The translations under genes were made by a program, and so were the position numbers. From positions 1 to 46,122 of the IMG/VR virus record IMGVR_UViG_3300035232_001500: a DNA stretch of 46,122 bases. One strand, 5' to 3'. The number at the start of each line of letters is the position of its first letter. Position 1 is the stretch's first letter. A model generated the notes under the pieces. It had not been told where the DNA came from. It was given only the letters and a program-made list of their open reading frames with translations, and ran no database searches. The stretch is from a virus. Below are positions 1-46,122 of the stretch, piece by piece.

Positions 1-3000
1 TTCCTGCTGGTCCAAATAAAGCTCCCATACCAGCCCCCATAAGAACACTAGAGGCTATGTCCCCCCCTCTGTCATTTACATCAAACGATCCTGTAGTTTT
101 ATTAAATGTAGCTCGCTCCGCTCTATCTTGCTTATTTGACACCATGCCAGCAATCATCGGGGCAATAAAAGACATACCTAACCCCATAGTTCCCCCAAAT
201 TTACCAAGACCTTGGGTTCCAAAATTTTTAGCGGCCCTTGTAATACCTCCAGACAACCTCCCTGCCGCACGAGCAGTTCCAGTCCCCAAACCAGAACCTA
301 TAATACCAGCTCCAGATCGACCAGACATAAATGACCCTGTTAATTGATTGCCGAAAATTTTACTAGACAAATTGGCAAGCTTGCCTCCGCCAGTTCCTCC
401 TCTTAGTCTATCTCTTGCCGCTGTTTGTGCAGCTTTAGTATTATCACTTTTAATAGCATTCTTAGCATTATCCTTTGATGTCTGTACCAGCTGCTGTAAT
501 GCTTTCGTTGATTGAGTGTCTTTACCAATTCCTATGGCTCCTGAATTCAAACTTCTTTCTAACCTTTTAGCGGTTTTTTTGTCTCCATTTTCTAGAGCTT
601 TTTGGAATTGACCTAATTTTTTTGTAAATTGATTAGCTGCGAGAGAAGATGTGCCAGCTTGACCACCAACTAACTGCCTGAATTGACCAGATTGCAGCCC
701 AGCTGAAGCAAGAGCTTTATTTGAAGACATTACTCCTTGTTGTTGAAGGTAGTTTTTAAATTCGTTTTGCCCAGTTTTACCCATCATAGCCATTATGCTA
801 TTAGCTTCCCTCTGACCTCCAGAAAAATTTGGATCACGTGCCCTTAAAAAATCTTGCGCAAAAAACTTAGTCGCTGTGCTTTTGTTGAAACCACCTGTTC
901 CTTGAAATTTCTCTCTAGCTCGAATTTCTCCTGAATTTTGTTTCAGAGCTCGCTCTATCATCTTAGCGGACTCCCTGGGTCCACTCATTGCATTCCTGGC
1001 TCCCCTCTCCATTGAGCTGTCTATCTTTCTTAATGCATTTAACGTTTCTGTGTCTCCAGATTTTCTAGCGACACCTTGTTGGAACAATAACGCATCCTCA
1101 AATTTACCCCCAGGAGCATTCATTAAGTTCTTAGCTAAACCTCCCAGAGGTCCTCCACTGGCAGCTATATTCTTTAACTCGTCTTTTCTAAACATTTGTC
1201 TAGCGAATTGGTTTCTCTCGACACCATCTTTGGAGCTTAAGCCTTTGGTTTGAGCTTTTTGCCTGATGTTTGCCTCTTTAATTAAGTTGGCATTTTTTCC
1301 ATACTCTTTAGACAAACCCGCCAAGAATTTTCTACCCCGATCTGTAGAAGCTGTCATCTTGTCTATAGCAGAACTAGCCTTAAAGAAGGAATCCTGCATA
1401 GCCTTTAATCCGTCTTGTCTAATAGCCTGCCTTGTGTCTTGTCGCATTGACATTACATCTGCACCAGTGAGGCTTCTAACTGGCGAAGCATAATTAGGAA
1501 CACCGCTTTTTTGTTTTGGGTTCAATCCTCCATGCAAAATTCTGGCTTTAGCCAAAGAACCACCTTCTTGTTCTTGGTTGACTACAGCAAGACCAGGGTT
1601 GGTTGAGCTTTTTAAAGAAGGAGCTTGTACTACTCTGGGAGTTAACCCAAAAGACGCCTCTCTAGATACTGCATCTTTTACGGCTCCTGAATACTGTGGG
1701 TTTTTTGATAATACTTTAGAGGCTCCTCCCGAAAAAAGACCAGCATAATTAGGAACATGACCTTGGTTTGATATTTTATATGTAAAATTCTCCCCAGCCC
1801 ACATTCCATCTTTTTCACCGATATCTTTGTTGAATTGAAGGTCTTCAGCTTTTTCTACTTTAAATTTCTTCCCCTTAGCTATGCTATCAACAACTCTCAT
1901 TGCAGAAATAGATGTGCCCATGTCTCCATACAACCCAGTGTAGCCATTTTTCTTAGAGTATTGAGCCATATGTTCATACAAATCTTTTCCGTAACCTCTT
2001 CCCCTTAAAGAAGGATTAGCCTCTGAAGTCATTATTACCTGCAATGCTCTTTTGCTTGGGTCTTTAAAGTCGGGGATATCTATAGCATGAGATGTTGCAA
2101 AATTTTTACCACCCACACTGGACTCAAAAAATACCTGCTTAGGAGGTCCGTCCGTATCATCTCTCGACCCATCATCCCTAACCTTGGTTTTATATTTAGC
2201 TGGAGTTCTTGCAAAATTAGGAATAAGACCTTTGCTAGCCATATCTGGATCGACTTTTAAATGCTTTCCTTGAGATACAACGCTTTGAATTTTATCGAGA
2301 TGCAGCCTTCTGTATCCCCCAGCCCCTTTACCAGCTGAAGCTGCATGCACTACCCTGGACTTTCCTAGGGGCGAATTCTTATCAAAATCCGCCCAAGACG
2401 AAAATCCCTTTGGAGCACTCGCTCCTTTTTTGTGAGCATGGACTCCATGCCTTGCTCCTGTAAATGTTAGATCTTGAGCACTTCCTGATTTAGGTTGGTA
2501 TTTTATGGATTTAAATAAACCATTTGTTATGATTTTATCCAGTTCCGACATCCCTATCGTACCATCAAACTTATCGGAATGTATTTTCGCTTTAGGCTTA
2601 GATATAGATTTTATCTTAGAAGCATTTATTCTTAATGCAAAATTAGGGATTTTTCCAAAACTTCGAAATTTTCTTAGTTTTAAAAGTTCTTTCAAAGTAG
2701 GTGTGCTTGAAATCGAGGGAGAGCCACCAAACCTTTCTTTCGCCATTCTCAACAAATCCTTAAGTGTATAGTTTTTGTATATAGAAGGTAGTTCCTGGAT
2801 TTTTTTTGGTAATCCATCGTTTTTATTTAATGACAATAATTCTTCTAATGTAGGAAGGGCGTTTAATTTTGGATTTTTCTTTTCTGTTATTGGCGACTTC
2901 TTTGATAAATTAGTAAAGTTCTTTCCAAAAAGTTTTTTATGACGCTCTTTTCTCTCTCTCATTAACGCATCAATATCGTCACTTTTCTGGAACCTTCCAG

Positions 3001-6000
3001 CCATCATTTTTTCCGCTTGACGTATAGTCTTTTTATCATCCTTAAGATTATCCTCAAAATCTTCAAAAGATCGATTGTTTATTAGGTTTTTAGCTCCAGG
3101 ACTATTTTTTAAAATTTTACTTAATTCTCCCTGCTGGGCGCTCCCAGAAGCAGAAGCTTGTGTGTTTAAGGCTGCCTGGCTTTCAAGATGTCTAGCTTCT
3201 ACTCTTTTTTGAATTTCGGATTGTTTTGCGATGGAAGCGTCGCTCCCTCTGAACCTCCCGCTAGTTTCCCCAAAATAGCCAGGCCCAGTAAGCCCTGGCT
3301 TACTTGTAAATCCACTACCACTCCTATACAGTTGAGCCAGAACTCCAGCCATTGGCCTAGCTTTAACTATACCTCTTTCTGGATCATGCCCAAGTTTTAA
3401 AACATCTCTAGATAACACTTCCATCTGAGTGTTGTTTATTCTATTTTTACTTTTTCTTATAGAGCCTATTTGTTTTTTTATTGTATTAGAAACAGAAGTT
3501 CTTCCAACCATATCCTGAACTACTTGAGACCTTTCTTTATGATCCATTAATCTAACAAAAGAACCAGGAACATTTCCCTGTATCCTGTCGGTATTCCCAG
3601 TTAAATAGTTTAATATATCCCTAGGCGAAGCCTGCCTTAAAACAGAAGCTACATCTGCTTTAGGAGGAGCCCCTACTCCTGATTTAACCATTTCCCAATC
3701 TTGACTTCCCAGTAAACCATTGGCAGTCATAGATTTCTTAACTTCACTTAAACCCTTATTATCTAAATATTTTAAAGCTTCAACAGTTTTTTGTGGGCTA
3801 GCTAGTAGATCATTAAGTTTTGTTGGATCTTTAAATGTTTCATATTTAGCTATTGTAGCTTCATTGTAATTAGCTGGCTGAGCTCTCTGAAGTCCAGATA
3901 GGTATTCCGTACCAATTGGGGTATTTGAAAGTGCATAGTTAGGAATCAAACCTCCATTAAAAAGGTCCTTCAAGCTCCAGGTTAATTCCAGATCAGCGGC
4001 TTCCTTTAAATCTATTTTCTTTTTGGCTAATTCGTCTCTTATATCATCATGAAACCTCCCCATATACGTAGATCCATCTTTCGTGACAACAGCCGCTCTG
4101 TAATCTCCCCCGAACCTTACCGAATCAATCTTATTACCCTTCATATCGAAAAGTTTTGACATTCCAGGTGTTTCGTATGGTTTGGCTGCAGAATCCAAAG
4201 CTCCCCTTTTCAATATAAAACTTTTTAATTTTGATGCTTGTCTTGATTGAGACGGATTCATCTTGTTTCTCGCATGCATAACCATTTGTTCTGGCCTAAA
4301 CATCATATTAGGAATAAATCCATCTGACATACCGAGTTCATCCAATATTGATTTCGGAACAAAAGATGTTTCGTTCCCATATCTAGGATTAGCTTTCATT
4401 CTTCCAATAGCTATTCTTTGCAAGTCTCCAGGAAGATCTGAAACTTTTAAATTAGTCCTAGTCTTTCCTTTGTTTTTTAACTCTTGCCCTACTTTATTTG
4501 ATTTTTCTTGTTTCCTCATCCTAAGAATATCATCTAATAATGTAGAACCTAATACAGAGACTGGGATAATTCCACCAAGCACGCCAGATATTAAATCTAT
4601 ATGACTTGTTGGATTCTGAAATATATCTAAAGCTCCTTTACCTAGCTTACCTCCCATTTCAAGAGCTTTGGGTCCGTATTTTTGAATAGCATTCATTATT
4701 TCATCTTTAAATGCAAATCCTGCTCCTCCACCGCCACCATATAAAGTTGTGCGAGGAAAGTTTTTCATAAAATCAAAACCTTTTCCTAAAAGATGCTTAC
4801 CTGTTTCAAAAATATTGGTATATGCATTATATCCTCCTTTAGCGGCTCCAAGTATACCCTTTCCTAAGAAATCAGTGCCTTTCATGTATGCACCATACCC
4901 ACCTTTTATCAAAGAGCCTATATCTTTAAAAGGTGTGCTTATTAATTTTCCTGCGGCACCGAGGCCCTTACCCATAAAGTCTCTGTCTGATGTTTTGGGC
5001 TTCTGCCTTCTAAAAAGATTACCAAGTCCGTAATTCGGAACATGCCCGTGGCTCATAGCTCCGCCCATAAACGGATCCCTTTCAGGCCCCAGCTCTCTTC
5101 CTGGAGGCAACTTATGGGGGCTACTTAATCCCCTTGACTGAGCTCTTTTCATATTTAAATCAAAAAGCATTCCGTCAATATACCCGCTCCCTCTAGACCA
5201 GCCAGATGGAACATTATTGCCGAAACCAGCTAAAGAGTCTTCGACTTGTTTTATAAATGTCGAATCTTTTTTAGATAGAAATTTTTTGTAAACAAGTGTT
5301 CTTATAGAATCTAGTTCTGTGCTCGTAGCTAAAGCGGGCTTTGATGAGTGCCATGAATCTTTTAAAACACGGCCTCCTCCAGTATCAAGATTTAGAGCTC
5401 TTCTTTTCCCGTGAACCAAAGCTGATGCTATATTATGAGGGGTAGGTTTGTATGATGAGATTTTACGTGCTCTATTGTAATTTGGAACATAACCTCTGTT
5501 TGCATAAGGATCCATTCCGTGAACATTGGAAAATGCTTTTCTGTATTTTCTTCCAGCTCTACTTGACTCAGGCGGCATAATTGCTGGCTGTGATAACCCA
5601 CTAAACTTCTTAACAGTTTCAGCTGAATTAAAAATAACTCGACCTTCTCCTTTAAGATTCATGCTTTTAACCGCTCCAGCCGTATAACCTCCTTGCCTAG
5701 CTCCTTTTTTCTCACTAGAACGCTCCGAGCTTGATACATAATTGGGAATATGACCATCGCTCTTTCTCCTCAAGTCCCCGCCAAACCCAGCACGAGATAT
5801 TCCTGGGGACATAGCTCTAGCTGCTGCTGCTATTTTTGCCTGCTCTCTTGATTGTTGCTGTAATATATTTAAAATAGTTTTTTCTTGAGCTGCTCTGTTT
5901 CCTTCTTGAGAAAGTATTCTTTTTTGTAAAGCACTATTTTCATTTAATACAGTTACTATAGAAGCTTGTATTTGTTTTTGTTTTTCAGCCGCCGTAACAA

Positions 6001-7372
6001 CCCCTAAAAGCTCTTTTCCGCTACCAGCAAGAAAAGAAAATGTTTTTACAAATAATTTCGACAACACAGCTAATGTTAAAAATAAACCTGGGCCAGTTAA
6101 TACATTCCCTATTCCCGCTATAACACCTTTTGCGAAATCTGACCCCGCTGACTCTCCTTGTTTCTGACCCAAGAAATCTGATATTCCACTAACTTGATCT
6201 TTTATAAAAGTTAAATAATCACGTATTTGGTCTGCGAAAGCTATTTCACCAAGAGCTCCAGCAAGTTCTTTTAGGCTAGTCGCTGCTTGAGAGGATAACG
6301 CGGCTAGTGACCTATTTAAAATTTCATTCTTTTTGTATGCTTCATCTGTTGCGCTGGCTGATATTTGAGTAGCTCTACTTAATATACTATTTTCAGAACT
6401 TAAATCTTTTATCGCAGCTTTTAATATGTTTATTTGAAACACTCCACCAACTTGTTCTGCTACTGCGGCTTTCGTTGTGTCTGCCAATTTATCGTAAGTT
6501 TTAGCTAAGTTTTGTAAAACATTAATTGCTGGTAATGTATTTCCAGATATATCTCTTACCGCTATACCTAACTCTTCTAATCTTGTTATAGTGCTAGACC
6601 TTTGAACTCTTGTGAAAATTGTTTTAAAACTATTACCTATTACCTTTCCCCCTCTAGCAGTCATTTGTTGAGCCGCCGTAACCGCACCCAAAAGTTCATC
6701 AAAACTTACTCCAGCATCGCTCGCAACAGCTCCAGCTCTAGAAACTGCATCTATTAAATCTTCCGTACTTACCGCAAACTGAACGTCAACAGCGGCCATT
6801 TTGCTTAAAATTTGAGTGGAGTCTAATCCAACATTATTAAAAGTATTTAATGCTGCAGTCAAACCGCTTACTGCGGCTGCGGCATCCAAACCTGTTAATC
6901 GTGTTAATATTAATGCGTCATTCGCTCTTTTTAATGTTTCTTCGACTCCCAGACCCTGTCTTGCGAGTTCTGTTGCCGCTGTAGCTACCGTGTCAAAGCT
7001 TTGTGCTGTATTCTTTGCTACTTTAAATAAACTTTTACCAAAATCTTCTAATTGGGAATTGGTTAACCCCATGACGACATTTATTTCAGTTAGCTTTTGT
7101 TCTACCTGTATAGTCGTTGTTACTAGAGAGGCAAAAGCCTTTTGGACCGCCTGTATAATACCTACAGAAGCTCCAAACGCTAAAACACGAGCATTGGACG
7201 CTTCTAGTGATTTATTAAATTCACTAACGGATCCAGTTATCTTACCTAAGGGTCTAGAAAAATTCCTATCATTTATCGACAGATTAAGCCCTCCCCTAGA
7301 ACTTACGTTTCTAACGGCTCTTTTTATGGACTTTTCTAGCCCTGTCTGAACTGTTGGTATCTTGAGAGGCAT
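1..7372 (-). CDS. Tail tape-measure protein with accessory domains (partial)
   Basis: Sets tail length and is probably ejected with the DNA. I translated nearly all of the reverse strand from ATG 7372 to the window edge and found no stop, so at least 2457 residues are present and the C terminus is missing. AAGGA lies just upstream of the ATG. Residues about 40-340 resemble the TP901-type tape-measure core (for example ATAATELARQGLGVEET and DAGVSFDELLGAVTAAQQ). A hydrophobic segment near residues 405-430 could cross a membrane. From residue 540 on, a heptad-length motif such as GLIPNFA recurs nine times. Between copies seven and eight (residues about 1747-1839) lies a GNAT-like domain with LRGRGYGKDLY at 1789-1799. 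The C-terminal part is rich in Gly, Ala, Lys and Gln, with Gly/Met-rich hydrophobic stretches near the edge. The first gene downstream of the major tail protein is the usual place for a tape measure. Confidence 0.9.
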   Translation of the reverse strand, partial: MPLKIPTVQTGLEKSIKRAVRNVSSRGGLNLSINDRNFSRPLGKITGSVSEFNKSLEASNARVLAFGASVGIIQAVQKAFASLVTTTIQVEQKLTEINVVMGLTNSQLEDFGKSLFKVAKNTAQSFDTVATAATELARQGLGVEETLKRANDALILTRLTGLDAAAAVSGLTAALNTFNNVGLDSTQILSKMAAVDVQFAVSTEDLIDAVSRAGAVASDAGVSFDELLGAVTAAQQMTARGGKVIGNSFKTIFTRVQRSSTITRLEELGIAVRDISGNTLPAINVLQNLAKTYDKLADTTKAAVAEQVGGVFQINILKAAIKDLSSENSILSRATQISASATDEAYKKNEILNRSLAALSSQAATSLKELAGALGEIAFADQIRDYLTFIKDQVSGISDFLGQKQGESAGSDFAKGVIAGIGNVLTGPGLFLTLAVLSKLFVKTFSFLAGSGKELLGVVTAAEKQKQIQASIVTVLNENSALQKRILSQEGNRAAQEKTILNILQQQSREQAKIAAAARAMSPGISRAGFGGDLRRKSDGHIPNYVSSSERSSEKKGARQGGYTAGAVKSMNLKGEGRVIFNSAETVKKFSGLSQPAIMPPESSRAGRKYRKAFSNVHGMDPYANRGYVPNYNRARKISSYKPTPHNIASALVHGKRRALNLDTGGGRVLKDSWHSSKPALATSTELDSIRTLVYKKFLSKKDSTFIKQVEDSLAGFGNNVPSGWSRGSGYIDGMLFDLNMKRAQSRGLSSPHKLPPGRELGPERDPFMGGAMSHGHVPNYGLGNLFRRQKPKTSDRDFMGKGLGAAGKLISTPFKDIGSLIKGGYGAYMKGTDFLGKGILGAAKGGYNAYTNIFETGKHLLGKGFDFMKNFPRTTLYGGGGGAGFAFKDEIMNAIQKYGPKALEMGGKLGKGALDIFQNPTSHIDLISGVLGGIIPVSVLGSTLLDDILRMRKQEKSNKVGQELKNKGKTRTNLKVSDLPGDLQRIAIGRMKANPRYGNETSFVPKSILDELGMSDGFIPNMMFRPEQMVMHARNKMNPSQSRQASKLKSFILKRGALDSAAKPYETPGMSKLFDMKGNKIDSVRFGGDYRAAVVTKDGSTYMGRFHDDIRDELAKKKIDLKEAADLELTWSLKDLFNGGLIPNYALSNTPIGTEYLSGLQRAQPANYNEATIAKYETFKDPTKLNDLLASPQKTVEALKYLDNKGLSEVKKSMTANGLLGSQDWEMVKSGVGAPPKADVASVLRQASPRDILNYLTGNTDRIQGNVPGSFVRLMDHKERSQVVQDMVGRTSVSNTIKKQIGSIRKSKNRINNTQMEVLSRDVLKLGHDPERGIVKARPMAGVLAQLYRSGSGFTSKPGLTGPGYFGETSGRFRGSDASIAKQSEIQKRVEARHLESQAALNTQASASGSAQQGELSKILKNSPGAKNLINNRSFEDFEDNLKDDKKTIRQAEKMMAGRFQKSDDIDALMRERKERHKKLFGKNFTNLSKKSPITEKKNPKLNALPTLEELLSLNKNDGLPKKIQELPSIYKNYTLKDLLRMAKERFGGSPSISSTPTLKELLKLRKFRSFGKIPNFALRINASKIKSISKPKAKIHSDKFDGTIGMSELDKIITNGLFKSIKYQPKSGSAQDLTFTGARHGVHAHKKGASAPKGFSSWADFDKNSPLGKSRVVHAASAGKGAGGYRRLHLDKIQSVVSQGKHLKVDPDMASKGLIPNFARTPAKYKTKVRDDGSRDDTDGPPKQVFFESSVGGKNFATSHAIDIPDFKDPSKRALQVIMTSEANPSLRGRGYGKDLYEHMAQYSKKNGYTGLYGDMGTSISAMRVVDSIAKGKKFKVEKAEDLQFNKDIGEKDGMWAGENFTYKISNQGHVPNYAGLFSGGASKVLSKNPQYSGAVKDAVSREASFGLTPRVVQAPSLKSSTNPGLAVVNQEQEGGSLAKARILHGGLNPKQKSGVPNYASPVRSLTGADVMSMRQDTRQAIRQDGLKAMQDSFFKASSAIDKMTASTDRGRKFLAGLSKEYGKNANLIKEANIRQKAQTKGLSSKDGVERNQFARQMFRKDELKNIAASGGPLGGLAKNLMNAPGGKFEDALLFQQGVARKSGDTETLNALRKIDSSMERGARNAMSGPRESAKMIERALKQNSGEIRAREKFQGTGGFNKSTATKFFAQDFLRARDPNFSGGQREANSIMAMMGKTGQNEFKNYLQQQGVMSSNKALASAGLQSGQFRQLVGGQAGTSSLAANQFTKKLGQFQKALENGDKKTAKRLERSLNSGAIGIGKDTQSTKALQQLVQTSKDNAKNAIKSDNTKAAQTAARDRLRGGTGGGKLANLSSKIFGNQLTGSFMSGRSGAGIIGSGLGTGTARAAGRLSGGITRAAKNFGTQGLGKFGGTMGLGMSFIAPMIAGMVSNKQDRAERATFNKTTGSFDVNDRGGDIASSVLMGAGMGALFGPAG
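1487..5755 (-). repeat. Nine G-x-[IV]-P-N-[YF]-A motifs inside the tape measure
   Basis: Translated copies, in protein order: GHIPNYV (5735-5755), GYVPNYN (5474-5494), GHVPNYG (5027-5047), GFIPNMM (4301-4321), GLIPNYA (3932-3952), GKIPNFA (2636-2656), GLIPNFA (2210-2230), GHVPNYA (1742-1762) and GVPNYA (1487-1504). They start at residues 540, 627, 776, 1018, 1141, 1573, 1715, 1871 and 1957. Flanking residues are not conserved and spacing is irregular, so these look like boundary or linker elements between separate small domains, not a structural repeat array. From memory, similar motifs occur in tape measures of other environmental phages, but I cannot check this here. Confidence 0.85.
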
Positions 7373-7451
7373 TTTTCCTTATTCCTTACTGGAAATTACA
7401 CCTAAAACAGAACAACTATCTATAATAAATTTGTTTAATAATTGATGAATC

Positions 7452-7493
7452 ATTAAAAAACAAAAGAACCCCCTTTTTCAAGGAGGTTCTTTT
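7452..7493 (-). terminator. Rho-independent terminator after the major tail gene
   Basis: On the minus strand, AAAAGAACCTCC pairs with GGGGGTTCTTTT across a short loop (one G-U wobble) and is followed by TGTTTTTTAA. It lies between the major tail gene and the tape measure and should reduce readthrough into the tape measure, as is common where the tail tube is needed in great excess. Confidence 0.8.
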
Positions 7494-7520
7494 AAGAAAA
7501 AGTAGAAATAGATTCTTCTT

Positions 7521-9224
7521 TTATTTATTAGGGATACCGTAATGTTCTGGAATTACATTACTATTAGCTCCAGATATGAAAACTCCATGAAGCAAGTCTT
7601 CTGGTCCACCAATTTGAGTCGTAAATGTGAAGTCTACGCTCTTGTTGCTTCCGATATCTGAGGAGATAGACTCGCTGTCTATTCTTGCTCCCTTGAAGTC
7701 GATATCCAAAGAGTCGAATGTTGCTCCTCCAACGCAAGGAACTCCGCCCTTCATCTTAATTTTAACATCATGCTCCTTACAGTCATCCAATAGAAGAGCA
7801 AGGTTGCCTGTTCCAATTTCTGACAGCAAAGCACTTACGCTCATGCTAGCAACCACTGGGAGATCAACAACCCTAGAGAATGCAAACCTAGTTCCAATTC
7901 TATCAATTGGGCTTCTGCTTAGCGGCAAGCTTAGGCTGAAGTTTTGAACATGAACCGCACCTTCTCCATTAACTTTAGAGAACATTGATAGTTCATTAGG
8001 AAGTTCTAGGGTAATATCACCAGGCTTTAAGGCGGTTAAAGCTGAAGCTCCAAATTCACCTGTGCTTGGAGAAGATCCTTCATTATCTCCTCTAAGGGAG
8101 TTGGGGTGAGCTAAACTGAAATTGATACCAGTAACTGGTGTTCCTTTTTGGAGATTTATACCAGGTATAGTCACACCCGTAGTTCCTATATCAGATTTAG
8201 CATTATACAATTCAATTGTTGCTGAAGCTGTTGGGATCGACCCAACAGAAGCTTCAATAGTATAATCGCTCAAGAAGCCGTTGCCCAAACCGATAACAGA
8301 TCTCTTGTCAATGGCTTCGGTGCTCGAAAATGCATCGGTAGATTCTGGAGTAGTAACTATGAAAAAGTTTTTGCCCGCAGAGTCGCTCTTTAAGTGGTTG
8401 GTCGCAGCATTAGAAACTGCTGTTCCCATTCCAAGGCCGAGGCTATTAGAATCCCCTTGGAGATAAAAACCAAGATTTCTTTCGTTAAAACCGTCTGTTG
8501 GGAAATAAGTGAAATCAAGATTAACTGTGGGCGGCTCAAGAGTAATCGCATCAATTCTAGCGAGTTGACCAAATGTATTTACATCTGTTCTGTTGATTGT
8601 AAAGCTATAGTTAGCACTTTGTACTCTATGAACTTGTTGAACTAAGTTCTTATAAGTACCACTCCAGGGTTGTACAAGCACGCCAAAACCAACATCATTT
8701 TTGTCAGCGATGGAATTCGCAGGATTTTTATCATTATTTGAATAAGCTACATTAGCATTGTCCCATGCAGACTTATTATAATAAAGCATAATATCACCAG
8801 AAGTACCCCTCAAACCAGCAAGAGTCGTTTGTTTTACACCCATTTGAATGCCGCCTGCGCCTGCACCAGGGTAAACACTTGTTCCGAAGGCTCCTGTAAA
8901 AGCTTGTTGCACTGCTCCACTAAGGTTATGTAAATCACTAAGAGCTAAAGTACTTGGTGTGTTTACCTGGCCTTGAGTCGTTCCAGCTGAAGTGGAGTTC
9001 CATGTAAGGTACGGATCCTGATGTAATCCAATTGGACTATTTAGCGCCATTAATGCAGGTTTGTTTCCACTTCCTCCTCCATAATTTGCAGTGGTCATTG
9101 AGGTGGCAGTGTGCCCTGTTGGTCCGAGACCAGTCAATACTGCGGAACACGTGAAGTGGGCTCCAGTTGCGTTAGGGCTTACGAATAGTGCCTCACTTTG
9201 ATAAATTACTCTGTTTCTAGCCAT
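7521..9224 (-). CDS. Major tail protein candidate (tail tube-like)
   Basis: A 567-residue virion protein. No catalytic motif or signal peptide is visible. The sequence is beta-rich, with alternating hydrophobic, Ser, Thr and Gly residues. The central part (about residues 200-250, including FTINRTDVNTFGQLARIDA) and the part with YTIEASVGSIPTASATIELY resemble, from memory, abundant tail-tube-type proteins of marine phages. The C-terminal third could be an added Ig-like or decoration domain. Its position just before the tape measure, its own terminator and a strong late-type box 4 bases before the ATG all fit a highly expressed tail tube protein. It could instead be another tail structural protein. 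Tail identity is inferred from position and composition more than from a defining motif. Confidence 0.6.
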   Translation of the reverse strand: MARNRVIYQSEALFVSPNATGAHFTCSAVLTGLGPTGHTATSMTTANYGGGSGNKPALMALNSPIGLHQDPYLTWNSTSAGTTQGQVNTPSTLALSDLHNLSGAVQQAFTGAFGTSVYPGAGAGGIQMGVKQTTLAGLRGTSGDIMLYYNKSAWDNANVAYSNNDKNPANSIADKNDVGFGVLVQPWSGTYKNLVQQVHRVQSANYSFTINRTDVNTFGQLARIDAITLEPPTVNLDFTYFPTDGFNERNLGFYLQGDSNSLGLGMGTAVSNAATNHLKSDSAGKNFFIVTTPESTDAFSSTEAIDKRSVIGLGNGFLSDYTIEASVGSIPTASATIELYNAKSDIGTTGVTIPGINLQKGTPVTGINFSLAHPNSLRGDNEGSSPSTGEFGASALTALKPGDITLELPNELSMFSKVNGEGAVHVQNFSLSLPLSRSPIDRIGTRFAFSRVVDLPVVASMSVSALLSEIGTGNLALLLDDCKEHDVKIKMKGGVPCVGGATFDSLDIDFKGARIDSESISSDIGSNKSVDFTFTTQIGGPEDLLHGVFISGANSNVIPEHYGIPNK

Positions 9225-9228
9225 AATA

Positions 9229-9241
9229 TTAGTATTTAATT
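9229..9241 (-). promoter_or_regulatory. T4-late-like promoter box before the major tail gene
   Basis: The minus strand reads AATTAAATACTAA, ending 4 bases before ATG 9224. It resembles the T4 late promoter (TATAAATACTATT) and is identical over 13 bases to the box before the decoration gene at 22020-22032. With transcription starting 6-7 bases after TTAAATA, the mRNA would be almost leaderless. No Shine-Dalgarno sequence is seen. Confidence 0.5.
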
Positions 9242-9319
9242 TTTTTAAAAGATACGGGTTTAACTTAAATTACAGATAACTTGGCTTAATGTGAAATTTT
9301 TTATTAACTTTAAAATAAT

Positions 9320-10183
9320 TCAACAAACCCTTGGGAATCTTGGTTTCGTTATTTCAAAATCTAAAAATCCAACAAAAAGCCCTGGAGCTATTGTGTTTCT
9401 TATAGTTTCGCTTATTTTAGATGTAGTGACTCTTTCTATATTAAACGGGGCTTCTAGAGTCTTTTTAGCTGGGTCTTGATATAAATATTTACCATTTTTT
9501 AAATCTCCATATTCATTAATAGGATGAGATGAAAAATCCAAACAAGGTATTACTGAGTTTCTTGTATCAGCGAATAAAGATAGTATCGCATCTAATTGAT
9601 ATAGATTTTCAGCAAAAACAACTGATTTAAAATTTAGAGTAGTTTTGTCTTCTCCTCCGAATGCAAAAGGTTCGTTTTCTATATATTCATTATTGATAAA
9701 AACAGCTGGGGTCACAAAGTCATATGGAGCTATTCCACTTTCTGGAACAAAAAACCTACTATTACTATCGAATTTAGATTCAACTATTAAAGCTTCTTCT
9801 GTTTGGTTGGTATTATATATATTAAACTCTTTTACTGAAAAGGATCCGCTGAGATTCATATTTACTGAGGCCGCATTTCCAGTAACAACTATTCCGCCAT
9901 TATTAAAATCAAAGAAATAACCATTAGTAAGGTCTTTTTTATCAATTTTTCCTGCTGACCCAGATACATGAGTAGGCACAAATGCGCCTCCCCCAACCCC
10001 ACTTTCAGTAACCCATTGTTTGTAAGGGCTACTGTATCTATAAAAATCACTAGGAAGGCGTTCGTCAGATGTATAATAAAGTTTTCCCGTGAAGTTTTGG
10101 TATGCTTCTCCATATTCTAACAAGTGATGTTCAAACCACATTGTAAAACTAGTTGTAGCATCATGTCCAAAGTTATTTTTCAT
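9320..10183 (-). CDS. Virion structural protein (neck/tail)
   Basis: A 287-residue protein read from an ATGA overlap with the upstream gene, so the two are translationally coupled. It begins MKNNFGHDATTSFTMWFEHHL and has a mixed alpha/beta composition. The region NMNLSGSFSVKEFNIYNTNQ is beta-rich. No enzymatic motif, signal peptide or membrane segment is visible. It belongs to the three-gene block 11314-9320, placed like neck, head-closure and tail-terminator genes, so a role in the head-tail joint or tail tip is likely. About 95 bases separate its stop from the late promoter box of the next gene. I do not recognise a named family. Confidence 0.6.
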   Translation of the reverse strand: MKNNFGHDATTSFTMWFEHHLLEYGEAYQNFTGKLYYTSDERLPSDFYRYSSPYKQWVTESGVGGGAFVPTHVSGSAGKIDKKDLTNGYFFDFNNGGIVVTGNAASVNMNLSGSFSVKEFNIYNTNQTEEALIVESKFDSNSRFFVPESGIAPYDFVTPAVFINNEYIENEPFAFGGEDKTTLNFKSVVFAENLYQLDAILSLFADTRNSVIPCLDFSSHPINEYGDLKNGKYLYQDPAKKTLEAPFNIERVTTSKISETIRNTIAPGLFVGFLDFEITKPRFPRVC

Positions 10184-10848
10184 GACAAAGTTAAAGACCT
10201 TAACCTTTCCACCGATTTCGCAAAATCTTTTAATATGCCTGATATATATGAAACTCTCTTGTATCTAGACCTTTGCATTCCTATTGCCCCACCAGTACTC
10301 CCTCCCCCAAAAGCTTTTTCGGATTTTTTTCCGCCTCTTATTTGTATGGCATTCCCAGATCTAGAAGAGTCAAAGTTTTTCTTTTGATTGTACAAGTAAA
10401 ACCCCAGACCAGACAATCCAGTCTCTATGCCGTCTAACCAACTCCTTCCCCCCTCAAATTCAGTCCTAAAGGACGATATTTTAGTCATAGAAAATAATTC
10501 TTCTCTAGAGGGTTCATTAGTTATAAAATCAAACACCCCATTTTTTTGACTAGTTTTTCTAATCGTGGTGCTTTTTAGTCTTTGCCTAACTGGGCCAAGA
10601 GGATCAGACCCTTCAATAAAACCTATAAATGAAAATAAATTACCATAACCACCAAGAGTCCTACTCGTGTTTGTCGAGTTTGAACCGTTTTCTATTTCTA
10701 CGGTGACTGGGTGAGAGTCGAAACTTTTTAACATTTCAAGTTTTACTATTTGGAACTGTTTGGTAACCATAGCTTCCACCTGTTTACCTATCTCCCTTGG
10801 TAATTGCGAGTTTATTGATTTAGTTACGTCTCTTGGTAATATAGCCAT
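10180..10848 (-). CDS. Neck or tail-completion protein candidate
   Basis: About 222 residues from ATG 10848, which follows the upstream stop (TAG) after one base. A longer reading frame begins inside the upstream gene, but this start fits the gene spacing better. The N terminus MAILPRDVTKSINSQLPREI is followed by a helical stretch. The segment FSFIGFIEGSDPLGPVRQRL resembles, from memory, tail-completion or neck proteins encoded next to head-closure proteins in marine phages. The C-terminal half is basic and Gly-rich, with SGNAIQIRGGKKSEKAFGGG. It probably binds at the head-tail interface. The next gene overlaps it by ATGA. Confidence 0.55.
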   Translation of the reverse strand: MAILPRDVTKSINSQLPREIGKQVEAMVTKQFQIVKLEMLKSFDSHPVTVEIENGSNSTNTSRTLGGYGNLFSFIGFIEGSDPLGPVRQRLKSTTIRKTSQKNGVFDFITNEPSREELFSMTKISSFRTEFEGGRSWLDGIETGLSGLGFYLYNQKKNFDSSRSGNAIQIRGGKKSEKAFGGGSTGGAIGMQRSRYKRVSYISGILKDFAKSVERLRSLTLS

Positions 10849-10849
10849 C

Positions 10850-11314
10850 CTATTTAGATTTGTCGGTAGGAAGAAGGAAAAAAGTATAATAATTCGGTTC
10901 AAATAAACCGTGCGGTCTTACATCGCTCTCTATAGAAAATCTTCTATTATCAAAGTCAACTCTTTTCGTCGTTGTTAATGTATTATAGCCACTCATGTCA
11001 ACTTTTATTCTTACATATCCATCTGGAAGCTTTAATTTCAATTGAGAATCGATCTCTGGGGAACTCATTTGTGTTTGACTTCTGTCTGTGTCATATGTAA
11101 TCCTTGCATTAAAACTTCCTGATTGGATTACTTTCTTAGTAGTATTGGATTGTATTGAGTTTTGTTGATATATCGAGTTAAATCCTGGATTAGTAGATAA
11201 TACTATTGTTTTAGCTTCTTTGAAATAATAAACAGGTCGAGCGAATGTATCATGAAGATCGTTAAATGATTTCTGCAAATCATCTTTTTCAGTATCTGTT
11301 AATAAGCTACCCAC
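10850..11314 (-). CDS. Head-closure/connector-like protein
   Basis: A 154-residue protein with a GTG start at 11314. No upstream in-frame ATG exists, and AAGG lies 13 bases before the GTG. The segment TFARPVYYFKEAKTIVLSTN is typical, from memory, of a small structural protein beside the neck genes in marine phages. The rest is beta-rich, with LKLPDGYVRIKVDMSGYNTL. It is the first gene of the minus-strand tail operon and diverges from the plus-strand block at 11405. A role in closing the portal channel or joining the tail is inferred from position. Confidence 0.5.
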   Translation of the reverse strand: MGSLLTDTEKDDLQKSFNDLHDTFARPVYYFKEAKTIVLSTNPGFNSIYQQNSIQSNTTKKVIQSGSFNARITYDTDRSQTQMSSPEIDSQLKLKLPDGYVRIKVDMSGYNTLTTTKRVDFDNRRFSIESDVRPHGLFEPNYYTFFLLPTDKSK

Positions 11315-11390
11315 AAAACTAATTACACCTTATTAGATTGTAAGTAAAATTATTTATATTTTTATTGAAAAAAAAAAGATCAATCATATT

Positions 11391-11402
11391 ATATAATACT
11401 TA
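11391..11402 (+). promoter_or_regulatory. Promoter box for the plus-strand 11405 operon
   Basis: ATATAATACTTA contains a perfect TATAAT (11392-11397) and also fits the AATACTWA core seen before the late genes. TATAAT ends 7 bases before ATG 11405, so transcription would start at or beside the start codon. TTGAAA lies at 11365-11370, but the 21-base spacer is long for a sigma70 promoter. No ribosome-binding site is present. Confidence 0.5.
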
Positions 11403-11404
11403 CG

Positions 11405-11722
11405 ATGAGTGACGGAGATAAGGAGATTCTACAGGAGAGGTATGAAAAACATATTAAGAATTTGTTTAAGTCTTTTTTATTTATTCTTGAAGACTTAAAT
11501 GACGATCATAATATTAATTTCACAAAGCTTAAAAAAGGATTACCTGAAATGTATCATTCATTAATAAATCAAGCTAATTATTTTGATTATGACAAAATGC
11601 AATTTCTCAGAAAGAGGGTTTTGGATTTAGGAAACGATTCCTTGCGCGGACAAAATGAAGATTTAGAAAAATTTACTGTAGAATTTAAATTTAAAGAATA
11701 TTATAAAAAACAAATACAATGA
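11405..11722 (+). CDS. Conserved small phage protein
   Basis: A 105-residue, highly charged, mostly helical protein. It starts MSDGDKEILQERYEKHIKNL and ends in a Lys-rich tail. No catalytic motif, membrane segment or signal peptide is visible. It is the first gene of a three-gene plus-strand block lying between minus-strand tail genes and the glycan cassette, and its stop overlaps the next start as ATGA. I recall similar proteins (a helical 'FLLEDLKDDH'-type segment) in marine phage structural regions, but no function. A tail-assembly role is possible from position only. Confidence 0.6.
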   Translation: MSDGDKEILQERYEKHIKNLFKSFLFILEDLNDDHNINFTKLKKGLPEMYHSLINQANYFDYDKMQFLRKRVLDLGNDSLRGQNEDLEKFTVEFKFKEYYKKQIQ

Positions 11723-12480
11723 AAGAAATATATAGTTTTAGTGTTGATATTGAACGTGAAGTACAAGAGACCGTAATCAAGAAGAAAAAGAATAAAGATT
11801 CTGGAAAGATGGAAGAGGTGTCTGAAGAGGTAACCGTAAAGAAACCCATTCCAGTAAGAGTTATAGTTAAGGAGCCGAATAGAAAAGATCTTGAGGAAGC
11901 TGATATTGAGTACAGTATAGAAATGAGCAAATGCATAAAAAGGGGCATACTCACGAAAGCAATGCTTGCTAAAAAGTATAGCGATACAGGTGGACTTCTT
12001 ACCGAAGAGGATGCTAAACTTTTAACCAGAAGATATAGCGAACTAGGAGATCTTCAGAATAAATATACCAGACTAGGGTCCAAGCCCAAGAAAACTAAAG
12101 CTGACGAAACCAAGCAGGGCGAACTTCTTGGCGAGATGTCTGAAAAAAGAAGAGATATTGTAGATATGGAAACCAGTTATTCTTCTTTGTTTAATCATAC
12201 TGCGGACAGTAAGGCTCAAAACAAAGTTATACTTTGGTACGTGGTTCACTTGTCTCACTTCCAAAACAACGACGAAGATGATATAATCCCCTTTTTCAAT
12301 GCAGAAGATTCTGAAGACAAGATTAATCAATATTATGATATTGATGAAAATGGGCATGATGTTTTTGACGTTATTAAAGATAAATTAACAGCGATTATTA
12401 GCTTTTGGTATTTTAGTGCAAATGCCACCAAAGAAGATTTTGATTCTTTGAATAAAGATATAGACGCTGGGGATGTATGA
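11719..12480 (+). CDS. Conserved phage protein, candidate tail-assembly factor
   Basis: A 253-residue cytoplasmic protein rich in Lys, Glu and Asp. The N-terminal part (SVDIEREVQETVIKKKKNKD) is followed by a probable beta strand (PIPVRVIVKEPNRKDLEEAD) and a helical segment with IKRGILTKAMLAKKYSD and LLTEEDAKLL. The middle (residues about 105-150) looks like a coiled coil. The KRGI...TEED signature recurs in the next gene, so the two are probably related. Both genes overlap (8 bases). Tail-assembly chaperones are often paired, overlapping genes near the tape measure, and this pair would fit that role, but I see no slippery frameshift site. Confidence 0.55.
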   Translation: MKEIYSFSVDIEREVQETVIKKKKNKDSGKMEEVSEEVTVKKPIPVRVIVKEPNRKDLEEADIEYSIEMSKCIKRGILTKAMLAKKYSDTGGLLTEEDAKLLTRRYSELGDLQNKYTRLGSKPKKTKADETKQGELLGEMSEKRRDIVDMETSYSSLFNHTADSKAQNKVILWYVVHLSHFQNNDEDDIIPFFNAEDSEDKINQYYDIDENGHDVFDVIKDKLTAIISFWYFSANATKEDFDSLNKDIDAGDV

Positions 12481-13465
12481 TCCAGATAGCGAGTATTTTT
12501 ATAAAAGAATATTTCTAGATATAGGTAAAGGGTTTACCCCATTATCTTATTTAAATGAAAGTGTTTTTATAAAACATCTTTCTATAAGCGATTATACATT
12601 AGCATCCGAACAGGAAAGCCTGATTTTTAAAAAAGCTTTAAAAAGAGGAATCCCTCAAAAAAAAGATATAATAGACAATGCTATTCGAGACGGCTTCTGG
12701 ACCGAAGAAGATGAAAATTTTGTAGAATCTCAAACGATTTTTGTTGAAAATTTAAACAAAAGCAAAGGTCATTTATTATTGAAATCCGATAAAGAACTTC
12801 ATCAAGAAACAATTGATAAAGAAACTAAAAAATTAAACGAAAAGATCCATCAAAAAAGAAATATCACAAATGACAGCGCGGAAGAATATGCCTCTAGACA
12901 AGTAAATGATTATTACGTAGTTCGAAGTTTGTTCAAAAATAAAGAGTTAACAAAACCTTACTTTACTTTTGAATCTTTTTCAGAATTATCGTATACCGAA
13001 GTTGCTGAAGTTATTAAATTAAACAATTCCCACGCGAATGTTTTTTCGGAATTAAATATTCAAAAAATGATTTTAGAAGAGTTCTTTTTCCCCTACATGT
13101 TTCTTTGCGAAAAACCTACTGAGTTATTCGGCCTCCCTGCCATAAGCCTAAGCAGTTATCAAGTCACGACTTTGTTGTTTGCTAGAATATTCAAGAATAT
13201 CCTTGAAAACACTCAAGACATACCAGATAAAATAAGGAAAGACCCAGAAGCTCTTATTGAATTCTCAAATTCCTCAGATAGTAGAGAGAAAGCTAAAGAG
13301 CACTTAAGTAAAGAGGGAGCCAGCACTGTCTTCGGAGCCACAGAGCAGGACTATTCAGAATTAGGGGTGTCGCAGTCAGACTTAACTGGAGCAAAGTCTC
13401 TGCATCAAGCAGCAAAAGAAAAGGGCGGATCATTAAACATGCAAGATTTGATGAACATGAGTTAA
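12473..13465 (+). CDS. Conserved phage protein paired with the preceding gene
   Basis: A 330-residue protein. ATG 12473 overlaps the end of the previous gene by 8 bases, with GGGG just upstream. Residues about 60-90 (KALKRGIPQKKDI and FWTEEDENFV) mirror the KRGI...TEED segment of the preceding protein. A coiled-coil-like stretch follows (about 95-150), then a more hydrophobic helical part with ILEEFFFPYMFLCEKPTEL, and a low-complexity C-terminal tail ending QDLMNMS. The stop lies 3 bases from the converging glycosyltransferase gene. It may work with the 253-residue protein in tail assembly. I see no enzyme motif. Confidence 0.55.
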   Translation: MYDPDSEYFYKRIFLDIGKGFTPLSYLNESVFIKHLSISDYTLASEQESLIFKKALKRGIPQKKDIIDNAIRDGFWTEEDENFVESQTIFVENLNKSKGHLLLKSDKELHQETIDKETKKLNEKIHQKRNITNDSAEEYASRQVNDYYVVRSLFKNKELTKPYFTFESFSELSYTEVAEVIKLNNSHANVFSELNIQKMILEEFFFPYMFLCEKPTELFGLPAISLSSYQVTTLLFARIFKNILENTQDIPDKIRKDPEALIEFSNSSDSREKAKEHLSKEGASTVFGATEQDYSELGVSQSDLTGAKSLHQAAKEKGGSLNMQDLMNMS

Positions 13466-13468
13466 ATT

Positions 13469-14251
13469 TTATTTTTTAAAATTTATATTTTTATTATAAA
13501 GCCAAGCGTTTTGTTTCTGCAATGGATCTAGGTTTTGATTATACACTGTAATATTATTTGCTTTGCCTAGGTATGCCATCCAATAACTAAAGCTTCCAGC
13601 AGAAAGTATCAGGTTGTCAAATTGTGTTGCAAATAAAATAGTGTTAATTGGATCGTTTTGATAAATTGTGAGATCGTATTTTTTTATCAATTCTGTGAGT
13701 GGGGGATGGTTAATAGTGTCAGAAGTTATATAAACATTGTCATATAATTCACGAAAAGAAATTAGTTCTTTTTCGATGTAATTCATTGAGCAATACGTTC
13801 GACTTACTTTATTTTTAAGCAAAGTATCTCCCAGTCTACATGAAATAAAAACATCATTGACATTAGGGCTAAAACTTAATTCAGGCAGTTTATATAAATT
13901 TAAAATTTCTTTTCTATAATTAACTAGCAATTTTTCGTGCTGAAAATACCCAGTTAAATGGTAACCTGTACTAGGTTTTTGACCATCGAGACACTTAAAA
14001 TATTCGACATCATTAAGTTTTATTATTTTTTCATTCTCAAGCCCATTTAAAGGTTGAATTTTAAATACATCTCCAAAATCAACTTCAATATCAGTTAGAT
14101 CGCTTGAGCTTGTTTTATACAGAAAAGTGTTATTATATTTTATATTAGGAACTGTTTTTAATTCCAAACCAGTCTTTTTGGCTAAGACATATGCAGCCGC
14201 ATATTGTATTAGGTTGTTTCCCAGCCTTCCCGCATATTTAACTGTAATCAT
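13469..14251 (-). CDS. GT11-like fucosyltransferase
   Basis: A 260-residue predicted glycosyltransferase of the alpha-1,2-fucosyltransferase (GT11) type, which moves fucose from GDP-fucose to a sugar acceptor. Three family motifs are visible: the N-terminal GRLGNNLIQYAAAYVLAK (family GGLGNQMFQYA), ISCRLGD near the middle (family HVRRGD), and LSAGSFSYWMAYLG (family SNSTFSWWAAWL). The second motif is degenerate, with CRLGD in place of RRGD, so specificity or activity may differ. The length is near normal for bacterial GT11 enzymes. ATG overlaps the preceding stop as ATGA, so it is the last gene of the glycan cassette and is probably co-translated with the exostosin-like gene. Confidence 0.75.
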   Translation of the reverse strand: MITVKYAGRLGNNLIQYAAAYVLAKKTGLELKTVPNIKYNNTFLYKTSSSDLTDIEVDFGDVFKIQPLNGLENEKIIKLNDVEYFKCLDGQKPSTGYHLTGYFQHEKLLVNYRKEILNLYKLPELSFSPNVNDVFISCRLGDTLLKNKVSRTYCSMNYIEKELISFRELYDNVYITSDTINHPPLTELIKKYDLTIYQNDPINTILFATQFDNLILSAGSFSYWMAYLGKANNITVYNQNLDPLQKQNAWLYNKNINFKK

Positions 14252-15264
14252 AATTTACCAGGCAGCCCTTTGAGGTCTAAAACATCAGAGCAGATAAATT
14301 TACCATCAATCTTATTTGTGTCAAAATTATTCTTGTAGAGGTTTAAGCATTTTCCCCATATAAATTCTGAAGCGCCAAAGGGGCAAGGGCGATCAAAAAA
14401 CGTTTTATATAATTTTCTGATATTTGATTTCATTTGCAGCACCCTATCTTTGTCGTCAAGCAATTTACATACTTGCTCGTGAATATGATCCATTGTTTGT
14501 GTTCGAATATCAAAACGCAAAAAATAATCATCGACATTTTTAATAATATTTTCCCAGCCAAAATCGTTCATGCTTGAAATCATTACAGGTATACATCCCG
14601 CTCTAATTACATCGTAGAAACTACTTGCCCACGGACGATCTCCACGTAGAATATATACTATATCTTTACAACACAATTCTTTCATATAATAATCAAATTG
14701 TTCGGGTGTGGACTGATTCTTATATATATTGAGTTTAAAAGCCTCGATATTAAATCTCAAATCATCGATGTTTTTATAAAAATTGTAAATTTCTTTTCGT
14801 GAGAAATGGGTGTCTAATGAGCCTTTCCAGAAAACTTTATTATGAAAAACATTATTTTTTGGCAACCTGTCCTTGGTCCAATAAAGTTGTGGTTTTTTTA
14901 AATTTTCAAAATGTGTAGGTCCACCGAACACAGGTATTATATTATTTTTTTTATGAAAATCATAATTAGAAAACATTATATTTTTTATTTGATGATAAGG
15001 CAGATCTATACAATTATCTACATTGTAGTTTTTCCTTAGGTTTAAACCCTCTCTCACTCTCATTCCTTGAAAGCGAATGTCTATTACATGATTCGGATTA
15101 TTGTGATAGAAATTTAAATTGTCGATGTATTCAGACCAGCCCAACCCTGAGAATACCAAGTCTGCTTCATCTTGATTTTTTAATGATTTTACAAACTCAA
15201 TGTCTTCGTAAAATAAATCTTCAACATAGCTTTTATCTAACCCATTAATTATCGAAATCTTCAC
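14248..15264 (-). CDS. Exostosin-like (GT47-type) glycosyltransferase
   Basis: About 338 residues from GTG 15264, which lies 8 bases after the preceding stop and downstream of GGAGG. An in-frame upstream GTG (15300) would begin MFRLQIWR, but those codons are the 3' end of the sulfotransferase read in another frame, so I reject it. The C-terminal half has the exostosin signature: YILRGDRPWASSFYDVIRAG followed by CIPVMISSMNDFGWENII, the nucleotide-sugar binding part of this GT-B family. A cysteine-containing C-terminal region follows. The acceptor is unknown. It lies between a sulfotransferase and a fucosyltransferase, which fits assembly of a decorated glycan. Confidence 0.7.
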   Translation of the reverse strand: MKISIINGLDKSYVEDLFYEDIEFVKSLKNQDEADLVFSGLGWSEYIDNLNFYHNNPNHVIDIRFQGMRVREGLNLRKNYNVDNCIDLPYHQIKNIMFSNYDFHKKNNIIPVFGGPTHFENLKKPQLYWTKDRLPKNNVFHNKVFWKGSLDTHFSRKEIYNFYKNIDDLRFNIEAFKLNIYKNQSTPEQFDYYMKELCCKDIVYILRGDRPWASSFYDVIRAGCIPVMISSMNDFGWENIIKNVDDYFLRFDIRTQTMDHIHEQVCKLLDDKDRVLQMKSNIRKLYKTFFDRPCPFGASEFIWGKCLNLYKNNFDTNKIDGKFICSDVLDLKGLPGKL

Positions 15265-15272
15265 AAGACACT

Positions 15273-15929
15273 TTACCCTCCAAATTTGTAACCGAAACAC
15301 TCGATGTCTTTAGCGTATCGTTCCGCAACAATCTCACGAGTTTCGTCGTCATAGTATTCAGTATAGTGTTTGTGTTTTGATTTATTTTTGTGTGGAAGTT
15401 GTTGTTGAGGGATTCCAATTTTGTCGCAGATTGTATTAAAGTCTTCTTGGAGGGTTTCCATCTTGCCAATAAAATTAACATGATTTTTTTGAGCAACAAA
15501 GTAGGATTGTGGCAATATATGATAGCCAATAATTCCATTGTCATGAAATGGATAGTTTAAGTTTGGAAAATTAACTTGTAAACCTGTTTCGTTATTTGCC
15601 ATTTCTTTATAAATTTTTTCTGTTCCTAAATCCATAAATTCACAAACTTTATTAAAAAAACATTTAAAGCTCATAGAATTGTGAATAGACTCAAAAAAGT
15701 GATATACAGATACAATTTTGCTATAAGGATTACGAGAAAAGGTAAAAGTATAATAGTCAGGATACTCCTCAATAATATTAAATAACTCTTTATTTCTGTA
15801 ACATTTATTTCTCTTTGCCCAACGACTCCCGAATGAATCTGAAGCATGTTGAAATAAGGTGTTTTCAATCGTTGTCCCACCTGCTTTGGGTATATGTATA
15901 AAAATAAATTTATGCTTGTGACTTATCAT
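15273..15929 (-). CDS. Sulfotransferase (PF03567-like)
   Basis: About 218 residues from ATG 15929 (MISHKHKFIFIHIPKAGG). An earlier ATG exists at 15986, but the chosen start overlaps the preceding gene by only 20 bases, with AAGG upstream. The enzyme should move sulfate from PAPS to a sugar hydroxyl. The 5'-phosphosulfate loop is FIHIPKAGGTTIE near the N terminus, and the 3'-phosphate segment is FSRNPYSKIVSVYHF. HFIGKMETL-type residues (FIGKMETLQEDF) and the C-terminal ECFGYKFGG are also typical. The last 31 codons are nearly identical in DNA to those of the sulfotransferase at 16659-17234, while the rest of the two proteins is widely diverged. Confidence 0.8.
   Translation of the reverse strand: MISHKHKFIFIHIPKAGGTTIENTLFQHASDSFGSRWAKRNKCYRNKELFNIIEEYPDYYTFTFSRNPYSKIVSVYHFFESIHNSMSFKCFFNKVCEFMDLGTEKIYKEMANNETGLQVNFPNLNYPFHDNGIIGYHILPQSYFVAQKNHVNFIGKMETLQEDFNTICDKIGIPQQQLPHKNKSKHKHYTEYYDDETREIVAERYAKDIECFGYKFGG
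15278..15371. repeat. 94-bp direct repeat, copy A (sulfotransferase 3' end)
   Basis: Ninety-four bases that match 16667-16760 with only 3 mismatches, in the same orientation, 1389 bases apart. They encode the C-terminal residues HYTEYYDDETREIVAERYAK and DIECFGYKFG in both genes. Two of the differences are silent third-position changes, which points to recent exchange plus coding constraint. Confidence 0.95.
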
Positions 15930-16656
15930 TATAAATGTAACCTTTGAATTCATTACGAAGGACTTTAAGCTTATTTTCAGTTCCAACCCCTGTGAGAGGA
16001 AGGTGCACCACTTTACTACCTTTGACCATTTTCCCTCTATGAATAAGACTTCTAGATATGCCCAATACCTTAAGTTGATATTTATGTAAGTCTAAAACAA
16101 AAGAATGTCCATCAACAGTTTTATCGATTTTTTTGTTTATTGAATATAAGAATTCATTAAACCTTCGTTGATCATTTCCCTCCTTAAATGAGTAATACTG
16201 GCCAATAAAATCTAAAATGAAAGATCGACAAGATTTAGAAAATCCCATCCACCCAGTACAGATGGTCATTCCCCACTTTTTCCTTACCGAAGCAGGATAA
16301 GCATTTGGATTATGTACGGTGGATACATGAGCATTATATGAATCATTAAAGATATCTTCCAAAGGATCTTCTAACCAAATCGCATCTATATCAGAATAAA
16401 TAACATAATCATACTGGTCAAGCAACTGTTCAAGTATATTAAATCTAACTAAACCAAATTGTGTAAAATCAAAGTCATCTTGAGATAACTCACCGTAAAA
16501 ATCACATTTTATATTTTTGTCTGTTAAGTAATCAAAACTTTTTTTATCTGTACAATATACTGTATAATCAAGATCTAACTTCTGCATGTAACGAGACCAA
16601 TATTCGGCCATGTCAACATATTTAAAATTTGTATAACCAAATATTTTATAATTCAT
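15910..16656 (-). CDS. Glycosyltransferase, nucleotide-diphospho-sugar type (DxD)
   Basis: About 248 residues from ATG 16656, with GGAG 11 bases upstream and 2 bases after the preceding stop. A longer frame starting MFRLQIWR at 16689 is again the sulfotransferase end read out of frame. The core YVIYSDIDAIWLEDPL carries the DxD motif that binds metal and nucleotide sugar in GT-A enzymes, and the overall pattern resembles the PF03407 group. The later segment TICTGWMGFSKSCRSFILDF fits the acceptor side. It sits between two sulfotransferases, in the same operon. The sugar donor and acceptor cannot be read from the sequence. Confidence 0.7.
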   Translation of the reverse strand: MNYKIFGYTNFKYVDMAEYWSRYMQKLDLDYTVYCTDKKSFDYLTDKNIKCDFYGELSQDDFDFTQFGLVRFNILEQLLDQYDYVIYSDIDAIWLEDPLEDIFNDSYNAHVSTVHNPNAYPASVRKKWGMTICTGWMGFSKSCRSFILDFIGQYYSFKEGNDQRRFNEFLYSINKKIDKTVDGHSFVLDLHKYQLKVLGISRSLIHRGKMVKGSKVVHLPLTGVGTENKLKVLRNEFKGYIYNDKSQA

Positions 16657-16658
16657 TA

Positions 16659-17234
16659 TCAATATTCTCCAAATTTGTAACCGAAACACTCGATGTCTTT
16701 AGCGTATCGTTCCGCAACAATTTCACGAGTTTCGTCGTCATAGTATTCGGTGTAGTGTTTTTTAAACCCTAGGGAGTCTTTGGCTTGAATTTGTTTCAGT
16801 CTCAAAAGTGGATCTATTGTTAAACCTGTTTTTTCTTTAATTAATTCTATAGTTTTTTTTCTATTATTAAATTCGCCTACATGATTAAGGTCGCTTCTAT
16901 TAATGTAGTCACAACATGTAACTCCATGTTCCCAAGATATAGGCTGATAATGATCAAGGAAGTGTTTCAAGGATTTACCCGCAAGACAACCTATCTTGCG
17001 AAATGCGAGAGATTTATATAAAGATATGACTATGTCGTATGGATTTCGTGTCATAGAGAACTTAAAATAATCATTCCACTTCTTTTCACCAATGGATTGA
17101 TGCAATTGTAATGCATTAGAATGTTTTTCAATCCCCTTATATCTTGACATGTGATTTTCCATAAAACTCTCAATCGACGTTCCAGAAGTTCTAGGGATAT
17201 GAACAAAAATAATTTTATTAAAATCGTCTATCAT
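16659..17234 (-). CDS. Sulfotransferase (PF03567-like)
   Basis: A 191-residue protein starting MIDDFNKIIFVHIPRTSGTS. FVHIPRTSGTSIE is the PAPS 5'-phosphosulfate loop, with Arg in place of the commoner Lys. FSMTRNPYDIVISLYKSL is the 3'-phosphate segment, and LNHVGEFNNRKKTIELI is the usual later helix. It is short for the family but has all the key parts. The C terminus is shared almost base for base with the sulfotransferase at 15273-15929. It lies 17 bases after the preceding gene and 2 bases before the next start. It probably sulfates the glycan built by neighbouring glycosyltransferases. Confidence 0.8.
   Translation of the reverse strand: MIDDFNKIIFVHIPRTSGTSIESFMENHMSRYKGIEKHSNALQLHQSIGEKKWNDYFKFSMTRNPYDIVISLYKSLAFRKIGCLAGKSLKHFLDHYQPISWEHGVTCCDYINRSDLNHVGEFNNRKKTIELIKEKTGLTIDPLLRLKQIQAKDSLGFKKHYTEYYDDETREIVAERYAKDIECFGYKFGEY
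16667..16760. repeat. 94-bp direct repeat, copy B (sulfotransferase 3' end)
   Basis: Partner of the repeat at 15278-15371. Three mismatches in 94 bases. The repeat starts 8 bases before the stop codon of this gene (on the plus strand) and ends where the two proteins diverge. Confidence 0.95.
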
Positions 17235-17251
17235 CTCATGTTTTTATATAG

Positions 17252-18106
17252 TCAATTATTTTTTCGTGATGCTGCATGTTGATAATTATGTTTTAATATG
17301 TTATTAATATTACGCATGAATTCTTTCCATTCTTGTTTTGTCTTACTACATAAAGCTTTAACTTCTTTTATTATTATCGATATTCTTTCGTCTCTATTTT
17401 GTATTTCGTCATAACTTTCATCAATATAAGGGTGGAATGTTTTAAAACCGTCTTGTTTTAACAATTTTAATGTTTGGTAATTACCTGCAAGAATAAATGG
17501 ATGTTTCATCCAAAAACATTTATAAGTTTTTTCTGTATAACGATTTGATCGATTTGACATTTCAGTTTCCTGCACTAATGAAAAGCAAGAGTGTTTGTAA
17601 AATTCACTATTAATTTCTTGCCAGCACGATTTAATACCCTTTTTGGCCTTATCGTAATCAATAACTTCTGGTAACTTAGGTAAGCTTAAATTATATTTTC
17701 CGCTTAAGGAGCCGCAGGACCACAAGCAATCCTTTAATAAATCTTCTTTAAAAAGTCTCGATAGCATATGTAATTTATCCAACTTTGGATGCCCGCATAA
17801 ATATGTAAAACTGTATTTATATTTTTCGTAGACTGGCGGCATAATGTTCCCGAACAAATCCCAACAGAAATTTTTGTAAAAAATTGTTTTTCCATCTGAC
17901 ATTTTTTCATTCATTGTGTTAAAAATGCAAGGTCGTTGGTATTTTTTAGAATATTCTGTTATTAATTTAGATAGTAAATCTTTTGTATACCAAGAGTGAT
18001 CCTCAAAAGAACTATCTAATGTAATTAAATTTTCCTCAATAGTTAAATCAAAAACTATCTTTTGAGCCAGAACCCTTTTGGTTTTATTTTCGTTTAGTTT
18101 TTGCAT
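17252..18106 (-). CDS. Glycosyltransferase-like phage protein
   Basis: A 284-residue protein starting MQKLNENKTKRVLAQKIVFD. The C-terminal half has a pattern seen, from memory, in uncharacterised glycosyltransferase-like proteins of marine phages and large DNA viruses: FSLVQETEMSNRSNRYTEKT, then HPFILAGNYQTLKLLKQDGF, then PYIDESYDEIQNRDERI. The T-E-K-T and G-F-[KR]-[ST]-F elements suggest a GT-B fold related to the exostosin group, but no donor-binding residue is certain. It is the first gene of the 18106-13469 glycan operon. TATAAT-like bases (TATAATTAACTATTAAAC) lie just before the ATG, after the terminator of the upstream gene. Confidence 0.5.
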   Translation of the reverse strand: MQKLNENKTKRVLAQKIVFDLTIEENLITLDSSFEDHSWYTKDLLSKLITEYSKKYQRPCIFNTMNEKMSDGKTIFYKNFCWDLFGNIMPPVYEKYKYSFTYLCGHPKLDKLHMLSRLFKEDLLKDCLWSCGSLSGKYNLSLPKLPEVIDYDKAKKGIKSCWQEINSEFYKHSCFSLVQETEMSNRSNRYTEKTYKCFWMKHPFILAGNYQTLKLLKQDGFKTFHPYIDESYDEIQNRDERISIIIKEVKALCSKTKQEWKEFMRNINNILKHNYQHAASRKNN

Positions 18107-18140
18107 GTTTAATAGTTAATTATAGTAAACTGCACAAACA

Positions 18141-18167
18141 AAAAATCCATCATGAAGATGGATTTTT
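18141..18167 (-). terminator. Rho-independent terminator after the head operon
   Basis: AAAAATCCATC and GATGGATTTTT form an 11-bp stem with a 5-base loop. T-rich sequence follows on both strands, so it could work both ways. It separates the 18187-19155 gene from the glycan cassette. Confidence 0.8.
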
Positions 18168-18186
18168 ATAGGTTTAACTTTTTAAA

Positions 18187-19155
18187 TTAATATTTCTTTT
18201 TCTTTGCGGCTGTATGAGTATAGCCCATCTTTTTCATTTTTACATGATCTTCGTAGGTTTTTGCGTCATAAGCTTTTCCTGTTTTGGGATCATACATTTT
18301 ATGAGGCTTAAAGTTATTCTTATCTAATTCTTCGGCTTTAGATTTTTCTTTTGGCTTTTGGGCTTTTTTAATTTGCTTTTCTGAAGGAGCTCCTTTATCG
18401 CCCTTTTTCCTCATTTTTTCTCCAGACCCATCTTTTATTCTTTTTCTTTTGTTATGTATGTTGTCCCAAAGCCCGCGTTTCGCTTCAGCTTCTGTAGCTT
18501 CAGACTTTTCACCTTGTTTTTTGAGTATAGCCTCTTGAATCGGTTTAGGTAAAGTTTTTTGTTTTTCCGTTAAGCCTGCTTGTCCTTTTTGATAAAGAGT
18601 ACCTTTCATTTTCTTGTACTGCATTGCACAAGCTGCATAAGTTTTATCTTGATCCATGCCAGCTGTATTAATTAAATCTCCGTCATAAGAAGCACAATGC
18701 TTCATGAATGCTTTTTCCATATAGTCGCCCGCAGCTTCTGATTCGTCTAGGTATAAAAGAAGTTCTTTTTCAACATTTTCTCCTGAACCTTGAACTTTTG
18801 TTCCAGCTCTCCATTGTTTACAAGACCAGTAACGAGCTTTTGTTTTTGGGCCTGGATTGTCACAATTATGCCTAGCTCTGAACGACTTCCTTCTAGCTGG
18901 ATCGTCTCGCTTAATTTCCATATTGGGGTCTCCGAAATTTACTTTTACTACATTCCCTTTTTCATTCTTTACATAAACGGAGAACTTTTTAGGACCCCCA
19001 GAAGTTCTAAAAGGCTTATTTAATTTTTTCCCTTTGTTTTTTTCTGAAGCCCATGACTCCATGGATATCAAATCACCTTCTTGGTCATCACAGTCACAGA
19101 CCAAATCGCGTTCACGTATCTCTTTCGAAAAATCTAATATTATTTTTTTGTTCAT
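18187..19155 (-). CDS. Conserved phage structural/core protein, Lys-rich
   Basis: A 322-residue, very basic protein with three parts. Residues about 55-115 (KKFSVYVKNEKGNVVKVNFG, and later KSFRARHNCDNPGPKTKARY) match, from memory, a family widespread in marine phages. The middle (residues about 130-200) is helical, with a Cys-containing segment around MKHCASYDGDLINTAG. Near residue 230, RGLWDNIHNKRKRIKDGSGE followed by KMRKKGDKGAPS is another recurrent short phage motif. The C terminus ends in AAKKKKY. Its place beside the neck and capsid genes suggests a head or core component. The biochemical role is unknown, and DNA binding is possible from charge alone. Confidence 0.6.
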   Translation of the reverse strand: MNKKIILDFSKEIRERDLVCDCDDQEGDLISMESWASEKNKGKKLNKPFRTSGGPKKFSVYVKNEKGNVVKVNFGDPNMEIKRDDPARRKSFRARHNCDNPGPKTKARYWSCKQWRAGTKVQGSGENVEKELLLYLDESEAAGDYMEKAFMKHCASYDGDLINTAGMDQDKTYAACAMQYKKMKGTLYQKGQAGLTEKQKTLPKPIQEAILKKQGEKSEATEAEAKRGLWDNIHNKRKRIKDGSGEKMRKKGDKGAPSEKQIKKAQKPKEKSKAEELDKNNFKPHKMYDPKTGKAYDAKTYEDHVKMKKMGYTHTAAKKKKY

Positions 19156-19170
19156 AGTATGCGTAAATTA

Positions 19171-19698
19171 TTAATTTTGCGCCGAAGCATCAGTTCCAGC
19201 GACTTGCCTTGGACCGCCTTTGTTTATATTATAGCTTTGTAAGAGTGAAAGTAAAGTTTCTTCAGCTTCTTTTGAATAAACCGAATATTGTTTTGATGCT
19301 GTAACTTTTTCTGATGGAGTTGAAAGCATAGCTCTCCTCCTAATCACACTATCACCATCCCTCAACTCCGTCCAATCTGAGGTTACTACAGAACCAGCAC
19401 TAACACTAGAGCTATCAGGAGTAACCCCCATAAGGACTTTTCTTCCTAATTTTGAATAATAATCCCTCAAGAATATTTGTCTATATATAGATTTTTCAGA
19501 ATCACCCATCCCTGGGTATTCTCCACTGTAACAAGAATGAATTAGTACATTCAATTCCCCAACATTGTGTTGCAACCATCCTGAGATGAAATTTGAATTT
19601 ATTAAGTTCGAGTCTTCGTCGAAATCATACTTGTATATCCCCGAAGCAAGATTCCCTATTTCATTAACTGTAGGGTTGAAATTATAAGAGCTAGCCAT
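19171..19698 (-). CDS. Head-tail connector-type structural protein
   Basis: A 175-residue protein with no signal or membrane segment. It starts MASSYNFNPTVNEIGNLASG. The middle SEKSIYRQIFLRDYYSKLGR, followed by small residues and strands, resembles the small connector or head-completion proteins encoded just after the capsid gene in marine phages. That likeness is from memory and weak. It lies 15 bases before the Lys-rich gene and 13 bases after the SAP-like gene, all on the minus strand. TAAATA precedes the ATG by about 10 bases. Confidence 0.5.
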   Translation of the reverse strand: MASSYNFNPTVNEIGNLASGIYKYDFDEDSNLINSNFISGWLQHNVGELNVLIHSCYSGEYPGMGDSEKSIYRQIFLRDYYSKLGRKVLMGVTPDSSSVSAGSVVTSDWTELRDGDSVIRRRAMLSTPSEKVTASKQYSVYSKEAEETLLSLLQSYNINKGGPRQVAGTDASAQN

Positions 19699-19711
19699 AG
19701 AGCTTTTTTAT

Positions 19712-20158
19712 TTACTTGCCATTAAGTATGTCTAAAACTTCTTTCGCTAGTTTTGATTTGGGATCTATAACAGGGCTGTCTGAAGATGTGTCGTATTTAT
19801 TTTGACCGTCTGTAGTTCCGAATTTAACTTTGAATTCTCTTCTGATTTTGTTTTTTAAAGAAGTCTTGTTTCCAGATGGAAATATGCTAGCCTTAACAGC
19901 TAACTCTTGCATTTGCCTTAAATTCATACCTTGGAGCTCTGACTCTAAATCATCAAAAGAATTTGTGCCGAAAGGGTTGTTTGGAACAGAAAGCAAATCT
20001 TCTACGCTTTTCGCTTTAATCTGCTTTTCGTCTACTGTTTCAAACTTACCAGTAATATATTCCATTTCAACCTTCTTTTTTCTTCTAGTTACTTTTGTTT
20101 TAGTAGCCTTAGAGGTCTTTGTTTTTGGTGCTGTTGTTATTTTTCTTTGACGGGCCAT
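19712..20158 (-). CDS. SAP/HeH-domain-like small protein near the capsid gene
   Basis: A 148-residue protein. Residues 1-35 are basic and disordered (many Lys, Thr and Arg). The middle holds a helix-extension-helix pattern, MQELAVKASIFPSGNKTSLK, that resembles SAP/HeH nucleic-acid-binding domains. The C terminus is short and helical. A good ribosome-binding site, AAAGGA, lies 9 bases before the ATG. It sits between the capsid gene's terminator and the connector gene. A role in packing or binding DNA inside the head, or in head assembly, is an inference from the domain and the neighbours. Confidence 0.55.
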   Translation of the reverse strand: MARQRKITTAPKTKTSKATKTKVTRRKKKVEMEYITGKFETVDEKQIKAKSVEDLLSVPNNPFGTNSFDDLESELQGMNLRQMQELAVKASIFPSGNKTSLKNKIRREFKVKFGTTDGQNKYDTSSDSPVIDPKSKLAKEVLDILNGK

Positions 20159-20222
20159 AATTTTAATTCCTTTTTCGAGAGCTGTTTTAATTCATTACAC
20201 ATTTATAGTAACTCCTAGAAAC

Positions 20223-20251
20223 AAAAAATCCACCCGAAAGGTGGATTTTTT
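20223..20251 (-). terminator. Rho-independent terminator after the capsid gene
   Basis: AAAAAATCCACC pairs perfectly with GGTGGATTTTTT around a 5-base loop. The stop of the major capsid gene lies 27 bases upstream on the minus strand. The T-run on both sides allows bidirectional use. Confidence 0.85.
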
Positions 20252-20277
20252 GAAAAGAAGTGATTTTGAACTCCCTG

Positions 20278-21330
20278 TTATTGGACAGATAATCCAAGAA
20301 TCGCGCTGTCATTAATGACACATCTGCCTTCTTCAAGTTCAGCATAATAACCGATCTTTTTAGAACGACCAACATATTGATCATCAGCAGAAACCGTCAT
20401 AGTGGTTCCAGATTCAGCATCAACAGCAACCGCACGAAGCATTGCTTCACGAGAACGGTCTAGAGCTATAGCAAAATCTTGGTCTCCATGACCAGAGATA
20501 AGCTTGCTAGCGACCTGTTGGTACTTTGCCTTAGGCCCAAGCTCATAGATTTCCATAATGGAAATACCGAAGAATTCAGGAAGTCCACCTTGACTAAAAG
20601 CTTGCTTGCGTCTTTCATCGGTATCAGCGATGAAGTTACTACCTCCAGACGTACTAACCGAATTGTATGCAAAGCTTCTTAAACTTTCAACAACCTCAGG
20701 AGAGCAAATTAAGTCAGTAATTCCACGGCTACGATCAGGAGTTCCACCAGACCATGAAGGATTGTTCCTTTTGGCCTTCGTAAGGAGAGCATTGAAGTCA
20801 TCCATGGTTACGCCAGCGCCAGCAGTTCGTGTAAGAAGCTTGGCTTCGTTGTCTGCGATAGTGCCTAAGATCAACCCAGCAGAAGTATTCTCTTGTTGGA
20901 TTAAGATTTCTTGAGCCAATCTAGTCATGGACTTACTAACAACATCAAGGCGAGAGCGGGAAGCATAACGCTTATCAAAATCAATAGCACTTTCGAGCCT
21001 GTAAGTAGTAAGCTTCAACTCGCTATGAGTTGGAGTTACATGATTCGAAGGTAATCCTCCAGGAGCATTACTGCTATATACCTTGATGTAATCTTCGTCA
21101 GTTACATCGTAGTAAAGGTCCAAAGGGATACTTGGATTATCGTCAGCAGCGAATTGAAAGGGAGAAAACAGATTGCTCAATGTTGGAGCATTGTCAACTA
21201 CTTCAGCTAGTACTGGTCCGATAAATTCGGCTAGAGCTTGTTGGGCTTCATACGCTACAGCTCTATCACGGGAGGCCATTGCCTTTACCAGTTCAATCTG
21301 CTCGTCGGTTCTTTTAAGTGTAATATTCAT
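20278..21330 (-). CDS. Major capsid protein (HK97-fold candidate)
   Basis: A 350-residue protein that forms the phage head shell. The pattern fits HK97-fold capsid proteins. There is a helical N-terminal arm (residues 1-50), a P-loop-type strand region with PLDLYYDVTDEDYIKVYSSN, the long spine helix region (DVVSKSMTRLAQEILIQQEN), and the A-domain segment DLICSPEVVESLRSFAYNSV. The C-terminal part has GYYAELEEGRCVINDSAI, typical of the last strands. It is flanked by a late-type box and a strong terminator, and its codons look more even than those of its neighbours, as expected for high expression. The decoration-like and protease-scaffold genes lie directly upstream. No delta domain is evident. 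Confidence 0.85.
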   Translation of the reverse strand: MNITLKRTDEQIELVKAMASRDRAVAYEAQQALAEFIGPVLAEVVDNAPTLSNLFSPFQFAADDNPSIPLDLYYDVTDEDYIKVYSSNAPGGLPSNHVTPTHSELKLTTYRLESAIDFDKRYASRSRLDVVSKSMTRLAQEILIQQENTSAGLILGTIADNEAKLLTRTAGAGVTMDDFNALLTKAKRNNPSWSGGTPDRSRGITDLICSPEVVESLRSFAYNSVSTSGGSNFIADTDERRKQAFSQGGLPEFFGISIMEIYELGPKAKYQQVASKLISGHGDQDFAIALDRSREAMLRAVAVDAESGTTMTVSADDQYVGRSKKIGYYAELEEGRCVINDSAILGLSVQ

Positions 21331-21348
21331 TGTGTTTTATAAACCTTG

Positions 21349-21359
21349 TTAGTATTAAT
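21349..21359 (-). promoter_or_regulatory. Late-type promoter box before the capsid gene
   Basis: The minus strand reads ATTAATACTAA, ending 18 bases before ATG 21330. It shares the AATACTAA core with the boxes at 9229 and 22020. An AAGG between it and the ATG could serve as a ribosome-binding site. Confidence 0.4.
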
Positions 21360-21372
21360 GATTAGCAATTTA

Positions 21373-22014
21373 TTAGCAATTGAGTTGGATAAGATAATAG
21401 TTGCCTGACAAACCATCGGCTTGCATTCCAGCTGTATAATTTCCTCCTCTACTTCCAGATCCAATTACTTTTCCAATTGGGTTTTTATCACCTGCTGCGG
21501 CTTCAATAAACTGTCCAGCTTTAGCGGCTAATCTACTTCCGACTTTTATTTCATTTGAAACCGTAGGGGTGGCTATAGCTGTATCAGCTACTGTAATTAA
21601 ACCTCTAGTAAGAACTGGAACTGTTTGTCCAGAAAGAACAGCTTGAAGTTCGTCCTTCTTTACATTGTTAAAAAGCAACTGCTCGTTGTTTTCGTCAATA
21701 GCAAGGGTTTGGTTCAAGGTAACACCAAGAGCGCTTCCAGATGTAGCTGGTTTGAGCTTGAGCGGGTTTTCTGGGTAAGGGTTGCGGCCAACTGGGGAGT
21801 TGTAACTATTCATGAAAGCACTGTTTTGAGTGCCAACATTAATAACTCCTTCGTTTAAGTTTCCGTTCTCCACTTGTACCAGAACTCCGTCTGCGTTAAG
21901 TCCATCGACATCAGGTTTTGTCGTTAGGAGTTGTAGCCCATCACACCTAAGTGCGAAAAGGTTAACAACGTCGTTTTCGTCGTATTGTCTAAAAGGTAAT
22001 AGTCTATGTGCCAT
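21373..22014 (-). CDS. Capsid decoration or head-associated protein
   Basis: A 213-residue protein starting MAHRLLPFRQYDENDVVNLF, with no signal peptide or membrane helix. The later part is beta-rich, with SNEIKVGSRLAAKAGQFIEA and a C-terminal segment YYLIQLNC. From memory, proteins with this start occur next to capsid genes in marine phages and are taken as head structural proteins. Its place between protease-scaffold and capsid, together with its own strong late-type box, suggests a highly made capsid-binding protein. Whether it truly decorates the capsid surface is inferred. Confidence 0.6.
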   Translation of the reverse strand: MAHRLLPFRQYDENDVVNLFALRCDGLQLLTTKPDVDGLNADGVLVQVENGNLNEGVINVGTQNSAFMNSYNSPVGRNPYPENPLKLKPATSGSALGVTLNQTLAIDENNEQLLFNNVKKDELQAVLSGQTVPVLTRGLITVADTAIATPTVSNEIKVGSRLAAKAGQFIEAAAGDKNPIGKVIGSGSRGGNYTAGMQADGLSGNYYLIQLNC

Positions 22015-22019
22015 GATTC

Positions 22020-22032
22020 TTAGTATTTAATT
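22020..22032 (-). promoter_or_regulatory. T4-late-like promoter box before the decoration gene
   Basis: The minus strand reads AATTAAATACTAA, the same 13 bases as at 9229-9241, ending 5 bases before ATG 22014. The box overlaps the last codons and stop (TAC TAA) of the protease-scaffold gene. A start 6-7 bases after TTAAATA would give a nearly leaderless mRNA. Confidence 0.5.
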
Positions 22033-23660
22033 GTTATAGATTCTTTAGAGAAAGCATTTTTGAATTGATCTTTAAGGGAAACTTCTTTATCTATCGAGTC
22101 TCCGTTATTTGATGTAATTTCTTCGTTAGCCTCTACATTTTCGAGGACTTCTTCGACTTCTTCGCTAGAAGAGGTTTCTTCTACTTGTTCGGAAGCATTA
22201 ATAGGATTTTCGGAAGAAGTTAGTCTTTTTTGAATTTCAGCTTCTAGTTTTTCAGCAAAAACTTTTTCTTGCTCTTCTAGATTTTTTTTGCTTTTATGAC
22301 TAAACAATACTTTCATCTTTTCAGAAAACGAAGCAAAACTCTCGTCTGTTTCATCTAGCTTGTTTAAGTCTTCTACTAAAATTGATCTATCTTGATCGGA
22401 CAATTCGTATTCCGAATCAATAGAGTCCATTCTATCATTGAAGATCTGAAGTTTTCTAGATTCAGCTACATCAGCTTCTATCTTAGAAAGTTTGTCTTGC
22501 GATTCCGCCAAGTTAGCTTCTAGATCAGAAATCTTTTGTTCGGATTCAGCTTTAGCTTCTTCCGCTTGAAGTTTTTGTTTTTCGGTTTCGGCTTTTTCCT
22601 GCACGTAAATGTCGCTCTTTTCCTTGATGGCATCAGTGACAACTTTTACTATATTAGCAACAGCTTCTTCCGAGAACTTATCAGAAGCAGATGCTTCGAT
22701 AGTTTCTTTGAGTTCGTTAATTATTTCTTTAATTTCCATTTTCTGTATGTCTGAATTTAGTTTGGCGTTGTCTGAAATTACAGCTTGTTTTGCATTATGT
22801 GAAGGTTTTTTTTTGTTTTTTATTATTTTTTTTAAAAAATCCTCTGTATTTACTTCTATTTTTTCCACACCTTCAGAGGGGTTTTCTAGGGTTTCAACCT
22901 TTTCTTCCTGGTCTTTTTTTTTATTTTCTAGTTTAATTAACCCTGATACATTAGCCGCAGGATTCGTTGTGAAACCTATTCCTAAAGGATATACATCACC
23001 CGAAACAAGTCTGTAAATTTCAGTACCATCATTCATCAACCCATCTCCATCAAATGCTTTCAAGTATTTTTTTAATTCATTTATATGCTTTTGGTCTGAA
23101 ATTATTTCCGCTTCTTCTAAGTTTTTACTACCCACAGCTATCAAAAAATCATTGAAGCCTATTTCCCAGCTAGCAGAAATTGCATTATATAATGAGTTGT
23201 TTGCGTCTGTAGATTTTTCTATTAAATCTGCAAAGTCAGGATTTACTGTTTTGTATATAACAGATGATAGTGCTATATTAAAAGGCTCTAAAGAGTTTAT
23301 ATCTTCTTTGTCTAAAATATTATTAGATCCATATGTTGAGAAACCAGAGGACACAACATGACCAACAACTTTTTCTTTTTTATGTTCTATGTTAGTAGGC
23401 TTATGAGTAAAATAGGAACTTACAGCTTTTGCTGTGTCTGTAGATATTCCATCATGATTTTTATTAAAAACGTTTACTACCGCAGCATTAAAAGCTACTG
23501 CGATTAAATCTACATTAGCATCAAGATCCATTTCTTCTGGAAGTAGGGATCTTAAGCTTTCTAGAGAAGCTTTGGATAAATCTAACTGATCCTTCGGAAT
23601 ATTTGAGGATGCCGTGATTTCATTAGCAAAGCTTGTTTTGTATTTATATGGTATCGCCAT
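22020..23660 (-). CDS. Prohead protease fused to a scaffold
   Basis: A 546-residue protein. Residues 1-245 look like the prohead protease of marine phages. NIEHKKEKVVGHVVSSGF (His93) and ISASWEIGFNDFLIAVGS (Ser164 in S-W-E) are likely catalytic segments. The order His then Ser matches this protease group, but the third residue of the triad is not certain. Residues 290-450 form a long coiled coil rich in Glu, Lys, Leu and Ala, typical of a scaffold. The C terminus is acidic (SEEVEEVLENVEANEE). The likely job is to guide capsid assembly and then cleave scaffold and capsid proteins. It lies between the portal and decoration genes, as expected. Confidence 0.75.
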   Translation of the reverse strand: MAIPYKYKTSFANEITASSNIPKDQLDLSKASLESLRSLLPEEMDLDANVDLIAVAFNAAVVNVFNKNHDGISTDTAKAVSSYFTHKPTNIEHKKEKVVGHVVSSGFSTYGSNNILDKEDINSLEPFNIALSSVIYKTVNPDFADLIEKSTDANNSLYNAISASWEIGFNDFLIAVGSKNLEEAEIISDQKHINELKKYLKAFDGDGLMNDGTEIYRLVSGDVYPLGIGFTTNPAANVSGLIKLENKKKDQEEKVETLENPSEGVEKIEVNTEDFLKKIIKNKKKPSHNAKQAVISDNAKLNSDIQKMEIKEIINELKETIEASASDKFSEEAVANIVKVVTDAIKEKSDIYVQEKAETEKQKLQAEEAKAESEQKISDLEANLAESQDKLSKIEADVAESRKLQIFNDRMDSIDSEYELSDQDRSILVEDLNKLDETDESFASFSEKMKVLFSHKSKKNLEEQEKVFAEKLEAEIQKRLTSSENPINASEQVEETSSSEEVEEVLENVEANEEITSNNGDSIDKEVSLKDQFKNAFSKESITIKY

Positions 23661-23674
23661 ACTTTATGTATACA

Positions 23675-25672
23675 CTAACTACGTTCTTTTTGAGAATGAT
23701 ATAAAAGTGCGGCTGGATATAATTCAAGTTGATGAGAACCAGATATTTCGGTAATTTCTTTTAGCACAGATAAGTTTTCTATTTTTTCCGCATCTTTAAT
23801 GCATGCGTTCGCTGATCTTTTCCATATTTTTTTATCTTTAGACATAACTATAGACTCGCACAGGTTCTGACATATTTTTAGCTGATTATCATTTAATTCT
23901 TTTGTTACATATTTCTTTTTTAATGTAGCTTCTATATAAGATCTAAAATCTTCAACTTTATATACAATTTCTTGTATTTCTTTTCTGGAATATAATTCAG
24001 ACGCATTTACACTTCTTGGTATTCCCGTTGTCCCTTTAGGTCTCCCAACTGGCCTTCCGCTGCTTTTTGGTCCAGAAGTCCCGCCCTCATCTTTAGTAGA
24101 CACGGTATCTACTTCTCCATCACCATCAACATCAATCATAGGAATTCCGCCTACTAAAGGATTATACATACCCTCTTTTCTTTTCTCTAAATATCTTTCT
24201 TGAGCTGACTCTATATCTCCTGTATCAGGATAGATCCCCGTTTTAATTGTCTCGATACCTTGTTGAGGGGTCAGTATTCCCATTTCTATTAATCGAGTTA
24301 CAACTCTTTGCAATTGAACTTCATCTTTTATATCTATCTCTTCGAATTTTGCTGTTGGGTATTTTTTAAATCCCATAGCTTTACAAACCATTTTGATTTG
24401 AGGCTGTAAGAAGTTATGAACGAATGATTGTCTAGCTTCTTTTAATCTTTCCAAGAATATCTCAGCTTTAACTTGGGTATTTTTATATTTTTCATCTCCT
24501 ACGATTACATTTTGAAGCCCTTGTCTTATATCTTCGTTTACTATTTGATATTTTTCTGGGCCGATAACCTTGCCTATATCTGGCAATATAAATTCTGCCT
24601 TGGTTGTATAATCTGCGACTAGAACCCTGCCCACACTTTCATTTTGGAAAAGGGACTGCATGGCTTCTAGGTTATTGGGATTTACCCCTCCTTTGTCTGG
24701 GTCTGTACCCATGGTAATTAATAGTATTACATTTTCAATAGTTCTGCTTATAGCCTGATCTACTTTTTTCAATTCGATCTTCCAGTTAATATCATCCAAA
24801 ACTGGAAACCCGAATGGTATTGCGAAAGGTTCATAATCTTGTTTTTTATAAAAAGCATGGCAAAGTTTTGACGGATCAAGATCCATAGAAACACCATCCA
24901 TAGACCAACCCCCTTCTTTTATTTTTTTCTTAACCTCTTCTGGCAGCCCGTCAAATATTTGTTTATCTTCTTCTGTTTTCGGGTTTTGGAGTCTTTCTAA
25001 TTCATATTCTGACAATATTTTTTTATAAATATTATTGTTATATGAAGTGCTTCTTGATGCAATTATGTCGTATGGATTTAATAATATATATCTTATTGGG
25101 AGCTGGTTTGGTTTTAAGAAATTCTCAGAGCCATATACTTTATTTAGTCTAGAGAAATCTTCTACAGAAAATTTTCCATCTAACCTGTAAAGAAAAACAT
25201 TTCCACTTCTATAATATTCTCTAAAAAATTGATCTTTTAAATTCCATAAATTTATTTTAGAAAACCATTTCTCAATAAATACTCTTGATGACTCATTACC
25301 CCCATCAACATATATTGGAGAATTTGCTAGTTCAGCCATTATGTCAATAGCATTTCTGAATATAGGAACATTCGCATATGCTTTTTGACAAAGCTCTATA
25401 GTATCTCTTACGTTTACACCTTCGGATGAAACTTGATAAGGCAAAAGCCCTTGTCTTATATTGGAGTATCTACTTGTTTTTGTAGAGCTTGATATGCTAT
25501 TTCTTCTTCTTGAAGTCGTTCCTGTTCCACCACTTGATACTGACGCATTGGAGACATAATAACTTTCCCCTGCAGATGTTGGATTAAAACCAATATCTTT
25601 TGATATTGGCTTGTCTGTTTTTGAGTCAAACTTATTCCAGTACGAAGCTTTTTTTGTATATTTTCTTTTCAT
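23675..25672 (-). CDS. Portal protein
   Basis: A 665-residue portal, the dodecameric channel at one head vertex through which DNA is packaged. After a Ser/Thr-rich disordered N terminus (residues 1-75), the core holds typical portal pieces: IELCQKAYANVPIFRNAIDI, FFREYYRSGNVFLYRLDGKF, LLNPYDIIASRSTSY, and an ISRTIENVILLITMGTDPDK segment. The stem and crown region includes FLERLKEARQSFVHNFLQPQ. The Asp/Gly-rich stretch MIDVDGDGEVDTVS near residue 545 looks like a calcium-binding loop, which is unusual for a portal. The C terminus (residues 600-660) is helical. It is the first gene of the head operon, with tandem palindromes upstream. Confidence 0.85.
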   Translation of the reverse strand: MKRKYTKKASYWNKFDSKTDKPISKDIGFNPTSAGESYYVSNASVSSGGTGTTSRRRNSISSSTKTSRYSNIRQGLLPYQVSSEGVNVRDTIELCQKAYANVPIFRNAIDIMAELANSPIYVDGGNESSRVFIEKWFSKINLWNLKDQFFREYYRSGNVFLYRLDGKFSVEDFSRLNKVYGSENFLKPNQLPIRYILLNPYDIIASRSTSYNNNIYKKILSEYELERLQNPKTEEDKQIFDGLPEEVKKKIKEGGWSMDGVSMDLDPSKLCHAFYKKQDYEPFAIPFGFPVLDDINWKIELKKVDQAISRTIENVILLITMGTDPDKGGVNPNNLEAMQSLFQNESVGRVLVADYTTKAEFILPDIGKVIGPEKYQIVNEDIRQGLQNVIVGDEKYKNTQVKAEIFLERLKEARQSFVHNFLQPQIKMVCKAMGFKKYPTAKFEEIDIKDEVQLQRVVTRLIEMGILTPQQGIETIKTGIYPDTGDIESAQERYLEKRKEGMYNPLVGGIPMIDVDGDGEVDTVSTKDEGGTSGPKSSGRPVGRPKGTTGIPRSVNASELYSRKEIQEIVYKVEDFRSYIEATLKKKYVTKELNDNQLKICQNLCESIVMSKDKKIWKRSANACIKDAEKIENLSVLKEITEISGSHQLELYPAALLYHSQKERS

Positions 25673-25710
25673 GGCTATACAATATAGTACACCATGCCAA
25701 GAAAAAGTCT

Positions 25711-25742
25711 AAAGTTAACTTTGCACTTTCAAAGTTAACTTT
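25711..25742. promoter_or_regulatory. Tandem palindromes, operator-like, before the portal gene
   Basis: AAAGTTAACTTT occurs at 25711-25722 and again at 25731-25742. Each is a perfect 12-bp palindrome. They are 20 bp apart, two DNA turns, so dimers would sit on the same face. A half-site (AAAGTTAA) follows at 25768-25775. The pair lies 39 bases before the portal ATG (25672) on the minus strand. TACTATATTGTATAG between them could hold the -10. A repressor or activator site for the head operon is the simplest reading. I see no candidate binding protein in the window. Confidence 0.6.
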
Positions 25743-25770
25743 GAATGAGGTAATCGACGAAAAGCGAAAG

Positions 25771-26700
25771 TTAATCAATATAATTTTCTTTGAAAGAATC
25801 GGCGTGGTATAATTTTCGTACTTTATTCCAATCTACATTTTTAAATTTTTCTTCGTATTTTTTTTCTAATAACTCTTGGGTTACATCTTGCCATTTATCC
25901 ACAATTAAGAACGGCAAGCCATAGGAAGATAAATCATGATATACTGGATGATTAGTTACCACAGGAATAATTCCCATTAAATGTGACTCTTGCAATTTTG
26001 GAGTTTGTATCCCCGCCCCTAAAGGGCACAGAAAATATTTATAGTTAGATATTGTATTGTAATATTCTGTTGGTTTACAATTTATTAAATCAACTACATT
26101 TTGTTTTTTTAAAAAATTTAATAAATCGCGCCTGTCTTTTATAGATTTACTTAAACATGGCCATTTACTGCCAAAGCCACTTGCTGCTAGTTTCTTTCTT
26201 GGATTATCCTGATTGTTTATTACCTTTAGTGTGTCTTTTAATCCATTCCTGATCAAATATGCATGTGTGGCTCCCATTGGCAAAGACTTAACATATTCAC
26301 AATTAATATCTTTAGCTTCGTAATATATCTTATTAAATTTATCTTTTATTTTGTCAATCCAACCTATATTGCGTGATAATCGAATATCGCTCCCAAAAAC
26401 AAAAAGTTTATTATATTTTTTTGTGATTTCGCCTGACAACGACTCTAGGCAACTAGGATTACATAAAACATTTCCCTTTAAATTTTCATTAAATTTAATT
26501 CCTGTTTTGTCAATTATTATTTCAAATAAATTGTGGAATTCTGGGCGGGTTTTCAAAAGATCAAATTTCTCCGATTCGGAACCTTTTGCTTGGAGTGTTT
26601 CTTCTCTCCAATCTTTTGATTTTATATAATTTTTAGGATCATACCTGTATCCAATTATATCATGAGCCCCATTAAACTGAATGTGATTTGAAATAATCAA
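25771..26700 (-). CDS. Exostosin-like glycosyltransferase
   Basis: About 310 residues. No ATG fits the start. A TTG at 26700 overlaps the preceding stop as TTGA, with AGGAA 10 bases upstream, and gives IISNHIQFNGAHDIIGY. An in-frame TTG at 26721 is also possible. The C-terminal half has the GT-B donor-binding pattern of the exostosin group: YKYFLCPLGAGIQTPKLQES, then HLMGIIPVVTNHPVYHDL and LPFLIVDKWQDVT. This resembles capsular or LPS-type glycosyltransferases. It is the second such enzyme in the window, separate from 14248-15264. Coupling to the protease gene suggests both are made together late. The acceptor is unknown. Confidence 0.65.
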   Translation of the reverse strand: MIISNHIQFNGAHDIIGYRYDPKNYIKSKDWREETLQAKGSESEKFDLLKTRPEFHNLFEIIIDKTGIKFNENLKGNVLCNPSCLESLSGEITKKYNKLFVFGSDIRLSRNIGWIDKIKDKFNKIYYEAKDINCEYVKSLPMGATHAYLIRNGLKDTLKVINNQDNPRKKLAASGFGSKWPCLSKSIKDRRDLLNFLKKQNVVDLINCKPTEYYNTISNYKYFLCPLGAGIQTPKLQESHLMGIIPVVTNHPVYHDLSSYGLPFLIVDKWQDVTQELLEKKYEEKFKNVDWNKVRKLYHADSFKENYID

Positions 26701-29627
26701 GCCGTAAAGTTCCTGACCCAACTAAGGTCTATTTCTCCATTAAAGCCATCCCTAGGCCAATACGCATCACTGTCTGCAGAAATGGTTCTGGATTTCAGGA
26801 GACTTAATGAATTTAACTTTTTATCAATCTTAGCATTGTCCCATTTAGCTCCTTGAGCACCAGCGCTATTGTATTCAAACTCGTGACCATAAGGAGTGCT
26901 TAGCTCTGAATCAGCAGGTATTCCATGAGCATCTCTCCACATCCCTCTTCCTAGGGTCCACCTTGGATTCAGAACATAATAGTGAGACATGCGGCCTTTA
27001 TTCATGTCCCAGTAACCGAATGTGTTATCTGGATCCTCTAGAAGATCGTAGTTTATTTTCCCTACAATATCCTTCATTCGACCTCTCTCTGTAGTGTTTC
27101 CAGTAACTTGTGTTCCGTACATGAAATTCGCTCTCCACCCACCTTGTTCAGCGGAGATACCATATCCTTCGTCATATCCCCATTCTCGGTAACCAGTGGT
27201 TAGACCAAAGCCGCCATCTGTTCTACTTGACAACATACATAAAGGTATTAATGTTGGCTCGTGGTGAGCACTACTGTTAAAAAAATTAGGGGATCCACCA
27301 GCGTTTTTACCATTATCGACTGTTGGAGGATAAAATCCCATTTGATACCCAATGTAACTAGCCCAATCGGAATCTTGTGAGGTAAAATCATAACAATATC
27401 TAGCAGCTTTGCTTTCAAGACCTTGAGCTGTTATATCTTCCCATTTGAATATCGGGTATATTAAATTTGCATGTGTGGCTATGAACTCATTCCCCAGCCC
27501 TATACTATCCATGGCGCTGTTCCCATCAACATTGCTTGCGGTTTTAGAATCCAGAGGGGCTAAAGCGGCAATATATGAAGGTAAATCCAAAATAGTGCTA
27601 TAATCAAACCCATCAGCTGCAGTATCATCATATGATATTTTTATAGGTTCATATTGCTTTTGACTAGGTATACTTATATAAAAAGACTTATATTCGCTTG
27701 GTATAGTTATAGCACCCCCAACAGACCAATATGTATCTCCACCAGCTCCAGTTTTAAAACTTGAATCGCTCACCCCTACATTTCTTGACTTCCAATGTAT
27801 TGCGGATCCGTCTAGACAAGTCGGCTTAACATTAGCAATATCTCCATCTGAATCGCAACCACTAAGTCCATAAACTCCACTAACATCAAGCAGGTTTTGT
27901 ATTGCACTACTGTTGTTTAAGCTCATGTTCTCATAAGGACTGCCTTCAGCTGGAATCAAGTACGAGCTTACTATATAACTACCCGTTTTGCTCGTCCATG
28001 TATATTGGGTCACTGGGTTGTCAGCATTTGAATTATTATTGTTTGATTTAAAATAAAGTCTACCTTCATAACCAACAGAGTCATCAGCTATCGACAGCCA
28101 ATCATTATAAATGTAATTAGTTTGGAAGCCTTGGTCTCGATGATCCATCTGGTAAGTCGGCTCAAATTCACTAGCTCTAGATTTAGATTTTAGAACAGTT
28201 CCTCCTAAATAGAAAGTCTTTCCATCAACTTCATAACTTTCCACTTGACCAAGACCTTTTCTCGTGACAGTCTCTACGGTAAATTCGTTACTATCATCGA
28301 GGAATTTTGCGGTGGACTTATTTCCATCCCATGCGCTTATACGCATTATTTGGGCAACGATTGGCATCGGCATTGCAAATCCTAATTTTGTTTTTCCAGC
28401 GATTGGATCATGCCATCCTGCAAAAGCTAATCCGAAAATTTTCCAAGTTCCGTTTATTTCTACCCATATAGTGGATCCAGAATCTCCTCCCCTTATAGGG
28501 TTGTAGCATAATATTTCATCTGCTTTAGCGTCTAACTTAAGAGAATAAGCAAAAGCTTCAGTGAATCTTGAATAAATATATCCCGTACTATCTACAGCGC
28601 TTTTGTATGCAATTGGAAAGTCTTTCATCGGTGCTGTGAATTCTATTTCTGGATCACCTTCCTTTGGCCCAGTCGTCCTTCCAGACGAAAACATTTTCGG
28701 GCGCCCAGCTGCTCCCCCGCCAACATCAGTAGCATGAGATCCCCAATCTGAGTCATACATTATCTGAACATATTCCCCCCATGTAACAAATGGCGCAGCA
28801 GAGCTACCCTGACTTGATATTCCTATCTGCTTCCATGAATCATTGTCAACCACACTTGCTTTTAATGCTATTAAAGATGCATCACACATAATTAAGGGTC
28901 CCGCTGGATTTGCGCCACCTGGGCCCGTTTCCTCCTCCACCCATCTTCCATAGCCCTTTGGAACATTTCCGTACTCATTTTGAGAAAGATTTACGCTACC
29001 CATGGTTCCCATAGGGTGATATCTTTTTAATATTCCAATAGCATCATCACTTTCCGCATCAAAACCTTTATATCCGTCACTTTCTTTTCCTTGAAAAATT
29101 ATTTCATTAACTACATTAGACGCCGTAACCTGATCTGCTGGTTTCTCATTCACTCCAACTAAATTAGGAATCCATGCGTCTGTATTGGTAACGTGAGCAT
29201 TTGATAAGGCACATAATGTACCATCATCATCATCAACCACAAGCAAACCAAGTGTTCCAAAGTTTGGAGCATCTTCTGTAACTGCTGAATTACTTATGAT
29301 ACTAGAGCCTCCCTTGATGGGCCTAGTCTTATCTGCATTAGCGTCGGCATTGAATTCAGTACAGCCCTGATAAGATAATGTATCAAGATAACCCATAGGC
29401 ACCGCCATTCCCCCCGAAATTTTCGTATCTACTTCTTTTCCGCTTGGGAGTTTTATAGAATCTGGTATCCCTAATTCTGTTTTTGTTTTTCCAGGTTCTA
29501 CGAGGAATGTTACGACATCTTCGCCTTCTTCATTTCTTTCAAGAAGGAATGGTGAAGCATACGTCTCTGATAGAAATTTTCTGTCTTTTGTTAAGTCTTG
29601 AGAGTCGGGTGTAATATCTTTTTTCAT
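26697..29627 (-). CDS. Trypsin-like serine protease, 976 residues
   Basis: A predicted chymotrypsin-fold (S1-like) endopeptidase. TLCALSNAHVTN supplies His145, FDAESDDAIGILKRY supplies Asp194 or Asp195, and IRGGDSGSTIWV supplies Ser383 in the GDSGS signature. FGLAFAGWHD and GFAMPMPIVAQIMRI fit the last strand and helix. No signal peptide is visible, so it is probably carried in the virion rather than secreted. Residues about 450-976 are a long beta-rich extension with many Trp, Tyr and Gly, such as WTLGRGMWRDAHG, that I do not recognise. It could be a receptor-binding or tail-spike part. It lies just before the adhesin gene, so it may help the phage through a protein or glycoprotein layer. 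Host targets are unknown. Confidence 0.75.
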   Translation of the reverse strand: MKKDITPDSQDLTKDRKFLSETYASPFLLERNEEGEDVVTFLVEPGKTKTELGIPDSIKLPSGKEVDTKISGGMAVPMGYLDTLSYQGCTEFNADANADKTRPIKGGSSIISNSAVTEDAPNFGTLGLLVVDDDDGTLCALSNAHVTNTDAWIPNLVGVNEKPADQVTASNVVNEIIFQGKESDGYKGFDAESDDAIGILKRYHPMGTMGSVNLSQNEYGNVPKGYGRWVEEETGPGGANPAGPLIMCDASLIALKASVVDNDSWKQIGISSQGSSAAPFVTWGEYVQIMYDSDWGSHATDVGGGAAGRPKMFSSGRTTGPKEGDPEIEFTAPMKDFPIAYKSAVDSTGYIYSRFTEAFAYSLKLDAKADEILCYNPIRGGDSGSTIWVEINGTWKIFGLAFAGWHDPIAGKTKLGFAMPMPIVAQIMRISAWDGNKSTAKFLDDSNEFTVETVTRKGLGQVESYEVDGKTFYLGGTVLKSKSRASEFEPTYQMDHRDQGFQTNYIYNDWLSIADDSVGYEGRLYFKSNNNNSNADNPVTQYTWTSKTGSYIVSSYLIPAEGSPYENMSLNNSSAIQNLLDVSGVYGLSGCDSDGDIANVKPTCLDGSAIHWKSRNVGVSDSSFKTGAGGDTYWSVGGAITIPSEYKSFYISIPSQKQYEPIKISYDDTAADGFDYSTILDLPSYIAALAPLDSKTASNVDGNSAMDSIGLGNEFIATHANLIYPIFKWEDITAQGLESKAARYCYDFTSQDSDWASYIGYQMGFYPPTVDNGKNAGGSPNFFNSSAHHEPTLIPLCMLSSRTDGGFGLTTGYREWGYDEGYGISAEQGGWRANFMYGTQVTGNTTERGRMKDIVGKINYDLLEDPDNTFGYWDMNKGRMSHYYVLNPRWTLGRGMWRDAHGIPADSELSTPYGHEFEYNSAGAQGAKWDNAKIDKKLNSLSLLKSRTISADSDAYWPRDGFNGEIDLSWVRNFTA

Positions 29628-29648
29628 AATTTTATAATTACCTAATTT

Positions 29649-32309
29649 TTAAGCAGGGTCTACAATGTGAAAGTATATGGTATTTAGTGAATCTTCCTCA
29701 GCTGGCCTGTTTTTATACAAAGAAACGCAATCCAATTTTCCTACGTCAGCAGGAAGTGGATCTGGCAATATAAAGCTAGGTATTGAAAACTCTTGACTTT
29801 GCTCTTGTGAGGTATAATCATAGTTATTAATTTTCCCTCTATAGGCATTGCCAAATAAAACATTGATTTGCTTCTTTTTCGTTTCACTGCTGCTAGTTTT
29901 AAATATGGGCCATCTTCCAATTTGATTCTGACCACCCTGTATCGAGAAAGAGCCCTCGAAAATAGCAGAAACATCTTCAAGCAAAGGAGAGTTTGAAAAA
30001 AGATTACGTATATTAGCTACTGATTGCACGGTATTATCTGCAAACATTCTAATCGCTTTTTTGACCGTAGGTTTGTGCTTATTCCAAAAATCAATTTTTT
30101 TATTGTATTTAGAACCGTCAAACATGCCACTCATGTCTTCAATCGCATAAGTTGCTGGGTTAGGTTGGTTTTTATAATTTTTACTCCCAAACCAATAAGC
30201 AAGCTCTTGGGGGTGTGACGGATTAAAATTGGAATTTTTAAACATGTTTTTCATGCTTACTACCTTTGAAACATCCCAGGATCTAATTGAATAATTAAAA
30301 CTAGTTGCTCCATTAAACATTTCACTCATATCGGTTACAGAGGAGGTATCCCAGCCGATAAGATCCTTATTGAAATTGGTATTGCCCAAGAATACCCCAG
30401 ACATATTGGTTACTGTGGAAGTGTTCCAGTTACTTAAACTTCCATGGTTAAACGACGAGTCTCCACCGAAGACCCCAGTCATATCTAGTAAGCTCTGAGC
30501 GGTCTTGAACCACTTCAATGGTGACGTGCATTTAGACCCATAAAACATGTTTTTAATTGTCGTAACATTTGCAGTATCCCAAACGACTAAACCCTTAGGA
30601 TTACATATACTATCATGAAACATCCCTTCAAAGGTCGTTACATTAGTGGTTTTAAGAAAAAGAGTGGCTTGATCCCACACCTTATTATTCTTAAATAAAA
30701 ACGACATATTTGTAACATTATTTGTCCAAAAGCGAACAGCTCCTGTGAATTTCGCCCCTTCAAACATTCCCTCCATGTTTTCTAAAACATTATTGGCTTT
30801 AAACCAATTCGTTATGTTGTTGTTGAACAGGCTATTTTTGAATAAGTTCTTTGCGTTAACAACTTTTTGAACATTGAACCCATTAATCGCAGGTGAAGAT
30901 GTTGCCCCTTCAAACATGCTTTCTATATTTGTTACATTTTTTGTGTCCCAATACAATGCGGTCGAACTAAAGGATGTATTGTCCTTAAACATAAAAGACA
31001 TATCCGTAACAGAACCCGTCCTCCAAGATTTTATGTTACCATTAAAACTCGCCCCTTCAAACATTCCTGAAAAATCTTGCACAAGTTTGTTTGTAGAAAA
31101 CCACGCTGTTATTGGCTTGTTAAATTTGGAATTTTTAAACATGTTTTTCATGCTTATAACTTTTCCAACCCTCCAATTATTTATTCCCTTGTTGAAGATC
31201 GACCCTTCGAGCATACTTTCCATGGTTGTAACTTTCGCAACGTTTAAGAATAAATCCAATGTCCATTTAGAATTTTTAAACATGAATGATGTATCCAATA
31301 ATTCTGTCCCGAATTTTATACCATTTTGATTTAAAGAGCTATCCTGAAAACATCCTTGTGTTGACGTGAGGCTAACACTTGAACTGTCTATCTCATTAAA
31401 GAATTTCTTGATGTAAGCTGCGGTTCTGCATTTTGTGCCTTTGAATGTATAGAGACATCTTATGTTTCCATCGTCTCCCGCAGTTTTTAATATTAGTGCT
31501 GCTGGGTCTGCGGAGTCAAGCGCACTCATTGCTGGATTAAACTTTCCTTGCTTTATGGGCATGTCCTCAAAATCCCCTTCTCCATGCACCCATAAATTAC
31601 TTCCAAAACCAATTTCTTCTATTTCCTCATGATTAGCGCATGGTGATCTTGAGCCCCTTTCTGCCATACATAACTTAAGGCTAGCATCAGTAACATTAGA
31701 TGCTGATCCAAACCCACCATTAATTACGATTCTTCTTGCTGCATTACTATTATACAAGTGCCAAAGCGTTACCGATTGCTGATCGACATCTATAGAGCCA
31801 ACTTCTAATCCCATATTTGAATGAGCTCCGCATTTAATGAAAATTCCTGTCGAAAGTCCAGTTGTCGAGTCTCCTTCGCTGATGTCTATCTGTGTTTGAG
31901 CTCCTTCAGTTCCTGGGGTTCCAGAAACAGTTACTCCAGTTGAGTACGTCGCCCCTTCTGAGCTTAGAGAAAAAAGCAACGGATGGGTGCTGTTGGAAGA
32001 ATCGCTTTGGTCAAAAATATAATTATTACCTTCTTCAAGAATCACCTCTCCTATTTCGATTGCTCCTGATTCATCATATAATATAAACTGATTCGTATTG
32101 GCATGCCCAGATCTAGTTTCGACTTTTACTTTATATGTGATAGTTCTTCTTTGAACTCCCGCCGAGGTTATGGAATTAATTATTTGCGTGCTTCCATCCC
32201 CCCAATTTACAGACATATTAATGTCAGTTTCGTTGAAATACCTGGGCTTACCAAAAGATAATGCTAAAAAATCATTCCCTGTTTTTTTTCTGAAGACTAT
32301 TTTACTCAT
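29649..32309 (-). CDS. Adhesin with cupredoxin-like domain and DUF285 repeats
   Basis: An 886-residue candidate receptor-binding protein. Residues 1-55 include VNWGDGST, a beta-sandwich-like start. Residues 60-170 resemble the cupredoxin-like domain common in marine phage fibres: NYIFDQSDSSNSTHPLLFSL, GVTVSGTPGTEGAQTQI and KCGAHSNMG. His109, Cys160, His163 and Met166 form the usual copper-binding set. Residues about 270-770 carry repeats like NVTNMSFLFKNNK and MFEGA, which match the DUF285 (PF03382, BspA-like) type of about 25-50 residues. WDTSSVTDMSEMFNGATSFN shows the canonical form. DUF285 units form surface-exposed ladders used for adhesion. No signal peptide is seen, as expected for a virion protein. 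A late-type promoter box precedes it. Confidence 0.75.
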   Translation of the reverse strand: MSKIVFRKKTGNDFLALSFGKPRYFNETDINMSVNWGDGSTQIINSITSAGVQRRTITYKVKVETRSGHANTNQFILYDESGAIEIGEVILEEGNNYIFDQSDSSNSTHPLLFSLSSEGATYSTGVTVSGTPGTEGAQTQIDISEGDSTTGLSTGIFIKCGAHSNMGLEVGSIDVDQQSVTLWHLYNSNAARRIVINGGFGSASNVTDASLKLCMAERGSRSPCANHEEIEEIGFGSNLWVHGEGDFEDMPIKQGKFNPAMSALDSADPAALILKTAGDDGNIRCLYTFKGTKCRTAAYIKKFFNEIDSSSVSLTSTQGCFQDSSLNQNGIKFGTELLDTSFMFKNSKWTLDLFLNVAKVTTMESMLEGSIFNKGINNWRVGKVISMKNMFKNSKFNKPITAWFSTNKLVQDFSGMFEGASFNGNIKSWRTGSVTDMSFMFKDNTSFSSTALYWDTKNVTNIESMFEGATSSPAINGFNVQKVVNAKNLFKNSLFNNNITNWFKANNVLENMEGMFEGAKFTGAVRFWTNNVTNMSFLFKNNKVWDQATLFLKTTNVTTFEGMFHDSICNPKGLVVWDTANVTTIKNMFYGSKCTSPLKWFKTAQSLLDMTGVFGGDSSFNHGSLSNWNTSTVTNMSGVFLGNTNFNKDLIGWDTSSVTDMSEMFNGATSFNYSIRSWDVSKVVSMKNMFKNSNFNPSHPQELAYWFGSKNYKNQPNPATYAIEDMSGMFDGSKYNKKIDFWNKHKPTVKKAIRMFADNTVQSVANIRNLFSNSPLLEDVSAIFEGSFSIQGGQNQIGRWPIFKTSSSETKKKQINVLFGNAYRGKINNYDYTSQEQSQEFSIPSFILPDPLPADVGKLDCVSLYKNRPAEEDSLNTIYFHIVDPA

Positions 32310-32322
32310 GCCGTTTTTTTTG

Positions 32323-32339
32323 TTAAGTATTATATTTAG
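32323..32339 (-). promoter_or_regulatory. Late-type promoter box before the adhesin
   Basis: The minus strand reads CTAAATATAATACTTAA, ending 13 bases before ATG 32309. It holds both CTAAATA and a TATAATACTTA segment. The latter matches the box before the plus-strand operon at 11405. An A-run lies between it and the ATG. Confidence 0.45.
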
Positions 32340-32390
32340 AGTGTTTGTTAAAATTACACGAGAACCTCTTTCTTTAGAATAAATAAAGGG

Positions 32391-35000
32391 TTATTCTATC
32401 ATTTTATTGTAAAGAATTTTGTCCCAAAGAGATCTTTTATTAAAAATGTCAATAACTTTTGCACTTAACCCTTTTTTTGTTTTTGATTTTTTATTGTTTT
32501 CATTTCTTTGGGCAGAGTTTATATCTTCTGGAATCATCTTTTGTTCGTAACAAGATTCGATCACCTCTTTCATGAGATCATTCGAATCACGAATATCTTT
32601 TACTAAAAAATTGTTTTCTATTAAAAAGTCTAATGCATTATCCAAATGTTGGTATTCTATTGGGTTGTTGTTTCCAATTTCATTCATTGCTCTTATTAGC
32701 CAGGAATCTTCAGTTTTATTTGATACTAGATATTCCTCTATACTTTTTTCCGCTATTACTTTATGAGTATCTTCGTGTTGAGATCTATCTGAGGTTATAT
32801 AATTGTATAAAGATATTGCTCTGTCCAAGGGCTCCCGTAAAATGGTAAAATTTAATGGAACCAGATCGGTTTTTTTTAAAAATGACCAGATGTTATTAAG
32901 GGATCTAACAATAACTCTTGGGCATATTTTACCACAACAACCCTCGTTTTCGCTTATCGCTGGCTCAGCCACCGCAGCTAATATATCAGCCTGGCCATTG
33001 TTGATGTACTCAAGCAGCGTTTCTATGCCTGAGCTTCTTGACCTTGGAGCGTCATGTTTATATGTTTTTATCCTTGAATCGTTCTTCCATGCATCGTTTC
33101 TGAATGAAACAAAAAAAGTTGCATGCGAACAATCATCAAAATCGACCTGTATTCTTTGTACATTAAAATACCTGTCGCCTCCATGTATTCTGGCGAAATA
33201 CTTAGTAAAGGCTGAAATTACAAAACTCCCAGCATTTTTGGGCACATGTAAAAATGTTGGTATTTTTTTACTATCTTCCACTTTTTCTTCGTCTAACTGT
33301 TTAATTGTCATTTCACTATATATAATATTGTGTATTCTACATTTTTTGTCTAAAATTTCATTAATTTTATCGGGCACATCTTTTTTGCTTTTTATAACTT
33401 TCCCAGATGTCGAATTAAAATTTGCCACATTTAAATGATTTAATTCAATTTTCATGCCGTATGTTTGCTTGTATATTCTATACAAAATTTCGTCTATAGC
33501 TATTACGTCAAATATTTGAAATTTACTTAATATATAAAAAAAGAAATTCTCCTGATGTTCATTTAACATTTCTCTTTGAAAAAAACATTGCTGCAAAAAA
33601 TACGGAGAAAAATCTTCCTCCAGAAAAGATAAAAAAGCTTTATTTCTATTTTCTTTGTCTTCTATAATTCTATGATTATTCAATAACTCGTGTTTTATAA
33701 AACTCGATCCAGCTAAATCTAAATAATGTTTATGGAAAAAATATAGGTAAGGCGATTTATTCGTTTTTTTAATTATAGCTTTAAAGTAATTAAATATAGT
33801 TTTGTTTAATTTTACTGCAGATCTAAAATCTAAACATATTGATAATATTTTTATATATTTATCTTCTATTAATTTGGCTAAATTAAAATAAGAAATAGAA
33901 TAACAGTTGAACTCCATCTCTTGAAAAAAGCTTCTTGGATATGCATCAAAGTATTCCTTGCACACAGCAAAAATAATTATTTTAGCTCCATCGTCTGTTA
34001 TTATTTTTAACTTAACAGCTTTTGAATATCTACTATCTTTTTTTAGATATTGCCTTGCTGCAATTAAGCTGATATCCAGTATGTATTCCGAACCGCAATG
34101 CGGTTGAAGTAGACACACAGGCAAGTCCTCGTTTTCTGTTTGGTCGAAGGTGTCTTCGTCTATTAGCTCATGATTTTTATTGCTCTTTTTATGTACAATT
34201 AATGAATCTGGATATCTCTCTAGAACCTCTTTTTCTTCTATGTGGAAATCTCTTCCATCACTCATGTTTGTTATTATTTCGGTATCTAATAATTTGTATT
34301 TATCCAAACGATTTTTGTAAAATAAAAAATTAGCTATGTCAAAATTTAAAAACCCACTTGGCGGCATTTCGTTTTTTATAATATCTTCCCCACCTTTTAA
34401 TACTTCTTCTAATTTTTTTGAATTCCTGTATATAGCTATTCCGTTTAAATGATCTTTATATTCAGACTCATAATGGCAAGCTTGATCGCCTTTGTATTTA
34501 CTGCCCGCTATTTCGAATTCATTATTTTTACAAAAATCGAAAACCTTGTCAAACCAATTTTTTTTAAGTGGAATACTGTCGGCCTCTAACATTAAAAAGT
34601 TTTCATAATTTTCGTCCCTTTCCATCATCAACCTAATCGATCTGTAAAATAAAAGATTCGCCCCAGAGGTATATCCATACTCAGGCATAACCTTTGGTTT
34701 CGGTGTTTTCAGCCAAGGGTACCAAAAAACATCTTCTTTTTCGCAAAGATCTATTGAAAAAACTTCAAGTTTATTAACCCATGGATTCTTCTCAACCCTT
34801 TCGGTTATTATTTCTATTTTTTTTGTGTCTACTATTTTGTTTAAATATATAAAAATGTCAATTTTCCACTCAACTGATGGTATTAAATTCAGGTAGCTCC
34901 ATAATGTTGACTCCACACCTTCGTTTATAACTTCATTTTCTGTGCAAACAAAAAAGACACAAAGCTCTTTTGTCGGTTTTAAGTTTTCTAAGTTGATCAT
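32391..35000 (-). CDS. Glycosyltransferase fused to sulfotransferase domain(s)
   Basis: An 869-residue enzyme with several domains. Residues about 10-280 are a GT-A-like glycosyltransferase: FLMLEADSIPLKKNWFDKV around residue 140, with A-D-S in place of a strict DxD, and an acceptor side with SGFLNFDIANFLFYK. Residues 580-800 are a sulfotransferase: FLHVPKNAGSFVISAF (PAPS loop, residue 583) and TILREPLDRAISLYNYI (3'-phosphate segment, residue 719). Residues about 292-570 may be a second, decayed sulfotransferase domain, since CLLQPHCGSEYIL looks like a broken PAPS loop, and FDVIAIDEILYRIYKQTYG and LNHLNV fit the family's end. It is not preceded by a clear promoter in the window, and its stop lies 82 bases before the adhesin start. 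It could add a sulfated sugar to the adhesin or to host glycans. Confidence 0.7.
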   Translation of the reverse strand: MINLENLKPTKELCVFFVCTENEVINEGVESTLWSYLNLIPSVEWKIDIFIYLNKIVDTKKIEIITERVEKNPWVNKLEVFSIDLCEKEDVFWYPWLKTPKPKVMPEYGYTSGANLLFYRSIRLMMERDENYENFLMLEADSIPLKKNWFDKVFDFCKNNEFEIAGSKYKGDQACHYESEYKDHLNGIAIYRNSKKLEEVLKGGEDIIKNEMPPSGFLNFDIANFLFYKNRLDKYKLLDTEIITNMSDGRDFHIEEKEVLERYPDSLIVHKKSNKNHELIDEDTFDQTENEDLPVCLLQPHCGSEYILDISLIAARQYLKKDSRYSKAVKLKIITDDGAKIIIFAVCKEYFDAYPRSFFQEMEFNCYSISYFNLAKLIEDKYIKILSICLDFRSAVKLNKTIFNYFKAIIKKTNKSPYLYFFHKHYLDLAGSSFIKHELLNNHRIIEDKENRNKAFLSFLEEDFSPYFLQQCFFQREMLNEHQENFFFYILSKFQIFDVIAIDEILYRIYKQTYGMKIELNHLNVANFNSTSGKVIKSKKDVPDKINEILDKKCRIHNIIYSEMTIKQLDEEKVEDSKKIPTFLHVPKNAGSFVISAFTKYFARIHGGDRYFNVQRIQVDFDDCSHATFFVSFRNDAWKNDSRIKTYKHDAPRSRSSGIETLLEYINNGQADILAAVAEPAISENEGCCGKICPRVIVRSLNNIWSFLKKTDLVPLNFTILREPLDRAISLYNYITSDRSQHEDTHKVIAEKSIEEYLVSNKTEDSWLIRAMNEIGNNNPIEYQHLDNALDFLIENNFLVKDIRDSNDLMKEVIESCYEQKMIPEDINSAQRNENNKKSKTKKGLSAKVIDIFNKRSLWDKILYNKMIE

Positions 35001-35026
35001 TTAATATTGAAATAAAACAAGTAACT

Positions 35027-35032
35027 TATAAT
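35027..35032 (+). promoter_or_regulatory. -10 box before the spanin-like gene
   Basis: A perfect TATAAT ends 8 bases before ATG 35041. TTGAAA is at 35007-35012, but the 14-base spacer is short. If used, the transcript would begin at or beside the start codon. The layout is the same as at 11392-11397. Confidence 0.35.
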
Positions 35033-35040
35033 ATAGTTAT

Positions 35041-35352
35041 ATGAAAACATTTACAATATTACTTTGTTTTTTTCTTTGCTCATGCTCCTCTAGTTCCTTT
35101 GTCTCCAAAACAAAAGACTTAAAAGATCCACTTGAGAAAAAATCTATTTTAATACCCGCACTCCCTGTTTCAGATGAAGGCTACCGTATTGTTCTTAATC
35201 AAGAAGGAAATGTTGTTTCAACAACCCCTAATAGAGACTCTTCCGCTTCGGGGGTAATTTTATATATAATTTTAGGTTGTACTGTCGGGTGTGGTTTGAT
35301 ATATGCAGCCCCCTATTTTTTAAAGAAAATCAAAAAACCTGATGTAGTATAA
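35041..35352 (+). CDS. Lipoprotein with C-terminal membrane helix, candidate u-spanin
   Basis: A 103-residue protein with a short N-terminal signal and a lipobox-like LCSC, so Cys15 could be lipidated. Residues 20-70 are polar and would lie in the periplasm. Residues 71-94 (GVILYIILGCTVGCGLIYAA onward) are a membrane helix, followed by a basic tail (KKIKKPDVV) that would be cytoplasmic. An outer-membrane lipid anchor plus a C-terminal inner-membrane helix is the topology of one-piece spanins such as T1 gp11, which join the two membranes during lysis. The linker is short for a spanin. No holin or endolysin is recognisable in the window, so lysis function is an inference. Confidence 0.6.
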   Translation: MKTFTILLCFFLCSCSSSSFVSKTKDLKDPLEKKSILIPALPVSDEGYRIVLNQEGNVVSTTPNRDSSASGVILYIILGCTVGCGLIYAAPYFLKKIKKPDVV

Positions 35353-35526
35353 AAAATGTTTCTTTTTTAAGCTCTGTATTGACCACCCGTGAACGGAAAC
35401 CCTTAACTTTAGATCTTTCAAGTATTTTTGATTCACCAAGCAAGTGACATCGTAACCGTCAATTTCAACCTCTTCACAATACTCTTGACATATTAACTTT
35501 ATATCTTCTGCATTTTTTTGTTTCAT
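35320..35526 (-). CDS. Possible small protein, unknown
   Basis: A 68-residue reading frame starting MKQKNAEDIKLICQEYCEEV, charged and mostly helical, with three cysteines. It starts 7 bases after the stop of the small frame at 35534-35626, so the two could form a tiny operon that diverges from the J-domain operon. Its 3' end overlaps the last 33 bases of the spanin-like gene on the other strand, which is unusual in this genome. AGAAG upstream is a weak ribosome-binding site. It could equally be a chance frame. Confidence 0.35.
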   Translation of the reverse strand: MKQKNAEDIKLICQEYCEEVEIDGYDVTCLVNQKYLKDLKLRVSVHGWSIQSLKKKHFLYYIRFFDFL

Positions 35527-35533
35527 ATTATAG

Positions 35534-35626
35534 TTAACTTCTATTAACTAATAACCACATAGAAGCGGTTATAATTGAAATTATAAGAAGCTCTATTATA
35601 AATGACACTCTATTACTCATACCCAT
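35534..35626 (-). CDS. Possible 30-residue membrane peptide
   Basis: A 30-codon frame from ATG 35626: MGMSNRVSF, then a hydrophobic stretch (IIELLIISIITASMWLLV), then NRS. It would be a single-pass membrane peptide. It is short and could arise by chance in AT-rich DNA, but it fills a gap of more than 300 bases and ends just before the next small frame. TACAAT lies directly before the ATG. A possible lysis or membrane role is only a guess. Confidence 0.3.
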   Translation of the reverse strand: MGMSNRVSFIIELLIISIITASMWLLVNRS

Positions 35627-35660
35627 ATTGTACACTTTTTATTATTTAAATTTTAGTAGA

Positions 35661-35688
35661 TTGAAACTTGGTTTAGTGTATATATAAT
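35661..35688 (+). promoter_or_regulatory. Sigma70-type promoter of the J-domain/PhoH operon
   Basis: TTGAAA (35661-35666), a 16-base spacer and TATAAT (35683-35688) form a near-consensus host promoter. The start would be near 35695, giving a leader of about 40 bases to ATG 35735. AAGG in that leader, about 11 bases before the ATG, fits a ribosome-binding site. This suggests early or middle expression by host polymerase. Confidence 0.75.
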
Positions 35689-35734
35689 ATGTTGAGCAAT
35701 CTACCCATCAACCAAGGATCAAGGTTATATTTTA

Positions 35735-36292
35735 ATGGACTTTAAGGAACACCCATATATCAGGGCAACATTCAATAAATACAGAAGTGAGTGGAGAGCT
35801 TTAAAAAAAGAGCTTAAAGACTTAGAGGCTTTGTCTAACATGGCCTGGAATGAATTCTATCCAGAGTTCCAAAAAGCATTAAAGTCTAAAAACATAAAAG
35901 ATCCTTTTTTAAACGATCAAGAAATTTCTCCCAAGAAAAATGTTTCTGTATTTTCGGAAGAATCTATAAAAATGATTTATAGGGAGGTTGCAAAAAAAAG
36001 TCATCCAGACAAAAACGGCTCATCTAAAATCGAATCTTTTCAAAAGATATCTAAAGCGAAAAAAGACGGTGATTTAAATATTTTTCTTGATGAGGTTAAA
36101 AAGATTGATGGAAAAAAAATCGAAATCTCCTACTCTTTAATCGACAAATTGGAGGAGGAAATATCTGCTATTCATAAAAAAATAGACCAACTAAATGGCT
36201 CTTTTTATTTAAATTGGTATTATTCCCCCTCATCAAATAGATCAAAAATCATGAACAAAATAATTAATTATTATGAAAAAAAGAAAAGCTAA
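35735..36292 (+). CDS. J-domain (DnaJ-like) protein
   Basis: A 185-residue protein. Residues 73-100 carry a J-domain-like segment, SIKMIYREVAKKSHPDKNGS, with the HPD motif at 90-92 that stimulates Hsp70 (DnaK) ATPase. Residues 18-55 and 140-165 are helical, with a coiled-coil-like stretch after residue 140. It lacks the zinc and G/F parts of full DnaJ. It would recruit host DnaK, perhaps for phage assembly or replication. It is the first gene of the plus-strand operon, overlapping the PhoH gene by 20 bases. The J domain itself looks shortened on its C-terminal side, so the call rests on the HPD motif and its surrounding helix. Confidence 0.65.
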   Translation: MDFKEHPYIRATFNKYRSEWRALKKELKDLEALSNMAWNEFYPEFQKALKSKNIKDPFLNDQEISPKKNVSVFSEESIKMIYREVAKKSHPDKNGSSKIESFQKISKAKKDGDLNIFLDEVKKIDGKKIEISYSLIDKLEEEISAIHKKIDQLNGSFYLNWYYSPSSNRSKIMNKIINYYEKKKS

Positions 36293-37007
36293 ACCATGCG
36301 AAGAAACTATTATGAATAATAGTTTTGACAAGTTTCATGTCAAGAGCCTAAACCTGACAGAAAAACAGAAAAGGTTTTTCTCATTAGCTTCGGATAAAAA
36401 CTGTAAAATAGTTTTTGTCTCTGGTCCAGCTGGAAGCTCTAAAACTTATATATCTGTATATAGTGCTCTTAGACTTCTAAGTGAATTCAGTCAAACCGAC
36501 TTAATTTATATAAGAACTATTATAGAAAGTGCAGATAAAGGGTTGGGTGCCCTGCCAGGAGGTCTTGAGGATAAGTTTAACCCGTACATGATACCTCTTT
36601 TGGAAAAGCTAAATGAGATGCTGCCCGCCAACACAACTACCCAAAAAGACCTGTTAGCAGCGGGGAGGGTCGACGCAATGCCAATAAATTTCCTCAGAGG
36701 AGTTAGTTGGAATGATAAGATAATAATTATGGACGAAGCTCAAAATGCTACATTTAAGGAGCTAACCACTCTTATCACCAGAATCGGAGAAGGCAGTAGG
36801 CTTTTTATATGTGGAGACTTAATGCAAAGCGATATTAATGGGAAAAGCGGTTTCGGCGATATGATGAAACTTTTTGATGACGAGAGGAGTTCCGAAAACG
36901 GAATTCATTGTTTTAGATTCAACAGTTCGGATATAAAAAGAAGCAAGGTATTGAAATATATTATTTCTAGATTAGAGGAACAAAGAAAAGCTGCAGAAAA
37001 AAAATAA
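36273..37007 (+). CDS. phoH: PhoH-family ATPase
   Basis: A 244-residue P-loop ATPase. Walker A is GPAGSSKT (residues 51-58) and Walker B is IIIMDEAQN (Asp154, Glu155). YIRTIIESADKGLGALPGGL is a PhoH-type segment, and FICGDLMQSDINGKSGFGDM is the C-terminal sensor-like part. PhoH genes are common in marine phages; the cellular role is not settled, though RNA or nucleotide metabolism is often suggested. The first ATG (36273) overlaps the preceding gene. ATG 36312 (MNNSFDKF) is an alternative start without an obvious ribosome-binding site at either. Confidence 0.85.
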   Translation: MKKRKAKPCEETIMNNSFDKFHVKSLNLTEKQKRFFSLASDKNCKIVFVSGPAGSSKTYISVYSALRLLSEFSQTDLIYIRTIIESADKGLGALPGGLEDKFNPYMIPLLEKLNEMLPANTTTQKDLLAAGRVDAMPINFLRGVSWNDKIIIMDEAQNATFKELTTLITRIGEGSRLFICGDLMQSDINGKSGFGDMMKLFDDERSSENGIHCFRFNSSDIKRSKVLKYIISRLEEQRKAAEKK

Positions 37008-37064
37008 TTTACACTTTTTTTGTTAAAATATAGAATTTTTTTTAAAATAATTTATTATTTTAAG

Positions 37065-37403
37065 ATGAGTTCTGAGATTATTGTTGCTATTTTGTCTTCG
37101 CTGACAACGGCTTGCGTTGTTTTGTTTAAGTTTTATCTTTCAAAAAAAAGAGAGAATCAGCTGTCTCAAGACATACTTGATATAATTAAATTACATGACA
37201 TTAAGTCGATTAAAATTAATATAAAAGAGAATAATGGAGATTTCAACTTTAAGAGCGAGGGCTCAGTTGCAGTAGAATCTTTTATACCTTTAAAAGGTTT
37301 TGGGCTTCAAATCATATCATCTGAAAAAATACTACCCGAAAACGAAAAATTAATAATTAAATACATGAAAAATAAAACACGAGAACCTTTAGATTATGTC
37401 TAA
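37065..37403 (+). CDS. Small membrane-anchored phage protein
   Basis: About 113 residues from ATG 37065 (MSSEIIVAILSSLTTACVV). An in-frame TTG at 37020 would add 15 residues, but they are AT-rich and lack support. Residues 3-22 form one membrane helix, followed by FYLSKKRENQ and a soluble alpha/beta domain. TATTAT lies about 6 bases before the ATG, another promoter-like box close to a start. The last 8 bases overlap the zinc-ribbon gene. Function is not recognised. Confidence 0.6.
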   Translation: MSSEIIVAILSSLTTACVVLFKFYLSKKRENQLSQDILDIIKLHDIKSIKINIKENNGDFNFKSEGSVAVESFIPLKGFGLQIISSEKILPENEKLIIKYMKNKTREPLDYV

Positions 37404-37782
37404 AATATATTGCCCTCATTGCGGTAGTAAAAATGAATACTTGTTAAAGAAGCCAGATAAATGCAAGTCTTGCGGCAAGCCTTTATCTAAAATTTCAAAC
37501 ATAAGTAAAAGCAGTGTTGTAAGAGACAAAATACCCGTCGATAGAAAAACAAATATTTTAAATCAGGACTTAGATTCTGACGACTTCTCTGATTCTTTTG
37601 AGGTTCCTATTGTTAACAGCCTAGATTACGAAATTGATTATTCAATGAATAACGTATTCAAAGGGTCTGATATATTAAATATGAGCGAAGAAGATCTGAA
37701 AGAATCAAAAAAAACTATAAAAAAAGCACGTGGAACCCGAAAAAGAAAAACCAACTTACGAGGAAAGAAGCGAGCTGATTGA
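37396..37782 (+). CDS. Zinc-ribbon protein
   Basis: A 128-residue protein. The N terminus has paired CPHCG and CKSCG (Cys6/Cys9 and Cys23/Cys26), a classical zinc ribbon. The centre is acidic (LDSDDFSDSFE) and the C terminus very basic (KKARGTRKRKTNLRGKKRAD). The gene overlaps the end of the membrane-protein gene by 8 bases and the sigma-factor gene by 53 bases. A transcription-linked or DNA-binding role alongside the sigma factor is plausible from the ribbon and the overlap, but not shown. Confidence 0.65.
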   Translation: MSKIYCPHCGSKNEYLLKKPDKCKSCGKPLSKISNISKSSVVRDKIPVDRKTNILNQDLDSDDFSDSFEVPIVNSLDYEIDYSMNNVFKGSDILNMSEEDLKESKKTIKKARGTRKRKTNLRGKKRAD

Positions 37783-38440
37783 TAATGAGATCCGTAAAAG
37801 GAGACCGAAGTGGAGGTTAACCTCTTTAGCTTGGGTTGACTTTGACGATGTCTCTCAGATAATGAGAGCTCATATTGCTAAAAAGTGGGATCAATGGGAT
37901 CCCGCTAGACCCCTGGTTCCTTGGGTTAATAAAATTATCACGAATCAGTTTAAAAACATACTTAGGAATCATTATCATAATTTCGTGAAGCCTTGTATGG
38001 GTTGCCCTTTTAATAACAGCATGAGTGAGGAAGAAAACTCTTGCACATTTACAAAATCTAAAACTCAAAACTCGACATGCCCTTTGTATAAAAAATGGAG
38101 CAAATCAAAAAAACATGCATACGGCATAAAGATACCTGTTCCTATAGAGATACTTCCTAGAGCAGAAGTAGAGTCAAAGGAGGATGGGTATTGTGAGATA
38201 GATTTTTATATAGGGAAAATACATGCAGAGGTAGAAAAGCAATTGACTGAAAGAAATTTTAGTATATATACTATGCTGTTTATAGAAGAAATAACTGAAG
38301 AGGATATCGCAAAAAAACTTGGTTACAAAACATCAGAAAAAGGCAGGAAGGCTGGCTATAAGCAAATCAAAAATTTAAAACTAAAATTTAAAAAATTAGT
38401 TATTAAGATTTTAGAAAAGAAAGACATTTTTTATACATGA
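37730..38440 (+). CDS. Late-type RNA polymerase sigma factor
   Basis: A 236-residue protein from GTG 37730. No in-frame ATG lies near. Residues about 25-85 resemble sigma region 2: WVDFDDVSQIMRAHIAKKWD, then WDPARPLVPWVNKIITNQFK and NILRNHY. A four-cysteine segment follows (CMGC and two later cysteines), probably a zinc site, then HAYGIKIPVPIEIL. The C-terminal ITEEDIAKKLGYKTSEKGRK looks like a helix-turn-helix. From memory, marine phages carry this type of factor, comparable in role to T4 gp55. It probably directs host polymerase to the AATACTWA boxes found before the structural genes. It overlaps the next gene by ATGA. Confidence 0.75.
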   Translation: MEPEKEKPTYEERSELIDNEIRKRRPKWRLTSLAWVDFDDVSQIMRAHIAKKWDQWDPARPLVPWVNKIITNQFKNILRNHYHNFVKPCMGCPFNNSMSEEENSCTFTKSKTQNSTCPLYKKWSKSKKHAYGIKIPVPIEILPRAEVESKEDGYCEIDFYIGKIHAEVEKQLTERNFSIYTMLFIEEITEEDIAKKLGYKTSEKGRKAGYKQIKNLKLKFKKLVIKILEKKDIFYT

Positions 38441-39495
38441 AACTAACAGAAGAGCATAAAAATTATATAGATAAAAATTATATACAAATACCCGACGTTG
38501 ATAAATTGACAAAAAATATTTTTGAAGACGAATCTTTAGACGGAAGAAATAAAGAAGGTAAGGCTGTTGCGGAATATATGCTTGAAAAAGGTTATGGATA
38601 CAAAACCAGAGCTCATAAGAAAGCAAAAAGAATAGAACTCACCGACGAGCAAAGAGAGCTTATAGTCGAATACTCTAGAGATAAATTAAATAGCCTGCAA
38701 ATAGCTCAATTGATATTTCAAAATAAGGAGGTTAAAAACTTGAGCGCTGAGCAAAGGTGCGTCGCCGATTATTTAAAAACTAATTCTTCTGATTTTATTA
38801 AATTTGCTCCAGAAGAGGAAGTGGAGAAATTTACATATTCTCCCCCAAAAACAGAAGTAAAAGTTATTAGAAAAATTAACGAATTTACTCAGGCCAATTT
38901 AAACGAAGATATTGATAAATTAAAGAGAGATGAGCGAGATAATGTTTTGAATTTAAAAAAGAATTTATCTTCTCCTAGGTTTTTCCAATTAATGGAAACG
39001 TATAAGTGCGATGATAGAAAATTATTTGAAGCAGAGTTTATAAGGGCTATTTGGGACAAACCAGATTTAACTTCAGACGAAGTTAATTTATACATTAATG
39101 TCTGCATTGATTATATAAATTTAAAAACAATACAAGGAAACATGGAAAAGTTAAATAGGATGTTTGAGGATTGCGAAGATCAAACCGAAATGTCTGTAAA
39201 ATTAGCTGAAATATTGAAGGCTAAAAGTTCCGAGTACCACCAATGCGAACAAAGACAAGAGTCGTTGATTAAGAAATTAAATGGAGATAGATCGGTAAGA
39301 TTAAAAGATAAAAAAGACAAATTTGCTTCGGTGCTTACTTTGGTTCAATCATTCCAAGAAGAAGAAGAAAGAGGTAGGATGATCAAAATAGCAGAAATGC
39401 AAAAAAAGCTTGTCGAAGATGAAGCTGATAAATTTGAAAATATGGACGGATGGAAAGCTCGCATATTAGGCTTAAGGAGAGAGGATGTGCTGTAA
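38437..39495 (+). CDS. Conserved phage protein, possible DNA-binding/packaging factor
   Basis: A 352-residue, all-helical, highly charged protein. Residues 1-60 (MKLTEEHKNYIDKNYIQIPD) and 65-115 (LTDEQRELIVEYSRDKLNSL, with QIAQLIF) look like helix-turn-helix units. A long middle helix and a coiled-coil-like end with EEEERGRMIKIAEMQKKLVE follow. It overlaps the sigma-factor stop by ATGA and the nuclease start by TAATG. Its position upstream of nuclease genes and the large terminase makes a small-terminase-like or DNA-binding role possible. I cannot show this from motifs. Confidence 0.5.
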   Translation: MKLTEEHKNYIDKNYIQIPDVDKLTKNIFEDESLDGRNKEGKAVAEYMLEKGYGYKTRAHKKAKRIELTDEQRELIVEYSRDKLNSLQIAQLIFQNKEVKNLSAEQRCVADYLKTNSSDFIKFAPEEEVEKFTYSPPKTEVKVIRKINEFTQANLNEDIDKLKRDERDNVLNLKKNLSSPRFFQLMETYKCDDRKLFEAEFIRAIWDKPDLTSDEVNLYINVCIDYINLKTIQGNMEKLNRMFEDCEDQTEMSVKLAEILKAKSSEYHQCEQRQESLIKKLNGDRSVRLKDKKDKFASVLTLVQSFQEEEERGRMIKIAEMQKKLVEDEADKFENMDGWKARILGLRREDVL

Positions 39496-39833
39496 TGTAT
39501 GAATATAAGGTAAAAGAGGTTATTAAGGTGGTTGACGGCGACACGGTGGATGTTCTTGTTGACTTGGGGTTTCATTTATACACAAAGAAAAGAGTCAGGC
39601 TTCAAGGTATTAATGCTCCTGAGTCGAGAACAAGAAATCTATCCGAAAAGAAAAAAGGATTAGAGGCTAAAGCTCGACTAAAAGAAATGTGTAATTCTGA
39701 TTTAGTCTTAAAGTGTCATGGGTTAGGTAAATACGGAAGAGTTTTAGGGGAATTTTTTTCGAACGGAGTAAGTTTGAATAAATTAATGGTTTCGGAGGGG
39801 CATGCTGTTGAGTATTTCGGAGGTAAAAGATAA
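39495..39833 (+). CDS. Staphylococcal-nuclease-like endonuclease
   Basis: A 112-residue SNase-fold protein from ATG 39495, which overlaps the preceding stop as TAATG. An upstream in-frame ATG (39450) lies inside the preceding gene and is less likely. Motifs: VVDGDTVDV (Asp14, Asp16), RVRLQGINAPESRT (Arg35, Glu43), GKYGRVLGE (Arg82). These match the calcium and catalytic residues of thermonuclease. The protein lacks a signal peptide, so it acts inside the cell, perhaps in host DNA breakdown or phage DNA processing. It lies just before an ERCC4-type nuclease gene. Confidence 0.8.
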   Translation: MYEYKVKEVIKVVDGDTVDVLVDLGFHLYTKKRVRLQGINAPESRTRNLSEKKKGLEAKARLKEMCNSDLVLKCHGLGKYGRVLGEFFSNGVSLNKLMVSEGHAVEYFGGKR

Positions 39834-39834
39834 G

Positions 39835-40785
39835 GTGATTATTAAGTGCAAGATTTGCGGAAAAGATTTTAAATCTCTTTCTGGTTTGCATATTCATTTG
39901 TCAAGAGTTCATGATATAAATCAGGGTGAATATTATAAGAAATATTACCCCAAAAAAAGTCTTTTATTAGGGCATCAAATCCCATTTAAGAATTACCAAG
40001 ATTATATATCTAGAGATTTTATAAACAAATCTGAATTTTTAGATTGGTGTCAAAAATCCGAGCCTGAAAAGGTTAAAATATATTTGAAATCTAAATTACA
40101 AGAAAGAGCTGAAAAAAAATCCTTAAAACATGCTCTCAGTGAAAATGAATTAGAGCTTTGCGATTTTCCAGGAATAGATGTTTATAGAAAATTATTTGGA
40201 AGCTATACTCTGTTATGTCAGGAGCTTGGGCTCAATAATGTTTTAAATAAAAAAATTCCTGAAAATTTTTTTGAAGAATCTGGCTCTGAAAACATGAAGA
40301 TATTTATAGACACAAGGGAGCAGAAGCCCATTTCATTTAATAATTCAGAAAAAATGAAATTGGACTTTGGGGATTATACTGTAGGCGGAAGCGATTATGA
40401 TTATACATATGTAGACAGGAAAAGCGAGGGGGACTTAAAGTCAACTTTAAGCGGTGGGAACTTTGATCGCTTCAAGAAAGAGTTAGATAGGGCTAGATTG
40501 TTTAACTCTTATCTTTTTATTGTCGTAGAAAGTAGTATAGAGAAGATTAAAAAGAACAATATTTTTTCTCCACACAAATCTAAGCTTCCTTATATTTGGC
40601 ATAATTTTAAAACAATATCTCAACAATACAAAGACTGCTGTCAATTTGTATTCGCAGAAAACAGAACAGGGTTGAAAAAGATTATACCAAAGATATTATT
40701 ACATGGAAAGCAAATGTGGAATGTTGACTTGCAATACTTTTTAAACAAAAAAATAAATGAAAGAACAATTAATAAAACCAAGTGA
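39835..40785 (+). CDS. ERCC4-type nuclease with C2H2 zinc finger
   Basis: About 316 residues from GTG 39835, one base after the preceding stop and downstream of GGAGG. ATG 39802, in frame, is an alternative, but its GGAGG is too close. Residues 5-26 (CKICG and HLSRVH) form a C2H2 finger. Residues 155-245 hold an XPF/Mus81-type nuclease: IDTREQKP, KLDFGDYTVGG, YVDRKSEGDL (the V-x-R-K-x3-D active site) and FDRFKKELDRA. The enzyme would cut branched or flapped DNA, useful in recombination or in resolving DNA before packaging. The large terminase lies one gene further on. Confidence 0.8.
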   Translation: MIIKCKICGKDFKSLSGLHIHLSRVHDINQGEYYKKYYPKKSLLLGHQIPFKNYQDYISRDFINKSEFLDWCQKSEPEKVKIYLKSKLQERAEKKSLKHALSENELELCDFPGIDVYRKLFGSYTLLCQELGLNNVLNKKIPENFFEESGSENMKIFIDTREQKPISFNNSEKMKLDFGDYTVGGSDYDYTYVDRKSEGDLKSTLSGGNFDRFKKELDRARLFNSYLFIVVESSIEKIKKNNIFSPHKSKLPYIWHNFKTISQQYKDCCQFVFAENRTGLKKIIPKILLHGKQMWNVDLQYFLNKKINERTINKTK

Positions 40786-41170
40786 AGAACTAACAAAACA
40801 AAAAGAAAATCAGGAGAAAATTATATGGTCTCTTGATTTGATGGTTAACCTGTTTAACTGTAGTGATTTTGCTTTTGAAGAAAAAGTAATACAACAATTA
40901 GCTCAGGAATTAGGCGAAAAAGTGGATGAAGGAGGCGAGGTTGTTGGAATTGTTAATGAGTTTGGCAAACACGAAGAAGCAATGCATGGTTTAAGATTGA
41001 TTCACGAAACACAAAATGCTTTAATAACCGCTCATTTTGTTAATAAAACTAAAAATATATATTTGAACATCCACTCTTGTGCTGGCTATAGACCTAGCGA
41101 AGTTATAGCTTTAATCGTCGAGAAAGTGAAGCCAGGAAGCTATTCTTGTCAAAAGGTTTTTAGAGATTAA
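40757..41170 (+). CDS. S-adenosylmethionine-decarboxylase-like protein
   Basis: A 137-residue protein resembling phage SpeD-like proteins: SLDLMVNLFNCSDF near the N terminus, then IHETQNALITAHFVNKTKNI and YLNIHSCAGYRPSEVIALI. Ordinary AdoMet decarboxylases cleave themselves at a Ser (L-S-E-S-H) to form the pyruvoyl group. Here the equivalent stretch reads ETQNALITAHF with no Ser, so activity as a self-processing decarboxylase is doubtful. It overlaps the nuclease gene by 29 bases and the terminase by one. It could be a remnant, or a binding or AdoMet-related protein with a changed role. Confidence 0.6.
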   Translation: MKEQLIKPSEELTKQKENQEKIIWSLDLMVNLFNCSDFAFEEKVIQQLAQELGEKVDEGGEVVGIVNEFGKHEEAMHGLRLIHETQNALITAHFVNKTKNIYLNIHSCAGYRPSEVIALIVEKVKPGSYSCQKVFRD

Positions 41171-43035
41171 TGGCCTGGGAAGCAGGAAGTCAAAAAAGAG
41201 CTGTTAAGGAAGATTTCAATAAACTATTATCTGAGATCGAAGGTTATATAGATGAAGATGAAGCGAAAATATTGTTATATAAATTTCTTAAAGAAAATAT
41301 AACATTTTCCGCTGATTTAATATCTGGAGTAGAGCTTTTTCCTTTTCAGCACATGGCTATTAAGGCTATGTTCGAAACAGACTATACTCTTGGGGTTTGG
41401 TCTAGAGGTATGTCTAAATCCTTCACCACAGGAATATATGCTTTTTTAGATGCTATATTTAATCAGGGCATTGAAATAGGTATACTTTCTAAATCATTTA
41501 GACAGTCCAAAATGATATTTAAAAAAATAGAAGATATAGCGGCTAAGCCAGAAGCTAGTTTTTTAGCTCAATGCATAACCCATAAGTCAAAAAGCAATGA
41601 CGAATGGCTTTTAGAGATTGGACAATCCAGGATAAGAGCTCTACCTCTTGGTGATGGTTCAAAACTTCGTGGTTTTAGGTTTCATAGAATTATTATTGAC
41701 GAATTCTTACTTATGCCAGAAAGAATTTATAACGAGGTTATCGTGCCTTTTCTTTCTGTTGTGGAAAATCCAGTTGAAAGAGAGCGTATGTATCAAATAG
41801 AAAACAAGTTAATAAAAGAGGGCAAAATGAAAGAAGAGGATAGGCACAAATGGCCTAATAATAAATTAATAGCTTTATCATCCGCCTCTTACAAGTTTGA
41901 ATATTTATATAAAGTATACGAACAGTTTGAAATGCTTATAAATGGATCAATAAAAGAAGATGGTGATGCGACTAGATGTATTATGCAATTTAGTTACGAC
42001 TGCGCTCCACAAAAACTTTATGACGAAAACTTAATACTTCAATCTAAGCAGACGATGAGTCACTCGCAATTTGAGCGGGAATTTGGAGCTATATTTACCG
42101 ACGATAGCTCTGGTTACTTTAAGACTTCAAAAATGGCTGAATGCACCGTTCCAGACGGAGAGGAGCCCTCTGTAGAAGTAAAGGGTGATCCAGGATCCGA
42201 ATATATAGTATCTTTCGATCCTAGTTGGGCCGAATCTGAAAGTTCTGATGATTTTGCCATGCATGTATTTAAAATCAATAATGAAACTAGACAGGGGACT
42301 ATGGTTCATGGTTATGCCTTATCTGGAACAAATTTAAAACATCATATAAAGTATTTTCATTATTTACTTACAAACTTTAATGTTGTAGCTGTCGTAGGGG
42401 ATTATAACGGAGGTGTCCAATTTATTAATGCATGTAATGAAAGTTCTTTATTTCACCAATCAAAAATAAAAATCAGTATGCTGTCTAGTGATTTTGATAA
42501 GCCAGAAAAATACCAGGAAGATTTAGCTGTTGCAAAAAAAGAGTACGACAAAAACTCTAAATGTTATTGTGTTTTAAGAAAACCTACTAGCTCATGGATA
42601 AGGATGGCTAACGAATTATTACAATCAAACCTTGATCATAAAAGGGTATGGTTTGGATCTAGAGCCATGGATGAAAGCTATCATAAACAAATAAAACAAA
42701 AAATACCTATTAATGATTTAAAATATTTAAATATAGCACATCAAAAAGAAAATACTGGTGCTAAGATGATTGATTTCGTAGAACATCAAAGCGACATGAT
42801 TGCTTTGACTAAAACTGAATGTGCTCTGGTTCAAATTAAAACAACATCACAAGGCACTCAAACTTTTGACCTTCCTGATACATTAAAAAGAACAACAGGA
42901 CCTAATAAAGCAAGAAAGGATAGTTATTCTTCTTTAGTTTTAGGTAATTGGATGGTTAAAGTTTATTATGATTTCATCGGGTACGAACCTACCGTTAATC
43001 AAGTAACTACATTTACTCCTTCTTTTATAAAATGA
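41170..43035 (+). CDS. terL: Terminase large subunit
   Basis: A 621-residue packaging motor with ATPase and nuclease. Walker A is atypical, VWSRGMSKSFTTG (residues 76-88), as in many terminases. Walker B is HRIIIDEFLL (Asp177, Glu178), and ALSSASYKFEYL is the coupling motif (from residue 235). The C-terminal RNase H-like nuclease starts with YIVSFDPSW (Asp350) followed by acidic residues and VVGDYNGG. It lies after the recombination nuclease genes and on the opposite strand from the portal. Start ATG 41170 shares one base with the previous stop. The large size is normal. Confidence 0.9.
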   Translation: MAWEAGSQKRAVKEDFNKLLSEIEGYIDEDEAKILLYKFLKENITFSADLISGVELFPFQHMAIKAMFETDYTLGVWSRGMSKSFTTGIYAFLDAIFNQGIEIGILSKSFRQSKMIFKKIEDIAAKPEASFLAQCITHKSKSNDEWLLEIGQSRIRALPLGDGSKLRGFRFHRIIIDEFLLMPERIYNEVIVPFLSVVENPVERERMYQIENKLIKEGKMKEEDRHKWPNNKLIALSSASYKFEYLYKVYEQFEMLINGSIKEDGDATRCIMQFSYDCAPQKLYDENLILQSKQTMSHSQFEREFGAIFTDDSSGYFKTSKMAECTVPDGEEPSVEVKGDPGSEYIVSFDPSWAESESSDDFAMHVFKINNETRQGTMVHGYALSGTNLKHHIKYFHYLLTNFNVVAVVGDYNGGVQFINACNESSLFHQSKIKISMLSSDFDKPEKYQEDLAVAKKEYDKNSKCYCVLRKPTSSWIRMANELLQSNLDHKRVWFGSRAMDESYHKQIKQKIPINDLKYLNIAHQKENTGAKMIDFVEHQSDMIALTKTECALVQIKTTSQGTQTFDLPDTLKRTTGPNKARKDSYSSLVLGNWMVKVYYDFIGYEPTVNQVTTFTPSFIK

Positions 43036-43643
43036 ATCCCTACATTTTGGATGTTATGCGGAGTAACCGACTTAATTCGGGAAATATTTCTTTATTAAGG
43101 TCTTGTATTTTTGTTCATATACCTAAATGTGCAGGAAATACAATAAAAGATTGTGTAGGCGGCTTTGGCCAAGACTCCCATTCTAAAGCTAAAGAAATTC
43201 CAAAAGATTTTTTTGATAATTTTTATTCTTTTTCTTTTGTTAGAAATCCTTGGGATAGATGCTTGAGTGCTTATTATTACTTATTTAAAGGGGGGGCTAG
43301 GAATTCACAGGATTTTATTGATAGAGAAGAATTTGTAATAAATTATCCTAATTTTTATGATTTTTTAATAAAAGGGGGCTTGGATCGCGCTGCCTCCAAC
43401 CAAACTCACTTTATCCCCCAAGTAAGGTTTTTGGAACACAGGAGTTTTAATTTTATAGGAAAGGTCGAAAATATAAAAAAAGACATGGAAATAGTTTGTA
43501 AAAATCTTAAGATAGAATGTGATTTGCCACACTTTAACAGATCCATAAGACCCTCGCCTAGTTCATATACCCCGAAAATGGCAGATGTTATTTCGAGAGT
43601 GTATCAGGAAGACATTGAAGAATTTGGTTTTTCTTACAAATAG
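43032..43643 (+). CDS. Sulfotransferase (PF03567-like)
   Basis: A 203-residue sulfotransferase. IFVHIPKCAGNTIKDCV is the PAPS 5'-phosphosulfate loop, FSFVRNPWDRCLSAYYYLF the 3'-phosphate segment, and FNFIGKVENIKKDMEIV the later helix. The end DVISRVYQEDIEEFGFSYK parallels the cassette's ECFGYKFG ends. ATG overlaps the terminase stop by 4 bases, so it is part of the packaging operon although it looks unrelated to it. It is a fourth sulfotransferase in the window. Its acceptor is not evident. Confidence 0.85.
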   Translation: MNPYILDVMRSNRLNSGNISLLRSCIFVHIPKCAGNTIKDCVGGFGQDSHSKAKEIPKDFFDNFYSFSFVRNPWDRCLSAYYYLFKGGARNSQDFIDREEFVINYPNFYDFLIKGGLDRAASNQTHFIPQVRFLEHRSFNFIGKVENIKKDMEIVCKNLKIECDLPHFNRSIRPSPSSYTPKMADVISRVYQEDIEEFGFSYK

Positions 43644-43704
43644 CCGCCGCATAATTCGCCGCTATAAACTACTTTCTGTTGTTTTGAAAATTTTTTTTAC
43701 TTAT

Positions 43705-44310
43705 TTAAAGAATAATGTACTTTATATGCTTTTGGTTCGGGTATTTATGTAATTCTATATATTCTCCCGTTTGTGGTTCAAAAATATACCAATCTTTGCT
43801 TGTGAAAACAAGATTGAGCATGTGAAGGTAGCCTTTTGGTATTCCACCAAATGGGTTTTTTTGCTCAACGACAACCAGTCCCACAGCAAACTCAACATCA
43901 ACACCGTTTGCATAACTAGCTACCCCCATTAGTGATTTATATAACATTGCATAATTATCACAATCTAAATTTTCGCCATTATCGCCTAATGACATTAATC
44001 CATTTTCGAATAATAATTTTTCAAACCAAGAATTGAATTTTTTAAAAAAGAAATAATCAACTGGCTTGTAAATACTATCAAGCAAAATCATTCCAATTTC
44101 AGGACTAACTTCTGTGTTTACCCAATTAAATGTTTTCTTGTTTGAGAAATGTCTACCAAAATCCATTCTTTTTAAATACCTAGAAGGGTTCATCTCCTTG
44201 TATTCAGGTATCTCTTTTATTTCGTCAAAGTCTCTTTCCAAGCAGGAAGAAGGTATGAAAATAAGTGGAATTAGTATAATTAATGTTTTTATCTTTTGTA
44301 GTTCGCGCAT
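43705..44310 (-). CDS. Lipoprotein with papain/transglutaminase-like Cys-His pattern
   Basis: A 201-residue protein. Residues 1-22 are a hydrophobic signal ending in IPSSC, so Cys23 may be lipidated, although the lipobox is atypical. The mature part has LDCDNYAMLYKSL (Cys117), KGYLHMLNLVFT (His163) and YIFEPQTGEYIEL, the order C-H-(E/Q) seen in papain-like and transglutaminase-like folds. From memory, phages often carry such proteins. It could modify the host envelope, for example peptidoglycan or a membrane protein. It converges with the sulfotransferase gene across 61 bases. No lysis gene is adjacent. Confidence 0.55.
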   Translation of the reverse strand: MRELQKIKTLIILIPLIFIPSSCLERDFDEIKEIPEYKEMNPSRYLKRMDFGRHFSNKKTFNWVNTEVSPEIGMILLDSIYKPVDYFFFKKFNSWFEKLLFENGLMSLGDNGENLDCDNYAMLYKSLMGVASYANGVDVEFAVGLVVVEQKNPFGGIPKGYLHMLNLVFTSKDWYIFEPQTGEYIELHKYPNQKHIKYIIL

Positions 44311-44325
44311 GAACTACATTACACA

Positions 44326-44667
44326 TTATAAAATGCAAACACTTTTAACCATAGAACGAACTTCTGCTTGGGATTTTGTTAAATTACCCATTTTAAGGTG
44401 AAAATAAATATTATCGACGTAATCACATACTTTTAATATTTCTTCCATTTCTAATTCTTCAACATCTACTGTCTTTTTTATTTCTGCTATTGATACTGCA
44501 GCAAGAAAAGCTGGAAGTAAACGATCAACTTCTTCATTTTTTATTTGTTTGAGTTTTTCATTCTTATTTCTTTCTGATTGATCTCCTCTAATCAAATCAT
44601 ACTTTTCAACGAATTTACTCCATATCTCACTTGCTGTTTTTTCTATTTTTGTTTTATTCATAAACAT
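44326..44667 (-). CDS. Unknown small helical protein
   Basis: A 113-residue protein starting MFMNKTKIEKTASEIWSKFV. ATG two codons later (44661) is an alternative. It is all-helical and charged: residues 1-45 (with KNEKLKQIKNEEVD), then LLPAFLAAVSIAEIKKTVDV, which is mildly amphipathic, and a C-terminal KSVCIL. No known domain, signal or membrane helix is apparent. It lies upstream of the lipoprotein gene, 15 bases apart, so the two may be co-transcribed. AT-rich DNA with ATTAT-type boxes precedes it. Confidence 0.55.
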   Translation of the reverse strand: MFMNKTKIEKTASEIWSKFVEKYDLIRGDQSERNKNEKLKQIKNEEVDRLLPAFLAAVSIAEIKKTVDVEELEMEEILKVCDYVDNIYFHLKMGNLTKSQAEVRSMVKSVCIL

Positions 44668-44994
44668 AATATATCATACATTAAAGATAAAGAAAAGCAT
44701 AAAATACAAATATTTCGGCGCTAATAATATTGTTCTTGTTTTTTTTTATTATATTTCCTTTTTTTGATTTTTAGGTCTGGCTTTTTTTTTACTTTGCTAA
44801 TATTAAGATTTCTTCTTATTAACGGCGAATTTTCACTAATACCCCCCCCTCCCACAAGCAACCCGTTTAATTTATTATAATTTATTATTTTTTATTATTT
44901 TTTATTCGATATTGAAAATAAGGCCCCCGCACTTAAATGTAAAAGTCGGATCGGTCAATTTTTCTAGTTAATGGGGTAGGGTCATGTCTAGGCA
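44668..44994. other. AT-rich gap without a gene
   Basis: About 327 bases with long T and A runs and one C-run (ACCCCCCCCTCCC near 44845). I see no convincing gene, RNA or hairpin. It marks the change from the 33-38% GC phage genes to the more GC-rich DNA that follows. A replication or module boundary is possible but unproven. Confidence 0.5.
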
Positions 44995-45024
44995 TAAAAA
45001 AAGCCACGGATCCGAAGATCCGTG
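44995..45024 (-). terminator. Terminator with UUCG tetraloop
   Basis: On the minus strand CACGGATC-TTCG-GATCCGTG forms an 8-bp stem closed by the stable C(UUCG)G tetraloop, followed by GGCTTTTTTT. It lies 25 bases after the stop of the gene 45050-45607. Confidence 0.9.
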
Positions 45025-45049
45025 ACTATGTGATTTTTTAGCCTACTAC

Positions 45050-45607
45050 TTAGCTAGAAAGCATTTCATCTACTGCCTTATGGCAAAGGTTGATCGCCAT
45101 GTTAGAACAGGCGAGAGCCGCGCTTCTCTCGGATCCGTTATGTCTTAGGCAGTACTCCTCTAAAGCTTGGAAACTCTCAGGAGTTGCAAACAAGTTGTTT
45201 GGAAGTAAAGGGTTGGAAGGAACAGGCTTTCCTGTGAAGAAGTCTAGCTCTGTGGCAGAAGGGTTGAGTTTACGAGCTTGGCGCTTTCCTCTCAGTATTG
45301 TGATTGCCTCCTGTAGGCTAAGGATAAGCTGTTCATTGTCTCGGATCTCTTGGGCTCTCTCTGTGGCTTTCTGAGCTTTCCTGTGCATCTCTAAGATAGA
45401 TGCGCCAAGTAGTGAAAGCTCTGCATACTCCTCAGGATATCCTGTGTTATCTGAGCTATCCGTGTAGGTTTCGATCAGTTTAGCATCTAGGCAGTACTGA
45501 AAGCATTTTCCATTCTGTGTTTCCATGTTCTGAAAGTCATTTGTCCAAATGCCTCCGTCTTGTTCGGATACCATGTTAAGAAAGATAACGAGTGTTTTAA
45601 TGTTCAT
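45050..45607 (-). CDS. Unknown protein in GC-richer segment
   Basis: A 185-residue protein of unknown function. Residues 1-75 (MNIKTLVIFLNMVSEQDGGI, and later YAELSLLGASILEMHRK) could be a winged helix, since 'LxxGLI...LT..G' patterns are similar, but this is weak. A helical coil follows (TERAQEIRDNEQLILSLQEA), then a basic patch (RGKRQARK), and a compact C-terminal part with LEEYCLRHNGSERSAALACS. Base composition is near 47% GC by eye, well above neighbouring phage genes, and codon choice differs. CTACTACTACTATACTACT directly precedes the ATG, and the gene ends in a strong terminator. It may be an early-region or recently acquired gene. Confidence 0.6.
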   Translation of the reverse strand: MNIKTLVIFLNMVSEQDGGIWTNDFQNMETQNGKCFQYCLDAKLIETYTDSSDNTGYPEEYAELSLLGASILEMHRKAQKATERAQEIRDNEQLILSLQEAITILRGKRQARKLNPSATELDFFTGKPVPSNPLLPNNLFATPESFQALEEYCLRHNGSERSAALACSNMAINLCHKAVDEMLSS

Positions 45608-45651
45608 AGTAGTATAGTAGTAGTAGGTTAATAATGTTCAGACTCAATCTC

Positions 45652-45798
45652 TCACAGATCTAGATCCGTGTCAAACTCTTTTTGCATTTTATAGATACAG
45701 AGAGCAGAAGCAATCCAAGGCAGTAGCAGACTGAGCCCATTAGTAAGACCTGCCAAGAGGAACGAAGCAGGAACGATAGATATGATAATAAGTTTCAT
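45652..45798 (-). CDS. 48-residue membrane protein
   Basis: A short frame from ATG 45798 encoding MKLIIISIVPASFLLAGLTN, then GLSLLLPWIASALCIY, then a charged end KMQKEFDTDLDL. Two hydrophobic helices with a tight turn (TNG) between them, and a charged C terminus, fit a small two-pass membrane protein. The base composition matches the gene at 45050-45607, and the two starts are preceded by similar trinucleotide repeats. The last codons overlap a 19-bp direct repeat. Function is unknown; a phage membrane effector is possible. Confidence 0.55.
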   Translation of the reverse strand: MKLIIISIVPASFLLAGLTNGLSLLLPWIASALCIYKMQKEFDTDLDL

Positions 45799-45834
45799 GC
45801 TACTACTATAGACATAGATCTAGATCCGTGTCAA
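45656..45834. repeat. 19-bp direct repeat flanking the small membrane gene
   Basis: AGATCTAGATCCGTGTCAA occurs at 45656-45674 and 45816-45834, exactly 160 bases apart. The first copy overlaps the 3' end of the 48-residue gene and the second lies just upstream of its start. Related AGATCCG units follow further on. Confidence 0.9.
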
Positions 45835-46122
45835 CTTTTCTTTTGTTTAGTTTGTTCCGTTCGGATCTGCACGGAGAAAGACACTTCCAACCCTCTTGGA
45901 AGTTTACTTTTTGACTTCCATCCGTAGATCCGTAGATCTGCCTCAGATCCGTAGATCCGTAGATCCGTAGATTCTCACGTAGATCTGTTTAGTTTGTTTA
46001 CTCTCTCTCTCTTTCTCTTGTTTCTCTTGTTTCTCTTGTTATTTAGTTGTATTTAGTTTGTTCCCTATTTCTTTCTATTTAGTTTGTTTTTGGTTTCTAT
46101 TTAGCCCAAAAAAAAGCCCCCT
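45835..46122. repeat. Non-coding repeat-rich segment at the right edge
   Basis: No gene was found in these 288 bases. Four exact copies of TTTAGTTTGTT lie at 45846-45856, 45988-45998, 46052-46062 and 46078-46088. CCGTAGAT-type units run through about 45919-45972, and TTTCTCTTG is repeated three times near 46021. Several GATC-containing palindromes (AGATCT) are also here. The last bases, AAAAAAAAGCCCCCT, may be half of a terminator cut off by the edge. Confidence 0.75.

Follow-up and report, generated by a model that had tools for sequence, protein, structure and literature searches.

The 46,122-nt stretch of viral DNA analysed here (IMG/VR record IMGVR_UViG_3300035232_001500; the window) begins with a very long minus-strand ORF that is open at the contig end, and contig L002 carries the complete protein of the same phage (4138 aa). 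Its length and N-terminal domain assign the product, on sequence grounds, as a probable phage tape measure protein (TMP). PF10145 matches residues 117–310 (E = 2e-24), in agreement with the TP901-like N terminus of the initial annotation, and the protein matches eleven TMP PHROGs (best 9.5e-48). That annotation had described a single hydrophobic segment, which did not hold, as the TMP has four, two within the window (the second inside interval 776–1018) and two in the part of the C-terminal half absent from it. The features of the ORF are listed in Table 1.

Table 1. Tape measure gene of the window with its constant parts, cassettes and motif copies
Feature	Position	Strand	Residues	Remarks
TMP ORF	2..7372	minus	2457 aa in window	open at contig end
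N-terminal part	5756..7372	minus	1-539	constant; PhageMin_Tail; hydrophobic segment 417-435
Motif 1	5735..5755	minus	540	GHIPNYV
Module C2	5495..5755	minus	540-626	constant
Motif 2	5474..5494	minus	627	GYVPNYN
Cassette M6	5048..5494	minus	627-775	in 8 TMPs
Motif 3	5027..5047	minus	776	GHVPNYG
Cassette M9	4322..5047	minus	776-1017	glycine-rich; hydrophobic segment 925-943
Motif 4	4301..4321	minus	1018	GFIPNMM; degenerate
Cassette M8	3953..4321	minus	1018-1140	
Motif 5	3932..3952	minus	1141	GLIPNYA
Cassette M2	2657..3952	minus	1141-1572	
Motif 6	2636..2656	minus	1573	GKIPNFA
Cassette M3	2231..2656	minus	1573-1714	beta-rich fold in model
Motif 7	2210..2230	minus	1715	GLIPNFA; pLDDT <50 in model
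Cassette M4	1763..2230	minus	1715-1870	GNAT-fold acetyltransferase domain (predicted); acetyl-CoA loop RGRGYG
Motif 8	1742..1762	minus	1871	GHVPNYA; pLDDT <50 in model
Module C0a	1508..1762	minus	1871-1955	constant
Motif 9	1487..1507	minus	1956	SGVPNYA; last copy, start of C-terminal part
C-terminal part	2..1507	minus	first 502 residues	2183 aa in L002

The N-terminal part (residues 1–539) has 76–90% identity among relatives. Module C2 directly follows the first motif in 12/12 TMPs of one comparison set and in most others, almost all TMPs have C0a as their final module ahead of the C-terminal part, and the full-length L002 protein contains no further motif after residue 1956. The N-terminal 540 residues, C2, C0a and the C-terminal part are the constant, structural TMP. 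Between C2 and C0a lie one to about nine cassettes, each read as an independent folding unit. Among those of the window, M2 was present in 12/12 TMPs of that comparison set (289–473 aa in relatives), and M9 is possibly a membrane cassette.

Every seam is marked by a seven-residue linker motif with the consensus GFIPNFA and the wider form [SN]-x-G-[FLH]-[IV]-P-N-[FY]-A. In the window TMP, [IV]PN[YFM] occurs nine times (expected 0.037; maximum 2 in 2000 same-composition shuffles), and nine of the ten PN dipeptides of the protein are inside the motif. The initial annotation had counted nine copies of G-x-[IV]-P-N-[YF]-A, of which the number and positions stand, whereas the full form is exact in only four. 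Three further copies fit G-x-[IV]-P-N-[YF], giving seven where the shuffles predict 0.0035, and the outliers are GFIPNMM (1018) and SGVPNYA (1956). In two structure models the motif residues form stretches of pLDDT <50 between folded modules and would thus be flexible linkers, and the intervals modelled are globular, compact domains, on which grounds one continuous coiled coil was rejected.

Cassette order, presence and copy number vary between relatives, and the backbone is nearly constant. Where the modules left of a motif are homologous and those to the right are not, identity holds at ~0.45 as far as 2 residues short of the motif and has the background value at +7 and beyond; the mirror case shows background identity up to -4 and a rise inside the motif. 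The GNAT cassette is seventh in the window phage and second, third, fourth or fifth in others, and L023 carries M7 and M3 twice each, the second M3 being nearer to the copy of another phage. L003, the closest backbone relative of the window, shares 92% identity in the N-terminal and 76% in the C-terminal part, but its M8 is 44% identical and its M3 58%. The M3 and GNAT cassettes of the window are 88% identical to those of L023, although the N termini are 75% identical, and its M8 is 83% identical to that of L027, although the C-terminal parts share 31%. A DNA block of 92% identity (490 bp) and one of 88% (436 bp) stop 1–6 codons from motifs, and of 87 block ends, 63 are close to a motif, against 10.2 expected.

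These observations strongly confirm a mosaic TMP whose cassettes are exchanged, reordered and duplicated at the motifs. The initial annotation had proposed that the motifs separate the domains of a mosaic tape measure; exchange of intervals at the motif in related phages had been set beforehand as a test and was found, and the structural check on the intervals gave compact folds in both models, so the proposal is borne out. Its statement that the intervals share no obvious sequence has to be amended, as cassette families invisible from the window alone are common to different phages.

The motif may instead be mainly a recombination seam, i.e., a short conserved DNA sequence guiding exchange without any function in the protein. 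Homology blocks do end at the motif, a common stretch of 18–21 nt favors homology-directed exchange, and there is a slight bias towards ATT, GTT and CCT codons within it. We nevertheless consider this very improbable, as synonymous differences occur between copies even inside one phage, motif codon use is near that of the remaining gene, and the motif is also kept at both constant seams. Codons are variable across 190 motif copies, so selection acts on the motif at the protein level, which disfavors a DNA recombination site as the sole cause of its conservation; conservation at the level of the protein, around a P-N core, suggests that the motif has a function there.

Several cassettes resemble enzymes. 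A Foldseek search with the M4 model gave 39 PDB matches at E ≤ 1e-3, nearly all acetyltransferases, and the loop RG[KR]GYG in the six-member alignment of this GNAT family fits R/Q-x-x-G-x-G/A; Pfam matches to the family were sub-threshold (best 0.0018). Residues 1715–1870 are, on the basis of the model, assigned as a GNAT-fold domain and predicted acetyltransferase. Cassettes in relatives include a staphylococcal-type nuclease (SNase; E = 2e-9) with a PDB thermonuclease match across the whole domain and invariant catalytic-type residues, a P-loop NTPase (1.4e-6) and further GNATs (7e-5), as well as nucleotidyltransferase-associated (3e-8) and GHKL ATPase (4e-5) matches. The dN/dS between close cassette copies is mostly 0.10–0.35, and the cassettes are under purifying selection.

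For most of the about 109 cassette clusters, including M2, M3, M6 and M8 of the window, no fold was identified, and profile searches with M3, M5, M6 and M10 found no solved relative. The commonest cassette (clusters 2, 4 and 20) bears the residue signature of a PD-(D/E)XK nuclease, with E277, D302, K346 and K360 kept in 97–100% of cluster 2 members. Cluster 2 was not filed as a nuclease because its model (pLDDT 82) had no structural match in PDB or BFVD. Kinase-like and HAD-like cassettes, picked out by eye from conserved active-site-like residues, had no support in profile searches against the PDB and remain suggestions, as do ART-like and zincin-like cassettes, which were also seen by eye and lacked profile-search support. 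HExxH-like motifs were noticed by eye in a few cassettes, and no peptidase match was significant in the profile searches.

The cassettes are located in a tape measure, and TMP length is correlated with tail length in other phages (PMC11126660). They might be structural and tune tail length, stiffness or TMP packing, or be tolerated decoration, with the enzyme-like folds as mere bulk; many have no recognizable function, and the hydrophobic M9 and M13 could form part of a membrane channel. We find this unlikely, as the modelled cassettes are globular without long helices, and conservation within the respective clusters covers the SNase residues, the P-loop residues and the acetyl-CoA loop of the GNATs. 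Moreover, several hundred cassette residues differ between close relatives with N termini 75–90% identical, which would imply very different tail lengths.

Little credence is given to the cassettes being virion-borne cell-envelope tools that serve entry in the periplasm or wall rather than cytoplasmic effectors. The mycobacteriophage TM4 TMP has a wall-hydrolase motif, as related in PMC13277306, and the zincin-like HExxH motifs could act outside the cytoplasm, but there is no peptidoglycan-hydrolase domain among the Pfam matches listed for 109 cassette representatives, and enzymes acting on acetyl-CoA, NTPs and nucleic acids need cytoplasmic substrates.

An unbiased DNA scan of IMG/VR for GFIPNFA gave 120 stretches, 104 of which had at least two motifs in a single ORF, and all ORFs reaching the N terminus (57/57) belonged to this TMP lineage. 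The phages compared are uncultured metagenomic contigs, known from sequence alone. No motif was found outside the TMP in relatives of 163 kb and 180 kb, and Microcystis phage MaeS has a TMP-like ORF without a motif of this kind. Neither C2 nor C0a was found by tblastn in 50,697 phage records, so the system appears to have been overlooked in cultured phages. The sole genome match of the first scan was a contig binned in a Neomarinimicrobiota MAG, and C2 was present in 2/199 Neomarinimicrobiota genomes, which is not proof of a Neomarinimicrobiota host.

The shuffling suggests, but does not prove, that the TMP serves these phages as a vehicle by which a variable set of proteins enters the host. 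It is, in our judgement, rather probable that the TMP serves as the chassis of an array of cargo (effector) domains, polymorphic among phages and destined for delivery into the cell, with the motif as a recognition or processing linker. Phages acquire and drop cassettes, and copy or rearrange them, by recombining at the motif seams. Packed in the tail tube, the TMP would leave it before the DNA or together with it, in the manner of tape measures, and would bring a changeable set of effectors into the cell, directed at functions or defences of the host. Delivery has a precedent in that tape measures undergo ejection, and contractile injection systems have effectors that derive from a TMP and bear an enzymatic or exchangeable domain (PMC8718954, PMC11126660, PMC13277306). 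The tail tube lumen of roughly 40 angstrom (PMC8718954) argues against an effector array, as it is tight for folded domains of 100–300 aa.

Within the effector-array reading, the motif may be recognized by a single conserved partner, the most likely candidates being a protease that would release the cassettes and a chaperone or site in the tube that would handle them. Cleavage at the motif is put forward tentatively, at somewhat less than an even chance, and docking or chaperone handling there is an equally tentative proposal. More doubtful is the broader notion that the TMPs of a broad uncultured lineage are general multi-effector delivery polypeptides, in which S-x-G-F-I-P-N-F-A would be both the exchange seam and a universal processing site and cassettes would be freed in the host cytoplasm; the cassettes would then be an integron-like array at the protein level. 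The suggestion in the initial annotation that the interval domains act as delivered effectors gains strong, indirect support from the enzyme domains and the purifying selection; activity inside the host and a partner for the motif are inferred, as is ejection along with the DNA, the last from what is known of TMP biology.

Whether tape measure proteins bring functional cargo into cells is a long-standing question, and it is difficult to recognize from sequence which phage proteins act within the first minutes after infection. In this TMP lineage the motif is a syntactic signature that marks domain borders exactly, and hundreds of candidate early-acting proteins could thus be delimited in silico and tested singly.

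In the literature we found no report of the motif, nor of phage tape measures that carry effector cassettes. Polymorphic toxins (CdiA, Rhs, MIX effectors) have a constant carrier, a short conserved boundary motif and recombining toxin domains; as a rule there is one toxin, at the C terminus, and an immunity gene goes with it. In the TMPs, too, the carrier is conserved and its variable domains are exchanged at a motif that stays the same, but these domains form an internal array of many cassettes.

The polyvalent proteins of phages and conjugative elements (Iyer et al. 2017) are very long and multidomain, with GNAT, kinase, ART, peptidase and nuclease domains, and the proposal is that they enter the cell together with the DNA and are then cut apart by proteolysis (PMC5512222). 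Here, too, one polypeptide would hold several enzyme domains, i.e., a GNAT in the window and SNase, P-loop, nucleotidyltransferase, GHKL and GNAT domains in relatives, but the carrier is a tape measure with the same motif at every seam; the main text of that paper mentions neither tape measures nor a linker motif.

Tme (PMC11126660) and Sle1 (PMC13277306) are TMP-related effectors of contractile injection systems, and a domain swap reprograms Sle1 (PMC13277306). They share with the present proteins, whose phages are read from contigs, a TMP-like carrier, a phage-tail-type particle and an enzymatic or exchangeable domain. In these bacterial injection systems, however, there is a single such domain, at the C terminus, whereas the phage TMPs have several internal cassettes delimited by a repeated motif. 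Mycobacteriophage tape measures with hydrolase motifs (Piuri and Hatfull 2006, as cited in PMC13277306) likewise have an extra functional domain within a phage tape measure; those are cell-wall hydrolase motifs, whereas here the tape measure holds a motif-delimited, shuffled array with enzymes of intracellular type.

The exact boundaries of the tape measure protein (TMP) cassettes were assessed by comparing every seam pair in 17 TMPs, sorted by the context of the left and right modules. Where the left modules alone are related, identity stays at about 0.45 through residue -2 of the seam and is at background from +7, and in the converse case, with relatedness confined to the right modules, it remains at background through -4 and climbs inside the motif. 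At the DNA level, the window phage and the related locus L023 share two blocks, one of 490 bp (92%) corresponding to the GNAT cassette and one of 436 bp (88%) corresponding to cassette M3, both terminating 1-6 codons from motifs at both sides; the blocks are neighbors in the window and lie distant and in opposite order in L023. In the cassette zone, 63 of the 87 block ends fell within 8 residues of a motif vs 10.2 expected, with pairs not independent and the constant module C0a counted in.

Module identities conflict with backbone identities. The window TMP and that of L003 are 92% identical in the N-terminal and 76% in the C-terminal part but only 44% in M8 and 58% in M3; against L023, the values are 75% (N-terminal part), 88% (M3), and 88% (GNAT), and against L027, 31% (C-terminal part) and 83% (M8). 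These observations bear out the mosaic TMP proposed in the initial annotation, with intervals swapped between relatives at the motifs. The sequences are nearly all metagenomic contigs, and chimeric assembly may explain single cases; as the sole cause of the cassette pattern it is unlikely, because the same cassettes recur across many contigs inside long intact ORFs.

The full-length TMP of the window phage (4138 aa) was obtained from L002, a second contig of the same phage. Its TMP-like N terminus, as initially annotated, matches PF10145 (Pfam, 2e-24) and PHROG TMP families (up to 9.5e-48). Nine copies of G-x-[IV]-P-N-[YF]-A had also been reported; nine [IV]PN[YFM] sequences do occur where they had been placed (0.037 expected in shuffled sequence), but only four fit the full consensus, seven do so if the final A is disregarded, and the two degenerate copies read GFIPNMM and SGVPNYA. 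Nine of the ten PN dipeptides in the window protein fall within the motif. The consensus over 190 copies, in which P and N are set by the search pattern, is [SN]-x-G-[FLH]-[IV]-P-N-[FY]-A, with G in 92%. Motif codons differ among copies in one phage and their usage resembles the remainder of the gene, thus selection acts at the protein level. In 163-kb and 180-kb relatives, the motif coding pattern occurs 6 and 8 times, always within the TMP, and was not found in the reversed control.

An unbiased scan of IMG/VR with the GFIPNFA DNA pattern yielded at least 120 stretches. Among the matches listed (120), 104 had at least two motifs within a single long ORF, and all 57 multi-motif ORFs with at least 400 aa ahead of the first motif matched the N-terminal HMM of the window TMP; judged from these N termini, the motif is therefore a hallmark of one TMP lineage. 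Taken together, at least 138 TMP-like ORFs gave at least 465 cassettes in 112 or more clusters, of which 3 were constant modules, and common clusters had several distinct neighbors both left and right. Motif-delimited cassette TMPs are real and widespread, and undescribed within the literature searchable here.

In a protein scan of IMG/VR, 14 loci reached 72-100% identity, and several of these are nearly identical. Their TMPs have 6-12 motifs and, when complete, a length of 3304-4258 aa. Splitting the TMPs at the motifs and clustering the pieces reveals a fixed frame in which the N-terminal part is followed by C2 (87 aa), the variable cassettes, C0a (85 aa), and the C-terminal part, with a motif at each junction. 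The variable cassettes differ in order, presence, and copy number; for example, if pieces are numbered from the N-terminal part (0), GNAT occupies position 7 in the window phage and positions 2, 3, 4, and 5 in L004, L005, L006, and L007, respectively. L023 has two M7 copies (95% identical) and two M3 copies (57% identical), the second M3 being nearer to L022, so this locus gained cassettes by duplication plus import.

Window residues 1715-1870 are identified as a GNAT domain based on a conserved RG[KR]GYG loop, PDB profile matches to acetyltransferases (5/5, albeit weak), and a model with 39 Foldseek matches at E<=1e-3, nearly all GNATs. Cassettes in relatives match a staphylococcal-type nuclease (2e-9, above the Pfam cut-off; thermonuclease aligned across the entire domain, 1e-6), a nucleotidyltransferase-associated domain (3e-8, above cut-off), a P-loop NTPase (1.4e-6), two additional GNATs at or above cut-off and, slightly under it, a GHKL ATPase (4e-5) and PGDYG (3e-5). 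Clusters with an identification are a minority. Visual inspection also suggested kinase-, HAD-, ART-, zincin-, and PD-(D/E)XK-like motifs, but those put to an independent test failed it. As dN/dS between close copies is mostly 0.10-0.35, the cassettes are under purifying selection. One single cassette in L150 apparently fuses a HIGH-type nucleotidyltransferase with a segment that looks, by eye, like a P-loop. M9 and M13 are hydrophobic, glycine-rich, and glycine-zipper-like, and are possibly membrane-active segments that are shuffled as well.

M3, GNAT, and C0a fold separately in the model spanning window residues 1560-1990 (mean pLDDT 69, pTM 0.44); its last three motifs lie in stretches with pLDDT <50 (153-162, 312-318, 379-409) and its first motif lies within the low-confidence N-terminal end. 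The modeled intervals are thus predicted to be separate domains rather than one continuous coiled coil, the arrangement that would have contradicted the initial annotation. The cluster 2 cassette model (pLDDT 82) is compact with ends disordered at the motif, and had no fold match in PDB or BFVD. This commonest cassette (clusters 2, 4, and 20) has an invariant E...D...[DE]xK...K signature, and may represent either a highly divergent nuclease or a new fold.

Coordinates of features in the window and in related loci
Feature	Location	Strand	Remarks
TMP ORF	window 2-7372	-	2457 aa, open at contig end
GT47 protein, exostosin-like	window 14248-15300	-	2e-7, slightly under cut-off
Nucleotide-diphospho-sugar transferase	window 15910-16689	-	1e-7
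Large ORFs	window 22020-29627 and 32391-35000	-	546-976 aa
Large terminase subunit, T4-type	window 41170-43035	+	PF03237
Sulfotransferase	window 43032-43643	+	Sulfotransfer_2, 2e-12
M9 and M13 cassettes	window 4322-5047; L007:12746-13675; L023:9023-9634		
Commonest cassette	L064:10247-11056		
P-loop/nucleotidyltransferase cassette	L150:4886-6166	-	
TMP relative	L103 10001-11620		

The sulfotransferase, the nucleotide-diphospho-sugar transferase, and the GT47 protein together suggest glycan or surface modification by the phage. Four large ORFs (22020-23660, 23675-25672, 26697-29627, and 32391-35000) matched no PHROG family at 0.001, and neither of two tested matched Pfam. TMP relatives L103 and L225 lie on contigs whose bins are genomes from the same phylum as a Neomarinimicrobiota MAG, a weak hint at the host.

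Tape measures exit the tail during infection and are thought to aid membrane pore formation (PMC8718954). In contractile injection systems, TMP-derived effectors include Tme, with an endonuclease domain (PMC11126660), and Sle1, with exchangeable functional domains (PMC13277306). By analogy, the TMP of this lineage may deliver a changeable effector set, and a single conserved partner, possibly a protease, would recognize the motif. Cassette TMPs would then represent a variant of polyvalent proteins, TMP-derived effectors, and polymorphic toxins.
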